Shown: positions 1-44,410, numbered from the stretch's first letter. The stretch is 44,410 nt of DNA from a virus (IMGVR_UViG_3300045135_002240:1-44410), one strand, 5' to 3'. Program-made: numbers and translations. Notes: generated from the letters alone by a model not told the origin.

Positions 1-404
1 ACTCAGAGATAAAATTAGATAACGACTACACAATATCCATATCAACCACTGGTATAAGCCCAGACCCAGTTACGGTAAAAGATGTTGACGCTCAGAACTT
101 TTTTGTTTTGAAAGCTGCATGCCTAGCTGACCAAAGCAGCCTAAGAACAAAAGCTTTGTCGGCTGGCAACTCTGTTAAGCTTGGCCCCGCTTCAATAAGT
201 AGCGGCCCAAATGTGAACGGATATAAACTGCTTATAGAAGTAGGTCCTTGTCAGACATATGAAACCTCGAAATGGGAATATGAGGTTGGCAATATAAAAG
301 CAATCAGAGCTATACTTTCTCCTTTCACAGGAAACAACTTCGACCCAACGAATCTTGGCGTAGGAGGTTCTCAGTATGGCGGCAAACAAGGTTACAGAGA
401 TTAG
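1..404 (+). CDS. 3' end of an unidentified virion-region protein (5' truncated by window)
   Basis: The frame is open from base 3 to a TAG at 402-404, with no stop before the first internal TTG at 108, so the true start lies left of the window. The visible 133 residues are hydrophilic, rich in Ser, Gly, Asn and Thr, with short beta-type stretches such as YKLLIEVGP and a Gly/Gln-rich tail (GVGGSQYGGKQGYRD). I do not recognise a family. It is followed after 7 bases by the LamG-domain gene, whose ribosome binding site overlaps this gene's end, so it belongs to the same virion operon. A capsid decoration, fibre or minor head protein is a guess from position only. Confidence 0.6.
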   Translation, partial: SEIKLDNDYTISISTTGISPDPVTVKDVDAQNFFVLKAACLADQSSLRTKALSAGNSVKLGPASISSGPNVNGYKLLIEVGPCQTYETSKWEYEVGNIKAIRAILSPFTGNNFDPTNLGVGGSQYGGKQGYRD

Positions 405-411
405 GTGATTT

Positions 412-1275
412 ATGGCAAACGATGTAGCTAAATGTATTACTGCGAACGACATAAGAAACGGAGATACCGTAATCTTAGGTTCTGCGATTACACCACTAAA
501 CAATAGTAGTATTACCGACCAATCTACTTTAACTCTTATTGCTGACATAGAGGGCAAGTATGATGCGCGTTTTGACGACGCCACATATTATGGTGACAGC
601 GGATTGCTTACAGGTATAGTGGCATCATATAGGCTCGACGAACTTTCTGGGGTAAGAAAAGACTCCTCTGGAAACGACAGAGACTTAACCGACAATAACA
701 CAGTAGGCGCTATAGTTGGCAAGGTAGACCATGCTGCAAACTTTACAGAAGCAAATAGTGAATTTCTAAGCTTGCCTAGAGCGAACGTCGGAGGAATAAG
801 TCCGGGAAGTTCAGACTTTACAATATCTGTTTGGTTACAATTCAAAAGCACTGGCTTCACTGGAGAACAATTCATAGGAGGAATTTGGAAAACTTCCGGT
901 GTTTCCCAGAGAGAGTGGTTGTTGCTACTAGACACAGACCAAAAAATAAACTTTTTTACATCTGCAAATGGCTCCAATGAAACAGGCATAAAGACAGATG
1001 CTATTTCTGCCGATGTTTGGTATCACATATTGATAACACACGATAACACTGGAGGTTCAAGACATATATACTTAAATGGCACTTCGGTTGTAAATGATAC
1101 AAATGTGACAATCTATGAGGGCACAAGGACTGGAGATTTCCAGCTTGGTAACACTCAGAACTCAACTGACTTTATGAACGGTTATATGGATGAGTTTAAC
1201 TTCTGGGGAAGAGTATTAACCGCTAGCGAGATTGCTGGCTTATATAATGATGGCCGTGGAAAGCATGTCAGATAG
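412..1275 (+). CDS. LamG/concanavalin-like domain virion protein
   Basis: The product is 287 aa. Residues 1-65 form a small module ending in the signature YDARFDDATYYGDSG, closely matching the C-terminus of the 81-aa gene at 1860 (YDSRFDDPTYYSN). Residues about 70-285 look like a LamG/laminin-G-like jelly roll: an opening strand near YRLDE, DFTISVWLQF, WYHILITHD, IYLNGTSV, DEFNFWGRVLTASEIAGLYNDG. The last stretch is the typical closing motif of LamG_3-type domains. Such domains usually bind carbohydrate or mediate surface adhesion. The ATG follows an AGGTGA ribosome binding site. Its place upstream of the neck genes suggests a capsid decoration or head fibre rather than a tail fibre, but that is inference. 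Confidence 0.8.
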   Translation: MANDVAKCITANDIRNGDTVILGSAITPLNNSSITDQSTLTLIADIEGKYDARFDDATYYGDSGLLTGIVASYRLDELSGVRKDSSGNDRDLTDNNTVGAIVGKVDHAANFTEANSEFLSLPRANVGGISPGSSDFTISVWLQFKSTGFTGEQFIGGIWKTSGVSQREWLLLLDTDQKINFFTSANGSNETGIKTDAISADVWYHILITHDNTGGSRHIYLNGTSVVNDTNVTIYEGTRTGDFQLGNTQNSTDFMNGYMDEFNFWGRVLTASEIAGLYNDGRGKHVR

Positions 1276-1284
1276 GAGATAGCA

Positions 1285-1848
1285 ATGGCTAATGAAATAA
1301 AAGTAATAGTTGGTTGTGATTATACCAATAAAACAAATAAAATCAAATTTGGAAATGAGGTTCCTTTAACCTCACCTCCAAGAAGAGCCAAGAACAATAA
1401 CAAGTATGTTGAAACTGTATTTGAGCCGACAGGTGTGAATCAGGCTGGAAACAAATACAAGTCGGGCATACTGACTGTAACTAGCAGCCTAAAAGTTATT
1501 GATACAAGTGCCGAAATAGACACACACGGCTACATCTTTTTGCAGAACTTAGAAACAGCACCTTCGGGCAGTTATGTTGAGTTTGGACCAAGAATAAAAA
1601 TCACAGGTTCGTCTGCAAACTTTGAGACAACCGACCCCGCAGGAAATTCAGTTTATGACTATTCAACAATAGGGTCTGGTAACTTTTCCTACGTTCCGGT
1701 TGGAAGACTTGAGGCCGGTGAGGTCGCAACTCTTAGGATGGTTCCAAGCGGTGTTTCGCTTGCCTTTTCTGCTGGTTCAGGCCTTAGCGATATAGCTGCT
1801 ACTGGAAGTCCTAGCGCCCAAATTAAATTTTTAACCTTTAATGATTAA
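1285..1848 (+). CDS. Putative virion structural protein, beta-rich, 187 aa
   Basis: It starts at ATG 1285 behind AGGAGA and follows the LamG gene by 9 bases. The first about 65 residues resemble the 81-aa gene downstream: both start MA-(acidic/Asn)-(acidic)-Ile, share a PPRRAKNNNKYVE versus APRKSFNTNNFVDE block, and then have PTG/PSG followed by GIL. The rest reads as one beta-domain with YIFLQNLE, GSYVEFGPRI and a Gly/Ser-rich end. Strands of this kind are common in small phage decoration and adaptor proteins. I do not recognise a named family. No signal peptide or membrane segment is seen. Confidence 0.65.
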   Translation: MANEIKVIVGCDYTNKTNKIKFGNEVPLTSPPRRAKNNNKYVETVFEPTGVNQAGNKYKSGILTVTSSLKVIDTSAEIDTHGYIFLQNLETAPSGSYVEFGPRIKITGSSANFETTDPAGNSVYDYSTIGSGNFSYVPVGRLEAGEVATLRMVPSGVSLAFSAGSGLSDIAATGSPSAQIKFLTFND

Positions 1849-1859
1849 GGAGTCAGATA

Positions 1860-2105
1860 ATGGCTGATGATATAAACACATGCACTGGCTTCGGCAGTAA
1901 TGACGCCGACAAGAGAATTACTGGTTCGATAAAGAATGGAACTCCAGTAGTTCAAGCCCCGAGGAAATCATTTAACACAAATAACTTTGTTGATGAAGAT
2001 ACATATACAGCATATACGAGACCTTCAGGAGCTCAGTTTGGAATACTGAATATTAGAGGAAGATACGATTCTAGATTTGATGACCCAACTTATTACTCTA
2101 ACTAA
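1860..2105 (+). CDS. Small virion-type protein, free-standing copy of the LamG protein's N-terminal module
   Basis: This 81-aa product has a strong AAGGAG ribosome binding site in the 11-base gap after the preceding gene. Its last 20 residues (INIRGRYDSRFDDPTYYSN region) match residues about 45-60 of the LamG-domain protein, and its middle matches the N-terminus of the 187-aa protein. The simplest reading is a small structural module that was duplicated and, in one copy, fused to a lectin-like domain. It contains one Cys (C8) and no hydrophobic segment. Function is unknown; binding to a repeating capsid or connector surface would fit a shared anchor. Confidence 0.65.
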   Translation: MADDINTCTGFGSNDADKRITGSIKNGTPVVQAPRKSFNTNNFVDEDTYTAYTRPSGAQFGILNIRGRYDSRFDDPTYYSN

Positions 2106-2120
2106 TAAGAGTTTTTCCTC

Positions 2121-2648
2121 ATGGCAAAAGCATTTTCAGATATTATTACAGAAAGCCTAAAGGATACCTTTGATGATGGTATTAAGGCAATGCTAGAAAG
2201 CACTGGTGTGACTACGCCTTGCAGACTCAGCTTTGGTACAACGAAATATATTTTATGTGATAACTGTATTTATGACCCTATAGCAAAAAAGTCTGCTAAT
2301 AGATATCTGCAGGGAGGCCCTGCTCCTTTTAGTAACAGGCAAATCTGCCCTGTTTGCGGGGGAGCCGGTAGGATTGATACAGAAAGTACAGAAGATATAA
2401 ATCTTATGGTTATTTGGGACATGAAGAGTTGGATTGATATTGGTGTAAATATAAATGCGCCAGAGGGCTACATACAGACCATAAGCGACATTGATTCTTT
2501 GCCCAAAATAAAAAAAGCCAAAGAAATTGTTGTCAATACAGATATAGAAAAGTTTGTTGTGCATAGGTATGTAAGGCATAACGAGCCAGTTCCAGCTGGT
2601 TTAGGTCGCGATAGTTTTTTGGTTACTATGTGGAAGAGAATAAATTAA
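2121..2648 (+). CDS. Zinc-ribbon head-tail connector-position protein
   Basis: The product is 175 aa. It has a two-part zinc-binding motif: CDNC at residues 46-49 and CPVCGGAG at 76-83, a DnaJ-like or rubredoxin-like knuckle, with an additional C34. After this comes a mixed alpha/beta region ending in KWKRIN-type basic residues. It is the first gene of the neck block, immediately upstream of two tail-completion candidates and the tail tube gene, where siphophages encode head-closure or adaptor proteins. The zinc ribbon is seen directly; the connector role is inferred from gene order. The ribosome binding site is weak (AAGAG). The stop overlaps the next ATG by one base (TAATG). Confidence 0.65.
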   Translation: MAKAFSDIITESLKDTFDDGIKAMLESTGVTTPCRLSFGTTKYILCDNCIYDPIAKKSANRYLQGGPAPFSNRQICPVCGGAGRIDTESTEDINLMVIWDMKSWIDIGVNINAPEGYIQTISDIDSLPKIKKAKEIVVNTDIEKFVVHRYVRHNEPVPAGLGRDSFLVTMWKRIN

Positions 2649-3301
2649 TGAGAGTTAGCCTAAAAATAACTGAGAATAATGCAACTATAGAGAAGAACAT
2701 ACTAAGCGCTCTTAGAAAAGGTTTGAATGGAGCTATAAGAAAGTCTGTTAGTACCGTATCAACTCAAGTCAAAAATATAGTCAGAGAGGCCATAACTTCT
2801 TCTGTTGAATACCAAGAACTACTTGGAGGAGAACTTGAGGCTGAACTTGGTATACCTGATAGTTTTGCTAGAGTTGAAAATATACTTGATATTTGGCTTC
2901 AAAGTTTAACTATAAATAGAAAACCAGTTAGGATATCGGGCAGGTCTATCACTGGAGGCTTTGCGCTATTTATGATAAGAGAGGATTGGTCTGATGTTTT
3001 AAACTCTCCATCCTCTAGATATATAACTTTAAAAGGAAGACAGATACCTTGGTTAGAATGGCTGCTTTTGGCTGGAGACCAAACAATAATAACTGATTAT
3101 ACATTTTCAGCCACAATACCTCCTAGGTACACAAGCAGAACCGGAAAAGGTGTTATGCTAGAGGCTCCTCAAAGAAGATGGCATGTACCTCGAAAGTACT
3201 CAGGTACTGCTCTTGATAACTTTGTGACACGCTCTCTTTTAGGAGTAGGTCCGAAGATACAACAGGTAATGCAAAAAGAAGTCCAAAAAAGATTTAAGTA
3301 A
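2648..3301 (+). CDS. Putative tail-completion/neck protein
   Basis: The product is about 217 aa from ATG 2648, which overlaps the upstream TAA (TAATG). An in-frame GTG at 2630 would add six residues but has no better ribosome binding site. The N-terminus (residues 1-60) is basic and helical; a region around IWLQSLTINRKPVRISG and GGFALFMIREDW follows; then comes a conserved-looking GRQIPWLEWLLLAGDQTIITDY block. A basic C-terminus ends the protein. Its place between a connector candidate and the tail genes matches HK97 gp10-type or neck proteins, which join the head portal stack to the tail tube. I do not see a diagnostic motif, so the assignment rests on order and size. Confidence 0.6.
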   Translation: MRVSLKITENNATIEKNILSALRKGLNGAIRKSVSTVSTQVKNIVREAITSSVEYQELLGGELEAELGIPDSFARVENILDIWLQSLTINRKPVRISGRSITGGFALFMIREDWSDVLNSPSSRYITLKGRQIPWLEWLLLAGDQTIITDYTFSATIPPRYTSRTGKGVMLEAPQRRWHVPRKYSGTALDNFVTRSLLGVGPKIQQVMQKEVQKRFK

Positions 3302-4290
3302 TGGCATTAAAAGATTACACAAAATTAAAGGGAGTCAGAGAAGTAGGCGACAGCCTATTTATGTCTACCCTAGAAAATAACTTAAAAGTATTCTTCGACT
3401 GGGGATTGCTTGGTATAGGGGCTTGGTTTGATGTCCAAATACCACAATCAGGAGTGTACGGAGGATTTTATCATAAATTAAGAAGAGTAGATGACCCATC
3501 TTATGATGCCGGTCAAGTTTGGGAAACACCTAGACAAGATTTGGTTTGGGAAACAGGAGTCTCTTACCCTAGTGGTTTGGCTACTGTACAACCCGTGCAA
3601 ATATCAGGTGTTTATGTTGGAGGCACTACCGCTGCTAACTTTTATGGTCCGGGTGATACCACCTACAGCCATTATGTTAATTACCCATTGGGTCGGGTAG
3701 TATTTGACACTGCTATAGACACGTCCAGCGATGTCTATATGAACTACAGCTACCGCTGGGTTCAAGTGCATTTAGCGGACAATGCCCCTTGGTGGAAAGA
3801 ACTTCAATATAGGTCTTTTAGAGTCGATAGTGAACATCTCACACAGACAGGTTCTGGTGACTGGTCAATCGGCGGAAACCATAGAGTTCAACTACCTGCG
3901 ATTGTAATTGAGGCTGTTCCAAGAAGATACTCGCAAGGGTATGAGCTTGGAAATTCAAGTTTAAGGACATATCAGGATGTTTTATTTCATGTACTAGCAG
4001 AATCAAAATGGCAAAGGAACCAACTTGTGGACATTTTAAGTGTCCAACAGGATAAGTCCATTTATTTATTTGATACTAACAAAGTGGCCGAGGATGAAAA
4101 GTATCCTCTTGATTACAGAGGTATGCTTGCTAGCGGCAACCCCTTAATGTACCCAAATCTTGTCTCCCCAACGGGTTACAGGTGGAGGGAGTGCAGGTTT
4201 AGAAATTCTACTCTTTCTGAGGTAGAGTCTCCTAACCCTAATCTACATGAGGCTGTTGTTAGACAGACTTTTGAAGTCATAATCGGCTAA
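3301..4290 (+). CDS. Putative tail terminator/neck-region structural protein, 329 aa
   Basis: The ATG overlaps the upstream stop (TAATG), indicating translational coupling; no strong ribosome binding site precedes it. The protein is aromatic-rich and beta-rich (VFFDWGLLGIGAWFDVQIPQ, YMNYSYRWVQVHL, APWWKELQYRSF) and ends in RQTFEVIIG. Arginine codons are almost all AGA/AGG (17 of 19). It sits directly before the major tail protein, the usual place of the tail terminator. At 329 aa it is longer than most terminators, so it could instead be a neck or tail-completion protein with an added domain. No known family is recognised with certainty. Confidence 0.6.
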   Translation: MALKDYTKLKGVREVGDSLFMSTLENNLKVFFDWGLLGIGAWFDVQIPQSGVYGGFYHKLRRVDDPSYDAGQVWETPRQDLVWETGVSYPSGLATVQPVQISGVYVGGTTAANFYGPGDTTYSHYVNYPLGRVVFDTAIDTSSDVYMNYSYRWVQVHLADNAPWWKELQYRSFRVDSEHLTQTGSGDWSIGGNHRVQLPAIVIEAVPRRYSQGYELGNSSLRTYQDVLFHVLAESKWQRNQLVDILSVQQDKSIYLFDTNKVAEDEKYPLDYRGMLASGNPLMYPNLVSPTGYRWRECRFRNSTLSEVESPNPNLHEAVVRQTFEVIIG

Positions 4291-4292
4291 GA

Positions 4293-4321
4293 TTGGTTAT
4301 TATTTTGGAACGGTGTATATT
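4293..4321 (+). promoter_or_regulatory. Candidate sigma70-type promoter for the tail tube gene
   Basis: In the 89-base gap before the tail tube gene there is TTGGTT (4293-4298), a 17-base spacer, and TATATT (4316-4321). These match 3/6 and 5/6 of the bacterial consensus. A nearby TATAAACA (4327-4334) is also close to a T4-type late element, so which sequence is used is open. The gap is the longest in the first 5 kb, and the gene that follows has a strong ribosome binding site (AAAGGAGG) and distinct codon use. Confidence 0.4.
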
Positions 4322-4379
4322 ATTAGTATAAACAATGGCATAAGCCAATAACGGATAGCTCTCAAAGGAGGCTTTTATA

Positions 4380-5585
4380 ATGGCTAACAATAGAATTTTC
4401 TATGCCTGTCAACAGGTTGGTTTGAAGCCAGATGGTAGTACAGATGCTTTCTCCGTGGTTCACGGTGTTCAAAGTGTTGGTATTACTACTAACTTCAATC
4501 TGAGTCAGGTGTTTGAACTCGGTCAAATTTCTATCTATGAAAATATCGAAGATATTCCAGACGTAGAAGTGACCATGAGTAAGGTTCTAGATGGTACTCC
4601 ACCTATTTACTGTCTAGCAACCAAAGGTGCTACAACACCTACCCTTTCTGGTCGTCAAAACGAAAGAGCTGTATTTGCCCTTTCCATTTTCCCTGATACT
4701 AACGACTCCGCAAACGGAGTTCCTAACTCTCAGGTTGAATGCTCAGGTATGTACGTTTCTTCTTTGGCATACAACTTCCCGCTAGAAGACAACTTCACAG
4801 AAGATGTTACTCTGGTTGGAAACCATAAGATTTGGCACGCCGACAGTCGTGTTATAAGTGGCGGTGCCACTGAAAACGCCTACGGTGTTCCTAAACTAGA
4901 TTTCTATGGTGGTTTTACAGACGCTGGTGAAGACCCATCTGGTCTTACAACTGGTGGTGGTGTAAACCGTCGAGAAAACATTATCTTTGGAAACTCTAAT
5001 CTTGGTTCTGGTCTTAACGCAAATGGTTATCACCGAGACCCAGATATCAGCTGTCTTCCAAAAGAAATTTATGGTATTACCAGTTCCGGTACTAATGAAA
5101 AAGACTCCAATGGAAACTTTGGTGCTCACATTAGTAACATCAGTGTTTCTGCTGACCTTGGTCGTGAGCAGATTCTAGAACTTGGTCGTAAATCGCCTTA
5201 TCACAGATTCGCTTCATTCCCGATTGAAGTCACAACAGAAGTTGAAGTTACCGCTGTTAGTGGTGACCTTATTTCTGCGACTGAAGAGGGTATCCTTAGC
5301 GGTCAAGGCGGTGGTTCGAGCAACTGTTCTGCTGACTCTGGTAACTTGACAGACGCCACGATTCGTATTGCAACATGTGAAGGCTTGAGAATTTACCTCG
5401 GTAAAAAGAACAAGCTGGCTTCCGTAAACTACGGAGGAGGTGACGCTGGTGGAGGAAACGCTACAGTTTCTTACACATTCACCACGTTCAACGACTTCAC
5501 AGTTATTCACGAATCTGATGTAGCTGGAGAAAATGCTGTTTGGACAAATGGCGGTAACAAAATGGATTACTTAGCTCCAAACTAA
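4380..5585 (+). CDS. Probable major tail tube protein
   Basis: The product is 401 aa, starting MANNRIFYACQQVG at an ATG with a near-perfect AAAGGAGG. Features expected of a tail tube protein include the motif QISIYENIEDIPDVEVTMSK near residues 50-70, an alternating beta pattern, and a segment LGRKSPYHRFASFPIEVTTEVEV around residues 265-285. Eight of its 12 arginine codons are CGT/CGA, whereas the upstream gene uses these for only 2 of 19. That bias is expected for a very abundant product. It has its own candidate promoter and is followed by a stable hairpin. It stands between neck genes and tail assembly genes. A minor-domain insertion with Gly/Ser-rich loops (GQGGGSSNCSADSGN) occurs near residue 310. 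Confidence 0.75.
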   Translation: MANNRIFYACQQVGLKPDGSTDAFSVVHGVQSVGITTNFNLSQVFELGQISIYENIEDIPDVEVTMSKVLDGTPPIYCLATKGATTPTLSGRQNERAVFALSIFPDTNDSANGVPNSQVECSGMYVSSLAYNFPLEDNFTEDVTLVGNHKIWHADSRVISGGATENAYGVPKLDFYGGFTDAGEDPSGLTTGGGVNRRENIIFGNSNLGSGLNANGYHRDPDISCLPKEIYGITSSGTNEKDSNGNFGAHISNISVSADLGREQILELGRKSPYHRFASFPIEVTTEVEVTAVSGDLISATEEGILSGQGGGSSNCSADSGNLTDATIRIATCEGLRIYLGKKNKLASVNYGGGDAGGGNATVSYTFTTFNDFTVIHESDVAGENAVWTNGGNKMDYLAPN

Positions 5586-5611
5586 TTTTCTTGGCAAATT
5601 TGACCAACTGT

Positions 5612-5633
5612 GGGGGCGGCGTAAGCCGCCTCC
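5612..5633 (+). terminator. Hairpin after the tail tube gene
   Basis: A 9-bp GC-rich stem (GGGGGCGGC at 5612-5620 with GCCGCCTCC at 5625-5633, one G-U pair) closes on GTAA, a GNRA-type tetraloop. It lies 27 bases after the tail tube stop. No long U-tract follows, so it may be a weak terminator or an mRNA 3' stabiliser rather than a full stop. Either would help make tail tube mRNA more abundant than the genes downstream. Confidence 0.6.
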
Positions 5634-5640
5634 GCTTTAG

Positions 5641-5683
5641 GTCAGCTGTGATTGCGATAGCCAAATGGCGAGTAACTGCTGAC
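5641..5683 (+). other. Structured leader upstream of the first tail-assembly gene
   Basis: GTCAGC (5641-5646) pairs with GCTGAC (5678-5683) and encloses a small hairpin, GCC-AAAT-GGC (5660-5669). It lies between the tail tube hairpin and the next ribosome binding site (AGGA, about 5701). This could be an RNA processing or translational control element; no known riboswitch class is recognised. Confidence 0.3.
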
Positions 5684-5711
5684 TTGCTTTTAGGAACTTC
5701 AGGATTTTAAA

Positions 5712-6749
5712 ATGGACCTAGCAAAAAGAGAACTTCTTTTATACAGAATTTTTTCTGGCTTTGTTAGATTCCGTATTGATAACACTGTTTACATCTTCAA
5801 AAGTCCTACTGCCGAAGACAGATACTTGGCACAGGAGATATACGAAGAAGAAGTAAAGAGTAACCGGTATGAAAACTGGCATACAAAAAAAACAATTCTA
5901 AAGTTCCTCCATGAGCAAGAAATCTTCACAGAAGAAGATGAAGAGAAGTTGAAAAAAATGGAGGACGATATTGAAGACTTAAAACATAAGCTCTTCACTT
6001 CTATGCTTAATACAGAAAAGTCTGACTTCATAAGACTCACTCTTCAAAGAACTAGACAGTATATGTCTGCGCTAAATTCAGCTAAAACTTCTTTGGACCA
6101 CACAACAGTTGAAGGTTACGCATCATTATTAAAAACACAATTTTTAACTAGGCGTTGTTTGTACTTTGAGAACGGCAGTAAATTAGAAAATTGTCCTTCT
6201 CATTTTTTAGAAAAAGCTATGTCGCAGATTGCAATAAAAACAATAGGGCAGGGCGAGCTTAGAGAGTTAGCAAGAACAGAACCTTGGAGAGCTTATTGGG
6301 GAGCTTCTGGAAAACAAAATGTTTTTGAAGGGCTAGTTATAAACTACAATGAAGACCAAAGAGGCTTAATTTTATACAGCAAGATGTATGATGGTGCCTA
6401 TGAGCACCCTGAGTGTCCAGAAGACGAAGTTATACACGATGATGATTTATTTGATGGCTGGATGATACATCAACGTAAAGAAAGAGAGAATACAAAAACA
6501 AAGAAAAGTATAGAGTCTTCAATTAATGAGAAGCAAAGAAACGCAGAAGAGCTCTATGTGTTTGCTCCAACAACAAAGGATGCAAATAAAATAAATGACT
6601 TGAATACTCCTGAAGCTAAAGCTAGGAGAAAAAGAAGAGATTTGCTATTGAGAAAGAAGGGAGAGCTAAGAGAAGCAGAGCTCCCAGATAAGAAACAAGA
6701 AATTATTATGCAGGCCAACAGACAATGGGCTGACAAATTCAAGGGATAG
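5712..6749 (+). CDS. Putative tail-assembly protein, 345 aa
   Basis: The product is mostly helical and highly charged. An N-terminal part (YRIFSGFVRFRIDNTVYIFKSPTAEDRYLAQEIYEEEV) is followed by a coiled-coil-like acidic stretch (FTEEDEEKLKKMEDDIEDLKHKL, residues about 75-100). Residues about 190-250 contain WRAYWGAS and an acidic EDEVIHDDDLFDGWMIHQRKERE. The C-terminus is basic and helical. It is the first of three genes between the tail tube and tape measure genes, where tail assembly chaperones are encoded. It is much longer than lambda gpG-type chaperones. The ATG follows AGGA with 8-base spacing. Function beyond tail assembly is not known. Confidence 0.55.
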   Translation: MDLAKRELLLYRIFSGFVRFRIDNTVYIFKSPTAEDRYLAQEIYEEEVKSNRYENWHTKKTILKFLHEQEIFTEEDEEKLKKMEDDIEDLKHKLFTSMLNTEKSDFIRLTLQRTRQYMSALNSAKTSLDHTTVEGYASLLKTQFLTRRCLYFENGSKLENCPSHFLEKAMSQIAIKTIGQGELRELARTEPWRAYWGASGKQNVFEGLVINYNEDQRGLILYSKMYDGAYEHPECPEDEVIHDDDLFDGWMIHQRKERENTKTKKSIESSINEKQRNAEELYVFAPTTKDANKINDLNTPEAKARRKRRDLLLRKKGELREAELPDKKQEIIMQANRQWADKFKG

Positions 6750-6753
6750 CAAA

Positions 6754-7134
6754 ATGGAAGAGTCTCAAAATACTAACGATTACAAGAAGCTCAAAGAGCA
6801 AACCAAAAAGCATAACGATGAAAAATATCGTGAGAGCTCTAAGAAGCGACTTATGAAAAATATCGAAAGAAAGTTTAAGACCACAATGATTGGTTCTCTT
6901 GCTTCTTTTGAGAAATACTTCGGAGATGTTTGGGGTCATGATGAAGCCCAGCCTTCAGAAGAACAATTAAAAGCGAAACAACTTTGGGAACAAGCGCGCA
7001 CAGAAATATTGAATAACGGAAACAGTCAGTTGAGAATAGCGCAAGAGGAAATTGCACAGTATACTATGACATGGAACAGATATCATATAGATTTTGTTCT
7101 TACCCCGCCTAATCAGGATAATCAGGAGATTTAA
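6754..7134 (+). CDS. Small helical tail-assembly-region protein, 126 aa
   Basis: It starts four bases after the preceding TAG with an AAGGGA ribosome binding site. The protein is charged and almost entirely predicted helix: a Lys/Glu-rich N-terminus (residues 1-40), FKTTMIGSLASFEKYFGDVWGHDEA (residues 42-66), then a helical segment and a C-terminal YTMTWNRYHIDFVLTPPNQD. No Cys, no membrane segment. Its place between the 345-aa and 309-aa genes and just ahead of the tape measure suggests a chaperone-type or tail-assembly role. I do not recognise the family. Confidence 0.5.
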   Translation: MEESQNTNDYKKLKEQTKKHNDEKYRESSKKRLMKNIERKFKTTMIGSLASFEKYFGDVWGHDEAQPSEEQLKAKQLWEQARTEILNNGNSQLRIAQEEIAQYTMTWNRYHIDFVLTPPNQDNQEI

Positions 7135-7135
7135 A

Positions 7136-8065
7136 ATGGCAAACGAAGAAAAGAATAGCAGAGAATTTGACTTTGAGCTTGAGCAAAAAGGCAAGAATGT
7201 TAAGAGAGCTTTTAAGCTTACAGAAGTTTCTCTTAACCAGCAGAATGAAGCTACAAAAGTTTACAATAGGGCATTTAGAGATGCTTTAGAGTCTGGAGCT
7301 TTGTTACGCAATAAACTTGAAGACCATATGCGAGAGCAAGGTATTTGGGACGATGAAAAGCAGAAGCAACTTGAAGAAGTACAAAGAGTTATCTTAGACA
7401 ACGAAAAAAAGATAGCAAAAGGTGGCATTAGACTTAAAGTAGCTAAAGACTTAGCGCTGGAAATGGCTGATAAAAGAGTGGAAATGCGTAATATTCTTAT
7501 GCAGAGAAACAGTTTGGATGGAAATACAGCTGAAGGCCAAGCTGACAATGCCAGATTTGACTACTTAGTATCAGCAAGTTTGGTGTATAGTGATAGTGGA
7601 AAGCCTTATTTTAAAGACTTGGCAGACTATAGAAATAGAAGCACTGAGCCGATTGCAATAGAAGCCGCAAGAAGGCTTGCCCAGCTTGTTTATGGTTTAG
7701 ATTCAAATTATGAAAAGAATCTACCAGAAAATAAGTTTTTGTCTGATTTTGATTTTGTTGACTCAGAACTCAGACTTATAAATAAAGAAGGAAACTATGT
7801 TGATAGAGAAGGTAATCTTCTCAATGAAGATGGAAGATTTGTTGACGAAGATGGAAACCTGATTGATAAAGAAGGTAATCCTGTAACGGAACAAGGCGAA
7901 TACAAATTTGACCAAGCTCCGTTTTTAGACGACGACGGAAATCCTATTGTCAAAGAAGAAGCTAAAGCTGAAGAAGAGACAGAGGAACCCGAAGTAAAAG
8001 ACGAAGAAGAAGCTGAAGCTGAAAAAGAAGCTGAAACTGCGTCAAAAGAAAAGACTGAAGCGTAA
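7136..8065 (+). CDS. Tail-assembly-region protein with acidic repeat tail, 309 aa
   Basis: ATG 7136 follows AGGAGA with 6-base spacing, one base after the upstream stop; the longer reading from 7094 has no ribosome binding site. Residues 1-215 are helical and contain AFRDALESGALLRNKLEDHMREQGIWDD, AKDLALEMADKRVEMRNIL, NTAEGQADNARFDYLVSAS and LPENKFLSDFDF. Residues about 217-265 are short tandem units of the type DxEGNLLNEDG-xxVDEDGNLID. The last about 40 residues are almost only Glu, Lys and Ala. It probably assists tail assembly ahead of the tape measure; the acidic tail could bind a basic partner. A rho-independent terminator follows directly. Confidence 0.55.
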   Translation: MANEEKNSREFDFELEQKGKNVKRAFKLTEVSLNQQNEATKVYNRAFRDALESGALLRNKLEDHMREQGIWDDEKQKQLEEVQRVILDNEKKIAKGGIRLKVAKDLALEMADKRVEMRNILMQRNSLDGNTAEGQADNARFDYLVSASLVYSDSGKPYFKDLADYRNRSTEPIAIEAARRLAQLVYGLDSNYEKNLPENKFLSDFDFVDSELRLINKEGNYVDREGNLLNEDGRFVDEDGNLIDKEGNPVTEQGEYKFDQAPFLDDDGNPIVKEEAKAEEETEEPEVKDEEEAEAEKEAETASKEKTEA

Positions 8066-8075
8066 GACGGACAGT

Positions 8076-8122
8076 GGTTATACCGGAGTGATTTACTACA
8101 CTACCGGTATAGCCATTTTTTT
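8076..8122 (+). terminator. Rho-independent terminator before the tape measure gene
   Basis: An 11-bp stem (GGTTATACCGG at 8076-8086 with CCGGTATAGCC at 8104-8114, one G-U pair) has a 17-base loop and is followed by seven T residues (8116-8122). This is the classic intrinsic terminator form. It starts 11 bases after the preceding stop codon and ends 17 bases before the tape measure ATG, so tape measure expression must rely on read-through or a promoter not seen in this gap. Confidence 0.8.
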
Positions 8123-8139
8123 GTATAGACAGGATAGCT

Positions 8140-11100
8140 ATGGCCAAGCCATTCAATCTCACTGCACAGTTGAATTTAGTAGGACCAGCCAACCTTAGAC
8201 CGGTTGTTAATAACCTACGCAAGCAGCTTAGCGGAATAAACGTAAACGTTAATGTCAATGTTTCACGAGGGGCTACTCGTGGCGTAAGAGCATTGAATAA
8301 GGACGTTCAGGAATTAACCAGAAGCCTTCAATTGGCTAACGCTCAAGCTAGCACGCTTCAAGCAACTATGTCTAACCTGTCTAAAGCCTTGGCTAATATG
8401 GCCAAGAACTCTAAGCAGACCTCTAGCAATCTAACCAACACAGGCAACGCTGCAAAACAAGTTGGTCAGAACGTTCAACAAGCTGCGAACCAAATGGAAG
8501 AGTTTGGCCGCATATCAGGTCTTGCGCTTAGAAGATATGCTGGTTTTACGGTCGCTACAAGTTTGACATTTGGTTTTGCTAGAGCTGTTTCTAATGCAGT
8601 TGGTGAAGCTTTGAAGTTTGAGAGAGAGTTAATAAAGGTAGCTCAGGTTACAGGCAGCACTACTAATTCACTTAAATCTTTAACAGACGAGATAGGTCGG
8701 CTTAGCACAGGGCTTGGCGTATCTTCTACGGAATTGCTGGAAGTTAGTAGAACTCTGGCTCAAGCAGGTCTTAGTGCTAATGAAACTAAAAAAGCATTAG
8801 ATGCTTTGGCTAAGTCTGCTTTAGCTCCTACTTTTAATGACATAAGAAATACCACAGAAGGTGTTATTGCTGTCATGTCTCAGTTTGGAATCCGTGCTAA
8901 CGACATGGAGAAAGTCCTTGGCTCCCTTAATGCTGTTGCTGGTAGCTTTGCTGTCGAAGCGGAGGATTTAATATCTGTTATTAGACGTACCGGTGGTGTG
9001 TTTAAAGCTGCTTCCGGAGACATTGGAAGCCCAATAAAACAGCTTAATGAATTAGTCGCTGTGTTCACCTCTGTAAGAGCGACCACTCGTGAAAGTGCAG
9101 AGAGTATTGCTACTGGTCTTAGAACTATCTTTACGCGTATCCAAAGACCGTCTACACTTAAATTCTTGAATCAGCTAGGAGTAAACCTCCAAGATTTAGA
9201 AGGCAAATTTGTAGGGCCGTACAAGGCAATGCAGCTACTTAATCAAGCCTTACAGTCGCTAGACCCTAGAGACGTTCGCTTTGCAAAAATTGTAGAACAA
9301 CTTGGTGGTTTCCGTCAGGTTGGTAAGCTGATTCCAGCTATTCAACAATTTGGTAAAGCCCAAGAAGCCCTTGGTGTTGCGATGGCAGGACAAGGTAGTC
9401 TAGCTAGAGATGCAGAAAAAGCACAACAATCCTTACTTGTACAAACACAGAAGGTGAGGGAAGAATTTCTTCAGTTGTTCCGTGATATTACTGGCGACAC
9501 TACATTCCAGATTTTTGCTAAAGGCGCTCTTGGTTTAGCCTCTTCTCTCATAAAGCTAGCTGATTCCTTCAGACCCATTCTTCCTATGATAACAGCTCTT
9601 GCCACTATAAAGGCAGGGAGTGCTCTTAAGCAATTTGGAACTGGTTTTTTTGGAGGTCTTAGGTCTGGCGGTGGCGCTCAGGCTGTAGGACAAAATTTGG
9701 CGAGTGGTGCTACTGGTTCAGGAAGTGCCGCCGCAAGTCAAGCCTTGCAAAACATAACAAAGGCCAATACGGTTGCTATTCAAGCAAACACTAAAGCAGT
9801 CATAGCTAATAATATAGCCTTAAATTCACTACTTAGAACGCAAGCAGGCCTCCGACCTGCACGGCCTATGCCTGCAGCTCCAAAACGTCCTCGTCTCGGT
9901 GGGCAAATTTATCCAAGACACTTTAATTCTGGAGGTTTTGTTCCGGGCACAGGAAATTATGATAGCGTTCCTGCGATGCTAACTCCGGGCGAGTTTGTAG
10001 TTAAGAAGTCTGCTGCTCAGGCATTAGGTCCTGACTATCTTCACAGTATGAATAGGAAGCAAAGAGGAGGGAAGATACGAAGACAGAGATTTGCTAATGG
10101 CGGCAAAGTAGAAGTTGCGGTTACTGATGAAGATTATGGTGGTGTTGGCTACACGGTAGGAGACCACGGTAAGTCAGCTAGAAGATTTGGGATGATGCCG
10201 AAAAGAAGCTGGAGTAGAAAAAGTATAGAAACTGTCTATAACAAAATTCCAGCTAATATGCTTCCAGCAGAGTCTCGGAGCAAAAACGATTTTGTGGCGA
10301 ATGTTGAAAAATCTTCGACATCTCCTGTCGAGATTATTGCATCTCCTTATATCTCATATATGAATGACAACTTGGATAAGGTATTTGAAGACGCTTTTGA
10401 AACCCAATACGATGCTATGGTAGACAATGTCCTTAAGGCAGGGTTTAATGCTCCATCAGCACAATCACTTAGTCAGGCGGTCGGCAACGAGCCTTCGTTT
10501 GAAGAAATAAAGGCAGCTTTAACAAAAGAACTTCAACCGGGCACTATCAGTGGGTTGATGTTCCAAGGGTTTACAAATGCTTTCACTAGAACACAGCCTG
10601 CTGATGACACAGGTAGTGGAAGATGGGATTTGTTTCCAAGCACAAGACCTGAACTATTCAAAGAAATGTTTGATGAGGGTATCTCAAAAGTTACATACGC
10701 TGATAATAAGAACAAGATTGATAGCAATAGTGTTGCCTCTATTGTTGACAAGGCTATTTCTACCGGTTTGACGTTCAAAGTAACAGGCCGTGTGCAAGAC
10801 GACGGACTAAGTGAAGAAGCAGCAGCTCTTGAAGCAAGAGCCGAGCAACAATTTAGAGACGTAGAGCCTCGGGTTGCGAGAGGAAAAGTAAAGGCCAAAA
10901 GAGACGCTGTTAAAAAAGCTTCTGGTGGTCCGATAGCAGGAAGCGACACAGTCCCTGCTCTGCTTACTCCCGGTGAGTTTGTTATTAATAGAGAGTCTGC
11001 TTCTAGAATTGGTCTTGGCAATCTGACAAAAATGAATCGTGGAGAGATTGCAGGATACGCATCTGGAGGTCTTGTAACTGGAAGTAGACACACTTATGGT

Positions 11101-14100
11101 CCCGGAGTAGACCCCACATCATTATTGCTTGCAACAGGCACAATTGCAACTATGACTGGTAGCATGGTTGATAGTCCCGGCATATCCGCTGCTGGAGCAG
11201 GGCTAGCGGGTGGTGCTACCGGCATGGCTCTGCTAGGGGCTGAAGCTACCAAGACAAGCAAGGCTATTACATTCCTTGCTTCAGGCGCATTCGCAGCTTA
11301 CGACGCTTTTATAAAAGCAGAGAACGAGTTGAAAAAACTCGAAGCGCAGGAAAAGATAGACTCAGCACTAGAAGACGTAAGCCATGTAATGGAAAAGTTT
11401 GCTGGTAGTATAGAGACGCAAACACAGAGACTTGAAACAAGCTTCAGTAAACTTAATGCTGCAGTTCAAAGGTCTATAGAAGCTCAGGTCACAGACGCTC
11501 AAGGTGCGTTCACTGCGATTCGTGGGTTGCTAGGCTCTAATAACGCCCTTGCCACTAGAATTGAAAACCAAGTTGGCTTTTTGAATCTGCTTGTTGCTGA
11601 TATTAGCGACTTCTTTACGGGCGGCAACAGAGGCGGTGAGCTAAGAGAAAGAGGTCTCGAACAGTCCATAGCCGCAGAAGCGGCTGTTGCAGCTCCGGCT
11701 GCTGAAGCGGCTAGAGGAACTTTGCAAGCTAAGATTAGAGAACAAGCTTTAAGAGACCAAGCTGTAGGCATAGACATACAATCAGACGAAGCTACCGATA
11801 TTGACTTCCGAACCGCAAATAAAGAACAAATACAAGCTATGATGGCAGGTGAAGAAGACTTTATTAAGCTAAGAATTAAGTTGCAACAAATGGTTAATGA
11901 CGGCACCATAGATGCAGCACAAGCTAATGAGCAGCTTAATAACTTTATGCGAGAACGAATTAGGCAGCTTGAACAAGAAACTGAAATGTTAATCATAGCT
12001 GAGCAAGCGGCAGAAAATTTTGCCGAAGCAATAGACCTTATGCAGAAAAGGTTTAACGCCGTCGCAGCAGTCGCTGTTAGAGTTGGCGAAGAAATGGAGA
12101 ATATGAATGCTTCCATGGGTAGGAACATTGGTGCCGCTCAAGGTCAAGCTTCATTTGGGTTTGATGAAAACCAATTTAGTTCTGTGTTCTCAAACATGGC
12201 AGCTTATACTCAAGCCGAGATTGCTTCTTCTATTAATAACCTTGGCTCTGCAACAGGTCTTGCTGGAAACGAAAGCTTTGATGAGCTAGCAAATGTTGTA
12301 TCTACCACGACATCATTGCAGGCACAATTACCTCAGCTGATACAAGAAAGCCTTAATGAGTCAGGAGGTGCTTTGTCAGATGACTTCGCCAATACACTAG
12401 AGGCTAAGATAACTGAGGCAACAGGGGGAGCAGATGACCCAGTTGTTCAAGAAATGCTGAACTCGATTATAACATCAATTACTGCTGGAGAAGGCAGACA
12501 AGATGATATTGGTCAAGAAGCTATAAATAATCTTGTCAATCAGTCTATGGAAAAACTTAGCGAGAGGGCAGAAGTGGCCAGCAAAGCCATGGAAGAGCTC
12601 GCTAAAGTCATGGACGAACAGATGAAAAGGCTTGCCGAAGCTATAAATACGCAAGCCGGTTTAATTCAAGCCGCAAATGTTGCTCAAGAAAGAGTGAATC
12701 AAATTGCATTCAGACAAGCCCAGCAGATGGCAGAGCTTACGGGTGCCGAACTTACATTAGACCAATTGTTTGCTCCATTCGAGTCTCAATTAAAATCCTT
12801 GACAGGAGGTCTAACAGACCCCAATGCAATTGCCAATCAGAGAGCTACCCTTGAAGCTGAGAGGAGAGAACTTGAGTCGAAGATGAGCCAGACAGCTCCG
12901 GGTTCTGATGAAATGGGTGCTTTGGCTTCAGAGGCCGCTCAGGTTACAGCAGCTCTTAATGAAACACACGCAGCCCTTGAGCTTCTAGCAAGCGACACAA
13001 CAAGACAAGCTGCCCTCGTCCAAAAGCTCAATAAGCTCAACGAAGCTCGTTCCGGCGCCCAAAATATCATGGAGGCTATCCTTACAGGAGACCCGCAGGA
13101 ACTGATGAAGTTTACTCGGGGTATGAACCTTGTAGCTGCCCAACAATCAGGTATGCTTAATACCTCTATGCTTGGTAACGATGATAGAGCATTATTGTTC
13201 CAAATGTTTAAGATGCTTCAACCTCTAGCTGGTGCTGACGCAGGTCTCGGAATACCTAAAGATGCTTTTAGCACAGGTGGTCTTATTGGCGCCATGATGG
13301 GAGACTTTGGCTTGGATGGTGGGCCTGCTATGGCAGGTTTCAATATGCTTGCTACTACCAACAAAGGAGAGTCTGGACAAGAAAGAGTTTTGCTTCAGCA
13401 ATTAAATGTTGTTAATGGCGAACAGTTAGCCGCAGCTAAGGAACTGGCAACTATTCAGGCAAATATTGAACACGAACACGGCCAACACTTAGCAAATATG
13501 CCAGCAAGGTTTGCAGCAGAACTTGCAACACATATAGACAGAATTGTTAGCGAAATAAACATTCAACACGCGGGCGAAACTTCTGGTGTGGTAGTTCCTT
13601 CTGCAAGACAACCGGGAGATACTTCTGGTTTTGTTTCAGGTCCTGACGGTATCATGGCACCAGTAGCTGGAACTGCCGGGGCTGCGTTTGCACCTGCGGA
13701 TGCTTTCAGTACGTCAGTGGCCTCCCAACCTATCGCGGGAGGTGGTTCCGGACAAGCTACAATTGTCAGCATGGGTAATCCTGCTGATTGGGGTCTTTTG
13801 CACTCAGGGCAAATCTCAGCGGACGGAACATTTGAAAAACCTTATGCTCTAATGGATGCAGCCGACGCATCCACACTTATGACAGGAGAGCACGGTATAA
13901 CTAAAGATGGAGCCATATGGAAAGGCTTGCTCAAAGGCGGAAAAGCAGAAAAAGAAAAGACAGGTTTTCTTGATAGCCTGCTGATGAAAAGAAGAAGGCC
14001 TGACCAAGAAGTTTTAGAAAAACTTGCGGGCAAGACAGTTCCGGGTGTTGGTGACACTGACAAGGTAGCCGCCTTACTTACTCCAGAAGAGTATGTTGTT

Positions 14101-17100
14101 AATAAACGCGCTTCTATGAACAACCGAGGCATACTAGAAACAATTAATGCCTTGGGAGCTAGCAGAAAATTCAGATTAGTGGCTGCTCGTCGAGGAGGTG
14201 TTATAGGTCTTAATACTGGAGGAGCTGCTGAAGAAACCTTGGGTAATCTAAGGATTCGGGGCCCTCAACAAGACGACTCTTTAGGAGTTCTGCCAACAAT
14301 TGATAGTTGGATAAGCTCGGTCATGAGCTCAATAGGACTAGGCGACACATGGGAAAGCCTTAGCCAAGAGACGCAAGACATGATTGCTGCTATAACTGGA
14401 GTTTCCACAGTTGTGGGAGGTGGTGTTGCAACCGTTAAAGGCGGCAAAGGCCTCGCTAACCTGCCGGTATATGGTTTTAGGAAACTTACAGGTAGGCCAA
14501 CAGGAAGACTCAACGAAATAATTAAGCTGGCAAATGCAGGAAACCTTGAAGAGCTGAAGAAAAAGAGTCTGCTTCGTCGTAAAAATAGGTATTCAACTGC
14601 TGATATCAATGCTATTCTTGACCATCCAAACTGGGCTAAACCCGGTAATAAAAGACAGCTTTCTTCACAAGGAGTATCCAATCTAGAAGATATTCTACAA
14701 GACAGAGGTGTGTCACGAACAGCTACAACAAAGCAACCTCCTATTCCCGGTGGGAAGAAACCACCTCCTATTCCCGGCGGAGGCGGCGGAACTTCTGGTG
14801 GAGGCGCAGCAGCCCAAACCCAACCTCAAAAACCTACAAAGCCCCAAACAGGCACATCAGCCCGAACCCAAGCTCAAGCTCAACAAAATGTAAAGACCGG
14901 AAAAAGCTTTAACCAAAGGGTTGACGATTTGAAAAAGTGGTACGGTAAGTATCGTGCCGGTAAAGCACAGTTACCTAAGTGGCTTCGCTTTTTAGAGCCA
15001 GCATGGGGAGGGGAAGTAGCTGGAGAATTTTTCACCAGCAACAAGCTTGGCGCTAGTGTTTCTGAAATGTTTAATAAGCTTGATAGATTTGCAGAGGAAT
15101 TATCCGTTACTTATTACGAGACCAAGCCGCCTGTAAAAACATCAGCTACGGCAACTAATAAAATTGTACCTATTAGAAACAGGCCTACACTTAACCTCGC
15201 AGAGGGCTACCAAACGGTTTCCCTTGGTCCCGGACAAGGTTCAGTGCAAACTTATAGGCCGGGGTATCAGGGTCCTGCAGGTGCGGATGGAAAACCTCTA
15301 CGAACGCAACCTTTAACTGTAAGAGCTCCTCAAGCTACCGAAATTCCTGATATATATACAGGTCCAAAGCCTCCAGTAATAAAAAAGGTGTCACCTCCAG
15401 CAACGGTAATGTCACAAGCTGACTTGGGGCCAAACTCAATCAAAATTAGTGATACTGATGTTAAAGTCAGACCACGGAGAGACTTGGTGCCATCAAACTT
15501 TACTAATGCTCCCACAAGAGAAACTGTTGTGTTAGCCCAAGCATCTGACGATTTGGCACTCGCAAGAAATCTAAATCCGAGCAAAAACTTTCGCAGTAGG
15601 TATATGCAAGTTGAATCGGAGACACGACGGCTTCTTAATCAGATAGATGAAATTAAAGCGAGACCATTCGAGTTGCCGGAATGGTACCGGCGGGAGCCTA
15701 AAACTCCGGGTTTAAATCAAATGATTGGCGATATCCGAGCCAATACACCTAAACCAAAACCGAGCATGACACCAGCAAACCAAAAGGCATTGGCGGAGGC
15801 AGAAGAATTACTTTCTGCGGCAAGGGCTCGGCGAGCTATTCTAGACGCAGAACTTTCAAGCTTACGTGCTCAGGGCGTTAAGGTTAGTAGAGTAAGTGGT
15901 GAATTTGGGAGAACATTTGATGTTCCTATAAATGAGTTGGACGATGCCACTTTTAAGAAGTTGTATTCAAAGAATGTTCCAATTAGGCGTCCGGGCACTC
16001 AAGAAAAAATATTACAAAGCTTGGCTGACATTGATGTTCCTCAGGTGTCGACTGACTTCGGCCCAGCCTCATCGAGAATCCAAAGTCCTTCAAAAGTCAC
16101 AAGCGGACCCAATAAAGGCAACAAACCCACAGGTCGCGGAGACTTACCTTCGAATTTGAGCGACGACTTGCTTACAAAACTTGATAACGTTAAATCTTCA
16201 ACAGCTGCATCTTCAGCAAGCAAAATACGGACTACTAACGCGGCTAAGGCAGCAAGGGGAGCAGGTCTTCTACTTGAGGCTGCTATGATTTTTGGTGAAG
16301 CGGGAGCGTATGCAGTAGAAGGACATCTAGCTAAAACTGAGTACCTTGATAATGCCAAAGCTGCATTTGATTTGATGGTTAAAGAACAAACGGCCCAAGG
16401 CGCGTTTGAGGGCTTTACCAAAGAAGAAATTGAGCGTGAGATAGAGTTGAAAAGACGAGCATACATGAGGCCCTATCTGGAAGCAGCTAATTATCTAGGA
16501 GGAGAAGGCGGCGTTGGCTCAACTTTAGCTACAGGAGGAAAAAGGGCACTACTGTCGTTGGCCGATTTTGGTGTTATGGGAGCAGAAGCACTCTCCGAAG
16601 CACTTACTCTTGGTAATTATGAAAGCATTAGTTTCAACGGAAAGGAACTTAAAAAAGTCGGTAGCGTTAAAAAGAGAGCTGGAAAAGGCGATGCTCTTAT
16701 GTATATGGCTTGGAAGCACTCAAATGGTATCCACAACTTCCCTGCTTTAGCTGATTGGCGTATTCAAGGAACTCCTATTGAACATCAAGGTCAACCGGTG
16801 TTTAATCCTCTTGGTTACATTGACGGACCACACTATAAAAAAGTTCCGGAAATAGATTCAGAAAGACTTGCAGGAATTATTACTGATGAAGAAAGAAAAA
16901 CGTGGATGGCCTATGGCACAAACCCATTTTTGCCAGAAGCTGAGAAGCCTACCATGGAGGAAAAAAAGAGACAGGATAAACTTAAGGCTTATGCTTCAAG
17001 AACAAAAAGAACATACAGTACAGCGCTGACACCTGAAGAACAGGCAAAGTTAGATAGAGGCGAGGTATACTATGATGTTCCTATATTTGAACAAGTATCA

Positions 17101-19806
17101 GAGGCTGCTGGTCGCGCCGTCGCAGAGACTTCTATCGCCGACGAAAGAAGACGTTCCTTAGCGATGAGAGGCCAGCAGGCCAGAAGTTTGATAGAGTCGA
17201 TGGCAAGAGAGCTTGGTGCAAAGCCAGAGTTTGACCTTTCTCTATTGCCAACAGACAAAATGTATCTGCTTGACAATACTCCTCAAGAACTTTTCGATAC
17301 GTATATCACAAAAGCTATAGACCAAAGAGCAGGCAGCTACTCGGGTAAGAATCCTACTTACTTGGTCTCTGTAGGGAAACGAGAAATTGGTGGTATAAGT
17401 AACTTTGAAGTCGATTGGTTTGAAAAGTCAGGCATCATGGACTGGTACGAAAATTCTTCGCCTGTTGCAAGCGGTGGCGCACTAGCTAGCATGATACCTA
17501 TTCAATTGGGCGCTTATATTGCCGCACAAAAGAAATATCTTGCGGATAAATCCTTAACGCGTGCTGACCTAAATCTCCAAAACTATGCTGGACTAGCTCA
17601 AGCACGAGGAATGTTTCTTGATGCTATGATTGAAAGGAACGAGGGATACAATAAACTTAAATCTTTGGTAGTTAAAAGACAAGAGAAAAGAGCTGCGGCT
17701 TCAGAGGCTGAAAAGAAAGAAACCGAGAAGAAAGCAGCCGAATTAAGTAGTGCTTTCCCAAACTATCCGAATGCTAAAGCTGAGTGGCTTCCGTATGCTG
17801 GCCAAAGTCAGGCTATGTTCGATTTTATTGACGGAATGACAGGTTCAAACAACCCACAGATAGATTCGGCCCTTGGAGGAGGCAAGCTAACGAGAATTCC
17901 AGATTGGTTCATTAACAACAATCCTGCTGACACGGAAGGAATTATTAAAGGGCAGGCCGGGTCTAAAGAATTTAATATACATCCTTCAGACTTTTACTCA
18001 TCTGACAAGCAGCCCGGATATAGACTTACAAGGCATCAATTTTCCGGAAGCACTAAAGCAAAGCTTTTGTCTCCTGTCAACAGAGACAGTCTACCAGCAG
18101 AAGCGACTGTTCAAGGTAAAGAAATATTCTTGAGCGGAGTACCATTAAGGGGAGGCGAAATCAAGTCAGGTCCGCAGGCGCAGCTGTACGTAGACAAAAA
18201 GCAAGCTAACATAGCAGCGTTCGAGCTTGTAGAGGGGCTTCTTCTTCAAGAAAGCGGCTTGATTAATAAAATAAATGCTGAAGCGTATGCAGAACATCAA
18301 AGAATAACTAATAGGCAGCCTCATGACAGTCGTCGTGCTGATGACCAAAGCACTGCAAAACTCAGACAACAAATGAGCGAGTATTTGTGGAGTCAGTATC
18401 TTAGCAACTACATGGGACCAAGCGACCTTGCAGATTATAAAGTTTCGGCGCTTAAGGAATTAGAAAAAACACTTAGACGTGGTGCTGAGGGAGTACTCTC
18501 TCCATTAGAAGGTGAAACCCGAGGAGCACAAGTAAGAAGACACTTTGATGCTTGGCTGGCTACAAACGCACGACCACAAACCTTTGAAAACGGGGGTATG
18601 ATTGGCGGTAGAAAGCATAGTGCAGGAGGAACAATAGTAGAAGCTGAAAGAGGCGAGTTTATCGTAAATGCACAATCAACTGCAAAGAATAGAGGGCTGC
18701 TAGAAGCCATCAATAGCGGGCGCGGAAGAAATGGCGTAAATAAAAATGGTCTCGCAAAAATGGCTAATGGAGGAGACCCCTTCAATCCATTCGCTCCACA
18801 AAGGGCTCCAAGCGGAAGAATCTTAACCGGTTACTCAGCAGTTGACGATGCTCGTGCTCGCCAAGAAGAGCTAGCTAAAAAGTTAGAAGAAGATAGGAAA
18901 GCAAGAGAGGCCGAAGAAGCTAGGGCCAGAGCTGAAGCTGAGAGAAAAGCAGAGGCTGAAAGAAAAAGAAAAGAAAGACTGCAAGCTGTTATTGCTTTTG
19001 AAAAAGAAAAAGAAGCTAGAGTACAGAGAGCTAAAGAAGTAAAGGCTGGCAGATTTTCTGGAACGCCTGAACAAATTAAAGCTTATGTTCAAAGTGGTAC
19101 TACTTTTGACCCTTCAGGAGTTATGAATATTGCAGGGGGTGGAGGTCCAGCAGCGGCAGGGCCGGGCTTTGGTGTAAACCCAAAAGGCAACAGAGATGCC
19201 GCGCCACTACCCAGAGGTGCAGCGGTAGCGGGAGTCCACGGTCGCCCCGGAGCAGGTACGGTAGCAGATATGCCGGGAGCAGTAGGCCCCGGAGCTCGTG
19301 GTGGCGGCGCTGGCGATGGAGGAGGAGCTCTGGGTGGAACAAAGGTAGAAGAACTTCTTCAGAAAATACTAGACGCTTTAACTGGTGGTGGCGATAAAGT
19401 TGAGGCGTTCAGGAAAAACAATCCTGTCTTGGCTTCCCGGCTTCCCGGTGGTGCAGGAGGTCCTGCTGGCGGCCAGTTCGCAGCGTTTGCAGAGACGATG
19501 AGACAAAGTGCAGCTACATTAAGCACTGCATTTGAACAATTTGGCACTACTGCCACCACAATAAGAGAGGCGGCAGATATATTTAATACCGCTGCTGACA
19601 AGATTACTCAGGCAGCACAGTCTCTGGCCAGTATTCCAGAAACCTTTACACACAAACATGACATGTCAGTCACCATAAGTAACGAAACAGGTTTTGCCGA
19701 CGCATTGGCAACGTCAATACAAGATAAGGTAGCTGAACAAGTCTTTGATAGAGTCAAAAATCTGTTGCCTCAAACAGACACACGCGGCGAAACATTTGGA
19801 GTTTAA
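8140..19806 (+). CDS. Giant tail tape measure protein (TP901 type), 3,888 aa
   Basis: It sets tail length and is threaded through the tube before DNA ejection. Residues about 130-450 carry a TP901-type tape measure core (EALKFERELIKVAQVTGST, SSTELLEVSRTLAQAGLSAN, ETKKALDALAKSALAP, FTRIQRPSTLKFLNQLGV). Four GG...D.VPA.LTPGEFV-like motifs occur near residues 600-625, 928-950, 1967-1990 and 3488-3510. A Gly/Ala hydrophobic stretch lies near 995-1035, helical regions across 1050-1800, a Pro/Gly/Gln linker near 2197-2250, an Ala/Glu/Arg/Lys coiled coil near 3570-3635, and a Gly-rich stretch near 3665-3740. At about 0.15 nm per residue the uncut protein would span roughly 580 nm. The ATG has a modest AGGA site. 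No lytic domain was recognised inside it. Confidence 0.92.
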   Translation: MAKPFNLTAQLNLVGPANLRPVVNNLRKQLSGINVNVNVNVSRGATRGVRALNKDVQELTRSLQLANAQASTLQATMSNLSKALANMAKNSKQTSSNLTNTGNAAKQVGQNVQQAANQMEEFGRISGLALRRYAGFTVATSLTFGFARAVSNAVGEALKFERELIKVAQVTGSTTNSLKSLTDEIGRLSTGLGVSSTELLEVSRTLAQAGLSANETKKALDALAKSALAPTFNDIRNTTEGVIAVMSQFGIRANDMEKVLGSLNAVAGSFAVEAEDLISVIRRTGGVFKAASGDIGSPIKQLNELVAVFTSVRATTRESAESIATGLRTIFTRIQRPSTLKFLNQLGVNLQDLEGKFVGPYKAMQLLNQALQSLDPRDVRFAKIVEQLGGFRQVGKLIPAIQQFGKAQEALGVAMAGQGSLARDAEKAQQSLLVQTQKVREEFLQLFRDITGDTTFQIFAKGALGLASSLIKLADSFRPILPMITALATIKAGSALKQFGTGFFGGLRSGGGAQAVGQNLASGATGSGSAAASQALQNITKANTVAIQANTKAVIANNIALNSLLRTQAGLRPARPMPAAPKRPRLGGQIYPRHFNSGGFVPGTGNYDSVPAMLTPGEFVVKKSAAQALGPDYLHSMNRKQRGGKIRRQRFANGGKVEVAVTDEDYGGVGYTVGDHGKSARRFGMMPKRSWSRKSIETVYNKIPANMLPAESRSKNDFVANVEKSSTSPVEIIASPYISYMNDNLDKVFEDAFETQYDAMVDNVLKAGFNAPSAQSLSQAVGNEPSFEEIKAALTKELQPGTISGLMFQGFTNAFTRTQPADDTGSGRWDLFPSTRPELFKEMFDEGISKVTYADNKNKIDSNSVASIVDKAISTGLTFKVTGRVQDDGLSEEAAALEARAEQQFRDVEPRVARGKVKAKRDAVKKASGGPIAGSDTVPALLTPGEFVINRESASRIGLGNLTKMNRGEIAGYASGGLVTGSRHTYGPGVDPTSLLLATGTIATMTGSMVDSPGISAAGAGLAGGATGMALLGAEATKTSKAITFLASGAFAAYDAFIKAENELKKLEAQEKIDSALEDVSHVMEKFAGSIETQTQRLETSFSKLNAAVQRSIEAQVTDAQGAFTAIRGLLGSNNALATRIENQVGFLNLLVADISDFFTGGNRGGELRERGLEQSIAAEAAVAAPAAEAARGTLQAKIREQALRDQAVGIDIQSDEATDIDFRTANKEQIQAMMAGEEDFIKLRIKLQQMVNDGTIDAAQANEQLNNFMRERIRQLEQETEMLIIAEQAAENFAEAIDLMQKRFNAVAAVAVRVGEEMENMNASMGRNIGAAQGQASFGFDENQFSSVFSNMAAYTQAEIASSINNLGSATGLAGNESFDELANVVSTTTSLQAQLPQLIQESLNESGGALSDDFANTLEAKITEATGGADDPVVQEMLNSIITSITAGEGRQDDIGQEAINNLVNQSMEKLSERAEVASKAMEELAKVMDEQMKRLAEAINTQAGLIQAANVAQERVNQIAFRQAQQMAELTGAELTLDQLFAPFESQLKSLTGGLTDPNAIANQRATLEAERRELESKMSQTAPGSDEMGALASEAAQVTAALNETHAALELLASDTTRQAALVQKLNKLNEARSGAQNIMEAILTGDPQELMKFTRGMNLVAAQQSGMLNTSMLGNDDRALLFQMFKMLQPLAGADAGLGIPKDAFSTGGLIGAMMGDFGLDGGPAMAGFNMLATTNKGESGQERVLLQQLNVVNGEQLAAAKELATIQANIEHEHGQHLANMPARFAAELATHIDRIVSEINIQHAGETSGVVVPSARQPGDTSGFVSGPDGIMAPVAGTAGAAFAPADAFSTSVASQPIAGGGSGQATIVSMGNPADWGLLHSGQISADGTFEKPYALMDAADASTLMTGEHGITKDGAIWKGLLKGGKAEKEKTGFLDSLLMKRRRPDQEVLEKLAGKTVPGVGDTDKVAALLTPEEYVVNKRASMNNRGILETINALGASRKFRLVAARRGGVIGLNTGGAAEETLGNLRIRGPQQDDSLGVLPTIDSWISSVMSSIGLGDTWESLSQETQDMIAAITGVSTVVGGGVATVKGGKGLANLPVYGFRKLTGRPTGRLNEIIKLANAGNLEELKKKSLLRRKNRYSTADINAILDHPNWAKPGNKRQLSSQGVSNLEDILQDRGVSRTATTKQPPIPGGKKPPPIPGGGGGTSGGGAAAQTQPQKPTKPQTGTSARTQAQAQQNVKTGKSFNQRVDDLKKWYGKYRAGKAQLPKWLRFLEPAWGGEVAGEFFTSNKLGASVSEMFNKLDRFAEELSVTYYETKPPVKTSATATNKIVPIRNRPTLNLAEGYQTVSLGPGQGSVQTYRPGYQGPAGADGKPLRTQPLTVRAPQATEIPDIYTGPKPPVIKKVSPPATVMSQADLGPNSIKISDTDVKVRPRRDLVPSNFTNAPTRETVVLAQASDDLALARNLNPSKNFRSRYMQVESETRRLLNQIDEIKARPFELPEWYRREPKTPGLNQMIGDIRANTPKPKPSMTPANQKALAEAEELLSAARARRAILDAELSSLRAQGVKVSRVSGEFGRTFDVPINELDDATFKKLYSKNVPIRRPGTQEKILQSLADIDVPQVSTDFGPASSRIQSPSKVTSGPNKGNKPTGRGDLPSNLSDDLLTKLDNVKSSTAASSASKIRTTNAAKAARGAGLLLEAAMIFGEAGAYAVEGHLAKTEYLDNAKAAFDLMVKEQTAQGAFEGFTKEEIEREIELKRRAYMRPYLEAANYLGGEGGVGSTLATGGKRALLSLADFGVMGAEALSEALTLGNYESISFNGKELKKVGSVKKRAGKGDALMYMAWKHSNGIHNFPALADWRIQGTPIEHQGQPVFNPLGYIDGPHYKKVPEIDSERLAGIITDEERKTWMAYGTNPFLPEAEKPTMEEKKRQDKLKAYASRTKRTYSTALTPEEQAKLDRGEVYYDVPIFEQVSEAAGRAVAETSIADERRRSLAMRGQQARSLIESMARELGAKPEFDLSLLPTDKMYLLDNTPQELFDTYITKAIDQRAGSYSGKNPTYLVSVGKREIGGISNFEVDWFEKSGIMDWYENSSPVASGGALASMIPIQLGAYIAAQKKYLADKSLTRADLNLQNYAGLAQARGMFLDAMIERNEGYNKLKSLVVKRQEKRAAASEAEKKETEKKAAELSSAFPNYPNAKAEWLPYAGQSQAMFDFIDGMTGSNNPQIDSALGGGKLTRIPDWFINNNPADTEGIIKGQAGSKEFNIHPSDFYSSDKQPGYRLTRHQFSGSTKAKLLSPVNRDSLPAEATVQGKEIFLSGVPLRGGEIKSGPQAQLYVDKKQANIAAFELVEGLLLQESGLINKINAEAYAEHQRITNRQPHDSRRADDQSTAKLRQQMSEYLWSQYLSNYMGPSDLADYKVSALKELEKTLRRGAEGVLSPLEGETRGAQVRRHFDAWLATNARPQTFENGGMIGGRKHSAGGTIVEAERGEFIVNAQSTAKNRGLLEAINSGRGRNGVNKNGLAKMANGGDPFNPFAPQRAPSGRILTGYSAVDDARARQEELAKKLEEDRKAREAEEARARAEAERKAEAERKRKERLQAVIAFEKEKEARVQRAKEVKAGRFSGTPEQIKAYVQSGTTFDPSGVMNIAGGGGPAAAGPGFGVNPKGNRDAAPLPRGAAVAGVHGRPGAGTVADMPGAVGPGARGGGAGDGGGALGGTKVEELLQKILDALTGGGDKVEAFRKNNPVLASRLPGGAGGPAGGQFAAFAETMRQSAATLSTAFEQFGTTATTIREAADIFNTAADKITQAAQSLASIPETFTHKHDMSVTISNETGFADALATSIQDKVAEQVFDRVKNLLPQTDTRGETFGV

Positions 19807-19809
19807 ATA

Positions 19810-21387
19810 ATGGGTGCTTTTAATCTTAGCGCAGAAGACCTTGCAGACTTAGGGCTGACTAACAGCACTTATATGCAATACGGTAAATATACGTTTACCC
19901 CTATCCCTCTTATAAGTATGGGAAAGGAAATTACCAGAACACCTGCTGGTCTTACTCTTAGCGAAGTAAACAGTATGACTCTTCAGGGTACACTGACAAC
20001 GTACCCTACAGGCGCAGGTAGCATATCTGACATAGTAAAGTTGCAAGACGACCTTAAAGAAGCTTTCGCTCCAACTGGGCTTGGCGCTGAGTTAATTGTT
20101 AGGTGTGGAGAGTCAGAACTCATAGCAATTAGACCTCTTGTAAAATCTATCAATTTTACTGAAGGCACTTGGGTAGATAGGTCAGACTATACTATTGAGC
20201 TAGAGTATTATGCTAGTGGAGATAGTGCTCCGGTAGACCAAGTCAGAGATTTTTCTGAAACTTTTAGCATAGAAAAAAGCGACCAAAATTGCTATTCCAT
20301 AACTTGGCTTGACGACGATAACCCAGCAGGCGCAACTACAGACGCAGCTCCTGAAGCATTCACTGTAACACACAGCATATCTGCAGTAGGTGTTCCTGAG
20401 TTTGATGGAGGAGGCATAAAAAAACAGGCTCATGTAGCTGCAAGTGGTTTTATAAAAGAAAGAGTTGGCTACAATGCGCTTATGGAGGCTGGTGTACTTC
20501 AGAATACTTCTTTAGGCTTTGAAGCTCAAGATGGCAGCAATGCAGGAAAGCCTATAGTATTCAATCAAAGTAGAAGTGTACAAATTGATAAAAATGCTGG
20601 AAGTTATAGTGTTACTGATACTTATACTCTATATCCAGACTCTCTAAACTTTGCCTCTGGCGTAAATACTCTTGGGGCACATGACGCATGGAACGCCGAT
20701 GTATCCAAGACAACCGATTCAAGTCTGGTCACAGTATCTTTGGCAGGTACGATTACAGGCTCCGCATCTGGAACCTTTGGAGGTGCTGCTGGCTACAGTG
20801 CGGCTAAATGCAAGTACGAGAATGCGGCAGACTACTTTGCAGAGTTTGATTTAGAGGCCGCAAGTTTTCAAAGAGCTCGTTACTTTGCCGATGCCGCTGT
20901 CGATAGAGACATTCAAATTAACAGAAATCCTGTTAGCACATCAATAGGTCACAACCCTTCGCAGGGAACTATTTCTTATTCTTTTGTCTTTGATACACGG
21001 CCTTCAGGTTGTTTAGAGAACGCACTTAAATCAGAAATTCAAATATCAGAGACCAAACCAAACGATGTCTATGCAGAACTCACTGTGCTAGGGCGCACGT
21101 CTGGTCCTGTTCTGCAAAGCATGGGTACTATTACATCAAGTAAAAGAGACGTGTCTTTAGATGCAACGATGCCTGTTGGCACTATTAACTGTGCTTGTAC
21201 AGGGGTGGTCGACACATCTCCATCTGCTGATGCCCAGACTTTGATGGAGCAATATAGACCTGACAATTGTGGTATAGATTGTTTGACCATATTTAAACAC
21301 ACAGACACTGAAAACTGGAATCCCACTACAGGTAAGTATAGTAGGCAAATGGGATGGACATACACAACTTGTGAAGACTGCCCGTAA
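19810..21387 (+). CDS. Putative distal tail protein, 525 aa
   Basis: It follows the tape measure gene by three bases with GGAG just inside that gene. The N-terminus (residues 1-140) reads as a beta-rich ring-forming domain with YGKYTFTPIPLISMGKEI, SEVNSMTLQGTLTTYP, LQDDLKEAFAP and DRSDYTIELEYYASG. The middle is beta-rich with Ser/Gly repeats, and the C-terminal 70 residues contain seven cysteines (CACTG, CGIDC, TTCEDC). The gene after the tape measure is normally the distal tail (Dit) protein, which joins tube to tip, and the size allows extra domains. The assignment rests on position; sequence motifs alone do not prove it. Confidence 0.6.
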   Translation: MGAFNLSAEDLADLGLTNSTYMQYGKYTFTPIPLISMGKEITRTPAGLTLSEVNSMTLQGTLTTYPTGAGSISDIVKLQDDLKEAFAPTGLGAELIVRCGESELIAIRPLVKSINFTEGTWVDRSDYTIELEYYASGDSAPVDQVRDFSETFSIEKSDQNCYSITWLDDDNPAGATTDAAPEAFTVTHSISAVGVPEFDGGGIKKQAHVAASGFIKERVGYNALMEAGVLQNTSLGFEAQDGSNAGKPIVFNQSRSVQIDKNAGSYSVTDTYTLYPDSLNFASGVNTLGAHDAWNADVSKTTDSSLVTVSLAGTITGSASGTFGGAAGYSAAKCKYENAADYFAEFDLEAASFQRARYFADAAVDRDIQINRNPVSTSIGHNPSQGTISYSFVFDTRPSGCLENALKSEIQISETKPNDVYAELTVLGRTSGPVLQSMGTITSSKRDVSLDATMPVGTINCACTGVVDTSPSADAQTLMEQYRPDNCGIDCLTIFKHTDTENWNPTTGKYSRQMGWTYTTCEDCP

Positions 21388-21396
21388 GGAAGTGAA

Positions 21397-24300
21397 ATGC
21401 TAGGTGGACTATTAGGTAACGCCCTCTTTGGGGGTTCAGAAAGAGGTTTTGTAGCGCCCTCAGCAGGTGACGGGGATGCTACGAACACCACTTTAGGTCC
21501 ACCTATTGGAGACAGCTTTTTAGCTGATAAGGGTAGCGTAACTGGCATTAATGGGCAAGGCAAGCCTGTAGACGAGAATGGCTCAGAAGTCGTACCAAGT
21601 CCCGGAGGCTCTTCTCTATTTTTGCCCGGAGATATATGGGGAGGTAACTTTGGGCAGGGGCAAGGAATATATTCACCTCAAACACAAGGTACTGGTCCCG
21701 GTCCAATTCTTGCAAGCAAAAGAACTGCTATACTTTGCCCCGGTGATGAAGAGATAAAACATACTCTTTTCTTTGGCGCTTCTGTAATGGATTTTGCTGT
21801 GACCCTTGGCTACGGCGAGCAAAGCAGCTCCTTAACAGTAAGACTTGTCGAGGATGAATGCGAAGGCACTCCTAAAATTTATTATCAAGGCCACGACAGG
21901 CTCGGGTTAAACAATCAGAGCACTCTAGAAGAGGTCAGCACAACTAAAGCTGATAAATTCATGCCACCAAAAGTTGGCAGTGCCGTCTACTTTAGGATGG
22001 CCAACTATGAATTTTGTGGTATTTTTCAAAGCTTTACAAAATCAAGAGGTACAGGTGGTAAGCCTGTATACACGGTTACACTCCTAGACCCAAGAGAACT
22101 ACTAGCTGGTGTCAACCTAATTATTGCTGATGAATATACCGACGCTGCCCTTACTCCGAATATTATTAACGTATTCGCAATTATGGAACAATACGGTATT
22201 CCTTGCCCAAGTACAGAAGGAGGCGCTTTTGGCGGGGCAGGTTCAATTGAAGAGGGTATGCCTTGGAACAATATATATACAGGCCTGATGATATCTCAGT
22301 CTGGGCTTTCTGCATTTAGCGGTATAACTCCCAAAAGACCTAGGATGGGTGGTTGTGAGTTTCATTTAGACCTTACTAATCTTCCGGTTCCTCCTGATGA
22401 CTATAGGATTTCAGGAACAAATGTCAGTGTTCTCGATGCAGTCTCTCAGTTGTGCGAAGATGCTGGTTTTGAGTTCTTCATAGACTTGATACCAGCGGTT
22501 GTTAGGCATCAACAAGGTTATTATTACACAGTCCTTATACTTAAAGTTAGATGTGTAGACAGAACCTCTCAGCCAAACCTAGATGCTATAGAGAATTTTA
22601 TAGATGACCCAGATAATTTGGTCATGGAAAGTTCTAATGGTCGTGAGTTTAGAAATGATGTAACAAGCGCCATGATTATTGGTGGCAAAAAGACTGGCAT
22701 ATATGAATGTGAATGTCCGGGGTTTACATCGGGCTGTAGTATTACCGGCATACAGCCTTACTGGGGCGTTGACGACAACGAAAATTTAATTACAGGTTGC
22801 CGACAACCTAGTAACGGTGAATATTTTATAACAGTTTCTACAACCAACCTAAATGCAACTTTAGATTTAAACCTTCCATTTGCGACTTATACTATTACCG
22901 AGTCTGAAATGAGAGCTGCCCTTATGGGAGAAAAGGCTTGGACTGGTTGGATTACAGCAAATCAACATCCTATTAGCACACTCTTCTTTGGCAACAAGCC
23001 TATGCAAGTATGGGCATTTGATGCACTTAAAAATGTTTTACAAAAGGTAAAAAATAATAATGGAAATGTGGGAGGCAACGCACCTAATATTAAGCCTCAG
23101 CACTTTGTACAAGCCAACAACGCTATCAGAAATTATGTGAGCAAGTCCTTCGCCCAAAATTCGGGCGAAAAAGCAATGGAAGACCTAAAAAGAGTGTTTT
23201 CTTGGGTGCAAGGTTTTGCCAGAAGATATGGCAAGGAATGGATTGTCCCTCTTCAGGGTATATGCAATGTCGTTGACAGAACATCCGGAACACCTAGAGT
23301 AGCAGCTCATCCAACAGACAAAGGCTGGACAGACAATACCAACATTCTTCATTTAGGTGCTCCTTTAGCAAAGACGATATTTGGTGGAGATGATGCGGAC
23401 GGAAGATTAACTGCTTTTGTAAGATACAACCTATACAATGGAGGTTCCTTTGGAAGTGGGTTTGGGGGAGCTTCTGTAGCTGCTGGTAGAAGGCTTGATT
23501 TTAGCAAGCTAACCAAAGGTGAATATTATTCTAATAATCAAGCAGTATGGATTAAAGCAAATAGCACTAATGAGATATCCTATCTTAACAATAAAAATAA
23601 AATTGGTCCTCACGCAATATTAAAAGTATCTGCTCCTTTAACTTCTAAACCTACAGAAGAAGGGGTAAATGAAGCTTATGCAGCACTCTCAAGAGTCATA
23701 GAGATAGTTCAGGGTGGCAATAAACAACAAGCTCAAGCTGCCGCAGAGCAGATAAGAAAAGGTATCGGTTCAAACTGGACAAATATTGGTATGAGCGACC
23801 AATCCATGATTCCTGTGGCTGCCGCTATACCAATTCAATACGAAGGTGCGACCTATGGCCCATGGGAAACTAGCGGAGCTTCTGACGGAAAAACAAGAGT
23901 TCAGGTGGACGACAGCTTAGTTCCTTGGAATTATGCTGGTCATGTTCTCTTGAATCAAGCCGGACAAAACTTGGCCGACCAGCAAGTTACAAATATGCAG
24001 CAAGCTGAAATGGGAAGTATAAAAGTTCCCGGTTTACCAAACAAAATTAAAATTGGTCACGAGCTAAACCAAATAAATTCTGACTTTGCTCTCGTGGAAA
24101 ACAGAAGCGTCTCCTCTATTGGCATAGTTGGGGGTGGTCAGCTTTCAGGTTTGTCTAGATACTACTACATTGATGAGCCAACTATGAATAATAGTTTTGG
24201 GCCAAATATAACAGGTATTCAAATAACTATAGGCACAGCTGGCGTAACAACCACATATAACTTTAGAACCTACACGCCTAAGTTCGCTAGATTTGCAAAA

Positions 24301-27300
24301 CTCAATGCAGAACGACTTAAAAAACTAGCTAGAGCAAGGATTGCCGCAGCCAAAGAGCAAAGAAAACTTAACCTCAAAGCCCTTCAACTTCAAGGCAAAG
24401 GCTTCAGAGGAATTCCCGGAATGGGAGGTTTCACCGGAGGTGGAGGCGGAGGAGGAGCTGCTGGGCAAGGAGGTGGCGAAGGTGACGGAAGACACCAACA
24501 AGGCCAAAGAGTTGGTAAAGAGCAGGGAGCTTCTGCTGGTGGTAGCGTGGCGATTGCTGCTAAAGCAACTTCCATGACAACCGCAGATAGGCAACAGGGT
24601 GTCTCTGTAGATATAGCGTTCTTGCCCGGAGGAGAGTTGCAGACAGTTCTTGATGATGATTATGACCAAAAAGCAATAGCTGGTATTGAGTCGCTTCTTT
24701 ATCCTGTTTCTCTTGGTGGAGATGCCGACCTTCCTCCTCTCGCTTTCTCTGCCGGAGGAGGTTCCGTGGCCAGCAGACCAAATGGGCCATACAACGGAGC
24801 TGCAAGTACGAGAGACCAATTACATGATGGTAGCTATGATATAGATGGGCTGCACGCTCAACCTTGGCAGAACCCTAACGGATTTAGTTTCTCCAGTCTT
24901 CAAAATGATAATCTTGGAAAATCAAGAAATGAAATTAATGAAGGTCATGGAAACGACTTAGTTGCCAGAGGAGACGAGCCTCCAGAATCATCTCTGTTTA
25001 GCGAAGTGGCTGAGCATCATGGTCAAAGCGAAGCTTATTCTGATGATTACAGATTCTTAGCACTTAAGGGTCCGATTATGATTCACGGCTGGGGCTATGA
25101 CCTGCAAGGAAAGCCTATACCTAATGCCGCAGATACTGCTGGTGGAGCTGCTGCTGGTAGCTTTACAACGACAGGTTTAGAAGATAAGTTTTTACCGGGT
25201 TTCTTGAGAAATTCTCACACATGGCCAACTGCTCCTTTAGATTTGAGGTTTGACAGAGAAAGAGGTGTTTGGACAACACCTCAACCTCCTAGATTTGCAC
25301 AGGTTATTTTAGAAAAGTGCGGCAAACAGCCAAACGTATTAGCACCCGGAGAAGAAACTGTCAGCCCTAAGGATTGCGCTGACGGTAAACTAACAGCCAA
25401 AGAAGTAGACGGAACCTCTCCTGCAGCTTGGGATGAAGATGGGGCAAACGCAAATGGCGACAAGTATTTAATTGTAAGAAATGATGGCGATAATCCTATA
25501 CCTGTAGGTAAAAAGTTCAAAGTCTACTGGGACAATTTTATTGGTAGATGGTTACCTTTTGGAAGTGCCTCAAGCAGCGAGGATATTGTTGTTGCTAAGA
25601 TGACTGACAACATGGAGCCTGACCAAAACGGAGAGGCAGAAATTGTTTGTCCTACTTCTCGTGCAGGCGAAATGATTGATGTGGTTAATACTCTTAAACA
25701 ACCAATCGCAAAAGAAAAACACATAATAGCTTGGAATATAAACGATGAGTGCGATGACCCATGTGCTGATACATGCCCTCCGCCTAGCTCCGGCTCTTCT
25801 TCTAGCTCTTCTTCTAGTTCTAGCTCTAGCACACAACTTGACTCTTGCTATAGAGTCTTACAGGCAGAATTTTGTCCTCTAAATGTTGTTACTTCTGTTT
25901 ATGTAGAAGAAAGATATGATGCACTTTATAGCAACTTGACATCTGGAGGAAGTACGGAAGCAAATGCGAACCCCGGTTGTAAAAAAGCTATGAGGAATGA
26001 CATTAGCATTTGTGATAAGAAGATTGCTGTAAAAGTTTGGGTTGATGAATATGCTCAAACATGTCAGAGTCCTGTTGTTACTAGCTTGTGTGGAGGCAGC
26101 ACAACACCCCCTACTACACCTCAGCCACGACCGTGTCCTCCATATTGTGGGCCCGGAGGAGGTCCCGGAGGAGGCGGCGGAGGCGGCGGAGGCGGCACTG
26201 GGCCCGGAGGAGGTCCCGGAGGAGGCGGTCCAGACCCACCAGCTCCACCTCAGAACCCTGATGAATTTTGTTTAACTGGGGGCGGAGCTGTAAATGCTCC
26301 AAATCTAGAGGGCTCATGCTGTACTTATACTGACGAAGACGGCAATAAGAAAATCATTCCTATTGATGACATATTGCCTGAACCCGGACAGACCACTAGC
26401 TCTGATAGGTGTGTGCTTGATAAAAATTCAACTATTGTTGGTGCGACGCCAGAAAACGGCGAACATGGACTTGGTGGTACAATTGGTACTTGTGCTAATG
26501 TTGAAGACTGTGTCATTGAATATACTCAAGATGGAAATGATATAGTCATGGTAGTTAGGTCCTACTGTGATGGAGAGGCTGTTGACCCAGATTTAAATGA
26601 AGATTGCGTAGGAGGCCCAGATTTCCATTGTTGTTGTTGTGATTTGACAAATAGCGACCTAATAACAAACGACTTAAACGATTGTTGTAGTATTATACCT
26701 ATAAATCTTGCATTCACTAGAAATGACTGCCAAGGTCTCGGAGGTGAGGTAGTAACCTGTCCTGCAAACAAGTTCCCTGCTTGTCAAGACAAAACTTGTC
26801 CAGCAGAAGGAGAAGAACCAGACGATGAGGACACAGGTGCCTGTTGTCTTTACGAAAACCCAGAGCTAACCTTGGTCTGCAAACCAATTGGAAATGGTGA
26901 TGCTGGCACTGTAACTAGAGAAGATTGTGAGGCTTTTGTTCATCCTCAAACTGGTAACCAAGGACAGGTTATTGATTGTGAGAACTGTCCTGAAGTTCCA
27001 GACCCAATCGTTCCGGGTTTTTCAGGAGGTTGTACTACGGAGTATAGAGGAGGTTTAGACAGCCAAAATTATCCCGGTCCTATTCCGGGAGCAACTATTT
27101 GTGGCCCCGGCACAAAAGACACTGATTGTGATATGATTTGGGACAACGAGGAGATTAACCATTGGCTTGGGATTGACACCAGTGTCGAAGGTGCCATTAC
27201 AGGAGGAATCGACTGCCCAGAGTGTCTGGTCTGTAAAACCGATAGCGATGACATTCCTTTTGTCAATATACCAGCTTTCAGTCTAGCTGAGAAAGCCGCC

Positions 27301-28479
27301 CAGTGTATAAAGATAGGAGGAGGTGGGTATGGCGGTACAGTAGCGTGGGCTAGAGACTATCCCGGAAATAGATACTTTGATAAAAACTGTAGCTGGTGCT
27401 GTGAAGATGGCTTAGATGGAAGCTTGTTACCTATTGGCCAATTCGGACTTAGCGCCAAAGAGTGTAGAGAAATTGGAATTGGAGGGACTGTTGTTTCTTG
27501 CAATCATGACCAGTTTGAAGAAGGAGAAGGAGACGCCGCACAGACTGATGACCGTGAGAATACATCTGACGACGAAGCGTCAAATCTAGGAGATGGAGGC
27601 CGCTCAGCAGATGTTGACGACAATGAGATTGCTCCACGAGGAATTAACGACGACCCAACAGACCCAAATTATTTTGTGGGAAGACCTACAAATGCACTCG
27701 GTCAGGCAGTATCTGCGCCTAGTTCAGCCGCTGGTTATTCTAGCGGTTCTACAGGAACCTCAAATCCTTGTGACCTGTCTAGTGCTTTGTCAACTTCTCA
27801 GGACGATGTAAACCTCACTATATGTACGATTGTACCTGCTGGAGCTATCACTTCTTCTGCCAGCTGTTCTCCCAGTTACCCCGGTTTTGGTACAGCCGCG
27901 TTTACAATACACTCCTGCGCTGATTATAAATTTAATATGGAGTTTGACCATGTGATGTATCCGTTATTATGGATAGATGTATGTGAGAGAACAATATATC
28001 TTCAGTCTGCCTATAGCAATCCTGTATGTAGCACAGAGCGAGGCGCAGATGTAAAAGAGCCCAAGCAGTATAGCTCAGAAAATTCACAGAACGTAGAGAT
28101 GCCAGTATTTAATAAACCTTCACATGAACTTACGTATGATTTCTATGGATACACGAGTCCTCCACCTGCAAGTAAAATTATGACAGGCACATTTAACCAT
28201 GATAAAGCGAATGAGGTTGAAGACCCAGAACCAGAAATAACATTTGAAGAAGGAACTGAGAGCGCAGGTATCTGGAGCTGGGAAAGTTGTGAAAACTGTG
28301 GAGGTACAACGTCAAGCGGGGGTTCAACGTCAAGCGGAGGCTCAACAAGCTCTGGGGGCGGAAACACAACTAATTTAGCAGGTATAAACGTACCTAACTC
28401 TGCTTCAGACGGAGAGAGTAGTGACTCAAGTATAAACTCTCCTGCAGGCTCTCCTCCTACATATTCAGAAGGTGATTAG
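21397..28479 (+). CDS. Giant tail hub/tip protein with Ser, Gly and Cys-rich repeats, 2,360 aa
   Basis: Starts at ATG 21397 behind AAGGAAGTGA. Residues about 110-600 resemble a tail hub: VYFRMANYEFCGIFQSFTKS, VYTVTLLDPRELLAGVNLII, VLDAVSQLCEDAGFEFFIDL and DVTSAMIIGGKKTGI. Residues 1000-1080 are Lys/Ala helical then Gly-rich. A polyserine tract lies at about 1463-1477 and a Gly/Pro tract at about 1583-1612. Four cysteine modules of the form CC...C....GG...C start near 1641, 1745, 1816 and 2001. A GGSTSSGGSTSSGGG tract is near the C-terminus. Gene order and the hub-like part support a baseplate or tip role; the C-terminal half looks like a display stalk with disulfide or metal-stabilised knobs. 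The Cys modules resemble GACC-type repeats in other large surface proteins, from memory only. Confidence 0.7.
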   Translation: MLGGLLGNALFGGSERGFVAPSAGDGDATNTTLGPPIGDSFLADKGSVTGINGQGKPVDENGSEVVPSPGGSSLFLPGDIWGGNFGQGQGIYSPQTQGTGPGPILASKRTAILCPGDEEIKHTLFFGASVMDFAVTLGYGEQSSSLTVRLVEDECEGTPKIYYQGHDRLGLNNQSTLEEVSTTKADKFMPPKVGSAVYFRMANYEFCGIFQSFTKSRGTGGKPVYTVTLLDPRELLAGVNLIIADEYTDAALTPNIINVFAIMEQYGIPCPSTEGGAFGGAGSIEEGMPWNNIYTGLMISQSGLSAFSGITPKRPRMGGCEFHLDLTNLPVPPDDYRISGTNVSVLDAVSQLCEDAGFEFFIDLIPAVVRHQQGYYYTVLILKVRCVDRTSQPNLDAIENFIDDPDNLVMESSNGREFRNDVTSAMIIGGKKTGIYECECPGFTSGCSITGIQPYWGVDDNENLITGCRQPSNGEYFITVSTTNLNATLDLNLPFATYTITESEMRAALMGEKAWTGWITANQHPISTLFFGNKPMQVWAFDALKNVLQKVKNNNGNVGGNAPNIKPQHFVQANNAIRNYVSKSFAQNSGEKAMEDLKRVFSWVQGFARRYGKEWIVPLQGICNVVDRTSGTPRVAAHPTDKGWTDNTNILHLGAPLAKTIFGGDDADGRLTAFVRYNLYNGGSFGSGFGGASVAAGRRLDFSKLTKGEYYSNNQAVWIKANSTNEISYLNNKNKIGPHAILKVSAPLTSKPTEEGVNEAYAALSRVIEIVQGGNKQQAQAAAEQIRKGIGSNWTNIGMSDQSMIPVAAAIPIQYEGATYGPWETSGASDGKTRVQVDDSLVPWNYAGHVLLNQAGQNLADQQVTNMQQAEMGSIKVPGLPNKIKIGHELNQINSDFALVENRSVSSIGIVGGGQLSGLSRYYYIDEPTMNNSFGPNITGIQITIGTAGVTTTYNFRTYTPKFARFAKLNAERLKKLARARIAAAKEQRKLNLKALQLQGKGFRGIPGMGGFTGGGGGGGAAGQGGGEGDGRHQQGQRVGKEQGASAGGSVAIAAKATSMTTADRQQGVSVDIAFLPGGELQTVLDDDYDQKAIAGIESLLYPVSLGGDADLPPLAFSAGGGSVASRPNGPYNGAASTRDQLHDGSYDIDGLHAQPWQNPNGFSFSSLQNDNLGKSRNEINEGHGNDLVARGDEPPESSLFSEVAEHHGQSEAYSDDYRFLALKGPIMIHGWGYDLQGKPIPNAADTAGGAAAGSFTTTGLEDKFLPGFLRNSHTWPTAPLDLRFDRERGVWTTPQPPRFAQVILEKCGKQPNVLAPGEETVSPKDCADGKLTAKEVDGTSPAAWDEDGANANGDKYLIVRNDGDNPIPVGKKFKVYWDNFIGRWLPFGSASSSEDIVVAKMTDNMEPDQNGEAEIVCPTSRAGEMIDVVNTLKQPIAKEKHIIAWNINDECDDPCADTCPPPSSGSSSSSSSSSSSSTQLDSCYRVLQAEFCPLNVVTSVYVEERYDALYSNLTSGGSTEANANPGCKKAMRNDISICDKKIAVKVWVDEYAQTCQSPVVTSLCGGSTTPPTTPQPRPCPPYCGPGGGPGGGGGGGGGGTGPGGGPGGGGPDPPAPPQNPDEFCLTGGGAVNAPNLEGSCCTYTDEDGNKKIIPIDDILPEPGQTTSSDRCVLDKNSTIVGATPENGEHGLGGTIGTCANVEDCVIEYTQDGNDIVMVVRSYCDGEAVDPDLNEDCVGGPDFHCCCCDLTNSDLITNDLNDCCSIIPINLAFTRNDCQGLGGEVVTCPANKFPACQDKTCPAEGEEPDDEDTGACCLYENPELTLVCKPIGNGDAGTVTREDCEAFVHPQTGNQGQVIDCENCPEVPDPIVPGFSGGCTTEYRGGLDSQNYPGPIPGATICGPGTKDTDCDMIWDNEEINHWLGIDTSVEGAITGGIDCPECLVCKTDSDDIPFVNIPAFSLAEKAAQCIKIGGGGYGGTVAWARDYPGNRYFDKNCSWCCEDGLDGSLLPIGQFGLSAKECREIGIGGTVVSCNHDQFEEGEGDAAQTDDRENTSDDEASNLGDGGRSADVDDNEIAPRGINDDPTDPNYFVGRPTNALGQAVSAPSSAAGYSSGSTGTSNPCDLSSALSTSQDDVNLTICTIVPAGAITSSASCSPSYPGFGTAAFTIHSCADYKFNMEFDHVMYPLLWIDVCERTIYLQSAYSNPVCSTERGADVKEPKQYSSENSQNVEMPVFNKPSHELTYDFYGYTSPPPASKIMTGTFNHDKANEVEDPEPEITFEEGTESAGIWSWESCENCGGTTSSGGSTSSGGSTSSGGGNTTNLAGINVPNSASDGESSDSSINSPAGSPPTYSEGD

Positions 28480-28481
28480 TG

Positions 28482-29156
28482 ATGAAATGGGCTACTGGGG
28501 TAACTGTTGCTCCTAGAAAAAATCCTACATTTGATAGATGTTATCAAAGTTTTTTGGATTCAGGATTTAAACCGCATATATTTAAAGAGCCGGGTGTATC
28601 AATACATCCTGCTTTCTCAGTAAATGGTGTGACAGAAAGAATGTACACTTTAGGCGCATGGAAAAATTGGCTGCTTGGGCTGAGAGAACTTAGAACTTCT
28701 AAACCAAACGCAGATATTTATGGCATGTTTCAGGACGATGCCTTATTATGCAAAAATGTAAAGCCATATCTTGAAGAAGTTTTATGGCCATCTCCTAACG
28801 CATCTGTTGTTTCTATATATACTCCCAGACCATATGCCAGCGATAATACATGGAGCTATGGGCAGCTTCCTTTATGGGGTGCTGTTGCTTATTTTTTTAC
28901 TCCTAATATGTTGGATTCTTTACTCAATCACCCTATAATAAGAAGGTGGGATAGGGATAAATGTATAGATATAAAGGTTGGAGAATGGTCTGAAGCCATT
29001 AATAAAGCACCAATGTTTCATAACCCATCTCTCGCACAACACATATCAGAGTGTTCTTCTATATGGGGTACGGATGTTGCCGCAGAAGGAGATAGGGCTG
29101 CATTTGACTTTGTTGGAGAGAACTTTGACGCTATGCAACTTTTAGTTGGTGTATAG
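28482..29156 (+). CDS. Putative glycosyltransferase in the tail operon
   Basis: The product is 224 aa from ATG 28482; a GTG three bases upstream overlaps the previous stop. It looks like a single GT-A domain of the GT25/LPS type: ATGVTVAPRKNPTFDRCYQSF at the N-terminus, an IYGMFQDDALLCKN block near residues 80-94 carrying the acidic metal-binding motif, VVSIYTPRP, LPLWGAVAYFFTPNMLDSLL, and a terminal NPSLAQHISECSSIWG, the usual acceptor-site signature of this group. It would transfer a sugar from a nucleotide donor. Its position next to the tail tip gene suggests a virion protein or host surface glycan as target, which is inference. No membrane segment is visible. Confidence 0.75.
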   Translation: MKWATGVTVAPRKNPTFDRCYQSFLDSGFKPHIFKEPGVSIHPAFSVNGVTERMYTLGAWKNWLLGLRELRTSKPNADIYGMFQDDALLCKNVKPYLEEVLWPSPNASVVSIYTPRPYASDNTWSYGQLPLWGAVAYFFTPNMLDSLLNHPIIRRWDRDKCIDIKVGEWSEAINKAPMFHNPSLAQHISECSSIWGTDVAAEGDRAAFDFVGENFDAMQLLVGV

Positions 29157-29192
29157 TTTATTAGTGGCCGACAACTTAAACGGAGAAACCAA

Positions 29193-29465
29193 ATGAAAGA
29201 TATTTGGAAAACTGTTGCAACCTCTGCTTTGAGTTGCGTTATTTTAATGGTAGGGTTCTGGATTGTTCAAGCCAGAGACTATGTTACAAGACCAGAAGTC
29301 TCAGACATGATTCAAACCGAATCACCTTACTTGGTAGATAAGCAACTTGTCTTGCAGAATATAAATGAGATGAAAGACGTGCTCCAAAAGAACACAGAAG
29401 TCATAGCACAACTAAACTTAGAGATAGCTAGATTAAGGACAGAGCTAGACAGACTGGACCAATAG
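29193..29465 (+). CDS. Small single-pass membrane protein with coiled coil
   Basis: The product is 90 aa with a GGAGA site 7 bases upstream. Residues about 7-27 (VATSALSCVILMVGFWIVQA) form one membrane segment after a short Lys-containing N-terminus. Residues 50-90 are a heptad-like coiled coil (INEMKDVLQKNTEVIAQLN...IARLRTELDRLD). The shape fits a holin accessory or spanin-like lysis protein, or a small membrane anchor near the end of the virion operon. No lipobox is seen and no endolysin is in the window, so lysis function is only a possibility. Confidence 0.6.
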   Translation: MKDIWKTVATSALSCVILMVGFWIVQARDYVTRPEVSDMIQTESPYLVDKQLVLQNINEMKDVLQKNTEVIAQLNLEIARLRTELDRLDQ

Positions 29466-29466
29466 T

Positions 29467-29823
29467 ATGAAGATACCAAAGAAGTATAAGGAAAGACTTA
29501 AGAAATACGAGGAAAAAAAGAAAATGAACAAGGAAGAAAACAATAAACAGGAAGAGGAAGTAAAGGCGCCTAGCCTTATAAAACAAGCCAAAAAGTTTTC
29601 CGTTGACGCCATTAAACACGCTGTCAAGGGAAACCCTACTTGCACACAAGAACAAATCGACGAAAGATTAAAGATATGTGAATCTTGCAAGTGGTTCAGA
29701 AGCAACAGGTGCATGAAGTGCGGATGCGCCTGTAATAAGAACAAGAAGTATTTAAACAAACTTGCTTGGGCAGACCAATCGTGCCCTATTGGAAAATGGG
29801 GTCCGATAGAAGAAGAAAAATAG
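29467..29823 (+). CDS. Small zinc-cluster protein with basic coiled N-terminus
   Basis: The product is 118 aa, with its start one base after the upstream stop. Residues 1-45 are a Lys/Glu-rich helix. Residues 59-111 carry a dense cysteine cluster: C59, then C71-x2-C74, C82-x2-C85-x-C87-x-C89 and C106 before PIGKW. The spacing resembles a conserved group of small phage and bacterial proteins ending in W..C.CPxGKW, likely binding one or two zinc ions; I recall the pattern but not a functional name. It is the last gene of the + strand operon. The final codons also form part of a terminator for opposite-strand transcription. Confidence 0.7.
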   Translation: MKIPKKYKERLKKYEEKKKMNKEENNKQEEEVKAPSLIKQAKKFSVDAIKHAVKGNPTCTQEQIDERLKICESCKWFRSNRCMKCGCACNKNKKYLNKLAWADQSCPIGKWGPIEEEK

Positions 29824-29881
29824 AGGTGAGTTTAGCGGAATAAACTAGAGTGAGCCACGCCAGCTTCCGCTTCTCACCTCT
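29822..29881. terminator. Bidirectional terminator between convergent operons
   Basis: AGAGGTGAG (29822-29830) pairs with CTCACCTCT (29873-29881), and inside it AGCGGAA (29834-29840) pairs with TTCCGCT (29865-29871), giving a 16-bp interrupted stem with a loop of about 24 bases. For - strand transcripts the hairpin is followed by ATTTTTCTTCTTC (complement of the end of the zinc-cluster gene), a good U-rich tract; for + strand transcripts by a weaker TTCTTGTTTA. Both flanking operons converge here. Confidence 0.75.
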
Positions 29882-29887
29882 TCTTGT

Positions 29888-30412
29888 TTACCACTGATAC
29901 TTTTCTATTACAGCTTGCTGCAGTAGCACTTTGAGTATCTGCGCCTCTGCAAACGATAAGGTGTGCTTGACCTCAGACAAACTTCCGCTCTTAGGCTTTC
30001 TAGCAAGTCTAATGTAATAGCCCTTGCCTTCAGCCTTTTTAAAGCCAAATGTAGTGCTGCCTTTAGCGTTTTGGTGGTATATACCAGAGAACCTTCCTCC
30101 GCTTTGCCCTGCTTCCTCTTTTTCGTTATTAAGCACAGCTAGTATTTCACCAATATCAGCTTCGCCAAGCTTAAGAGTGATTGACTTTTTATCATCTTTT
30201 TCACTCCAAGAAAATTTTGCATTGCCATTGCTGTCGGTCCCAGTCTGAGGAGAGGCAACCCAAAACAACTGCACATCTCGAATCTTGAATGGGCCGTTTG
30301 CGCCAACCTTCTCAGACTCAACCGTCTTCATTTCAAGACGACTAGCTGAGCCAGTATTACTCTTGTTAGGTTTATAGACTCTCCATTGAGTCTTTTTGCG
30401 ATTAGTTTGCAT
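29888..30412 (-). CDS. Hypothetical protein, possible nucleic-acid-binding fold
   Basis: The product is 174 aa from ATG 30412, chosen because GGAGG lies 10 bases upstream, at 30427-30423; an alternative ATG at 30439 would add nine residues. The protein starts very basic (MQTNRKKTQWRVYKPNKS) and contains VQLFWVASPQ, ITLKLGEADIGEILAVLNN, GGRFSGIYHQ, STTFGFKKAEGKGYYIRLARK, and a C-terminal helix LSFAEAQILKVLLQQAV. A sheet of strands followed by a closing helix recalls PC4/Whirly-type single-strand-binding folds, but this is a weak resemblance. It follows the annealing protein with an 11-base overlap, supporting a DNA-related role. It is the last gene of the operon. Confidence 0.55.
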   Translation of the reverse strand: MQTNRKKTQWRVYKPNKSNTGSASRLEMKTVESEKVGANGPFKIRDVQLFWVASPQTGTDSNGNAKFSWSEKDDKKSITLKLGEADIGEILAVLNNEKEEAGQSGGRFSGIYHQNAKGSTTFGFKKAEGKGYYIRLARKPKSGSLSEVKHTLSFAEAQILKVLLQQAVIEKYQW

Positions 30413-31340
30413 CAAAAACTTGCCTCCAGTTAGCATCATAACCTTTTATAGCCTCTGGAATTTCTTCCATGTTTTGTTGGTAGTGCGACAAACGCTGAAT
30501 TACTTCAGATGCTTGAGAGTGCCTAACATCTCTAATTGTCGATACTACAGGGTATTGTGACCTGATTAGCTTTTCAACGCTGATATCAAGGCCTCTACCT
30601 ACAGATTTGCACATCACATCAATAAAAGAAATCTGAGAGTCATTAATATTTTCCGAGTAGTCTGCTTCCTCATTGGACGCCACTTCAGAAAGTTCCTCGG
30701 CAGCTACAACCTTTCTGAGTTGTAGAAGTCTTCTAAGAGCTCTTCCTTCTGCTCTAGTCTCAGCCATAGCAACAGGGAATTTACTGTATGGCATATCTGT
30801 GTTCTTATGCCAAGCATCACCAGAGCCCGTCGCTGTTCTATGATGCAGGTTATCATTCCAGTTGATTACGACAGTTATCGAACAGGATACAGTGGCTCTA
30901 CCTTGATTTTCCTTGTTTGGCGTTTGAACTATGTTTGATTTCATCTCAATAATTGGGCCTAGAACAAGCTCTGTCACTCTCCTAAGACCATCAACCGTAG
31001 GACTACCATCAACGAGCTCATCATATTCAAACTTGCTCAACACATAGTCACTCCACTCTGGGTCACAAATTGATGGAGCAGGGCTACTATGCACTTCCTC
31101 GGATTCTTCTAAAAGTTCATCTACAACCTCATCGTTAGATGCCTCGAAATCTCCATCGCTTGACTCATCTCCAAAGTCAATGTCATCAATAGCAGCTAAC
31201 GTTTTCTGTTCTTCTATCATTTTTACTAACTCCAATTTTCCTTTAATAGCCTTGACTTCAGATTCATCTAGGCCATATGTTTCCACAAGCTCTTTTCGTA
31301 TTTCTGCTACTTTAACACCAGCATAATCAGCAATCGCCAT
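30402..31340 (-). CDS. Probable single-strand annealing/recombination protein
   Basis: The product is about 312 aa from ATG 31340, behind AGGTGA; an in-frame GTG at 31349 overlaps the upstream stop. Residues 1-42 look like a small SAP/HeH-type helical DNA-binding element (AEIRKELVETYGLDESE..KGKLELVKMI). Residues 50-95 are an acidic linker. The core, residues 110-215, contains PTVDGLRRVTELVLGPI, a strand pair ATVSCSITVVI, GSGDAWHKNTDM and AMAETRAEGRALRRLLQLRKVVAAEEL. The AETRAxGRALR block is typical of phage Rad52/Sak-like annealing proteins. Residues 225-312 are helical. It would pair single strands during recombination-dependent replication with SSB. The family call is from memory of this motif. 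Confidence 0.6.
   Translation of the reverse strand: MAIADYAGVKVAEIRKELVETYGLDESEVKAIKGKLELVKMIEEQKTLAAIDDIDFGDESSDGDFEASNDEVVDELLEESEEVHSSPAPSICDPEWSDYVLSKFEYDELVDGSPTVDGLRRVTELVLGPIIEMKSNIVQTPNKENQGRATVSCSITVVINWNDNLHHRTATGSGDAWHKNTDMPYSKFPVAMAETRAEGRALRRLLQLRKVVAAEELSEVASNEEADYSENINDSQISFIDVMCKSVGRGLDISVEKLIRSQYPVVSTIRDVRHSQASEVIQRLSHYQQNMEEIPEAIKGYDANWRQVFDAN
30423..30427 (-). promoter_or_regulatory. Ribosome binding site deciding the start of the 174-aa gene
   Basis: GGAGG on the - strand, ten bases before ATG 30412 and lying inside the longer reading from 30439. It favours the shorter product. Confidence 0.6.
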
Positions 31341-31341
31341 T

Positions 31342-32115
31342 TTATTCACCTATCAAAATAAGTCTATTGTTTTTGTCCGGAAATTTCTTTTTGAGCTTTT
31401 CCAGTTCTTGCTCTAAAGAGACCATCACTTCTCTTTTGTATTTTTCAGAGAGTCCCTTCGTATGCTTTATTCTAACTAAAATTAGACCGCTAGACAATAT
31501 CAAACCAGATTTTTGGTTATCACTTCTTTGAGTTTTCTCAAAAGAATCTTGTCCCCAAACTGGGTAAAAGTGAGATGGTCCATCAACCTCTATAGCTACA
31601 GATAACTCTGGTAAAAAGAGGTCTATTTCAAGCCTTTCATTTAGCAGCATATGCTTCTTGTGGAAGTCAACTCTATAGCCCTCAAGAATTAGATTTTCTA
31701 AAATATATTTTTCTAGTTTAGAGCCTTCTCTACTAGCTTTTCTAATTGCCTCAGAAGAAAGCTTTTGCAGCTCGGCCTTTTGCTCCTCTGTCATATTCTC
31801 CCACTGCTTTCGAGACATCTCTGACCTGCGAGCTTTTTCTTTGGAGTCCATTGACTGCCAGTTATCGTAAACCGAATTGCTAATTTTTTCTCTAGTTTCC
31901 TGAGAGTGCTTTCTACCTTTGGTGGGATGCTTATGTCTTCCAGAGCTCAAAGCGCAACTTTGAGCCTCAGACTTACTTCTAGGTTCTATACCAACAGATA
32001 TAGCAGCTCTCCTAATTTTGTTTGGGTATGTACCAAAATCTTCGGCTATACTAGCAAAGCTACGTTTATTTATAACGTACTCTCTAACAAAGTATTCTCT
32101 ATTAAGACTTTCCAT
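31342..32115 (-). CDS. Vsr-like (EDxHD-type) homing endonuclease
   Basis: The product is about 257 aa from ATG 32115; a TTG at 32127 is also in frame. Residues 18-45 form a helix-turn-helix (SFASIAEDFGTYPNKIRRAAISVGI). Residues 67-80 are a NUMOD3-type motif (KGRKHSQETREKIS). Residues 85-112 hold two related WxxM-(D/T)-(S/E) units. The catalytic domain, residues 131-225, starts GSKLEKYILENL and has D165 in LEIDLFLP, IEVDGPSH at 176-182, then RSDNQKSG. This combination matches phage homing endonucleases related to very-short-patch repair nucleases. It is free-standing, 14 bases into the end of the preceding glycan-island gene, and could drive spread of this region between phages. Confidence 0.8.
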   Translation of the reverse strand: MESLNREYFVREYVINKRSFASIAEDFGTYPNKIRRAAISVGIEPRSKSEAQSCALSSGRHKHPTKGRKHSQETREKISNSVYDNWQSMDSKEKARRSEMSRKQWENMTEEQKAELQKLSSEAIRKASREGSKLEKYILENLILEGYRVDFHKKHMLLNERLEIDLFLPELSVAIEVDGPSHFYPVWGQDSFEKTQRSDNQKSGLILSSGLILVRIKHTKGLSEKYKREVMVSLEQELEKLKKKFPDKNNRLILIGE

Positions 32116-32578
32116 AATGATTAACAATTCCCATTAGTGCGTTTGGAGAGAAGTCAGGCATAACAAACTCTGGCTCTTTCCAACATTCTTTTATAAGCAT
32201 ATAGTGTCTGTCACTTCTTGCTATTAATTTTATATCGTCGTTGTTGTAAATTTTAGATAGCTCTTCATGATTATAGTCTGGCAGTCTAAGCCACTCTAAA
32301 TCCCATACATAGAAAAGCTTTTCAGTAGGACCTGATGCGCTTAGCAAGGTTTTAGCGCTAGCTAAGTCTGTGGCTATGACTGGCGCGTCATATCCCCATA
32401 TATCGGTCTCGGACATTGTTGCGAACAAAGGCATCACAGGGTGAACAGCGTGCTCCTTCACAAACATGACAACATCTACATTTGTCGCCTTTTCTGCTAT
32501 CCAGTTTGCAGACTTAGTTGCGTAATATCCGAGTTGAGAGTTATCAACTTTCTTCAACATTATACCGGCTTTTCTCAT
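32102..32578 (-). CDS. Glycan-island protein of unknown function, 158 aa
   Basis: The ATG overlaps the upstream stop by four bases (ATGA) with GGGAG just ahead. The protein has an alternating strand-helix pattern: VDVVMFVKEH, WGYDAPVIATDLASAKTLLS, KLFYVWDLEWLRLP, DDIKLIARSDRHYMLIKECW. This looks like one Rossmann-type half of a GT-B glycosyltransferase, with IARSDRHYMLIKE matching the place where such enzymes test a candidate acceptor or donor. It lacks the second domain. It may act with the adjacent 285-aa protein or be a remnant. Function not assigned. Confidence 0.5.
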   Translation of the reverse strand: MRKAGIMLKKVDNSQLGYYATKSANWIAEKATNVDVVMFVKEHAVHPVMPLFATMSETDIWGYDAPVIATDLASAKTLLSASGPTEKLFYVWDLEWLRLPDYNHEELSKIYNNDDIKLIARSDRHYMLIKECWKEPEFVMPDFSPNALMGIVNHYGKS

Positions 32579-33432
32579 ACATATCTCCCTATAGCTTTGA
32601 TGGAGTCTGAAGAGAACTCTTTGTAGCCAAGCTTTTCATAAAGCTTTGATACACAATGAAAGTAGGTGTGATTTGAGACTACATATTCATAGCACTTTTC
32701 CACATGTTCCTTTGCAAAGTTTTCTTTATATAAAAGCGTTCTCATATAGTTCATAAAATCATCCATACTTGATGGCACTGGCATGTAGTCTCTATCTAGG
32801 AAACAGTTCACAGCAGATAAACAAGGAGTTTTCATCACCATCGCATTACAAATCATATCAGAGTTACCTGATAAATCAGCAAAGACTTTGGTTGACCGCA
32901 TTGCATCAGGAATATTCCTAGCAAAAATCTTGCCTATATAGTTTTGATGATGCACTCTACCATTAAGGCTAAACGCTTTGAAGTTAAACTGGTGCATACA
33001 ATTCATTATCTCACTAACATTTTCCTCCAAACACATGACCTCACTAGCATACTTGGCTTTCTCTTGCCCAACACTGTGATTAAAGTCAACTAAATTAGCG
33101 TACGGAATTAGTGGTAACGTATAGTTTGACTCTTCAATATCAGTGGCGCATAATAAATCTACAGGCCACTCTGGTTTGAAATTACTTCCTATAACAACAA
33201 GCTTCGTATTTTTATATTCGTTTCTAGCATTCATTATACTTGGAGTGTAATCTTTATCTAAGCAAACTACAATGTCTGGTGAGTGCTCATAGAACATGTC
33301 CCAAGTAGGCTTTTCTTTTTCATTCCAAATGAGTATGCCATCGTTCACAGACGCTAATGCTGAAGATATACCAGCAAGCTGCGAGCTTGGGCTATTATCC
33401 AACGACAGTTTACAAACTATTTTTAGCTTCAT
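32575..33432 (-). CDS. Putative GT-B-like glycosyltransferase, 285 aa
   Basis: The ATG overlaps the previous TGA (ATGA). The N-terminal half contains SSQLAGISSALASVNDGILIWNEKE and PDIVVCLDKDYTPS, consistent with a Rossmann-type fold. The C-terminal half has VFADLSGNSDMICNAMVMKTPCLS (residues about 187-210), which resembles the donor-binding part of GT-B enzymes, where a Glu or Asn precedes an A/M-rich helix and a P-cap, followed by a helical tail. The canonical EX7E pair is not clear. It resembles glycosyltransferase group 1 or CgeB-like proteins at low similarity by eye. It is inside the glycan island between a nucleotidyltransferase and a small unknown protein. Confidence 0.55.
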   Translation of the reverse strand: MKLKIVCKLSLDNSPSSQLAGISSALASVNDGILIWNEKEKPTWDMFYEHSPDIVVCLDKDYTPSIMNARNEYKNTKLVVIGSNFKPEWPVDLLCATDIEESNYTLPLIPYANLVDFNHSVGQEKAKYASEVMCLEENVSEIMNCMHQFNFKAFSLNGRVHHQNYIGKIFARNIPDAMRSTKVFADLSGNSDMICNAMVMKTPCLSAVNCFLDRDYMPVPSSMDDFMNYMRTLLYKENFAKEHVEKCYEYVVSNHTYFHCVSKLYEKLGYKEFSSDSIKAIGRYV

Positions 33433-34142
33433 AATATTTCCCTTGCTGTAGCCAAGTCTTTAGACGAGTCTACGTCAGTAATTTTCATTCCTTGAGGAGA
33501 CAGAGATTTAAACTTGCCACCTTTTTCTATTATCTCATTCATTGCCTCAAAACCAAAGTAGTGAGACTTATCCCTATTCCAGCATATCTTTTTAAACATT
33601 TCTAGCTCATCGCCAATGAGAAAGGCTATTTGCGCCCATTTGTTTTCTATGTCTGGCAGCATTTGCTCTACATAATTATTGGATATATTACAGCCAACTT
33701 CGTCATCTTTCATTGTGCTTGAGTTGTCAATGATAAGCGAAGAGCACTGTGGCTTTAAGTTTTTTATTGTTTCTTCGTTGAATACTAAATCCCCATAGAT
33801 TACTAGAACATTCTCTGATGTAGCAGCTCTTAAGCCAAGACCTATACTTCTCACAACGTTTGTGTTCTCATAATTTTCATTCTCAATCTTTATTAAATTT
33901 TTAGGCGTATTATTCATCAATTTATCAGCTTCAAAACCACAGACAAGTATAATTTCGTGATTTGTGAAGTTATCGTTTATTATCTCTATTTGATTTTCTA
34001 CAATATTTTTTTCAGGCGTTATCTTTATTAAGGACTTTGGTCCATAAGACCTCATCCTTTTACCCATACCAGCAGAAGGTATAATTATGCTGTACTTTTG
34101 AGACTTCTTGCCTCTTATATTTGTAGTATTTTTAAACTTCAT
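33429..34142 (-). CDS. Sugar or choline-type nucleotidyltransferase
   Basis: The product is 237 aa, with ATG in a TAATG overlap with the preceding gene. Residues 18-40 (SIIIPSAGMGKRMRSYGPKSLIKI) are the nucleotide-binding signature of NTP-transferase/MobA-like enzymes, GxGxRM followed by PKxL. Later come HEIILVCGFEADKL, NVVRSIGLGLRAAT, VLVIYGDLVFNEETI (the metal-binding Asp after a strand) and DVDSSKDLATAREIL at the end, a typical closing helix. Such enzymes make NDP-sugars, CDP-alditols or CDP-choline (LicC-like). It probably supplies an activated donor for the glycosyltransferases around it. Substrate cannot be read from sequence. Confidence 0.78.
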   Translation of the reverse strand: MKFKNTTNIRGKKSQKYSIIIPSAGMGKRMRSYGPKSLIKITPEKNIVENQIEIINDNFTNHEIILVCGFEADKLMNNTPKNLIKIENENYENTNVVRSIGLGLRAATSENVLVIYGDLVFNEETIKNLKPQCSSLIIDNSSTMKDDEVGCNISNNYVEQMLPDIENKWAQIAFLIGDELEMFKKICWNRDKSHYFGFEAMNEIIEKGGKFKSLSPQGMKITDVDSSKDLATAREIL

Positions 34143-34729
34143 TAGCTGGTCAAATAGGCTATGTCGGAAGAAAGGTCATTCTCATACTTGTGCAGAGAGA
34201 ACGCTAGTGAGTCATCATGTATAATCATATATTTTGAAGAGATTTTTAACAGTAAATTATGGTTATAGAGAGAGCTCAAGTTTTCATCCATAGAAAACTG
34301 TTCGCACACAGATGTATTCACAAAAATAGGAAACATCCCCAAAAGATTTGGAAACGTTTCTGTATCGTAAGGAGGCAATAAAATTTGGTTTACCAAGTCG
34401 TCCTTATCTTCTATACAGCAATCAAAGTATATGCCTCCAACTAGACTGTCGCGACTAAACCTGCTAGCTGCCCTTGTCAAAATACTAAGGTCATAAAATT
34501 TGTCTCCAGCCCTTACAAAGCAATATACTCCATGAGTCTTATCTAAATTATTAAAAAAAGAACATGGTGAGTCATCTTCATTTATAAGTATCTCATGGTT
34601 ATCGTAAGTCTGCTTTTCGATTGACTCAATTGTTTTTTTTCTGGCTAAAGCATCTGACCCAGAGATAATAATCCCTATTGAGGGAAGTTCGGGCACACTT
34701 GATGTATCGGTATTATGTTGTTCAGACAT
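34142..34729 (-). CDS. GT-A-like protein with degenerate catalytic motif, 195 aa
   Basis: ATG 34729 is preceded by GAGGAAG at good spacing even though this makes a 55-base overlap with the upstream gene. The start of the fold is that of family 2 enzymes (IGIIISGSDALARKKTIESIEKQTYDNHEILINEDD) and continues with GVYCFVRAGDKFYDLSILTRAASRF, where active GT2 enzymes have the metal-binding DxD. Here AGD replaces it. The domain is also short (195 aa). It may be a catalytically inactive partner, an accessory donor-binding protein or a diverged enzyme. It is translationally linked to the GT-A-like gene before it and the nucleotidyltransferase after it. Confidence 0.55.
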   Translation of the reverse strand: MSEQHNTDTSSVPELPSIGIIISGSDALARKKTIESIEKQTYDNHEILINEDDSPCSFFNNLDKTHGVYCFVRAGDKFYDLSILTRAASRFSRDSLVGGIYFDCCIEDKDDLVNQILLPPYDTETFPNLLGMFPIFVNTSVCEQFSMDENLSSLYNHNLLLKISSKYMIIHDDSLAFSLHKYENDLSSDIAYLTS

Positions 34730-35445
34730 TCATCTTCCTCTATTTTTTCCTCTAAGTTTTTATCTTTGTTGCCGTTGTAATACCTATATACATTACTAAG
34801 CATGAAGAAGCCATTACCAGCCTCGTTCGGAGAGATTGCGGCAAACTGTATAAGGTCTTCGCCTATAGCTCTATTTATCTGCTCAAATGTGTCGCTAGGC
34901 ACTTCTACGCCGGAATAAAACACACCAAAGTAGGGCTTTGGCTCAGTGGAAACAATTATATCTAAAGCCTCTCTATCTGTTATAAATGGCTCCAAGAGAT
35001 TTTGAACTCTCCAAGGTATATCTCCGCAGTTTGAAGCCATCATCCCAGCGAGTTCTCTTGGTCCATACTGACAGTCCTGTTTTCTAACAAGAACTATATA
35101 TATTGGAGGTATGGTTTGACTGACTAAAGACCTTATTGTCTTTTTCATATCATCTTTATTGTCACCAGCAAAGACCAAAGCTTGGTACTTTATCTTCATC
35201 TCTTCTCTTGCTGTTGACTCCCAGTCTTGCTGTGCAACATTGTTGTCGTCGGCCCACTTTTGATTTCTACACATCATGCAGAAGCGACCCTCTATGACGT
35301 AGAACTTTTTATCCGTTTCTTCGTCCTCGCAGTCAAATGCACACTCAAGTTTTTTATACTTATCCAACCTTCCTATAGAACAGCCTGTCTGCTGGTTGTC
35401 TTCCCATTCAGCAAAGACGCAGTCTCTACACAAACTTCTAACCAT
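34675..35445 (-). CDS. Cysteine-rich domain fused to GT-A-like domain, 256 aa
   Basis: Residues 1-65 contain C6, C9, C22, C35, C39, C56 and C59 with FYVIEGRFCMMCRNQKW at the end, a probable zinc-binding module. Residues about 85-235 are GT-A-like: IKYQALVFAGDNKDDMKKTIRSLVSQTIPPIYIVLVRKQD, then GVFYSGVEVPSDTFEQINRAI where a GT2 enzyme would show its acidic metal-binding motif. The final 25 residues hold many acidic residues. The Cys module may dock the protein to a partner or template. The gene overlaps the upstream methyltransferase-like gene by 8 bases. Activity is uncertain because the DxD motif is not evident. Confidence 0.6.
   Translation of the reverse strand: MVRSLCRDCVFAEWEDNQQTGCSIGRLDKYKKLECAFDCEDEETDKKFYVIEGRFCMMCRNQKWADDNNVAQQDWESTAREEMKIKYQALVFAGDNKDDMKKTIRSLVSQTIPPIYIVLVRKQDCQYGPRELAGMMASNCGDIPWRVQNLLEPFITDREALDIIVSTEPKPYFGVFYSGVEVPSDTFEQINRAIGEDLIQFAAISPNEAGNGFFMLSNVYRYYNGNKDKNLEEKIEEDECLNNIIPIHQVCPNFPQ
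34734..34740 (-). promoter_or_regulatory. Ribosome binding site supporting a 55-base gene overlap
   Basis: GAGGAAG on the - strand just ahead of ATG 34729, inside the coding part of the 256-aa gene. It supports the start chosen for the 195-aa protein. Confidence 0.5.
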
Positions 35446-35857
35446 TTGGAATTGACCTTTGAGCTATTAAAGTGTAATTTATATCAGATAATTGTTTAGA
35501 AATTATATTTAACGAACCCATCTCTAATAACTGCTGCATTTCACCTATACTGCTAGATGACTGTCTTTTATTGTACATTACAGAAGCTGCATTAGATGTA
35601 TTTATAAACCCATTTGTAATTTGTCTACCAACCTGATGAAGGTCTAGCCCCGATACTATTATTTTACCTCCGTACCTTAGCTTTTTGACTATTTCAGACA
35701 AAAAATCTTTTCTTTGTGATACATAGTCTAGGCAGTCTTCTAGAAGTATTTCTTCACAGCAACCATCATCAATATCCATAACCTGTGCTAGGTCTACGTA
35801 TTGATATCCGTCTTCAGACCCGTCTACAATTCCGGGTAGATACAAAGCTATTTTCAT
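35438..35857 (-). CDS. Methyltransferase-like fragment, 139 aa
   Basis: The product resembles the C-terminal half of a class I SAM-dependent methyltransferase: YVDLAQVMDIDDGCCEEILLEDCLDYV corresponds to the acidic loop and strand 4 with the usual HxLEH replaced by EDCLDY, then DFLSEIVKKLRYGGKIIVSGLDLHQVGR matches the RxLxPGGxLxxxxPD element. The GxGxG SAM-binding motif is missing, because the protein begins only about 20 residues before the acidic loop. It could be a truncated gene, or a non-catalytic subunit using a partner for SAM binding. The start follows the upstream stop by one base with AGGA. The glycan-island location favours a role in O-methylating a sugar. Confidence 0.55.
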   Translation of the reverse strand: MKIALYLPGIVDGSEDGYQYVDLAQVMDIDDGCCEEILLEDCLDYVSQRKDFLSEIVKKLRYGGKIIVSGLDLHQVGRQITNGFINTSNAASVMYNKRQSSSSIGEMQQLLEMGSLNIISKQLSDINYTLIAQRSIPNG

Positions 35858-35858
35858 T

Positions 35859-36392
35859 TTACATCCTCGTATATATTAAACTGCAAGCTTCTTGCATGAT
35901 ATTGTTCCAAGACTCTGAGAACGTTTCACTCTGAGTCTCAACAACATAACCTAGTTTATCCCAAGTGTCACGACTGGCCTCACTTGAGAATACATTTATA
36001 TCGCCTTCAAACGTTTGCAATGTCCGCCATTCTTGAATATTAAAGTTCATATATTCTTGCGTTGGTACTTGATGCTCAAGCAGAATTAAGGGCATATGAA
36101 AGTTATCACAGGCGTTTCTAAAAAACTGGAAGAAGCCTCTGTTTGTGCAAATGGCTAAATCCAGAGTTATCCTGCTGGGCCAGCTTTCTGAGCTTACAAT
36201 GTAACAGTTATCAGGTTTTTGTACTTCTTTTGGCCAGCCAACATCATTTACTTTAGACCAACAGTATATATTGTGACCTGTGCTTGCAAGTTTAACAATA
36301 TACTCAATATCATCGTCGATAAGTGTAAGTATGTTGTATGGCTCGTCTTTTTTTCTGGTGGCGTTTCTAATTATGGTAGCTAATGCTGTCAT
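35859..36392 (-). CDS. GT-B half-domain protein, 177 aa
   Basis: The ATG overlaps the upstream TGA (ATGA) with AAGGAG ahead. The protein has a Rossmann-type pattern (YNILTLIDDDIEYIVKLASTGHNIYCW, CYIVSSESWPSRITLDLAICTN) and then FHMPLILLEHQVPTQEY and INVFSSEASRDTWDKLGY, which correspond to the end of a GT-B N-terminal domain, where the acceptor-side strand meets a nucleophile-like Ser and a helical crossover. There is no second domain with a donor-binding EX7E motif. It follows a complete GT4 gene and may pair with it, or it is a shortened enzyme. Confidence 0.5.
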   Translation of the reverse strand: MTALATIIRNATRKKDEPYNILTLIDDDIEYIVKLASTGHNIYCWSKVNDVGWPKEVQKPDNCYIVSSESWPSRITLDLAICTNRGFFQFFRNACDNFHMPLILLEHQVPTQEYMNFNIQEWRTLQTFEGDINVFSSEASRDTWDKLGYVVETQSETFSESWNNIMQEACSLIYTRM

Positions 36393-37504
36393 GCTAGCAA
36401 CTCCTTGATAAGCTTTCCAACTTCTTCATAAGAATATTTCTTGAATTCTTTTAAGCAACTATCAGACTTTTTCTGATATATCTCTTTGTCTTCGTAGGCT
36501 TGTCGCATACAAGTCATAAGTTGTCCTATGTCTAAGTGTTGCCACCTCTCTCTTCCGGTATATATATCTGGTAAAGGAGCTTCTTTTGTCATACATGGTT
36601 GCAAAGTAGTATCTACAACCCAGCCATTATCTTCATTCACATACTGAGTCATCCCTGTGTAGTTAGGTACTATACAAGGGTTCCCCATAGCCATAGCATC
36701 GAAGGTTGGCATCGACCAAGACTCTCCGTGCGATGGCATGACGAAGCAGTCACAAGTATCATGCAGAGCCATGAGATGGTCTTCTGGCAGCATGTCCGTT
36801 ATCACAATATCTTTTTTATATTGGTCAAGAGATGGGAACATTCTAAGCCTAGACTTTATACTTGTTATCTTTGCGTTTATTTCTGAAGACAATTGCACAG
36901 GGTTTACGCCAGACTTGTTTGCTTTTATTACAAGTTTTGCATTTTCATATGGTTCAAACTCAGCATGAAAAGCAGATATCAGAGCAACGAGATTTTTTCT
37001 CTGCACAAACTCGCCTATAAAATAAAATTTAAAGTCATCGGCTGATGTGTGAGGTATATTCAACCTCCCGTAGTTGTGATGATACTTATCAATATCACAA
37101 GGTATTGGAACAACTTTGACTTTATCGGGATGTACTCCGCTACCTGTTAGAGCCATCTTGTTAGCTGCGCTCGGAACCCAGACTTCATCCATTAGTTTTG
37201 CGTGACCTACCCAAGATGTGTTTTGCAGGTCATATGTTTCCAAATGACACAGCAATATATTCTTCATTCCAGCTTGATACTGAGCTAGGTGAGGAAGGCA
37301 GTTTTGGATAACGACATCATATTCTCTAAAGTCATTAAACTCATACTCAAGCAAGTCTTCATGCAGCTCACAAAATGAACTTCCCATATATATGGGTCTT
37401 ATAGCTAGTTCACAAGACTTAGATATTGCTTTTGCATATTCGTTCGCAGCATTGCCCCACCCATCGCTTTGTCTATATGGCCCTACAAATAAAACTTTTG
37501 TCAT
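36389..37504 (-). CDS. GT4-family glycosyltransferase, 371 aa
   Basis: ATG 37504 lies in an ATGA overlap with the upstream stop and has AAGGAG 6 bases ahead, so the 21 residues of the longer open frame are not coding. The fold is GT-B: N-terminal KVLFVGPYRQSDGWGNAANEYAKAI with a GWGN donor-domain glycine loop; VWVPSAANKMAL; VKVVPIPCDIDKY; then FIGEFVQRKNLVALISAFHAEF and CFVMPSHGESWSMPTFDAMAMGNPCIVPN. The EX7E pair is E261 with D269 in place of the second Glu. This would transfer sugar from an NDP-sugar with retention. It is the second gene of the island. Confidence 0.82.
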   Translation of the reverse strand: MTKVLFVGPYRQSDGWGNAANEYAKAISKSCELAIRPIYMGSSFCELHEDLLEYEFNDFREYDVVIQNCLPHLAQYQAGMKNILLCHLETYDLQNTSWVGHAKLMDEVWVPSAANKMALTGSGVHPDKVKVVPIPCDIDKYHHNYGRLNIPHTSADDFKFYFIGEFVQRKNLVALISAFHAEFEPYENAKLVIKANKSGVNPVQLSSEINAKITSIKSRLRMFPSLDQYKKDIVITDMLPEDHLMALHDTCDCFVMPSHGESWSMPTFDAMAMGNPCIVPNYTGMTQYVNEDNGWVVDTTLQPCMTKEAPLPDIYTGRERWQHLDIGQLMTCMRQAYEDKEIYQKKSDSCLKEFKKYSYEEVGKLIKELLA

Positions 37505-39162
37505 TGACTTCTCCTTGCATGAGCAAATTGTATATAGTCTGGAAACTCCATCTGCATTTGGCCACATCTAGCAGCTTCACAATTATTAATGTTTTGGCAA
37601 TGTACTTTTAATATATTTACCAGCTTCTCTCTGTCAAAATGCTTCCAGCCTCTGCCGTCAAACCTAGCCTTATGGTTTAGGTCTTTTACATATTCGCTTT
37701 TTCTAAAGGTATTCTCTCTGTCTACGCCTAGGGTTTGATTAATTAACATCTCAACATAGTGCGAGTTGTTGGGGATATCCTGTATGTTAAAGTTTGCGGG
37801 CGCCGGTCTAGCAGGAGAATTCCACTTGTTCTGGTTCTTCTTAAATTCAATTGAATCAAAATGGTCTTCCCAAACTTTTGCTGTTTGGTCCCAAGTGTAA
37901 TGCTCAAATACCCCTTCTCTAGCTTTCATTCCTTTTCTTTGTCTAACAGGCTGGGGAGACGAAAAGAAATGCAGTAGACTAGAAACCAAGTCGCTGTTAT
38001 CAGGCATCGCTCTATACGCGCCTGTCTCAAGCTCTCTGAAAAGTCTCTTGACTTTTATCGGGTATCCATTTATTTTTCTCACAACATCTGTCATAGCACT
38101 GTAGTCAACAGCCATGACAGGAACTCCGCAAGAAGCAGCCTCAACTTGAGGCATTCCAAAACCTTCGCATATAGCGTACTGAACATGTACATCAAATATA
38201 TTGTAAATTTCAGCAAGCTGCTCATCTGTTATACCGGAAGAAACACTTGGGAATACTGCCGTGTAAGCTTTTGTAAACGGAGAAACCGCCTGAGCCCCAC
38301 GGAAAAACGATGGGAAGCAGTTGCCAGTTTGCTTGCACACGTAAGTAAACAAGACCTTGTTACCGAGACCGAATTCTTTAAGTAGCGTTGGGAAATCCCA
38401 TCCTACATCTGGGTAACTCGTGTGGCAATACAAGAAAGTTTTCTGAGCTAGCTCCTTTTTTCCTTGTCTTTCACATTCGTCCAAATATTCTCTGAAGGCG
38501 GCAAATAAGTCAGGGTAAAGCTTCCTTTTCTGATTCCTCATAACAGTGCCAATTATCTTGACATCTTCCTCTAATCCCATGGCTCCTTTGTGAGCTGTTT
38601 TGTTTTTTACGGGGGAAAAGATTTCAGTATCAACTCCGGGAGATGCTGAAGAAATGAGGTTAAGAGTTCCTGCTCCTTCTTTTTCTAAGACATCGTAGCT
38701 CCAGTCGGAATAAGTAAACACAGAGTCGGCTCTTGAAAATATCTCCAACCACTCTGGTCTTTGTGGGGCAGAGTCAACGGTTGGCATGATAGACCAGTGA
38801 AAGTAATCTTTCAGAGGCGAGTTAGCTTGATAATTAAGCATCCAAAAGTCTCGGATGTCCCACACAATGTTTGGCTTAAAATCTAGAGCTACCCTCTCAA
38901 ATCTCCACTCTCCAAACTGATTAGAGGGGTTTCTTTGGTACTCTGAGAATCTAGGGTCTTTGTCAGTAACTGCGTTAGCATAGTAGTCCCAAGGTATACT
39001 TGAACTTCTTGGGTCTTGAACCGTGCCATATGTTGCAAACTCAGCTATGTCATATTTACCTGTATTATGCAGTCTAGTCAGGACTTCTCTTCCGTATTTG
39101 CCATAGCCACTACATAAGAATGAAGCTTCATTACAAAATAAAATTCTTTTTCTATCACTCAT
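37501..39162 (-). CDS. GT4-family glycosyltransferase with C-terminal extension, 553 aa
   Basis: The gene overlaps the sigma factor gene's end by 8 bases. It is a GT-B enzyme: N-terminus RILFCNEASFLCSGYGKYGREVLTRL with the glycine loop SGYGKYG; WSIMPTVDSAPQRPEW and SVFTYSDWSYDVLEKEG; SPGVDTEIFSP; then a donor domain with KIIGTVMRNQKRKLYPDLFAAF and YAICEGFGMPQVEAASCGVPVMAVDYSAMTDVV. The EX7E pair is E333/E341. Residues about 430-553 form an added C-terminal part (FEHYTWDQTAKVWEDHF followed by a Cys-containing tail, NINNCEAARCGQMQMEF) beyond the usual GT4 length of about 380. That tail could bind the acceptor or a partner protein. It is the first gene of the glycan island. Confidence 0.85.
   Translation of the reverse strand: MSDRKRILFCNEASFLCSGYGKYGREVLTRLHNTGKYDIAEFATYGTVQDPRSSSIPWDYYANAVTDKDPRFSEYQRNPSNQFGEWRFERVALDFKPNIVWDIRDFWMLNYQANSPLKDYFHWSIMPTVDSAPQRPEWLEIFSRADSVFTYSDWSYDVLEKEGAGTLNLISSASPGVDTEIFSPVKNKTAHKGAMGLEEDVKIIGTVMRNQKRKLYPDLFAAFREYLDECERQGKKELAQKTFLYCHTSYPDVGWDFPTLLKEFGLGNKVLFTYVCKQTGNCFPSFFRGAQAVSPFTKAYTAVFPSVSSGITDEQLAEIYNIFDVHVQYAICEGFGMPQVEAASCGVPVMAVDYSAMTDVVRKINGYPIKVKRLFRELETGAYRAMPDNSDLVSSLLHFFSSPQPVRQRKGMKAREGVFEHYTWDQTAKVWEDHFDSIEFKKNQNKWNSPARPAPANFNIQDIPNNSHYVEMLINQTLGVDRENTFRKSEYVKDLNHKARFDGRGWKHFDREKLVNILKVHCQNINNCEAARCGQMQMEFPDYIQFAHARRSQ
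37511..37516 (-). promoter_or_regulatory. Ribosome binding site for the 371-aa glycosyltransferase
   Basis: AAGGAG on the - strand, six bases before ATG 37504; it places the start 63 bases inside the longest open frame. Confidence 0.65.
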
Positions 39163-39643
39163 TAGCAGACTCTTTTATTTTTACAATTGCTGATTTAAAT
39201 TTATCATTTGCCCAACCTCTAGACCTACCAAAGTTTTGCCCTATTTCTTTCATAGTATAGCCAAAAGACCGCATTTCTAGTACGGCCTTTTCTTTGCTGG
39301 TCAAGTCAGACGGATAGATTTCTTTTAGAGGGTGCTTTGTTATCTTTTCGTCTTGGAAGCTACCGATATTTATATTCAAATCGCCAAAGTTAAGGATGCG
39401 ATTTTTTTTCTTAGACTCAATAAATCTTATTATTTCCCATCTTATATAATACCAAGCTATTGTAGACAAAGCTCCTCTTGATGGGTCGTATTTTCTTATA
39501 GCCTTCCATAGCCCTATTCTGCCAGCTTGAACATACTCATCGTAATCATTTTCGTTTTTAGGGCAGAATTTTTTTGCGAGAGAGACAACCAACCCAGTGT
39601 TATCCAAGATTAGTTGCTCTTCTCTATCCTTGATTGCCTGCAT
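39155..39643 (-). CDS. Phage sigma70-family RNA polymerase factor
   Basis: The product is 162 aa. Residues 10-75 form sigma region 2 (LILDNTGLVVSLAKKFCPKN, YDEYVQAGRIGLWKAIRKYDPSRGALSTIAWYYIRWEIIRFI), which holds the core-polymerase and -10 contacts. Residues 113-158 form region 4 (LTSKEKAVLEMRSFGYTMKEIGQNFGRSRGWANDKFKSAIVKI), a helix-turn-helix for the -35 element. Regions 1 and 3 are absent, as in small phage or alternative sigma factors. It would redirect host RNA polymerase to phage promoters, likely late genes. The start overlaps the SSB stop (TAATG), so both are made together. Confidence 0.88.
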   Translation of the reverse strand: MQAIKDREEQLILDNTGLVVSLAKKFCPKNENDYDEYVQAGRIGLWKAIRKYDPSRGALSTIAWYYIRWEIIRFIESKKKNRILNFGDLNINIGSFQDEKITKHPLKEIYPSDLTSKEKAVLEMRSFGYTMKEIGQNFGRSRGWANDKFKSAIVKIKESANE

Positions 39644-40026
39644 TACGTGACTAATTCCTTCTCTTTTACCTCAGCAGATTCTTGCTTCTTAGTATTTGCA
39701 CGAGGAGGGAATTCAAAATTGCTGACTCTTACTTTTTCTCTAGACCTTTTATTTCCTTCTTTGTCTTCCCATCTTTCATTCTTCAAAGAGCCATGAATAA
39801 TGATGTTGTCACCCTTATCAAACCACTTTGCTATAGTCTCTGCTCCGCTGTCCCAAGCTTCACAATTAACAAAAGTAGTTTCTTCGTCCGAGTTTCCATC
39901 TTTCTTTCTGAATCTTCTAGATGATGCGATTACAAAATTGACAACTGTTGTTGTCTTATCGCCATTAGCAATTTTTTTAAGCTCAGGTGTTTTTGTTAAA
40001 GCGCCACTGATATGTACTATATTCAT
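39643..40026 (-). CDS. ssb: Single-stranded DNA-binding protein
   Basis: The product is 127 aa. The OB-fold order is clear: MNIVHISGALTKTPELKKIANGDKTTTVVNFVIASSRRF, ETTFVNCEAWDSGAETIAKWFDKGDNIIIHGSLKNERWEDKEGNKR, then SREKVRVSNFEF. The short tail ends EKELVT and lacks the acidic DDDIPF tip that bacterial SSBs use to recruit partners. An AAAGGA site precedes the ATG. The gene has a strong promoter directly upstream and heads the second half of the - strand operon, before the sigma factor. It protects single strands during replication by the DnaE-type polymerase and annealing protein. Confidence 0.92.
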   Translation of the reverse strand: MNIVHISGALTKTPELKKIANGDKTTTVVNFVIASSRRFRKKDGNSDEETTFVNCEAWDSGAETIAKWFDKGDNIIIHGSLKNERWEDKEGNKRSREKVRVSNFEFPPRANTKKQESAEVKEKELVT

Positions 40027-40059
40027 TATAAATTCCTTTAATCAAATGCAAGTATATAT

Positions 40060-40088
40060 ATTATATATGTGTAACAGTTTTACGACAA
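40060..40088 (-). promoter_or_regulatory. Strong sigma70-type promoter for ssb-sigma-glycan operon
   Basis: TTGTCG (40088-40083) and a perfect TATAAT (40065-40060) are separated by 17 bases on the - strand. They match 4/6 and 6/6 of the consensus. The -35 element begins right after the stop codon of the upstream polymerase fragment, in the only real gap (40,027-40,088) in the - strand gene series. Confidence 0.7.
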
Positions 40089-41762
40089 CTATATTTGCCA
40101 AACTTTCTTAATCATAAAACTTTCTTTTGCTCTATCAAGCTCACCATTTATCATAACAGTATTGCCTTCAAAGAGCAGGTTTTTATACTCTTCCCAAGCG
40201 TCTGAAAAGATAACGCAATCTATAGCGCAGCTGTAATCACTGACTGTGGAAAATGCCATCTTAGCACCTCTGTTTGGGCCATTCTTTATTTGTATCTCTC
40301 TGACAGCGTCTACCTGAACAGCTATTAAGGGATAATCTTTTATATTTTTATTTATCACATCTTTACATATCGCATTGGCAGAACTTGTATCGCAAGCGTC
40401 AACTTTGCTGCATGTCAAAGGTATTCCTAGCAAATGCTCCTCTTTCCCTGCTACCCACTCAGGCATGTCCTCAAGCTTATAGGGAGGGCTTTCTAAAGAC
40501 ATAACCATACCCTTGACAGACTCTAGCCTCTTCTTGTTTGCCACCGCTCCCTGCTTACCAGTAGGCAGTGATACGACATGCTTGAGTATTTCTAGAAATT
40601 CCTTGTCTCTTTCGTCAGGGTTTTCAAGAAGATGGTTTTGAATCCAACCTTTTTCTTTGTTCGTCAACTTTTGAAACAGCTCGTATTCATAAAGCATCTT
40701 AGTCCTATTGGACGACATGTAAGACATTGCACCAACTGAGATAAGGGCTTTTACTGCTGTGCTTGTTATCTTGTCAGAAAAGAACACAAGAAACTCTCTC
40801 CAACACCAAGCGTCTATTTCTTTATTAAGAGTCTTCTCAACATCGTCTTTATGCCTCTTGATTTTGTCAATAACAGCTTGACCAACGCTCTTCACATTTG
40901 AAAGACCAAAGAATATCTTTTCATCAATAATCTTAAAGTTTTTATTTGACTTTCTTAGGTCCGGAGGAAATATTTCTATGTTCATAACTCTACAGTTATT
41001 CACCAATTCATTTATCTCTTCATGAGGCTTTTGCTTTTCTTTTGAATAATAAAGATAAGAAGTAAAGAACTCTTTGCTAAAGTGAGCTTTGGCGTATGCT
41101 GAGAGGTAGGCATTGAAAGCGTAGCTGACTGCATGAGATTTATTAAAGCTATACCGTTGAGACTTTTCAATCCAACTGAATATTTCTTCGGCTTGCTCTT
41201 TGGTCACGACACCCTTCTCTTCTGCTTTTTGCAAGAATGAGGTCTTTACCTGAGCCATAACATCGGTTTTCTTTTTGCCGATAGCCTTCCGAAGGATGTC
41301 GGCCTCTTGTAGATTGAAACCAGCTATCTCCTGTGCAATCTGCATACTTTGTTCTTGATACACAAGAATTCCAAATGTCTCCTTTAGAGACTGCTCCAAA
41401 GCAGGATGGAAGTATTCTACAGATTCACGACCATGCTTTCTGTCAATGTAGTGGTTGGTAAGACTTTTTCCCTCTACGATAGCTTCCATACATCCGGGTC
41501 TCATAATTGATATGAGTCCAGCAAGCTCCTCTATGTTTCTGGGGCGCGTCTTTTTTGCCAAACTTTGGCCAAGCCTACTCTCAAGCTGGAAACAACCCTT
41601 AGTATTTCCGCTGCTAATTAAATCCCAAGTCCTTTCACAGTCCAAAGGAATCTCTCCAATATCAGGTCTAAACAGAGTTTTCCTGATTTCTTGCCTAGCA
41701 TCGTCTGAATTTTCAGAGCTTGTCTTAAATTCACAGCCACAGGCAAAAGTCAAAGTAGCCAT
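40089..41762 (-). CDS. dnaE: DNA polymerase III alpha, second part (fingers to OB), separate gene
   Basis: The product is 557 aa. After a 37-residue N-terminal extension with CGC (residues 8-10), homology to DnaE starts at IPLDCERTWDLISSGNTKGCFQLES (residues about 38-62). It continues with ISIMRPGCMEAIVEG, GILVYQEQSMQIAQEIAGFNLQEADILRKAIGKK (fingers), RYSFNKSHAVSYAFNAYLSAYAKAHF (203-228), a helix-hairpin-helix-like part (VGQAVIDKIKRHK), and a terminal OB fold (residues about 470-557: AKMAFSTVSDYSCAIDCVIFSDAWEEY). No polymerase aspartates are present; they are on the other gene. The ATG shares a base with the exonuclease stop (TAATG). The two gene products must assemble to give a working replicase. 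Confidence 0.9.
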   Translation of the reverse strand: MATLTFACGCEFKTSSENSDDARQEIRKTLFRPDIGEIPLDCERTWDLISSGNTKGCFQLESRLGQSLAKKTRPRNIEELAGLISIMRPGCMEAIVEGKSLTNHYIDRKHGRESVEYFHPALEQSLKETFGILVYQEQSMQIAQEIAGFNLQEADILRKAIGKKKTDVMAQVKTSFLQKAEEKGVVTKEQAEEIFSWIEKSQRYSFNKSHAVSYAFNAYLSAYAKAHFSKEFFTSYLYYSKEKQKPHEEINELVNNCRVMNIEIFPPDLRKSNKNFKIIDEKIFFGLSNVKSVGQAVIDKIKRHKDDVEKTLNKEIDAWCWREFLVFFSDKITSTAVKALISVGAMSYMSSNRTKMLYEYELFQKLTNKEKGWIQNHLLENPDERDKEFLEILKHVVSLPTGKQGAVANKKRLESVKGMVMSLESPPYKLEDMPEWVAGKEEHLLGIPLTCSKVDACDTSSANAICKDVINKNIKDYPLIAVQVDAVREIQIKNGPNRGAKMAFSTVSDYSCAIDCVIFSDAWEEYKNLLFEGNTVMINGELDRAKESFMIKKVWQI

Positions 41763-42439
41763 TATTCTTCTCCAGAAAAGGAGTCTCTAAATCTAACATT
41801 TTTAGCAGTTCTTCGGTACAGACGCAAGAACCTACACAATAAATTAGCAGTATCCTTTACATCTTTAAGTGCGTCATGGGCGTTTGCAGTGCTCATCCCT
41901 AGATAATCTCTCATATTATCCATACTAAAGCTCGTAACGTCCCTAGAGTTCTCAAACCAAGGAAACATCCAGTGCATTAAGTCTAGCTTGTCTCGCGGAT
42001 GAAAAATTTCTTTTCCAGAGGTGTGTTGCTGACACATCCTATTTACGATATGCAAATCAAAACCAAGTATATTATACCCGCAGGCCAGAGGAGCTGAAAA
42101 CTTTGTTTTGGTTTTGCCGGTCTTGTGAAATTTTTGCAGGAATCCGACGAAGTTAGACCATACATCTTTTTGGCTCGGTGCATTTCTCCAAGACTCCAAT
42201 ATCTCGTCAGTAGAGCAGTCTCTGATATTAGCGTGCCATTCTATGGTCGCCCTATTCCTATCTACATAGTCATCGGAATCTATGTCTACGGGACGCATGA
42301 AAGAATTGAACTCTGCGTTCTTTATTATTTCTAGCTTTCTAGGGTCAACAATTACAGCAGCAAGCTGTACCGGATTTACCTTATGTGGGTCTCTGCCATC
42401 TGTCTCGAAGTCAAAGACACAAATCTTGTTATAGTTCAT
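41762..42439 (-). CDS. DEDDh 3'-5' proofreading exonuclease
   Basis: The product is 225 aa of the DnaQ/epsilon type. Exo I is KICVFDFETDG with D10 and E12; Exo II is in ACGYNILGFDLHIVNRM (Asp after GF); Exo III is NAHDALKDVKDTANLLC with His and Asp, giving the full DEDDh set. It removes misincorporated nucleotides for the adjacent polymerase III-type replicase. It lies two bases after the small helical gene and shares a base with the following polymerase part. No C-terminal polymerase-binding peptide of bacterial epsilon is recognised. Confidence 0.9.
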   Translation of the reverse strand: MNYNKICVFDFETDGRDPHKVNPVQLAAVIVDPRKLEIIKNAEFNSFMRPVDIDSDDYVDRNRATIEWHANIRDCSTDEILESWRNAPSQKDVWSNFVGFLQKFHKTGKTKTKFSAPLACGYNILGFDLHIVNRMCQQHTSGKEIFHPRDKLDLMHWMFPWFENSRDVTSFSMDNMRDYLGMSTANAHDALKDVKDTANLLCRFLRLYRRTAKNVRFRDSFSGEE

Positions 42440-42441
42440 AA

Positions 42442-42741
42442 TTAGTTCTCGCTAGTACCTAGTTTCTTAAGAATATTGCGAATCTTTAGTTCTAAGCCAG
42501 ACTTTTGTGTCCTAACTCTTTCAAGTTCGTGCATCAAAAGTTGCTCTCTAAGTGTGTTTGTGTACTCTTTAAATGCCATCGCTCCATGTTGGTACGAATG
42601 AAGCTGTTTCTTAAGCTCTGCTATTTTCTTTGATGCCATATATATTGCATCTACGTCTCTGTCTGCGCCGCTAAGCAGGTCGTCTATAAAATCAGGCAAC
42701 CACTTATCAATAGCTTGGCTTACATGTTCTGGTTCAAACAT
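42442..42741 (-). CDS. Small helical protein in the replicase locus, 99 aa
   Basis: The product starts MFEPEHV at ATG 42741; a TTG at 42753 could add four residues. Its first 12 bases overlap the end of the uracil-DNA glycosylase gene. It is almost all helix: FEPEHVSQAIDKWLPDFIDDLLSGADRD at the N-terminus and a long coiled-coil-like second half (IAELKKQLHSYQHGAMAF...LREQLLMHELERVRTQKSGLELKIRNILKKL). No catalytic motif. Located between UDG and exonuclease, it may bridge proteins of the replicase, but that is only context. Confidence 0.55.
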   Translation of the reverse strand: MFEPEHVSQAIDKWLPDFIDDLLSGADRDVDAIYMASKKIAELKKQLHSYQHGAMAFKEYTNTLREQLLMHELERVRTQKSGLELKIRNILKKLGTSEN

Positions 42742-43288
42742 TGCTGAGACCAACCGCCTTAGAGATACACTCCAAAGAGATGTCCATTTTGTCCCTGCCC
42801 GTCTGCATCAAATAAGACGGGTGGTAACAAGGCACTATTAACGAGTCCATATAATCAACAGAGTGGGCTTCGCCTATATAGTCACCAAGTTTAAATGTTT
42901 TTTTCAATTTTAGCATGAGCCCTGTAGGAACTTTTCCAAACGTCAAAATTACTTTTGGTTTAAGCTCTTTGATTTCTGACCATAGCCAGCCTTTACAAGA
43001 ATCTATCTCTTCTTTCTTTGGCGCTCTGTTTTTCTTGCCGACAACAGGCCTGCACTTAACAACATTGGTTATGTAAACATCTTCTCTAGAAACACCGCAT
43101 TGAGAAAGCATTTTTGTCAGCAGTTCTCCACATCTACCAACAAAGGGCTCTCCTAACAAATCTTCATCTGCTCCGGGAGCTTCTCCCAGCAGCATTAAGT
43201 CGTTCTTGTTGCCTTTACCCCATACAACTTGATTCCTAGTCTCGCATAAACCACAGCCTCTACAGTCTTTCCAATCCTCAGACTTCAT
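42734..43288 (-). CDS. Family 4-type uracil-DNA glycosylase
   Basis: The product is 184 aa. Cys residues C9, C12 and C15 in DCRGCGLCETR, with C79 in VVKCRPV and C98 in EEIDSCKGWL, give the 4Fe-4S cluster positions of family 4 UDGs. Motif A is LLGEAPGADEDLLGEPFVGRCG (34-54), and the second catalytic motif is CYHPSYLMQ near the C-terminus. It removes uracil from DNA. In this locus it lies within the divided polymerase gene and overlaps its first part by four bases (ATGA), so it is made with the replicase. Confidence 0.9.
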   Translation of the reverse strand: MKSEDWKDCRGCGLCETRNQVVWGKGNKNDLMLLGEAPGADEDLLGEPFVGRCGELLTKMLSQCGVSREDVYITNVVKCRPVVGKKNRAPKKEEIDSCKGWLWSEIKELKPKVILTFGKVPTGLMLKLKKTFKLGDYIGEAHSVDYMDSLIVPCYHPSYLMQTGRDKMDISLECISKAVGLSNV

Positions 43289-44410
43289 TCTATATCTCCA
43301 TTTTCCAAAATTTCTTGAACGCCCATAATCTTATCTAACATGGCAATTCCTAAAACGTCAAACTTTATCATACCAATATCCTCCATATCTTGCATCTCAA
43401 GACCTCCGACAAGCCGTCTAGCTTTTGTATCTAGAACCATAGGGCATATCTCGTTAAGAGGAGAGGGTGAAATTACGACACCAGCAGCGTGTTTACTTTG
43501 AGCTCTTTTTGTACCTTCAAGCCTAATAGCCTGCTCGAATCTTTTGGAAAGTCTGCCTTGCATGTTTCCCTCGTCGTCAATATAACACCACTCTCTTAGC
43601 TCGTCTGGCTTATGTTCAAGAGCCCAACGTATGACTGATGACCCACCTGTCTCTTCCATCATTTCCTGAAGGTCTTCCGCAACAGCCGCCTTGTCAGGTA
43701 TGTGCTGGGTAATCATATTCATTTCATTAAAAGAGATACCACCATAAGCCCTTAGCACGTCTTTTATTGCTCCTCTACCCATCATTGTTTGGAACGTTAT
43801 CATTTGCCCAACTTTTTCTTCTCCGTATCTCTCCTTGATGTAATCAATAATTTCGTCTCTTTTGGAAACAGGAACATCAATGTCGATATCAGGCATAGAA
43901 ACTCTTCCTCCGGTGTTTCTTCCTGCGTTATAGAACCTCTCAAAAATTAATGAGTATTTTATTGGGTCAATTGATGTAATTCCAATTAGGTAAGAAACCA
44001 AACAACCAGCGGCAGAACCTCTACCCGGACCGGGTAACCAGCCATTGTCTCTGACAAAGTTGACTATATCTCTAACTATCAAGAAATAGCTTGACAAGCC
44101 AGCTCCCTGCAAGACTTTAAGTTCATGCTTTACTCTTTCTGCATACTCTTGGTGTCTTGATTTGTCAACCACACCTCTTATTTTTTCCGCCCAGCCATCT
44201 CTGCATAGTTGTCTAAGATGTTCATCTGGACCTAGTTCACAACTGTAAGGAGGTAGGATTGGTTCCCGAAGTATCTCATAGTCCTCACACATGTCAGATA
44301 TCAAAATTGTATTTTCAATTTCATCCTTAGTGTGAATCTCTTTCATCTCTTCAAAAGACGGTATATGGTACTTGTCCGACCTGAAGAATGTTGACAGAGG
44401 CACCTTTTCG
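43285..44410 (-). CDS. dnaE: DNA polymerase III alpha, first part (palm), 5' end outside window
   Basis: The frame is open to the right edge, so the PHP domain and true start lie outside; GTG 44403 is only the first start-like codon. Residues counted from there: IPSFEEMKEI and NTILISDMCEDYEIL mark the end of the PHP region. Next come LPGPGRGSAAGCLVSYLIG (123-141), MPDIDIDVP with two catalytic aspartates (171-176), MITFQTMMGRGAIKDVLR, and MIKFDVLG with the third catalytic aspartate (D349). The gene stops 23 residues later (EILENGDIE), just before the fingers. The missing domains are encoded 1.5 kb downstream as a separate gene. No intein start is present at its end. Confidence 0.9.
   Translation of the reverse strand, partial: EKVPLSTFFRSDKYHIPSFEEMKEIHTKDEIENTILISDMCEDYEILREPILPPYSCELGPDEHLRQLCRDGWAEKIRGVVDKSRHQEYAERVKHELKVLQGAGLSSYFLIVRDIVNFVRDNGWLPGPGRGSAAGCLVSYLIGITSIDPIKYSLIFERFYNAGRNTGGRVSMPDIDIDVPVSKRDEIIDYIKERYGEEKVGQMITFQTMMGRGAIKDVLRAYGGISFNEMNMITQHIPDKAAVAEDLQEMMEETGGSSVIRWALEHKPDELREWCYIDDEGNMQGRLSKRFEQAIRLEGTKRAQSKHAAGVVISPSPLNEICPMVLDTKARRLVGGLEMQDMEDIGMIKFDVLGIAMLDKIMGVQEILENGDIE

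What the first reader, a model, noticed from the sequence alone, without database searches (positions are those of the whole stretch)
40089..44410. DNA polymerase III alpha is divided into two genes with UDG, a helical protein and the proofreading exonuclease between them
The first gene ends 23 residues after the third catalytic aspartate (KFDVLG). The second resumes at IPLDCERTWDL, the next conserved DnaE block, and continues to the OB fold. Together they account for the DnaE domains after PHP with nothing missing, so the break falls exactly between palm and fingers. The genes between them encode replication-repair proteins, all with ATGA/TAATG-type overlaps, which suggests a stable operon rather than a broken gene. 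The break differs from the cyanobacterial split-intein site, because the FNKSH motif is intact in the second part. A two-chain replicative polymerase made with its nuclease and a UDG would be a notable design.
Basis: partly seen in the sequence, partly recalled or inferred. Interest (0 to 1): 0.8.

Follow-up and report, generated by a model that had tools for sequence, protein, structure and literature searches.

The report
Phage replicative polymerase encoded as two genes
A large, uncultured group of aquatic bacterial viruses encodes its only recognisable DNA-copying enzyme (a bacterial-type DNA polymerase III alpha) as two separate proteins, cut between the palm and the fingers, with the gene for a probable proofreading nuclease almost always lodged in the gap; this is an old, stable arrangement and not a broken gene, though split polymerases of other kinds were already known.

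Summary
On the minus strand, 44409-43285 encodes DnaE through the palm (PHP and palm in full-length relatives, 637 aa) and 41762-40089 resumes at the fingers and runs to the OB fold (557 aa). UDG, a 103-aa protein and a DEDDh exonuclease lie between. It is neither misassembly nor decay: 266 relative loci (194 distinct junctions, 13 groups at 60% identity) are broken at the same point, every one with the exonuclease between. Catalytic motifs are kept and dN/dS is 0.013-0.034. Forty contigs each have exactly one palm gene, one fingers gene, and no PolA or PolB match. No intein halves flank the break, although relatives carry inteins elsewhere in the same genes. Virus relatives with the same operon carry DnaE as one gene, so this is gene fission; two contigs have the break with dUTPase and thymidine kinase in the gap instead. 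Best reading: two chains that assemble non-covalently. UDG is incidental (8 of 194 junctions). Precedents exist: a minimal split Pol III alpha in jumbo phages (PMC7824862) and a two-gene DnaE in cultured Rossellomorea phage phiT1. Verdict: new variant of a known kind. Assembly of the two chains is inferred, not tested.

The parts
43285..44409 (-). DnaE-N (polN): palm domain with catalytic PDIDID and KFDVLG; PHP domain lies 5' beyond the window end (637 aa in L061 4521-6434)
   Evidence: PF07733 1-260/260, E 1.5e-75; PHP PF02811 E 5.8e-37 in L061; AF2 pLDDT 91, Foldseek TMq 0.77-0.78 to DnaE 7pu7/2hpi
42734..43288 (-). UDG, uracil-DNA glycosylase superfamily, 184 aa
   Evidence: PF03167 E 1.2e-32; in the gap in 8 of 194 distinct junctions
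42442..42753 (-). p103, predicted helical protein of unknown function (ATG start probably at 42741)
   Evidence: no Pfam or PHROG match; in 14 of the first 124 split loci; dN/dS 0.079
41762..42439 (-). DEDDh 3'-5' exonuclease (DnaQ/RNase T fold), candidate proofreader
   Evidence: PF00929 E 2.7e-10; PADLOC DEDDh 7.5e-14; between polN and polC in 266/266 loci; DxET 192/193, HxA..D 193/193
40089..41762 (-). DnaE-C (polC): fingers, HHH, OB fold, with new N-terminal cap MATLTFACGCEF
   Evidence: PF17657 E 6.7e-48, HHH_6 4e-11, OB 4.7e-7; AF2 pLDDT 89.5; Foldseek to DnaE
39643..40026 (-). SSB, operon neighbour
   Evidence: PF00436 E 6.6e-27; conserved downstream neighbour
39155..39643 (-). sigma-70-like factor, operon neighbour
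   Evidence: PF04542 E 1.9e-11

Best explanation
It is a fixed gene fission of a phage-encoded, PHP-containing DnaE replicase. The N-terminal chain carries PHP, thumb and palm with all three catalytic aspartates; the C-terminal chain carries fingers, helix-hairpin-helix and OB fold. The two chains, made from one tightly packed operon, most likely fold separately and dock non-covalently across the former palm-fingers linker to rebuild one polymerase. The DEDDh exonuclease made between them most likely supplies 3'-5' proofreading, as epsilon does in E. coli. The gap between the half-genes acts as a slot that accepts different cargo genes (UDG, dUTPase, thymidine kinase, others). Shown: the break, its conservation, purifying selection, no other polymerase family and no uncut copy found on the contigs, no inteins at the break, and uncut relatives in the same operon. 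Inferred: docking of the chains, activity, and binding of the exonuclease.
For: 266 split loci, 194 distinct junctions, 150 clusters at 95% and 13 at 60% polN identity, all with exo between. Catalytic motifs kept in 189/194 each; exo motifs in 192-193/193. One-piece DnaE has 48-50 residues between third Asp and FQLES (n=68); split ones have a median of 22 left in polN and 50 in polC, so nothing is missing and about 23 residues were gained. polC has a CGCx[FWL] cap in 147/194 against 1 of 2069 other ORFs. dN/dS polN 0.028, polC 0.019, exo 0.013. 40 contigs of 26-244 kb: one PF07733, one PF17657, no PolA, no PolB. polN and polC identities correlate, r 0.90 over 300 pairs. Exo and polC overlap or lie within 20 nt in 176/193. 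One-piece DnaE in the same operon order in L398, L405, L419, L421, L422 and others. The split clade has SH-aLRT 100. Both halves model confidently as DnaE parts.
Against: No experiment shows that the chains dock or polymerise. polC profile matches to E. coli alpha end near residue 1055, so a tau-binding C-terminal domain is not seen, and no beta clamp was found in 20 contigs, so the holoenzyme context is unclear. Contigs are linear fragments of unknown completeness, so another polymerase could lie outside them. A few relatives have degraded PHP sites (L006, L049, L058, L132) and five of 194 lack a clean catalytic motif; two of those are explained by split inteins and one looks like a frameshift or an insertion.
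Confidence: 0.83

Rival explanations
1. The break is an assembly error or a decaying pseudogene; the real gene is continuous.
For: Metagenomic contigs without reads to hand; the window ends inside the first gene.
Against: The same break in 194 distinct junctions from many metagenomes, including near-identical independent contigs L061 and L062; intact motifs; dN/dS about 0.02-0.03.
Confidence: 0.01
2. The halves carry split-intein ends and are ligated into one chain by protein trans-splicing, as cyanobacterial DnaE is.
For: Split inteins do fracture these very genes in relatives: L170 and L171 at GRG|S in polN, L088 at FNK|SHA in polC.
Against: At the common break polN ends 16-43 residues after the third Asp and polC begins 24-76 residues before FQLES, too short for intein halves, and none of their motifs is seen. 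The break is in the variable linker, not in a conserved motif where the inteins sit.
Confidence: 0.03
3. The two proteins no longer form a polymerase together; one or both act on the host replisome or in repair, and the host enzyme copies the phage.
For: No clamp gene seen; a split minimal Pol III alpha elsewhere coexists with a family B enzyme (PMC7824862).
Against: All three aspartates and the fingers motifs are kept together across the clade under strong purifying selection; the genes sit with DnaB, primase and SSB; no other polymerase on 40 contigs.
Confidence: 0.1
4. A variant of the best explanation about its origin: the break at this site arose several times, because the palm-fingers linker is a permissive cut point, rather than once.
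For: Cultured phage phiT1 is cut at the same place without exo and groups with an uncut Moorella phage at 92-94; L401 groups with uncut L398 at 88.
Against: AU tests cannot reject one clade of split forms with phiT1 (p 0.51) or with L401 (p 0.51); L401 and L415 share the CGCxF cap with the main clade.
Confidence: 0.45

Closest known systems
Bacterial DnaE (DNA polymerase III alpha), e.g. E. coli 2hnh, T. aquaticus 2hpi, M. tuberculosis 7pu7
   Same: Same domains, order and catalytic motifs from PHP to OB fold
   Different: Two genes instead of one; new N-terminal cap on the C half; no match to the C-terminal tau-binding region
Split minimal Pol III alpha of group 2.2 jumbo phages (PMC7824862)
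   Same: Phage family C polymerase divided into N and C proteins
   Different: As described there: minimal core, distantly located genes, beside a family B polymerase. Here: PHP-containing, neighbouring genes, no PolA or PolB found. PHROG profile matches suggest that other phages have a break before PDIDID (lead only)
Rossellomorea phage phiT1 gp20/gp18 (PV767480.1)
   Same: DnaE in two genes, cut at the same linker
   Different: Only a 49-aa ORF between and no exo there; does not fall inside the split clade in the tree; annotated without comment on the split
Cyanobacterial split DnaE (split intein)
   Same: DnaE on two genes
   Different: Cut at Y|CFNKSH inside the fingers with intein halves (site from general knowledge); here the cut is earlier, has no intein, and FNKSH is whole
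PolC of Firmicutes
   Same: Family C polymerase closely tied to a DEDD exonuclease
   Different: There the exonuclease is a domain inserted in the same chain (general knowledge); here a separate gene between two half-genes

Membership tests
DnaE (DNA polymerase III alpha, family C) | Palm domain with three catalytic Asp (PDIDxD, K-x-D-x-L-G) | tested here: met
   PF07733 full length; motifs in 189/194
DnaE (DNA polymerase III alpha, family C) | Fingers, HHH and OB domains | tested here: met
   PF17657, PF14579, PF01336
DnaE (DNA polymerase III alpha, family C) | N-terminal PHP domain with nine metal ligands | tested here: met
   PF02811 in L061; all nine positions kept in L061 with His at the seventh, lost in some relatives
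DnaE (DNA polymerase III alpha, family C) | Single polypeptide | tested here: not met
   Two ORFs about 1.5 kb apart. I therefore call it a two-gene variant of DnaE, not an ordinary DnaE
DnaE (DNA polymerase III alpha, family C) | Polymerase activity | not testable with these tools
   No biochemistry possible
Split-intein DnaE | N-intein after the first part and C-intein before the second | tested here: not met
   Short ends without intein motifs at this break, while real split inteins were recognised elsewhere in relatives
Split Pol III alpha of jumbo phages (PMC7824862) | Minimal core, distant genes, coexisting family B polymerase | tested here: not met
   PHP present, genes adjacent, no PF00136 in 40 contigs
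DnaQ-like DEDDh exonuclease | DxE and HxAxxD motifs in an RNase T fold | tested here: met
DnaQ-like DEDDh exonuclease | Binds the polymerase and proofreads | not testable with these tools
   Inferred from gene position only
Uracil-DNA glycosylase superfamily | UDG domain match | tested here: met
   PF03167 E 1.2e-32; GEAPG and HPS motifs visible in the sequence

The most novel reading that the evidence does not exclude
A whole clade of aquatic phages replicates with an obligate two-chain family C polymerase whose palm and fingers are separate subunits, co-assembled with a proofreading exonuclease made between them; some members add a third polymerase piece joined by split-intein trans-splicing.
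Probability: 0.6. Interest if true: 0.75.

Novelty: new variant of a known kind. Interest (0 to 1): 0.6.

Why it matters
Replicative family C polymerases are normally one long chain. A stable cut exactly between palm and fingers, kept across deep divergence, suggests that the active enzyme can be built from two chains in nature, gives a ready-made split polymerase for biochemistry, and gives a series of states (one gene; cut gene with nucleotide-metabolism genes in the gap; cut gene with exonuclease in the gap) for studying how gene fission is fixed. It also warns annotators that such phages look as if their polymerase is truncated.

Tried and rejected
Misassembly or pseudogene (rejected). Split intein at the break (rejected). 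Ribosomal frameshift or hopping to fuse the halves (rejected by inspection: 611-4501 nt with whole genes between). UDG as an essential part (rejected). A cultured close relative: none in the phage collection, all matches under 60% identity. Relatives of phiT1 in viral contigs: none found. PHROG families 13169, 7513, 11127, 12219 (other break points) and 4335 (fingers plus UDG-like) were noted as leads and not followed. dN/dS against L003 was saturated; L063 was used instead. Single versus repeated fission was left open after AU tests. Paper searches for a split DnaE with exonuclease or UDG found nothing beyond PMC7824862; two older papers are not held.

Full report
What was checked. The window is a 44,410-base linear virus record. 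On the minus strand its right end encodes, in order, a DnaE palm gene (open at the contig end), UDG, a 103-aa protein, an exonuclease, a DnaE fingers gene, SSB and a sigma-like factor. The only detail to correct is that p103 and exo are separated by two bases (TAA-TT-ATG) and do not overlap.

The missing 5' end. Two contigs from other metagenomes, L061 and L062, are 95-100% identical to the window over these proteins and extend further. They give a 637-aa DnaE-N with an intact PHP domain, and upstream of it a small gene, a PD-(D/E)XK nuclease, a dNMP kinase, a primase and DnaB. The break is therefore the only interruption of a DnaE that runs from PHP to OB fold.

Exact place of the break. Profile searches against solved structures align polN up to T. 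aquaticus alpha 637 and polC from 640 (E. coli from 584). In 68 one-piece DnaE proteins the third aspartate and FQLES are 48-50 residues apart. In the split forms polN keeps a median of 22 residues after that aspartate and polC has a median of 50 before FQLES. So nothing was lost and the C half gained about 23 residues. That new N-terminus carries a CGCx[FWL] motif in 147 of 194 distinct polC proteins, against 1 of 2069 other ORFs in the same loci.

How widespread. Searches of viral contigs and species genomes gave 266 loci in which the two parts are separate ORFs and 76 in which they are one; the 76 are 75 DnaE genes in bacterial genome records plus one distant virus, L059. The 266 reduce to 194 distinct junctions, 150 clusters at 95% and 13 at 60% polN identity. 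All 266 have the exonuclease between. Two of the split loci are in MAG contigs labelled Lokiarchaeota and Flavobacteriales, most likely misbinned phage. The searches kept only the best 80 per scan and reported that more exist, so the family is larger than sampled and the sample leans towards the window.

Function kept. PDIDxD and KFDxLG are each found in 189 of 194; of the five exceptions two are explained by split inteins and one looks like a frameshift or an insertion. Exonuclease DxET and HxAxxD are kept in 192 and 193 of 193. Against L063, dN/dS is 0.028 (polN), 0.034 (UDG), 0.079 (p103), 0.013 (exo) and 0.019 (polC). Predicted structures of the two halves are confident (pLDDT 91 and 89.5) and match DnaE in the PDB. 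In 40 contigs of 26-244 kb there is exactly one palm gene and one fingers gene and no PolA or PolB match. No beta clamp was found in 20. These contigs are fragments of unknown completeness, so absence is not proof.

What sits in the gap. The exonuclease is constant in the main clade. UDG is in the gap at 8 of 194 junctions, p103 in 14 of the first 124 split loci. Other cargo, judged by eye from sequence and not tested by profile: a glutamate-dehydrogenase-like gene, an IMPDH/GMP-reductase-like gene, an RCC1-like gene of 816-863 aa, methyltransferase-like, cytidylyltransferase-like and HNH-like genes.

Where it came from. A search with a divergent member found viruses with the same operon order (PD-(D/E)XK, DnaE, SSB, sigma, glycosyltransferase-like) in which DnaE is one ORF: L398 and L405, and, with less of the operon in view, L399, L400 and L404; a second search added L419, L420, L421 and L422. 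Two contigs, L401 and L415, are cut at the same place and carry the cap, but have dUTPase, an unknown gene and thymidine kinase in the gap, and the L401 contig has no RNase T match. In the tree the main split clade has support 100, and the operon-sharing viruses stand apart from cellular DnaE. Whether L401 joins the main clade, which would mean one fission, or sits with uncut L398, which would mean two, is not resolved: support 88 for the latter, AU p 0.51 for the former. The shared cap favours one fission; that is inference.

Inteins. Relatives carry inteins in these same genes, at conserved motifs: split inteins with a separate endonuclease gene in polN at GRG|S (L170, L171) and in polC at FNK|SHA (L088), a mini-intein at the same polC site (L058), and larger inteins at RPG|CLEA (L189, L361). 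The universal break lies in the unconserved linker and has no intein remnants, so an intein origin is possible but has no evidence.

Compared with what is known. A split Pol III alpha has been described in jumbo phages as a minimal version with distant genes beside a family B polymerase (PMC7824862). A cultured phage, Rossellomorea phage phiT1, has DnaE annotated as two genes cut at the same linker with a 49-aa ORF between. In a spread sample of 60 of 1349 phage records with DnaE matches, every match was a single piece. This case differs from the jumbo-phage one in having PHP, neighbouring genes, the exonuclease between, no other polymerase found, and a large clade. I file it as a new variant of a known kind.

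Mechanism. Shown: two separate, selected, motif-complete genes in a tightly packed operon. Inferred: two chains that dock to make one polymerase, and an exonuclease that proofreads for it.

Noticed in passing
L170:2038-5114 and L171:2059-5119: polN itself is fractured by a split intein at GRG|S with a free-standing endonuclease-like gene between, so the polymerase would start as three chains.
   Followed up: partly
L088:7979-10857: polC fractured by a split intein at FNK|SHA with a DUF559/Vsr-like endonuclease gene between; L058 has an in-frame mini-intein at the same site.
   Followed up: partly
L189:5977-8367 and L361:7707-10046: In-frame inteins with HNH-like sequence at RPG|CLEA in polC.
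   Followed up: no
L406:3109-8517: A distant virus DnaE broken elsewhere, between PHP and palm, with about 690 nt between the ORFs.
   Followed up: no
L372:3251-6533 (PV767480.1): Cultured Rossellomorea phage phiT1 has DnaE in two genes cut at the same linker, annotated without remark.
   Followed up: partly
window 40092-43288 (-): phrog_4335 matches both the fingers gene (186-307) and UDG (5-160), and phrogs 13169, 7513, 11127 and 12219 begin or end near PDIDID, hinting at fusions and other break points in known phages.
   Followed up: no
A1 rows L006, L049, L058, L132: PHP metal ligands are degraded in several relatives while the exonuclease motifs stay intact.
   Followed up: partly
window 8140-19806 and 21397-28479 (+): Two giant ORFs of 3888 and 2360 aa on the other strand.
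   Followed up: no
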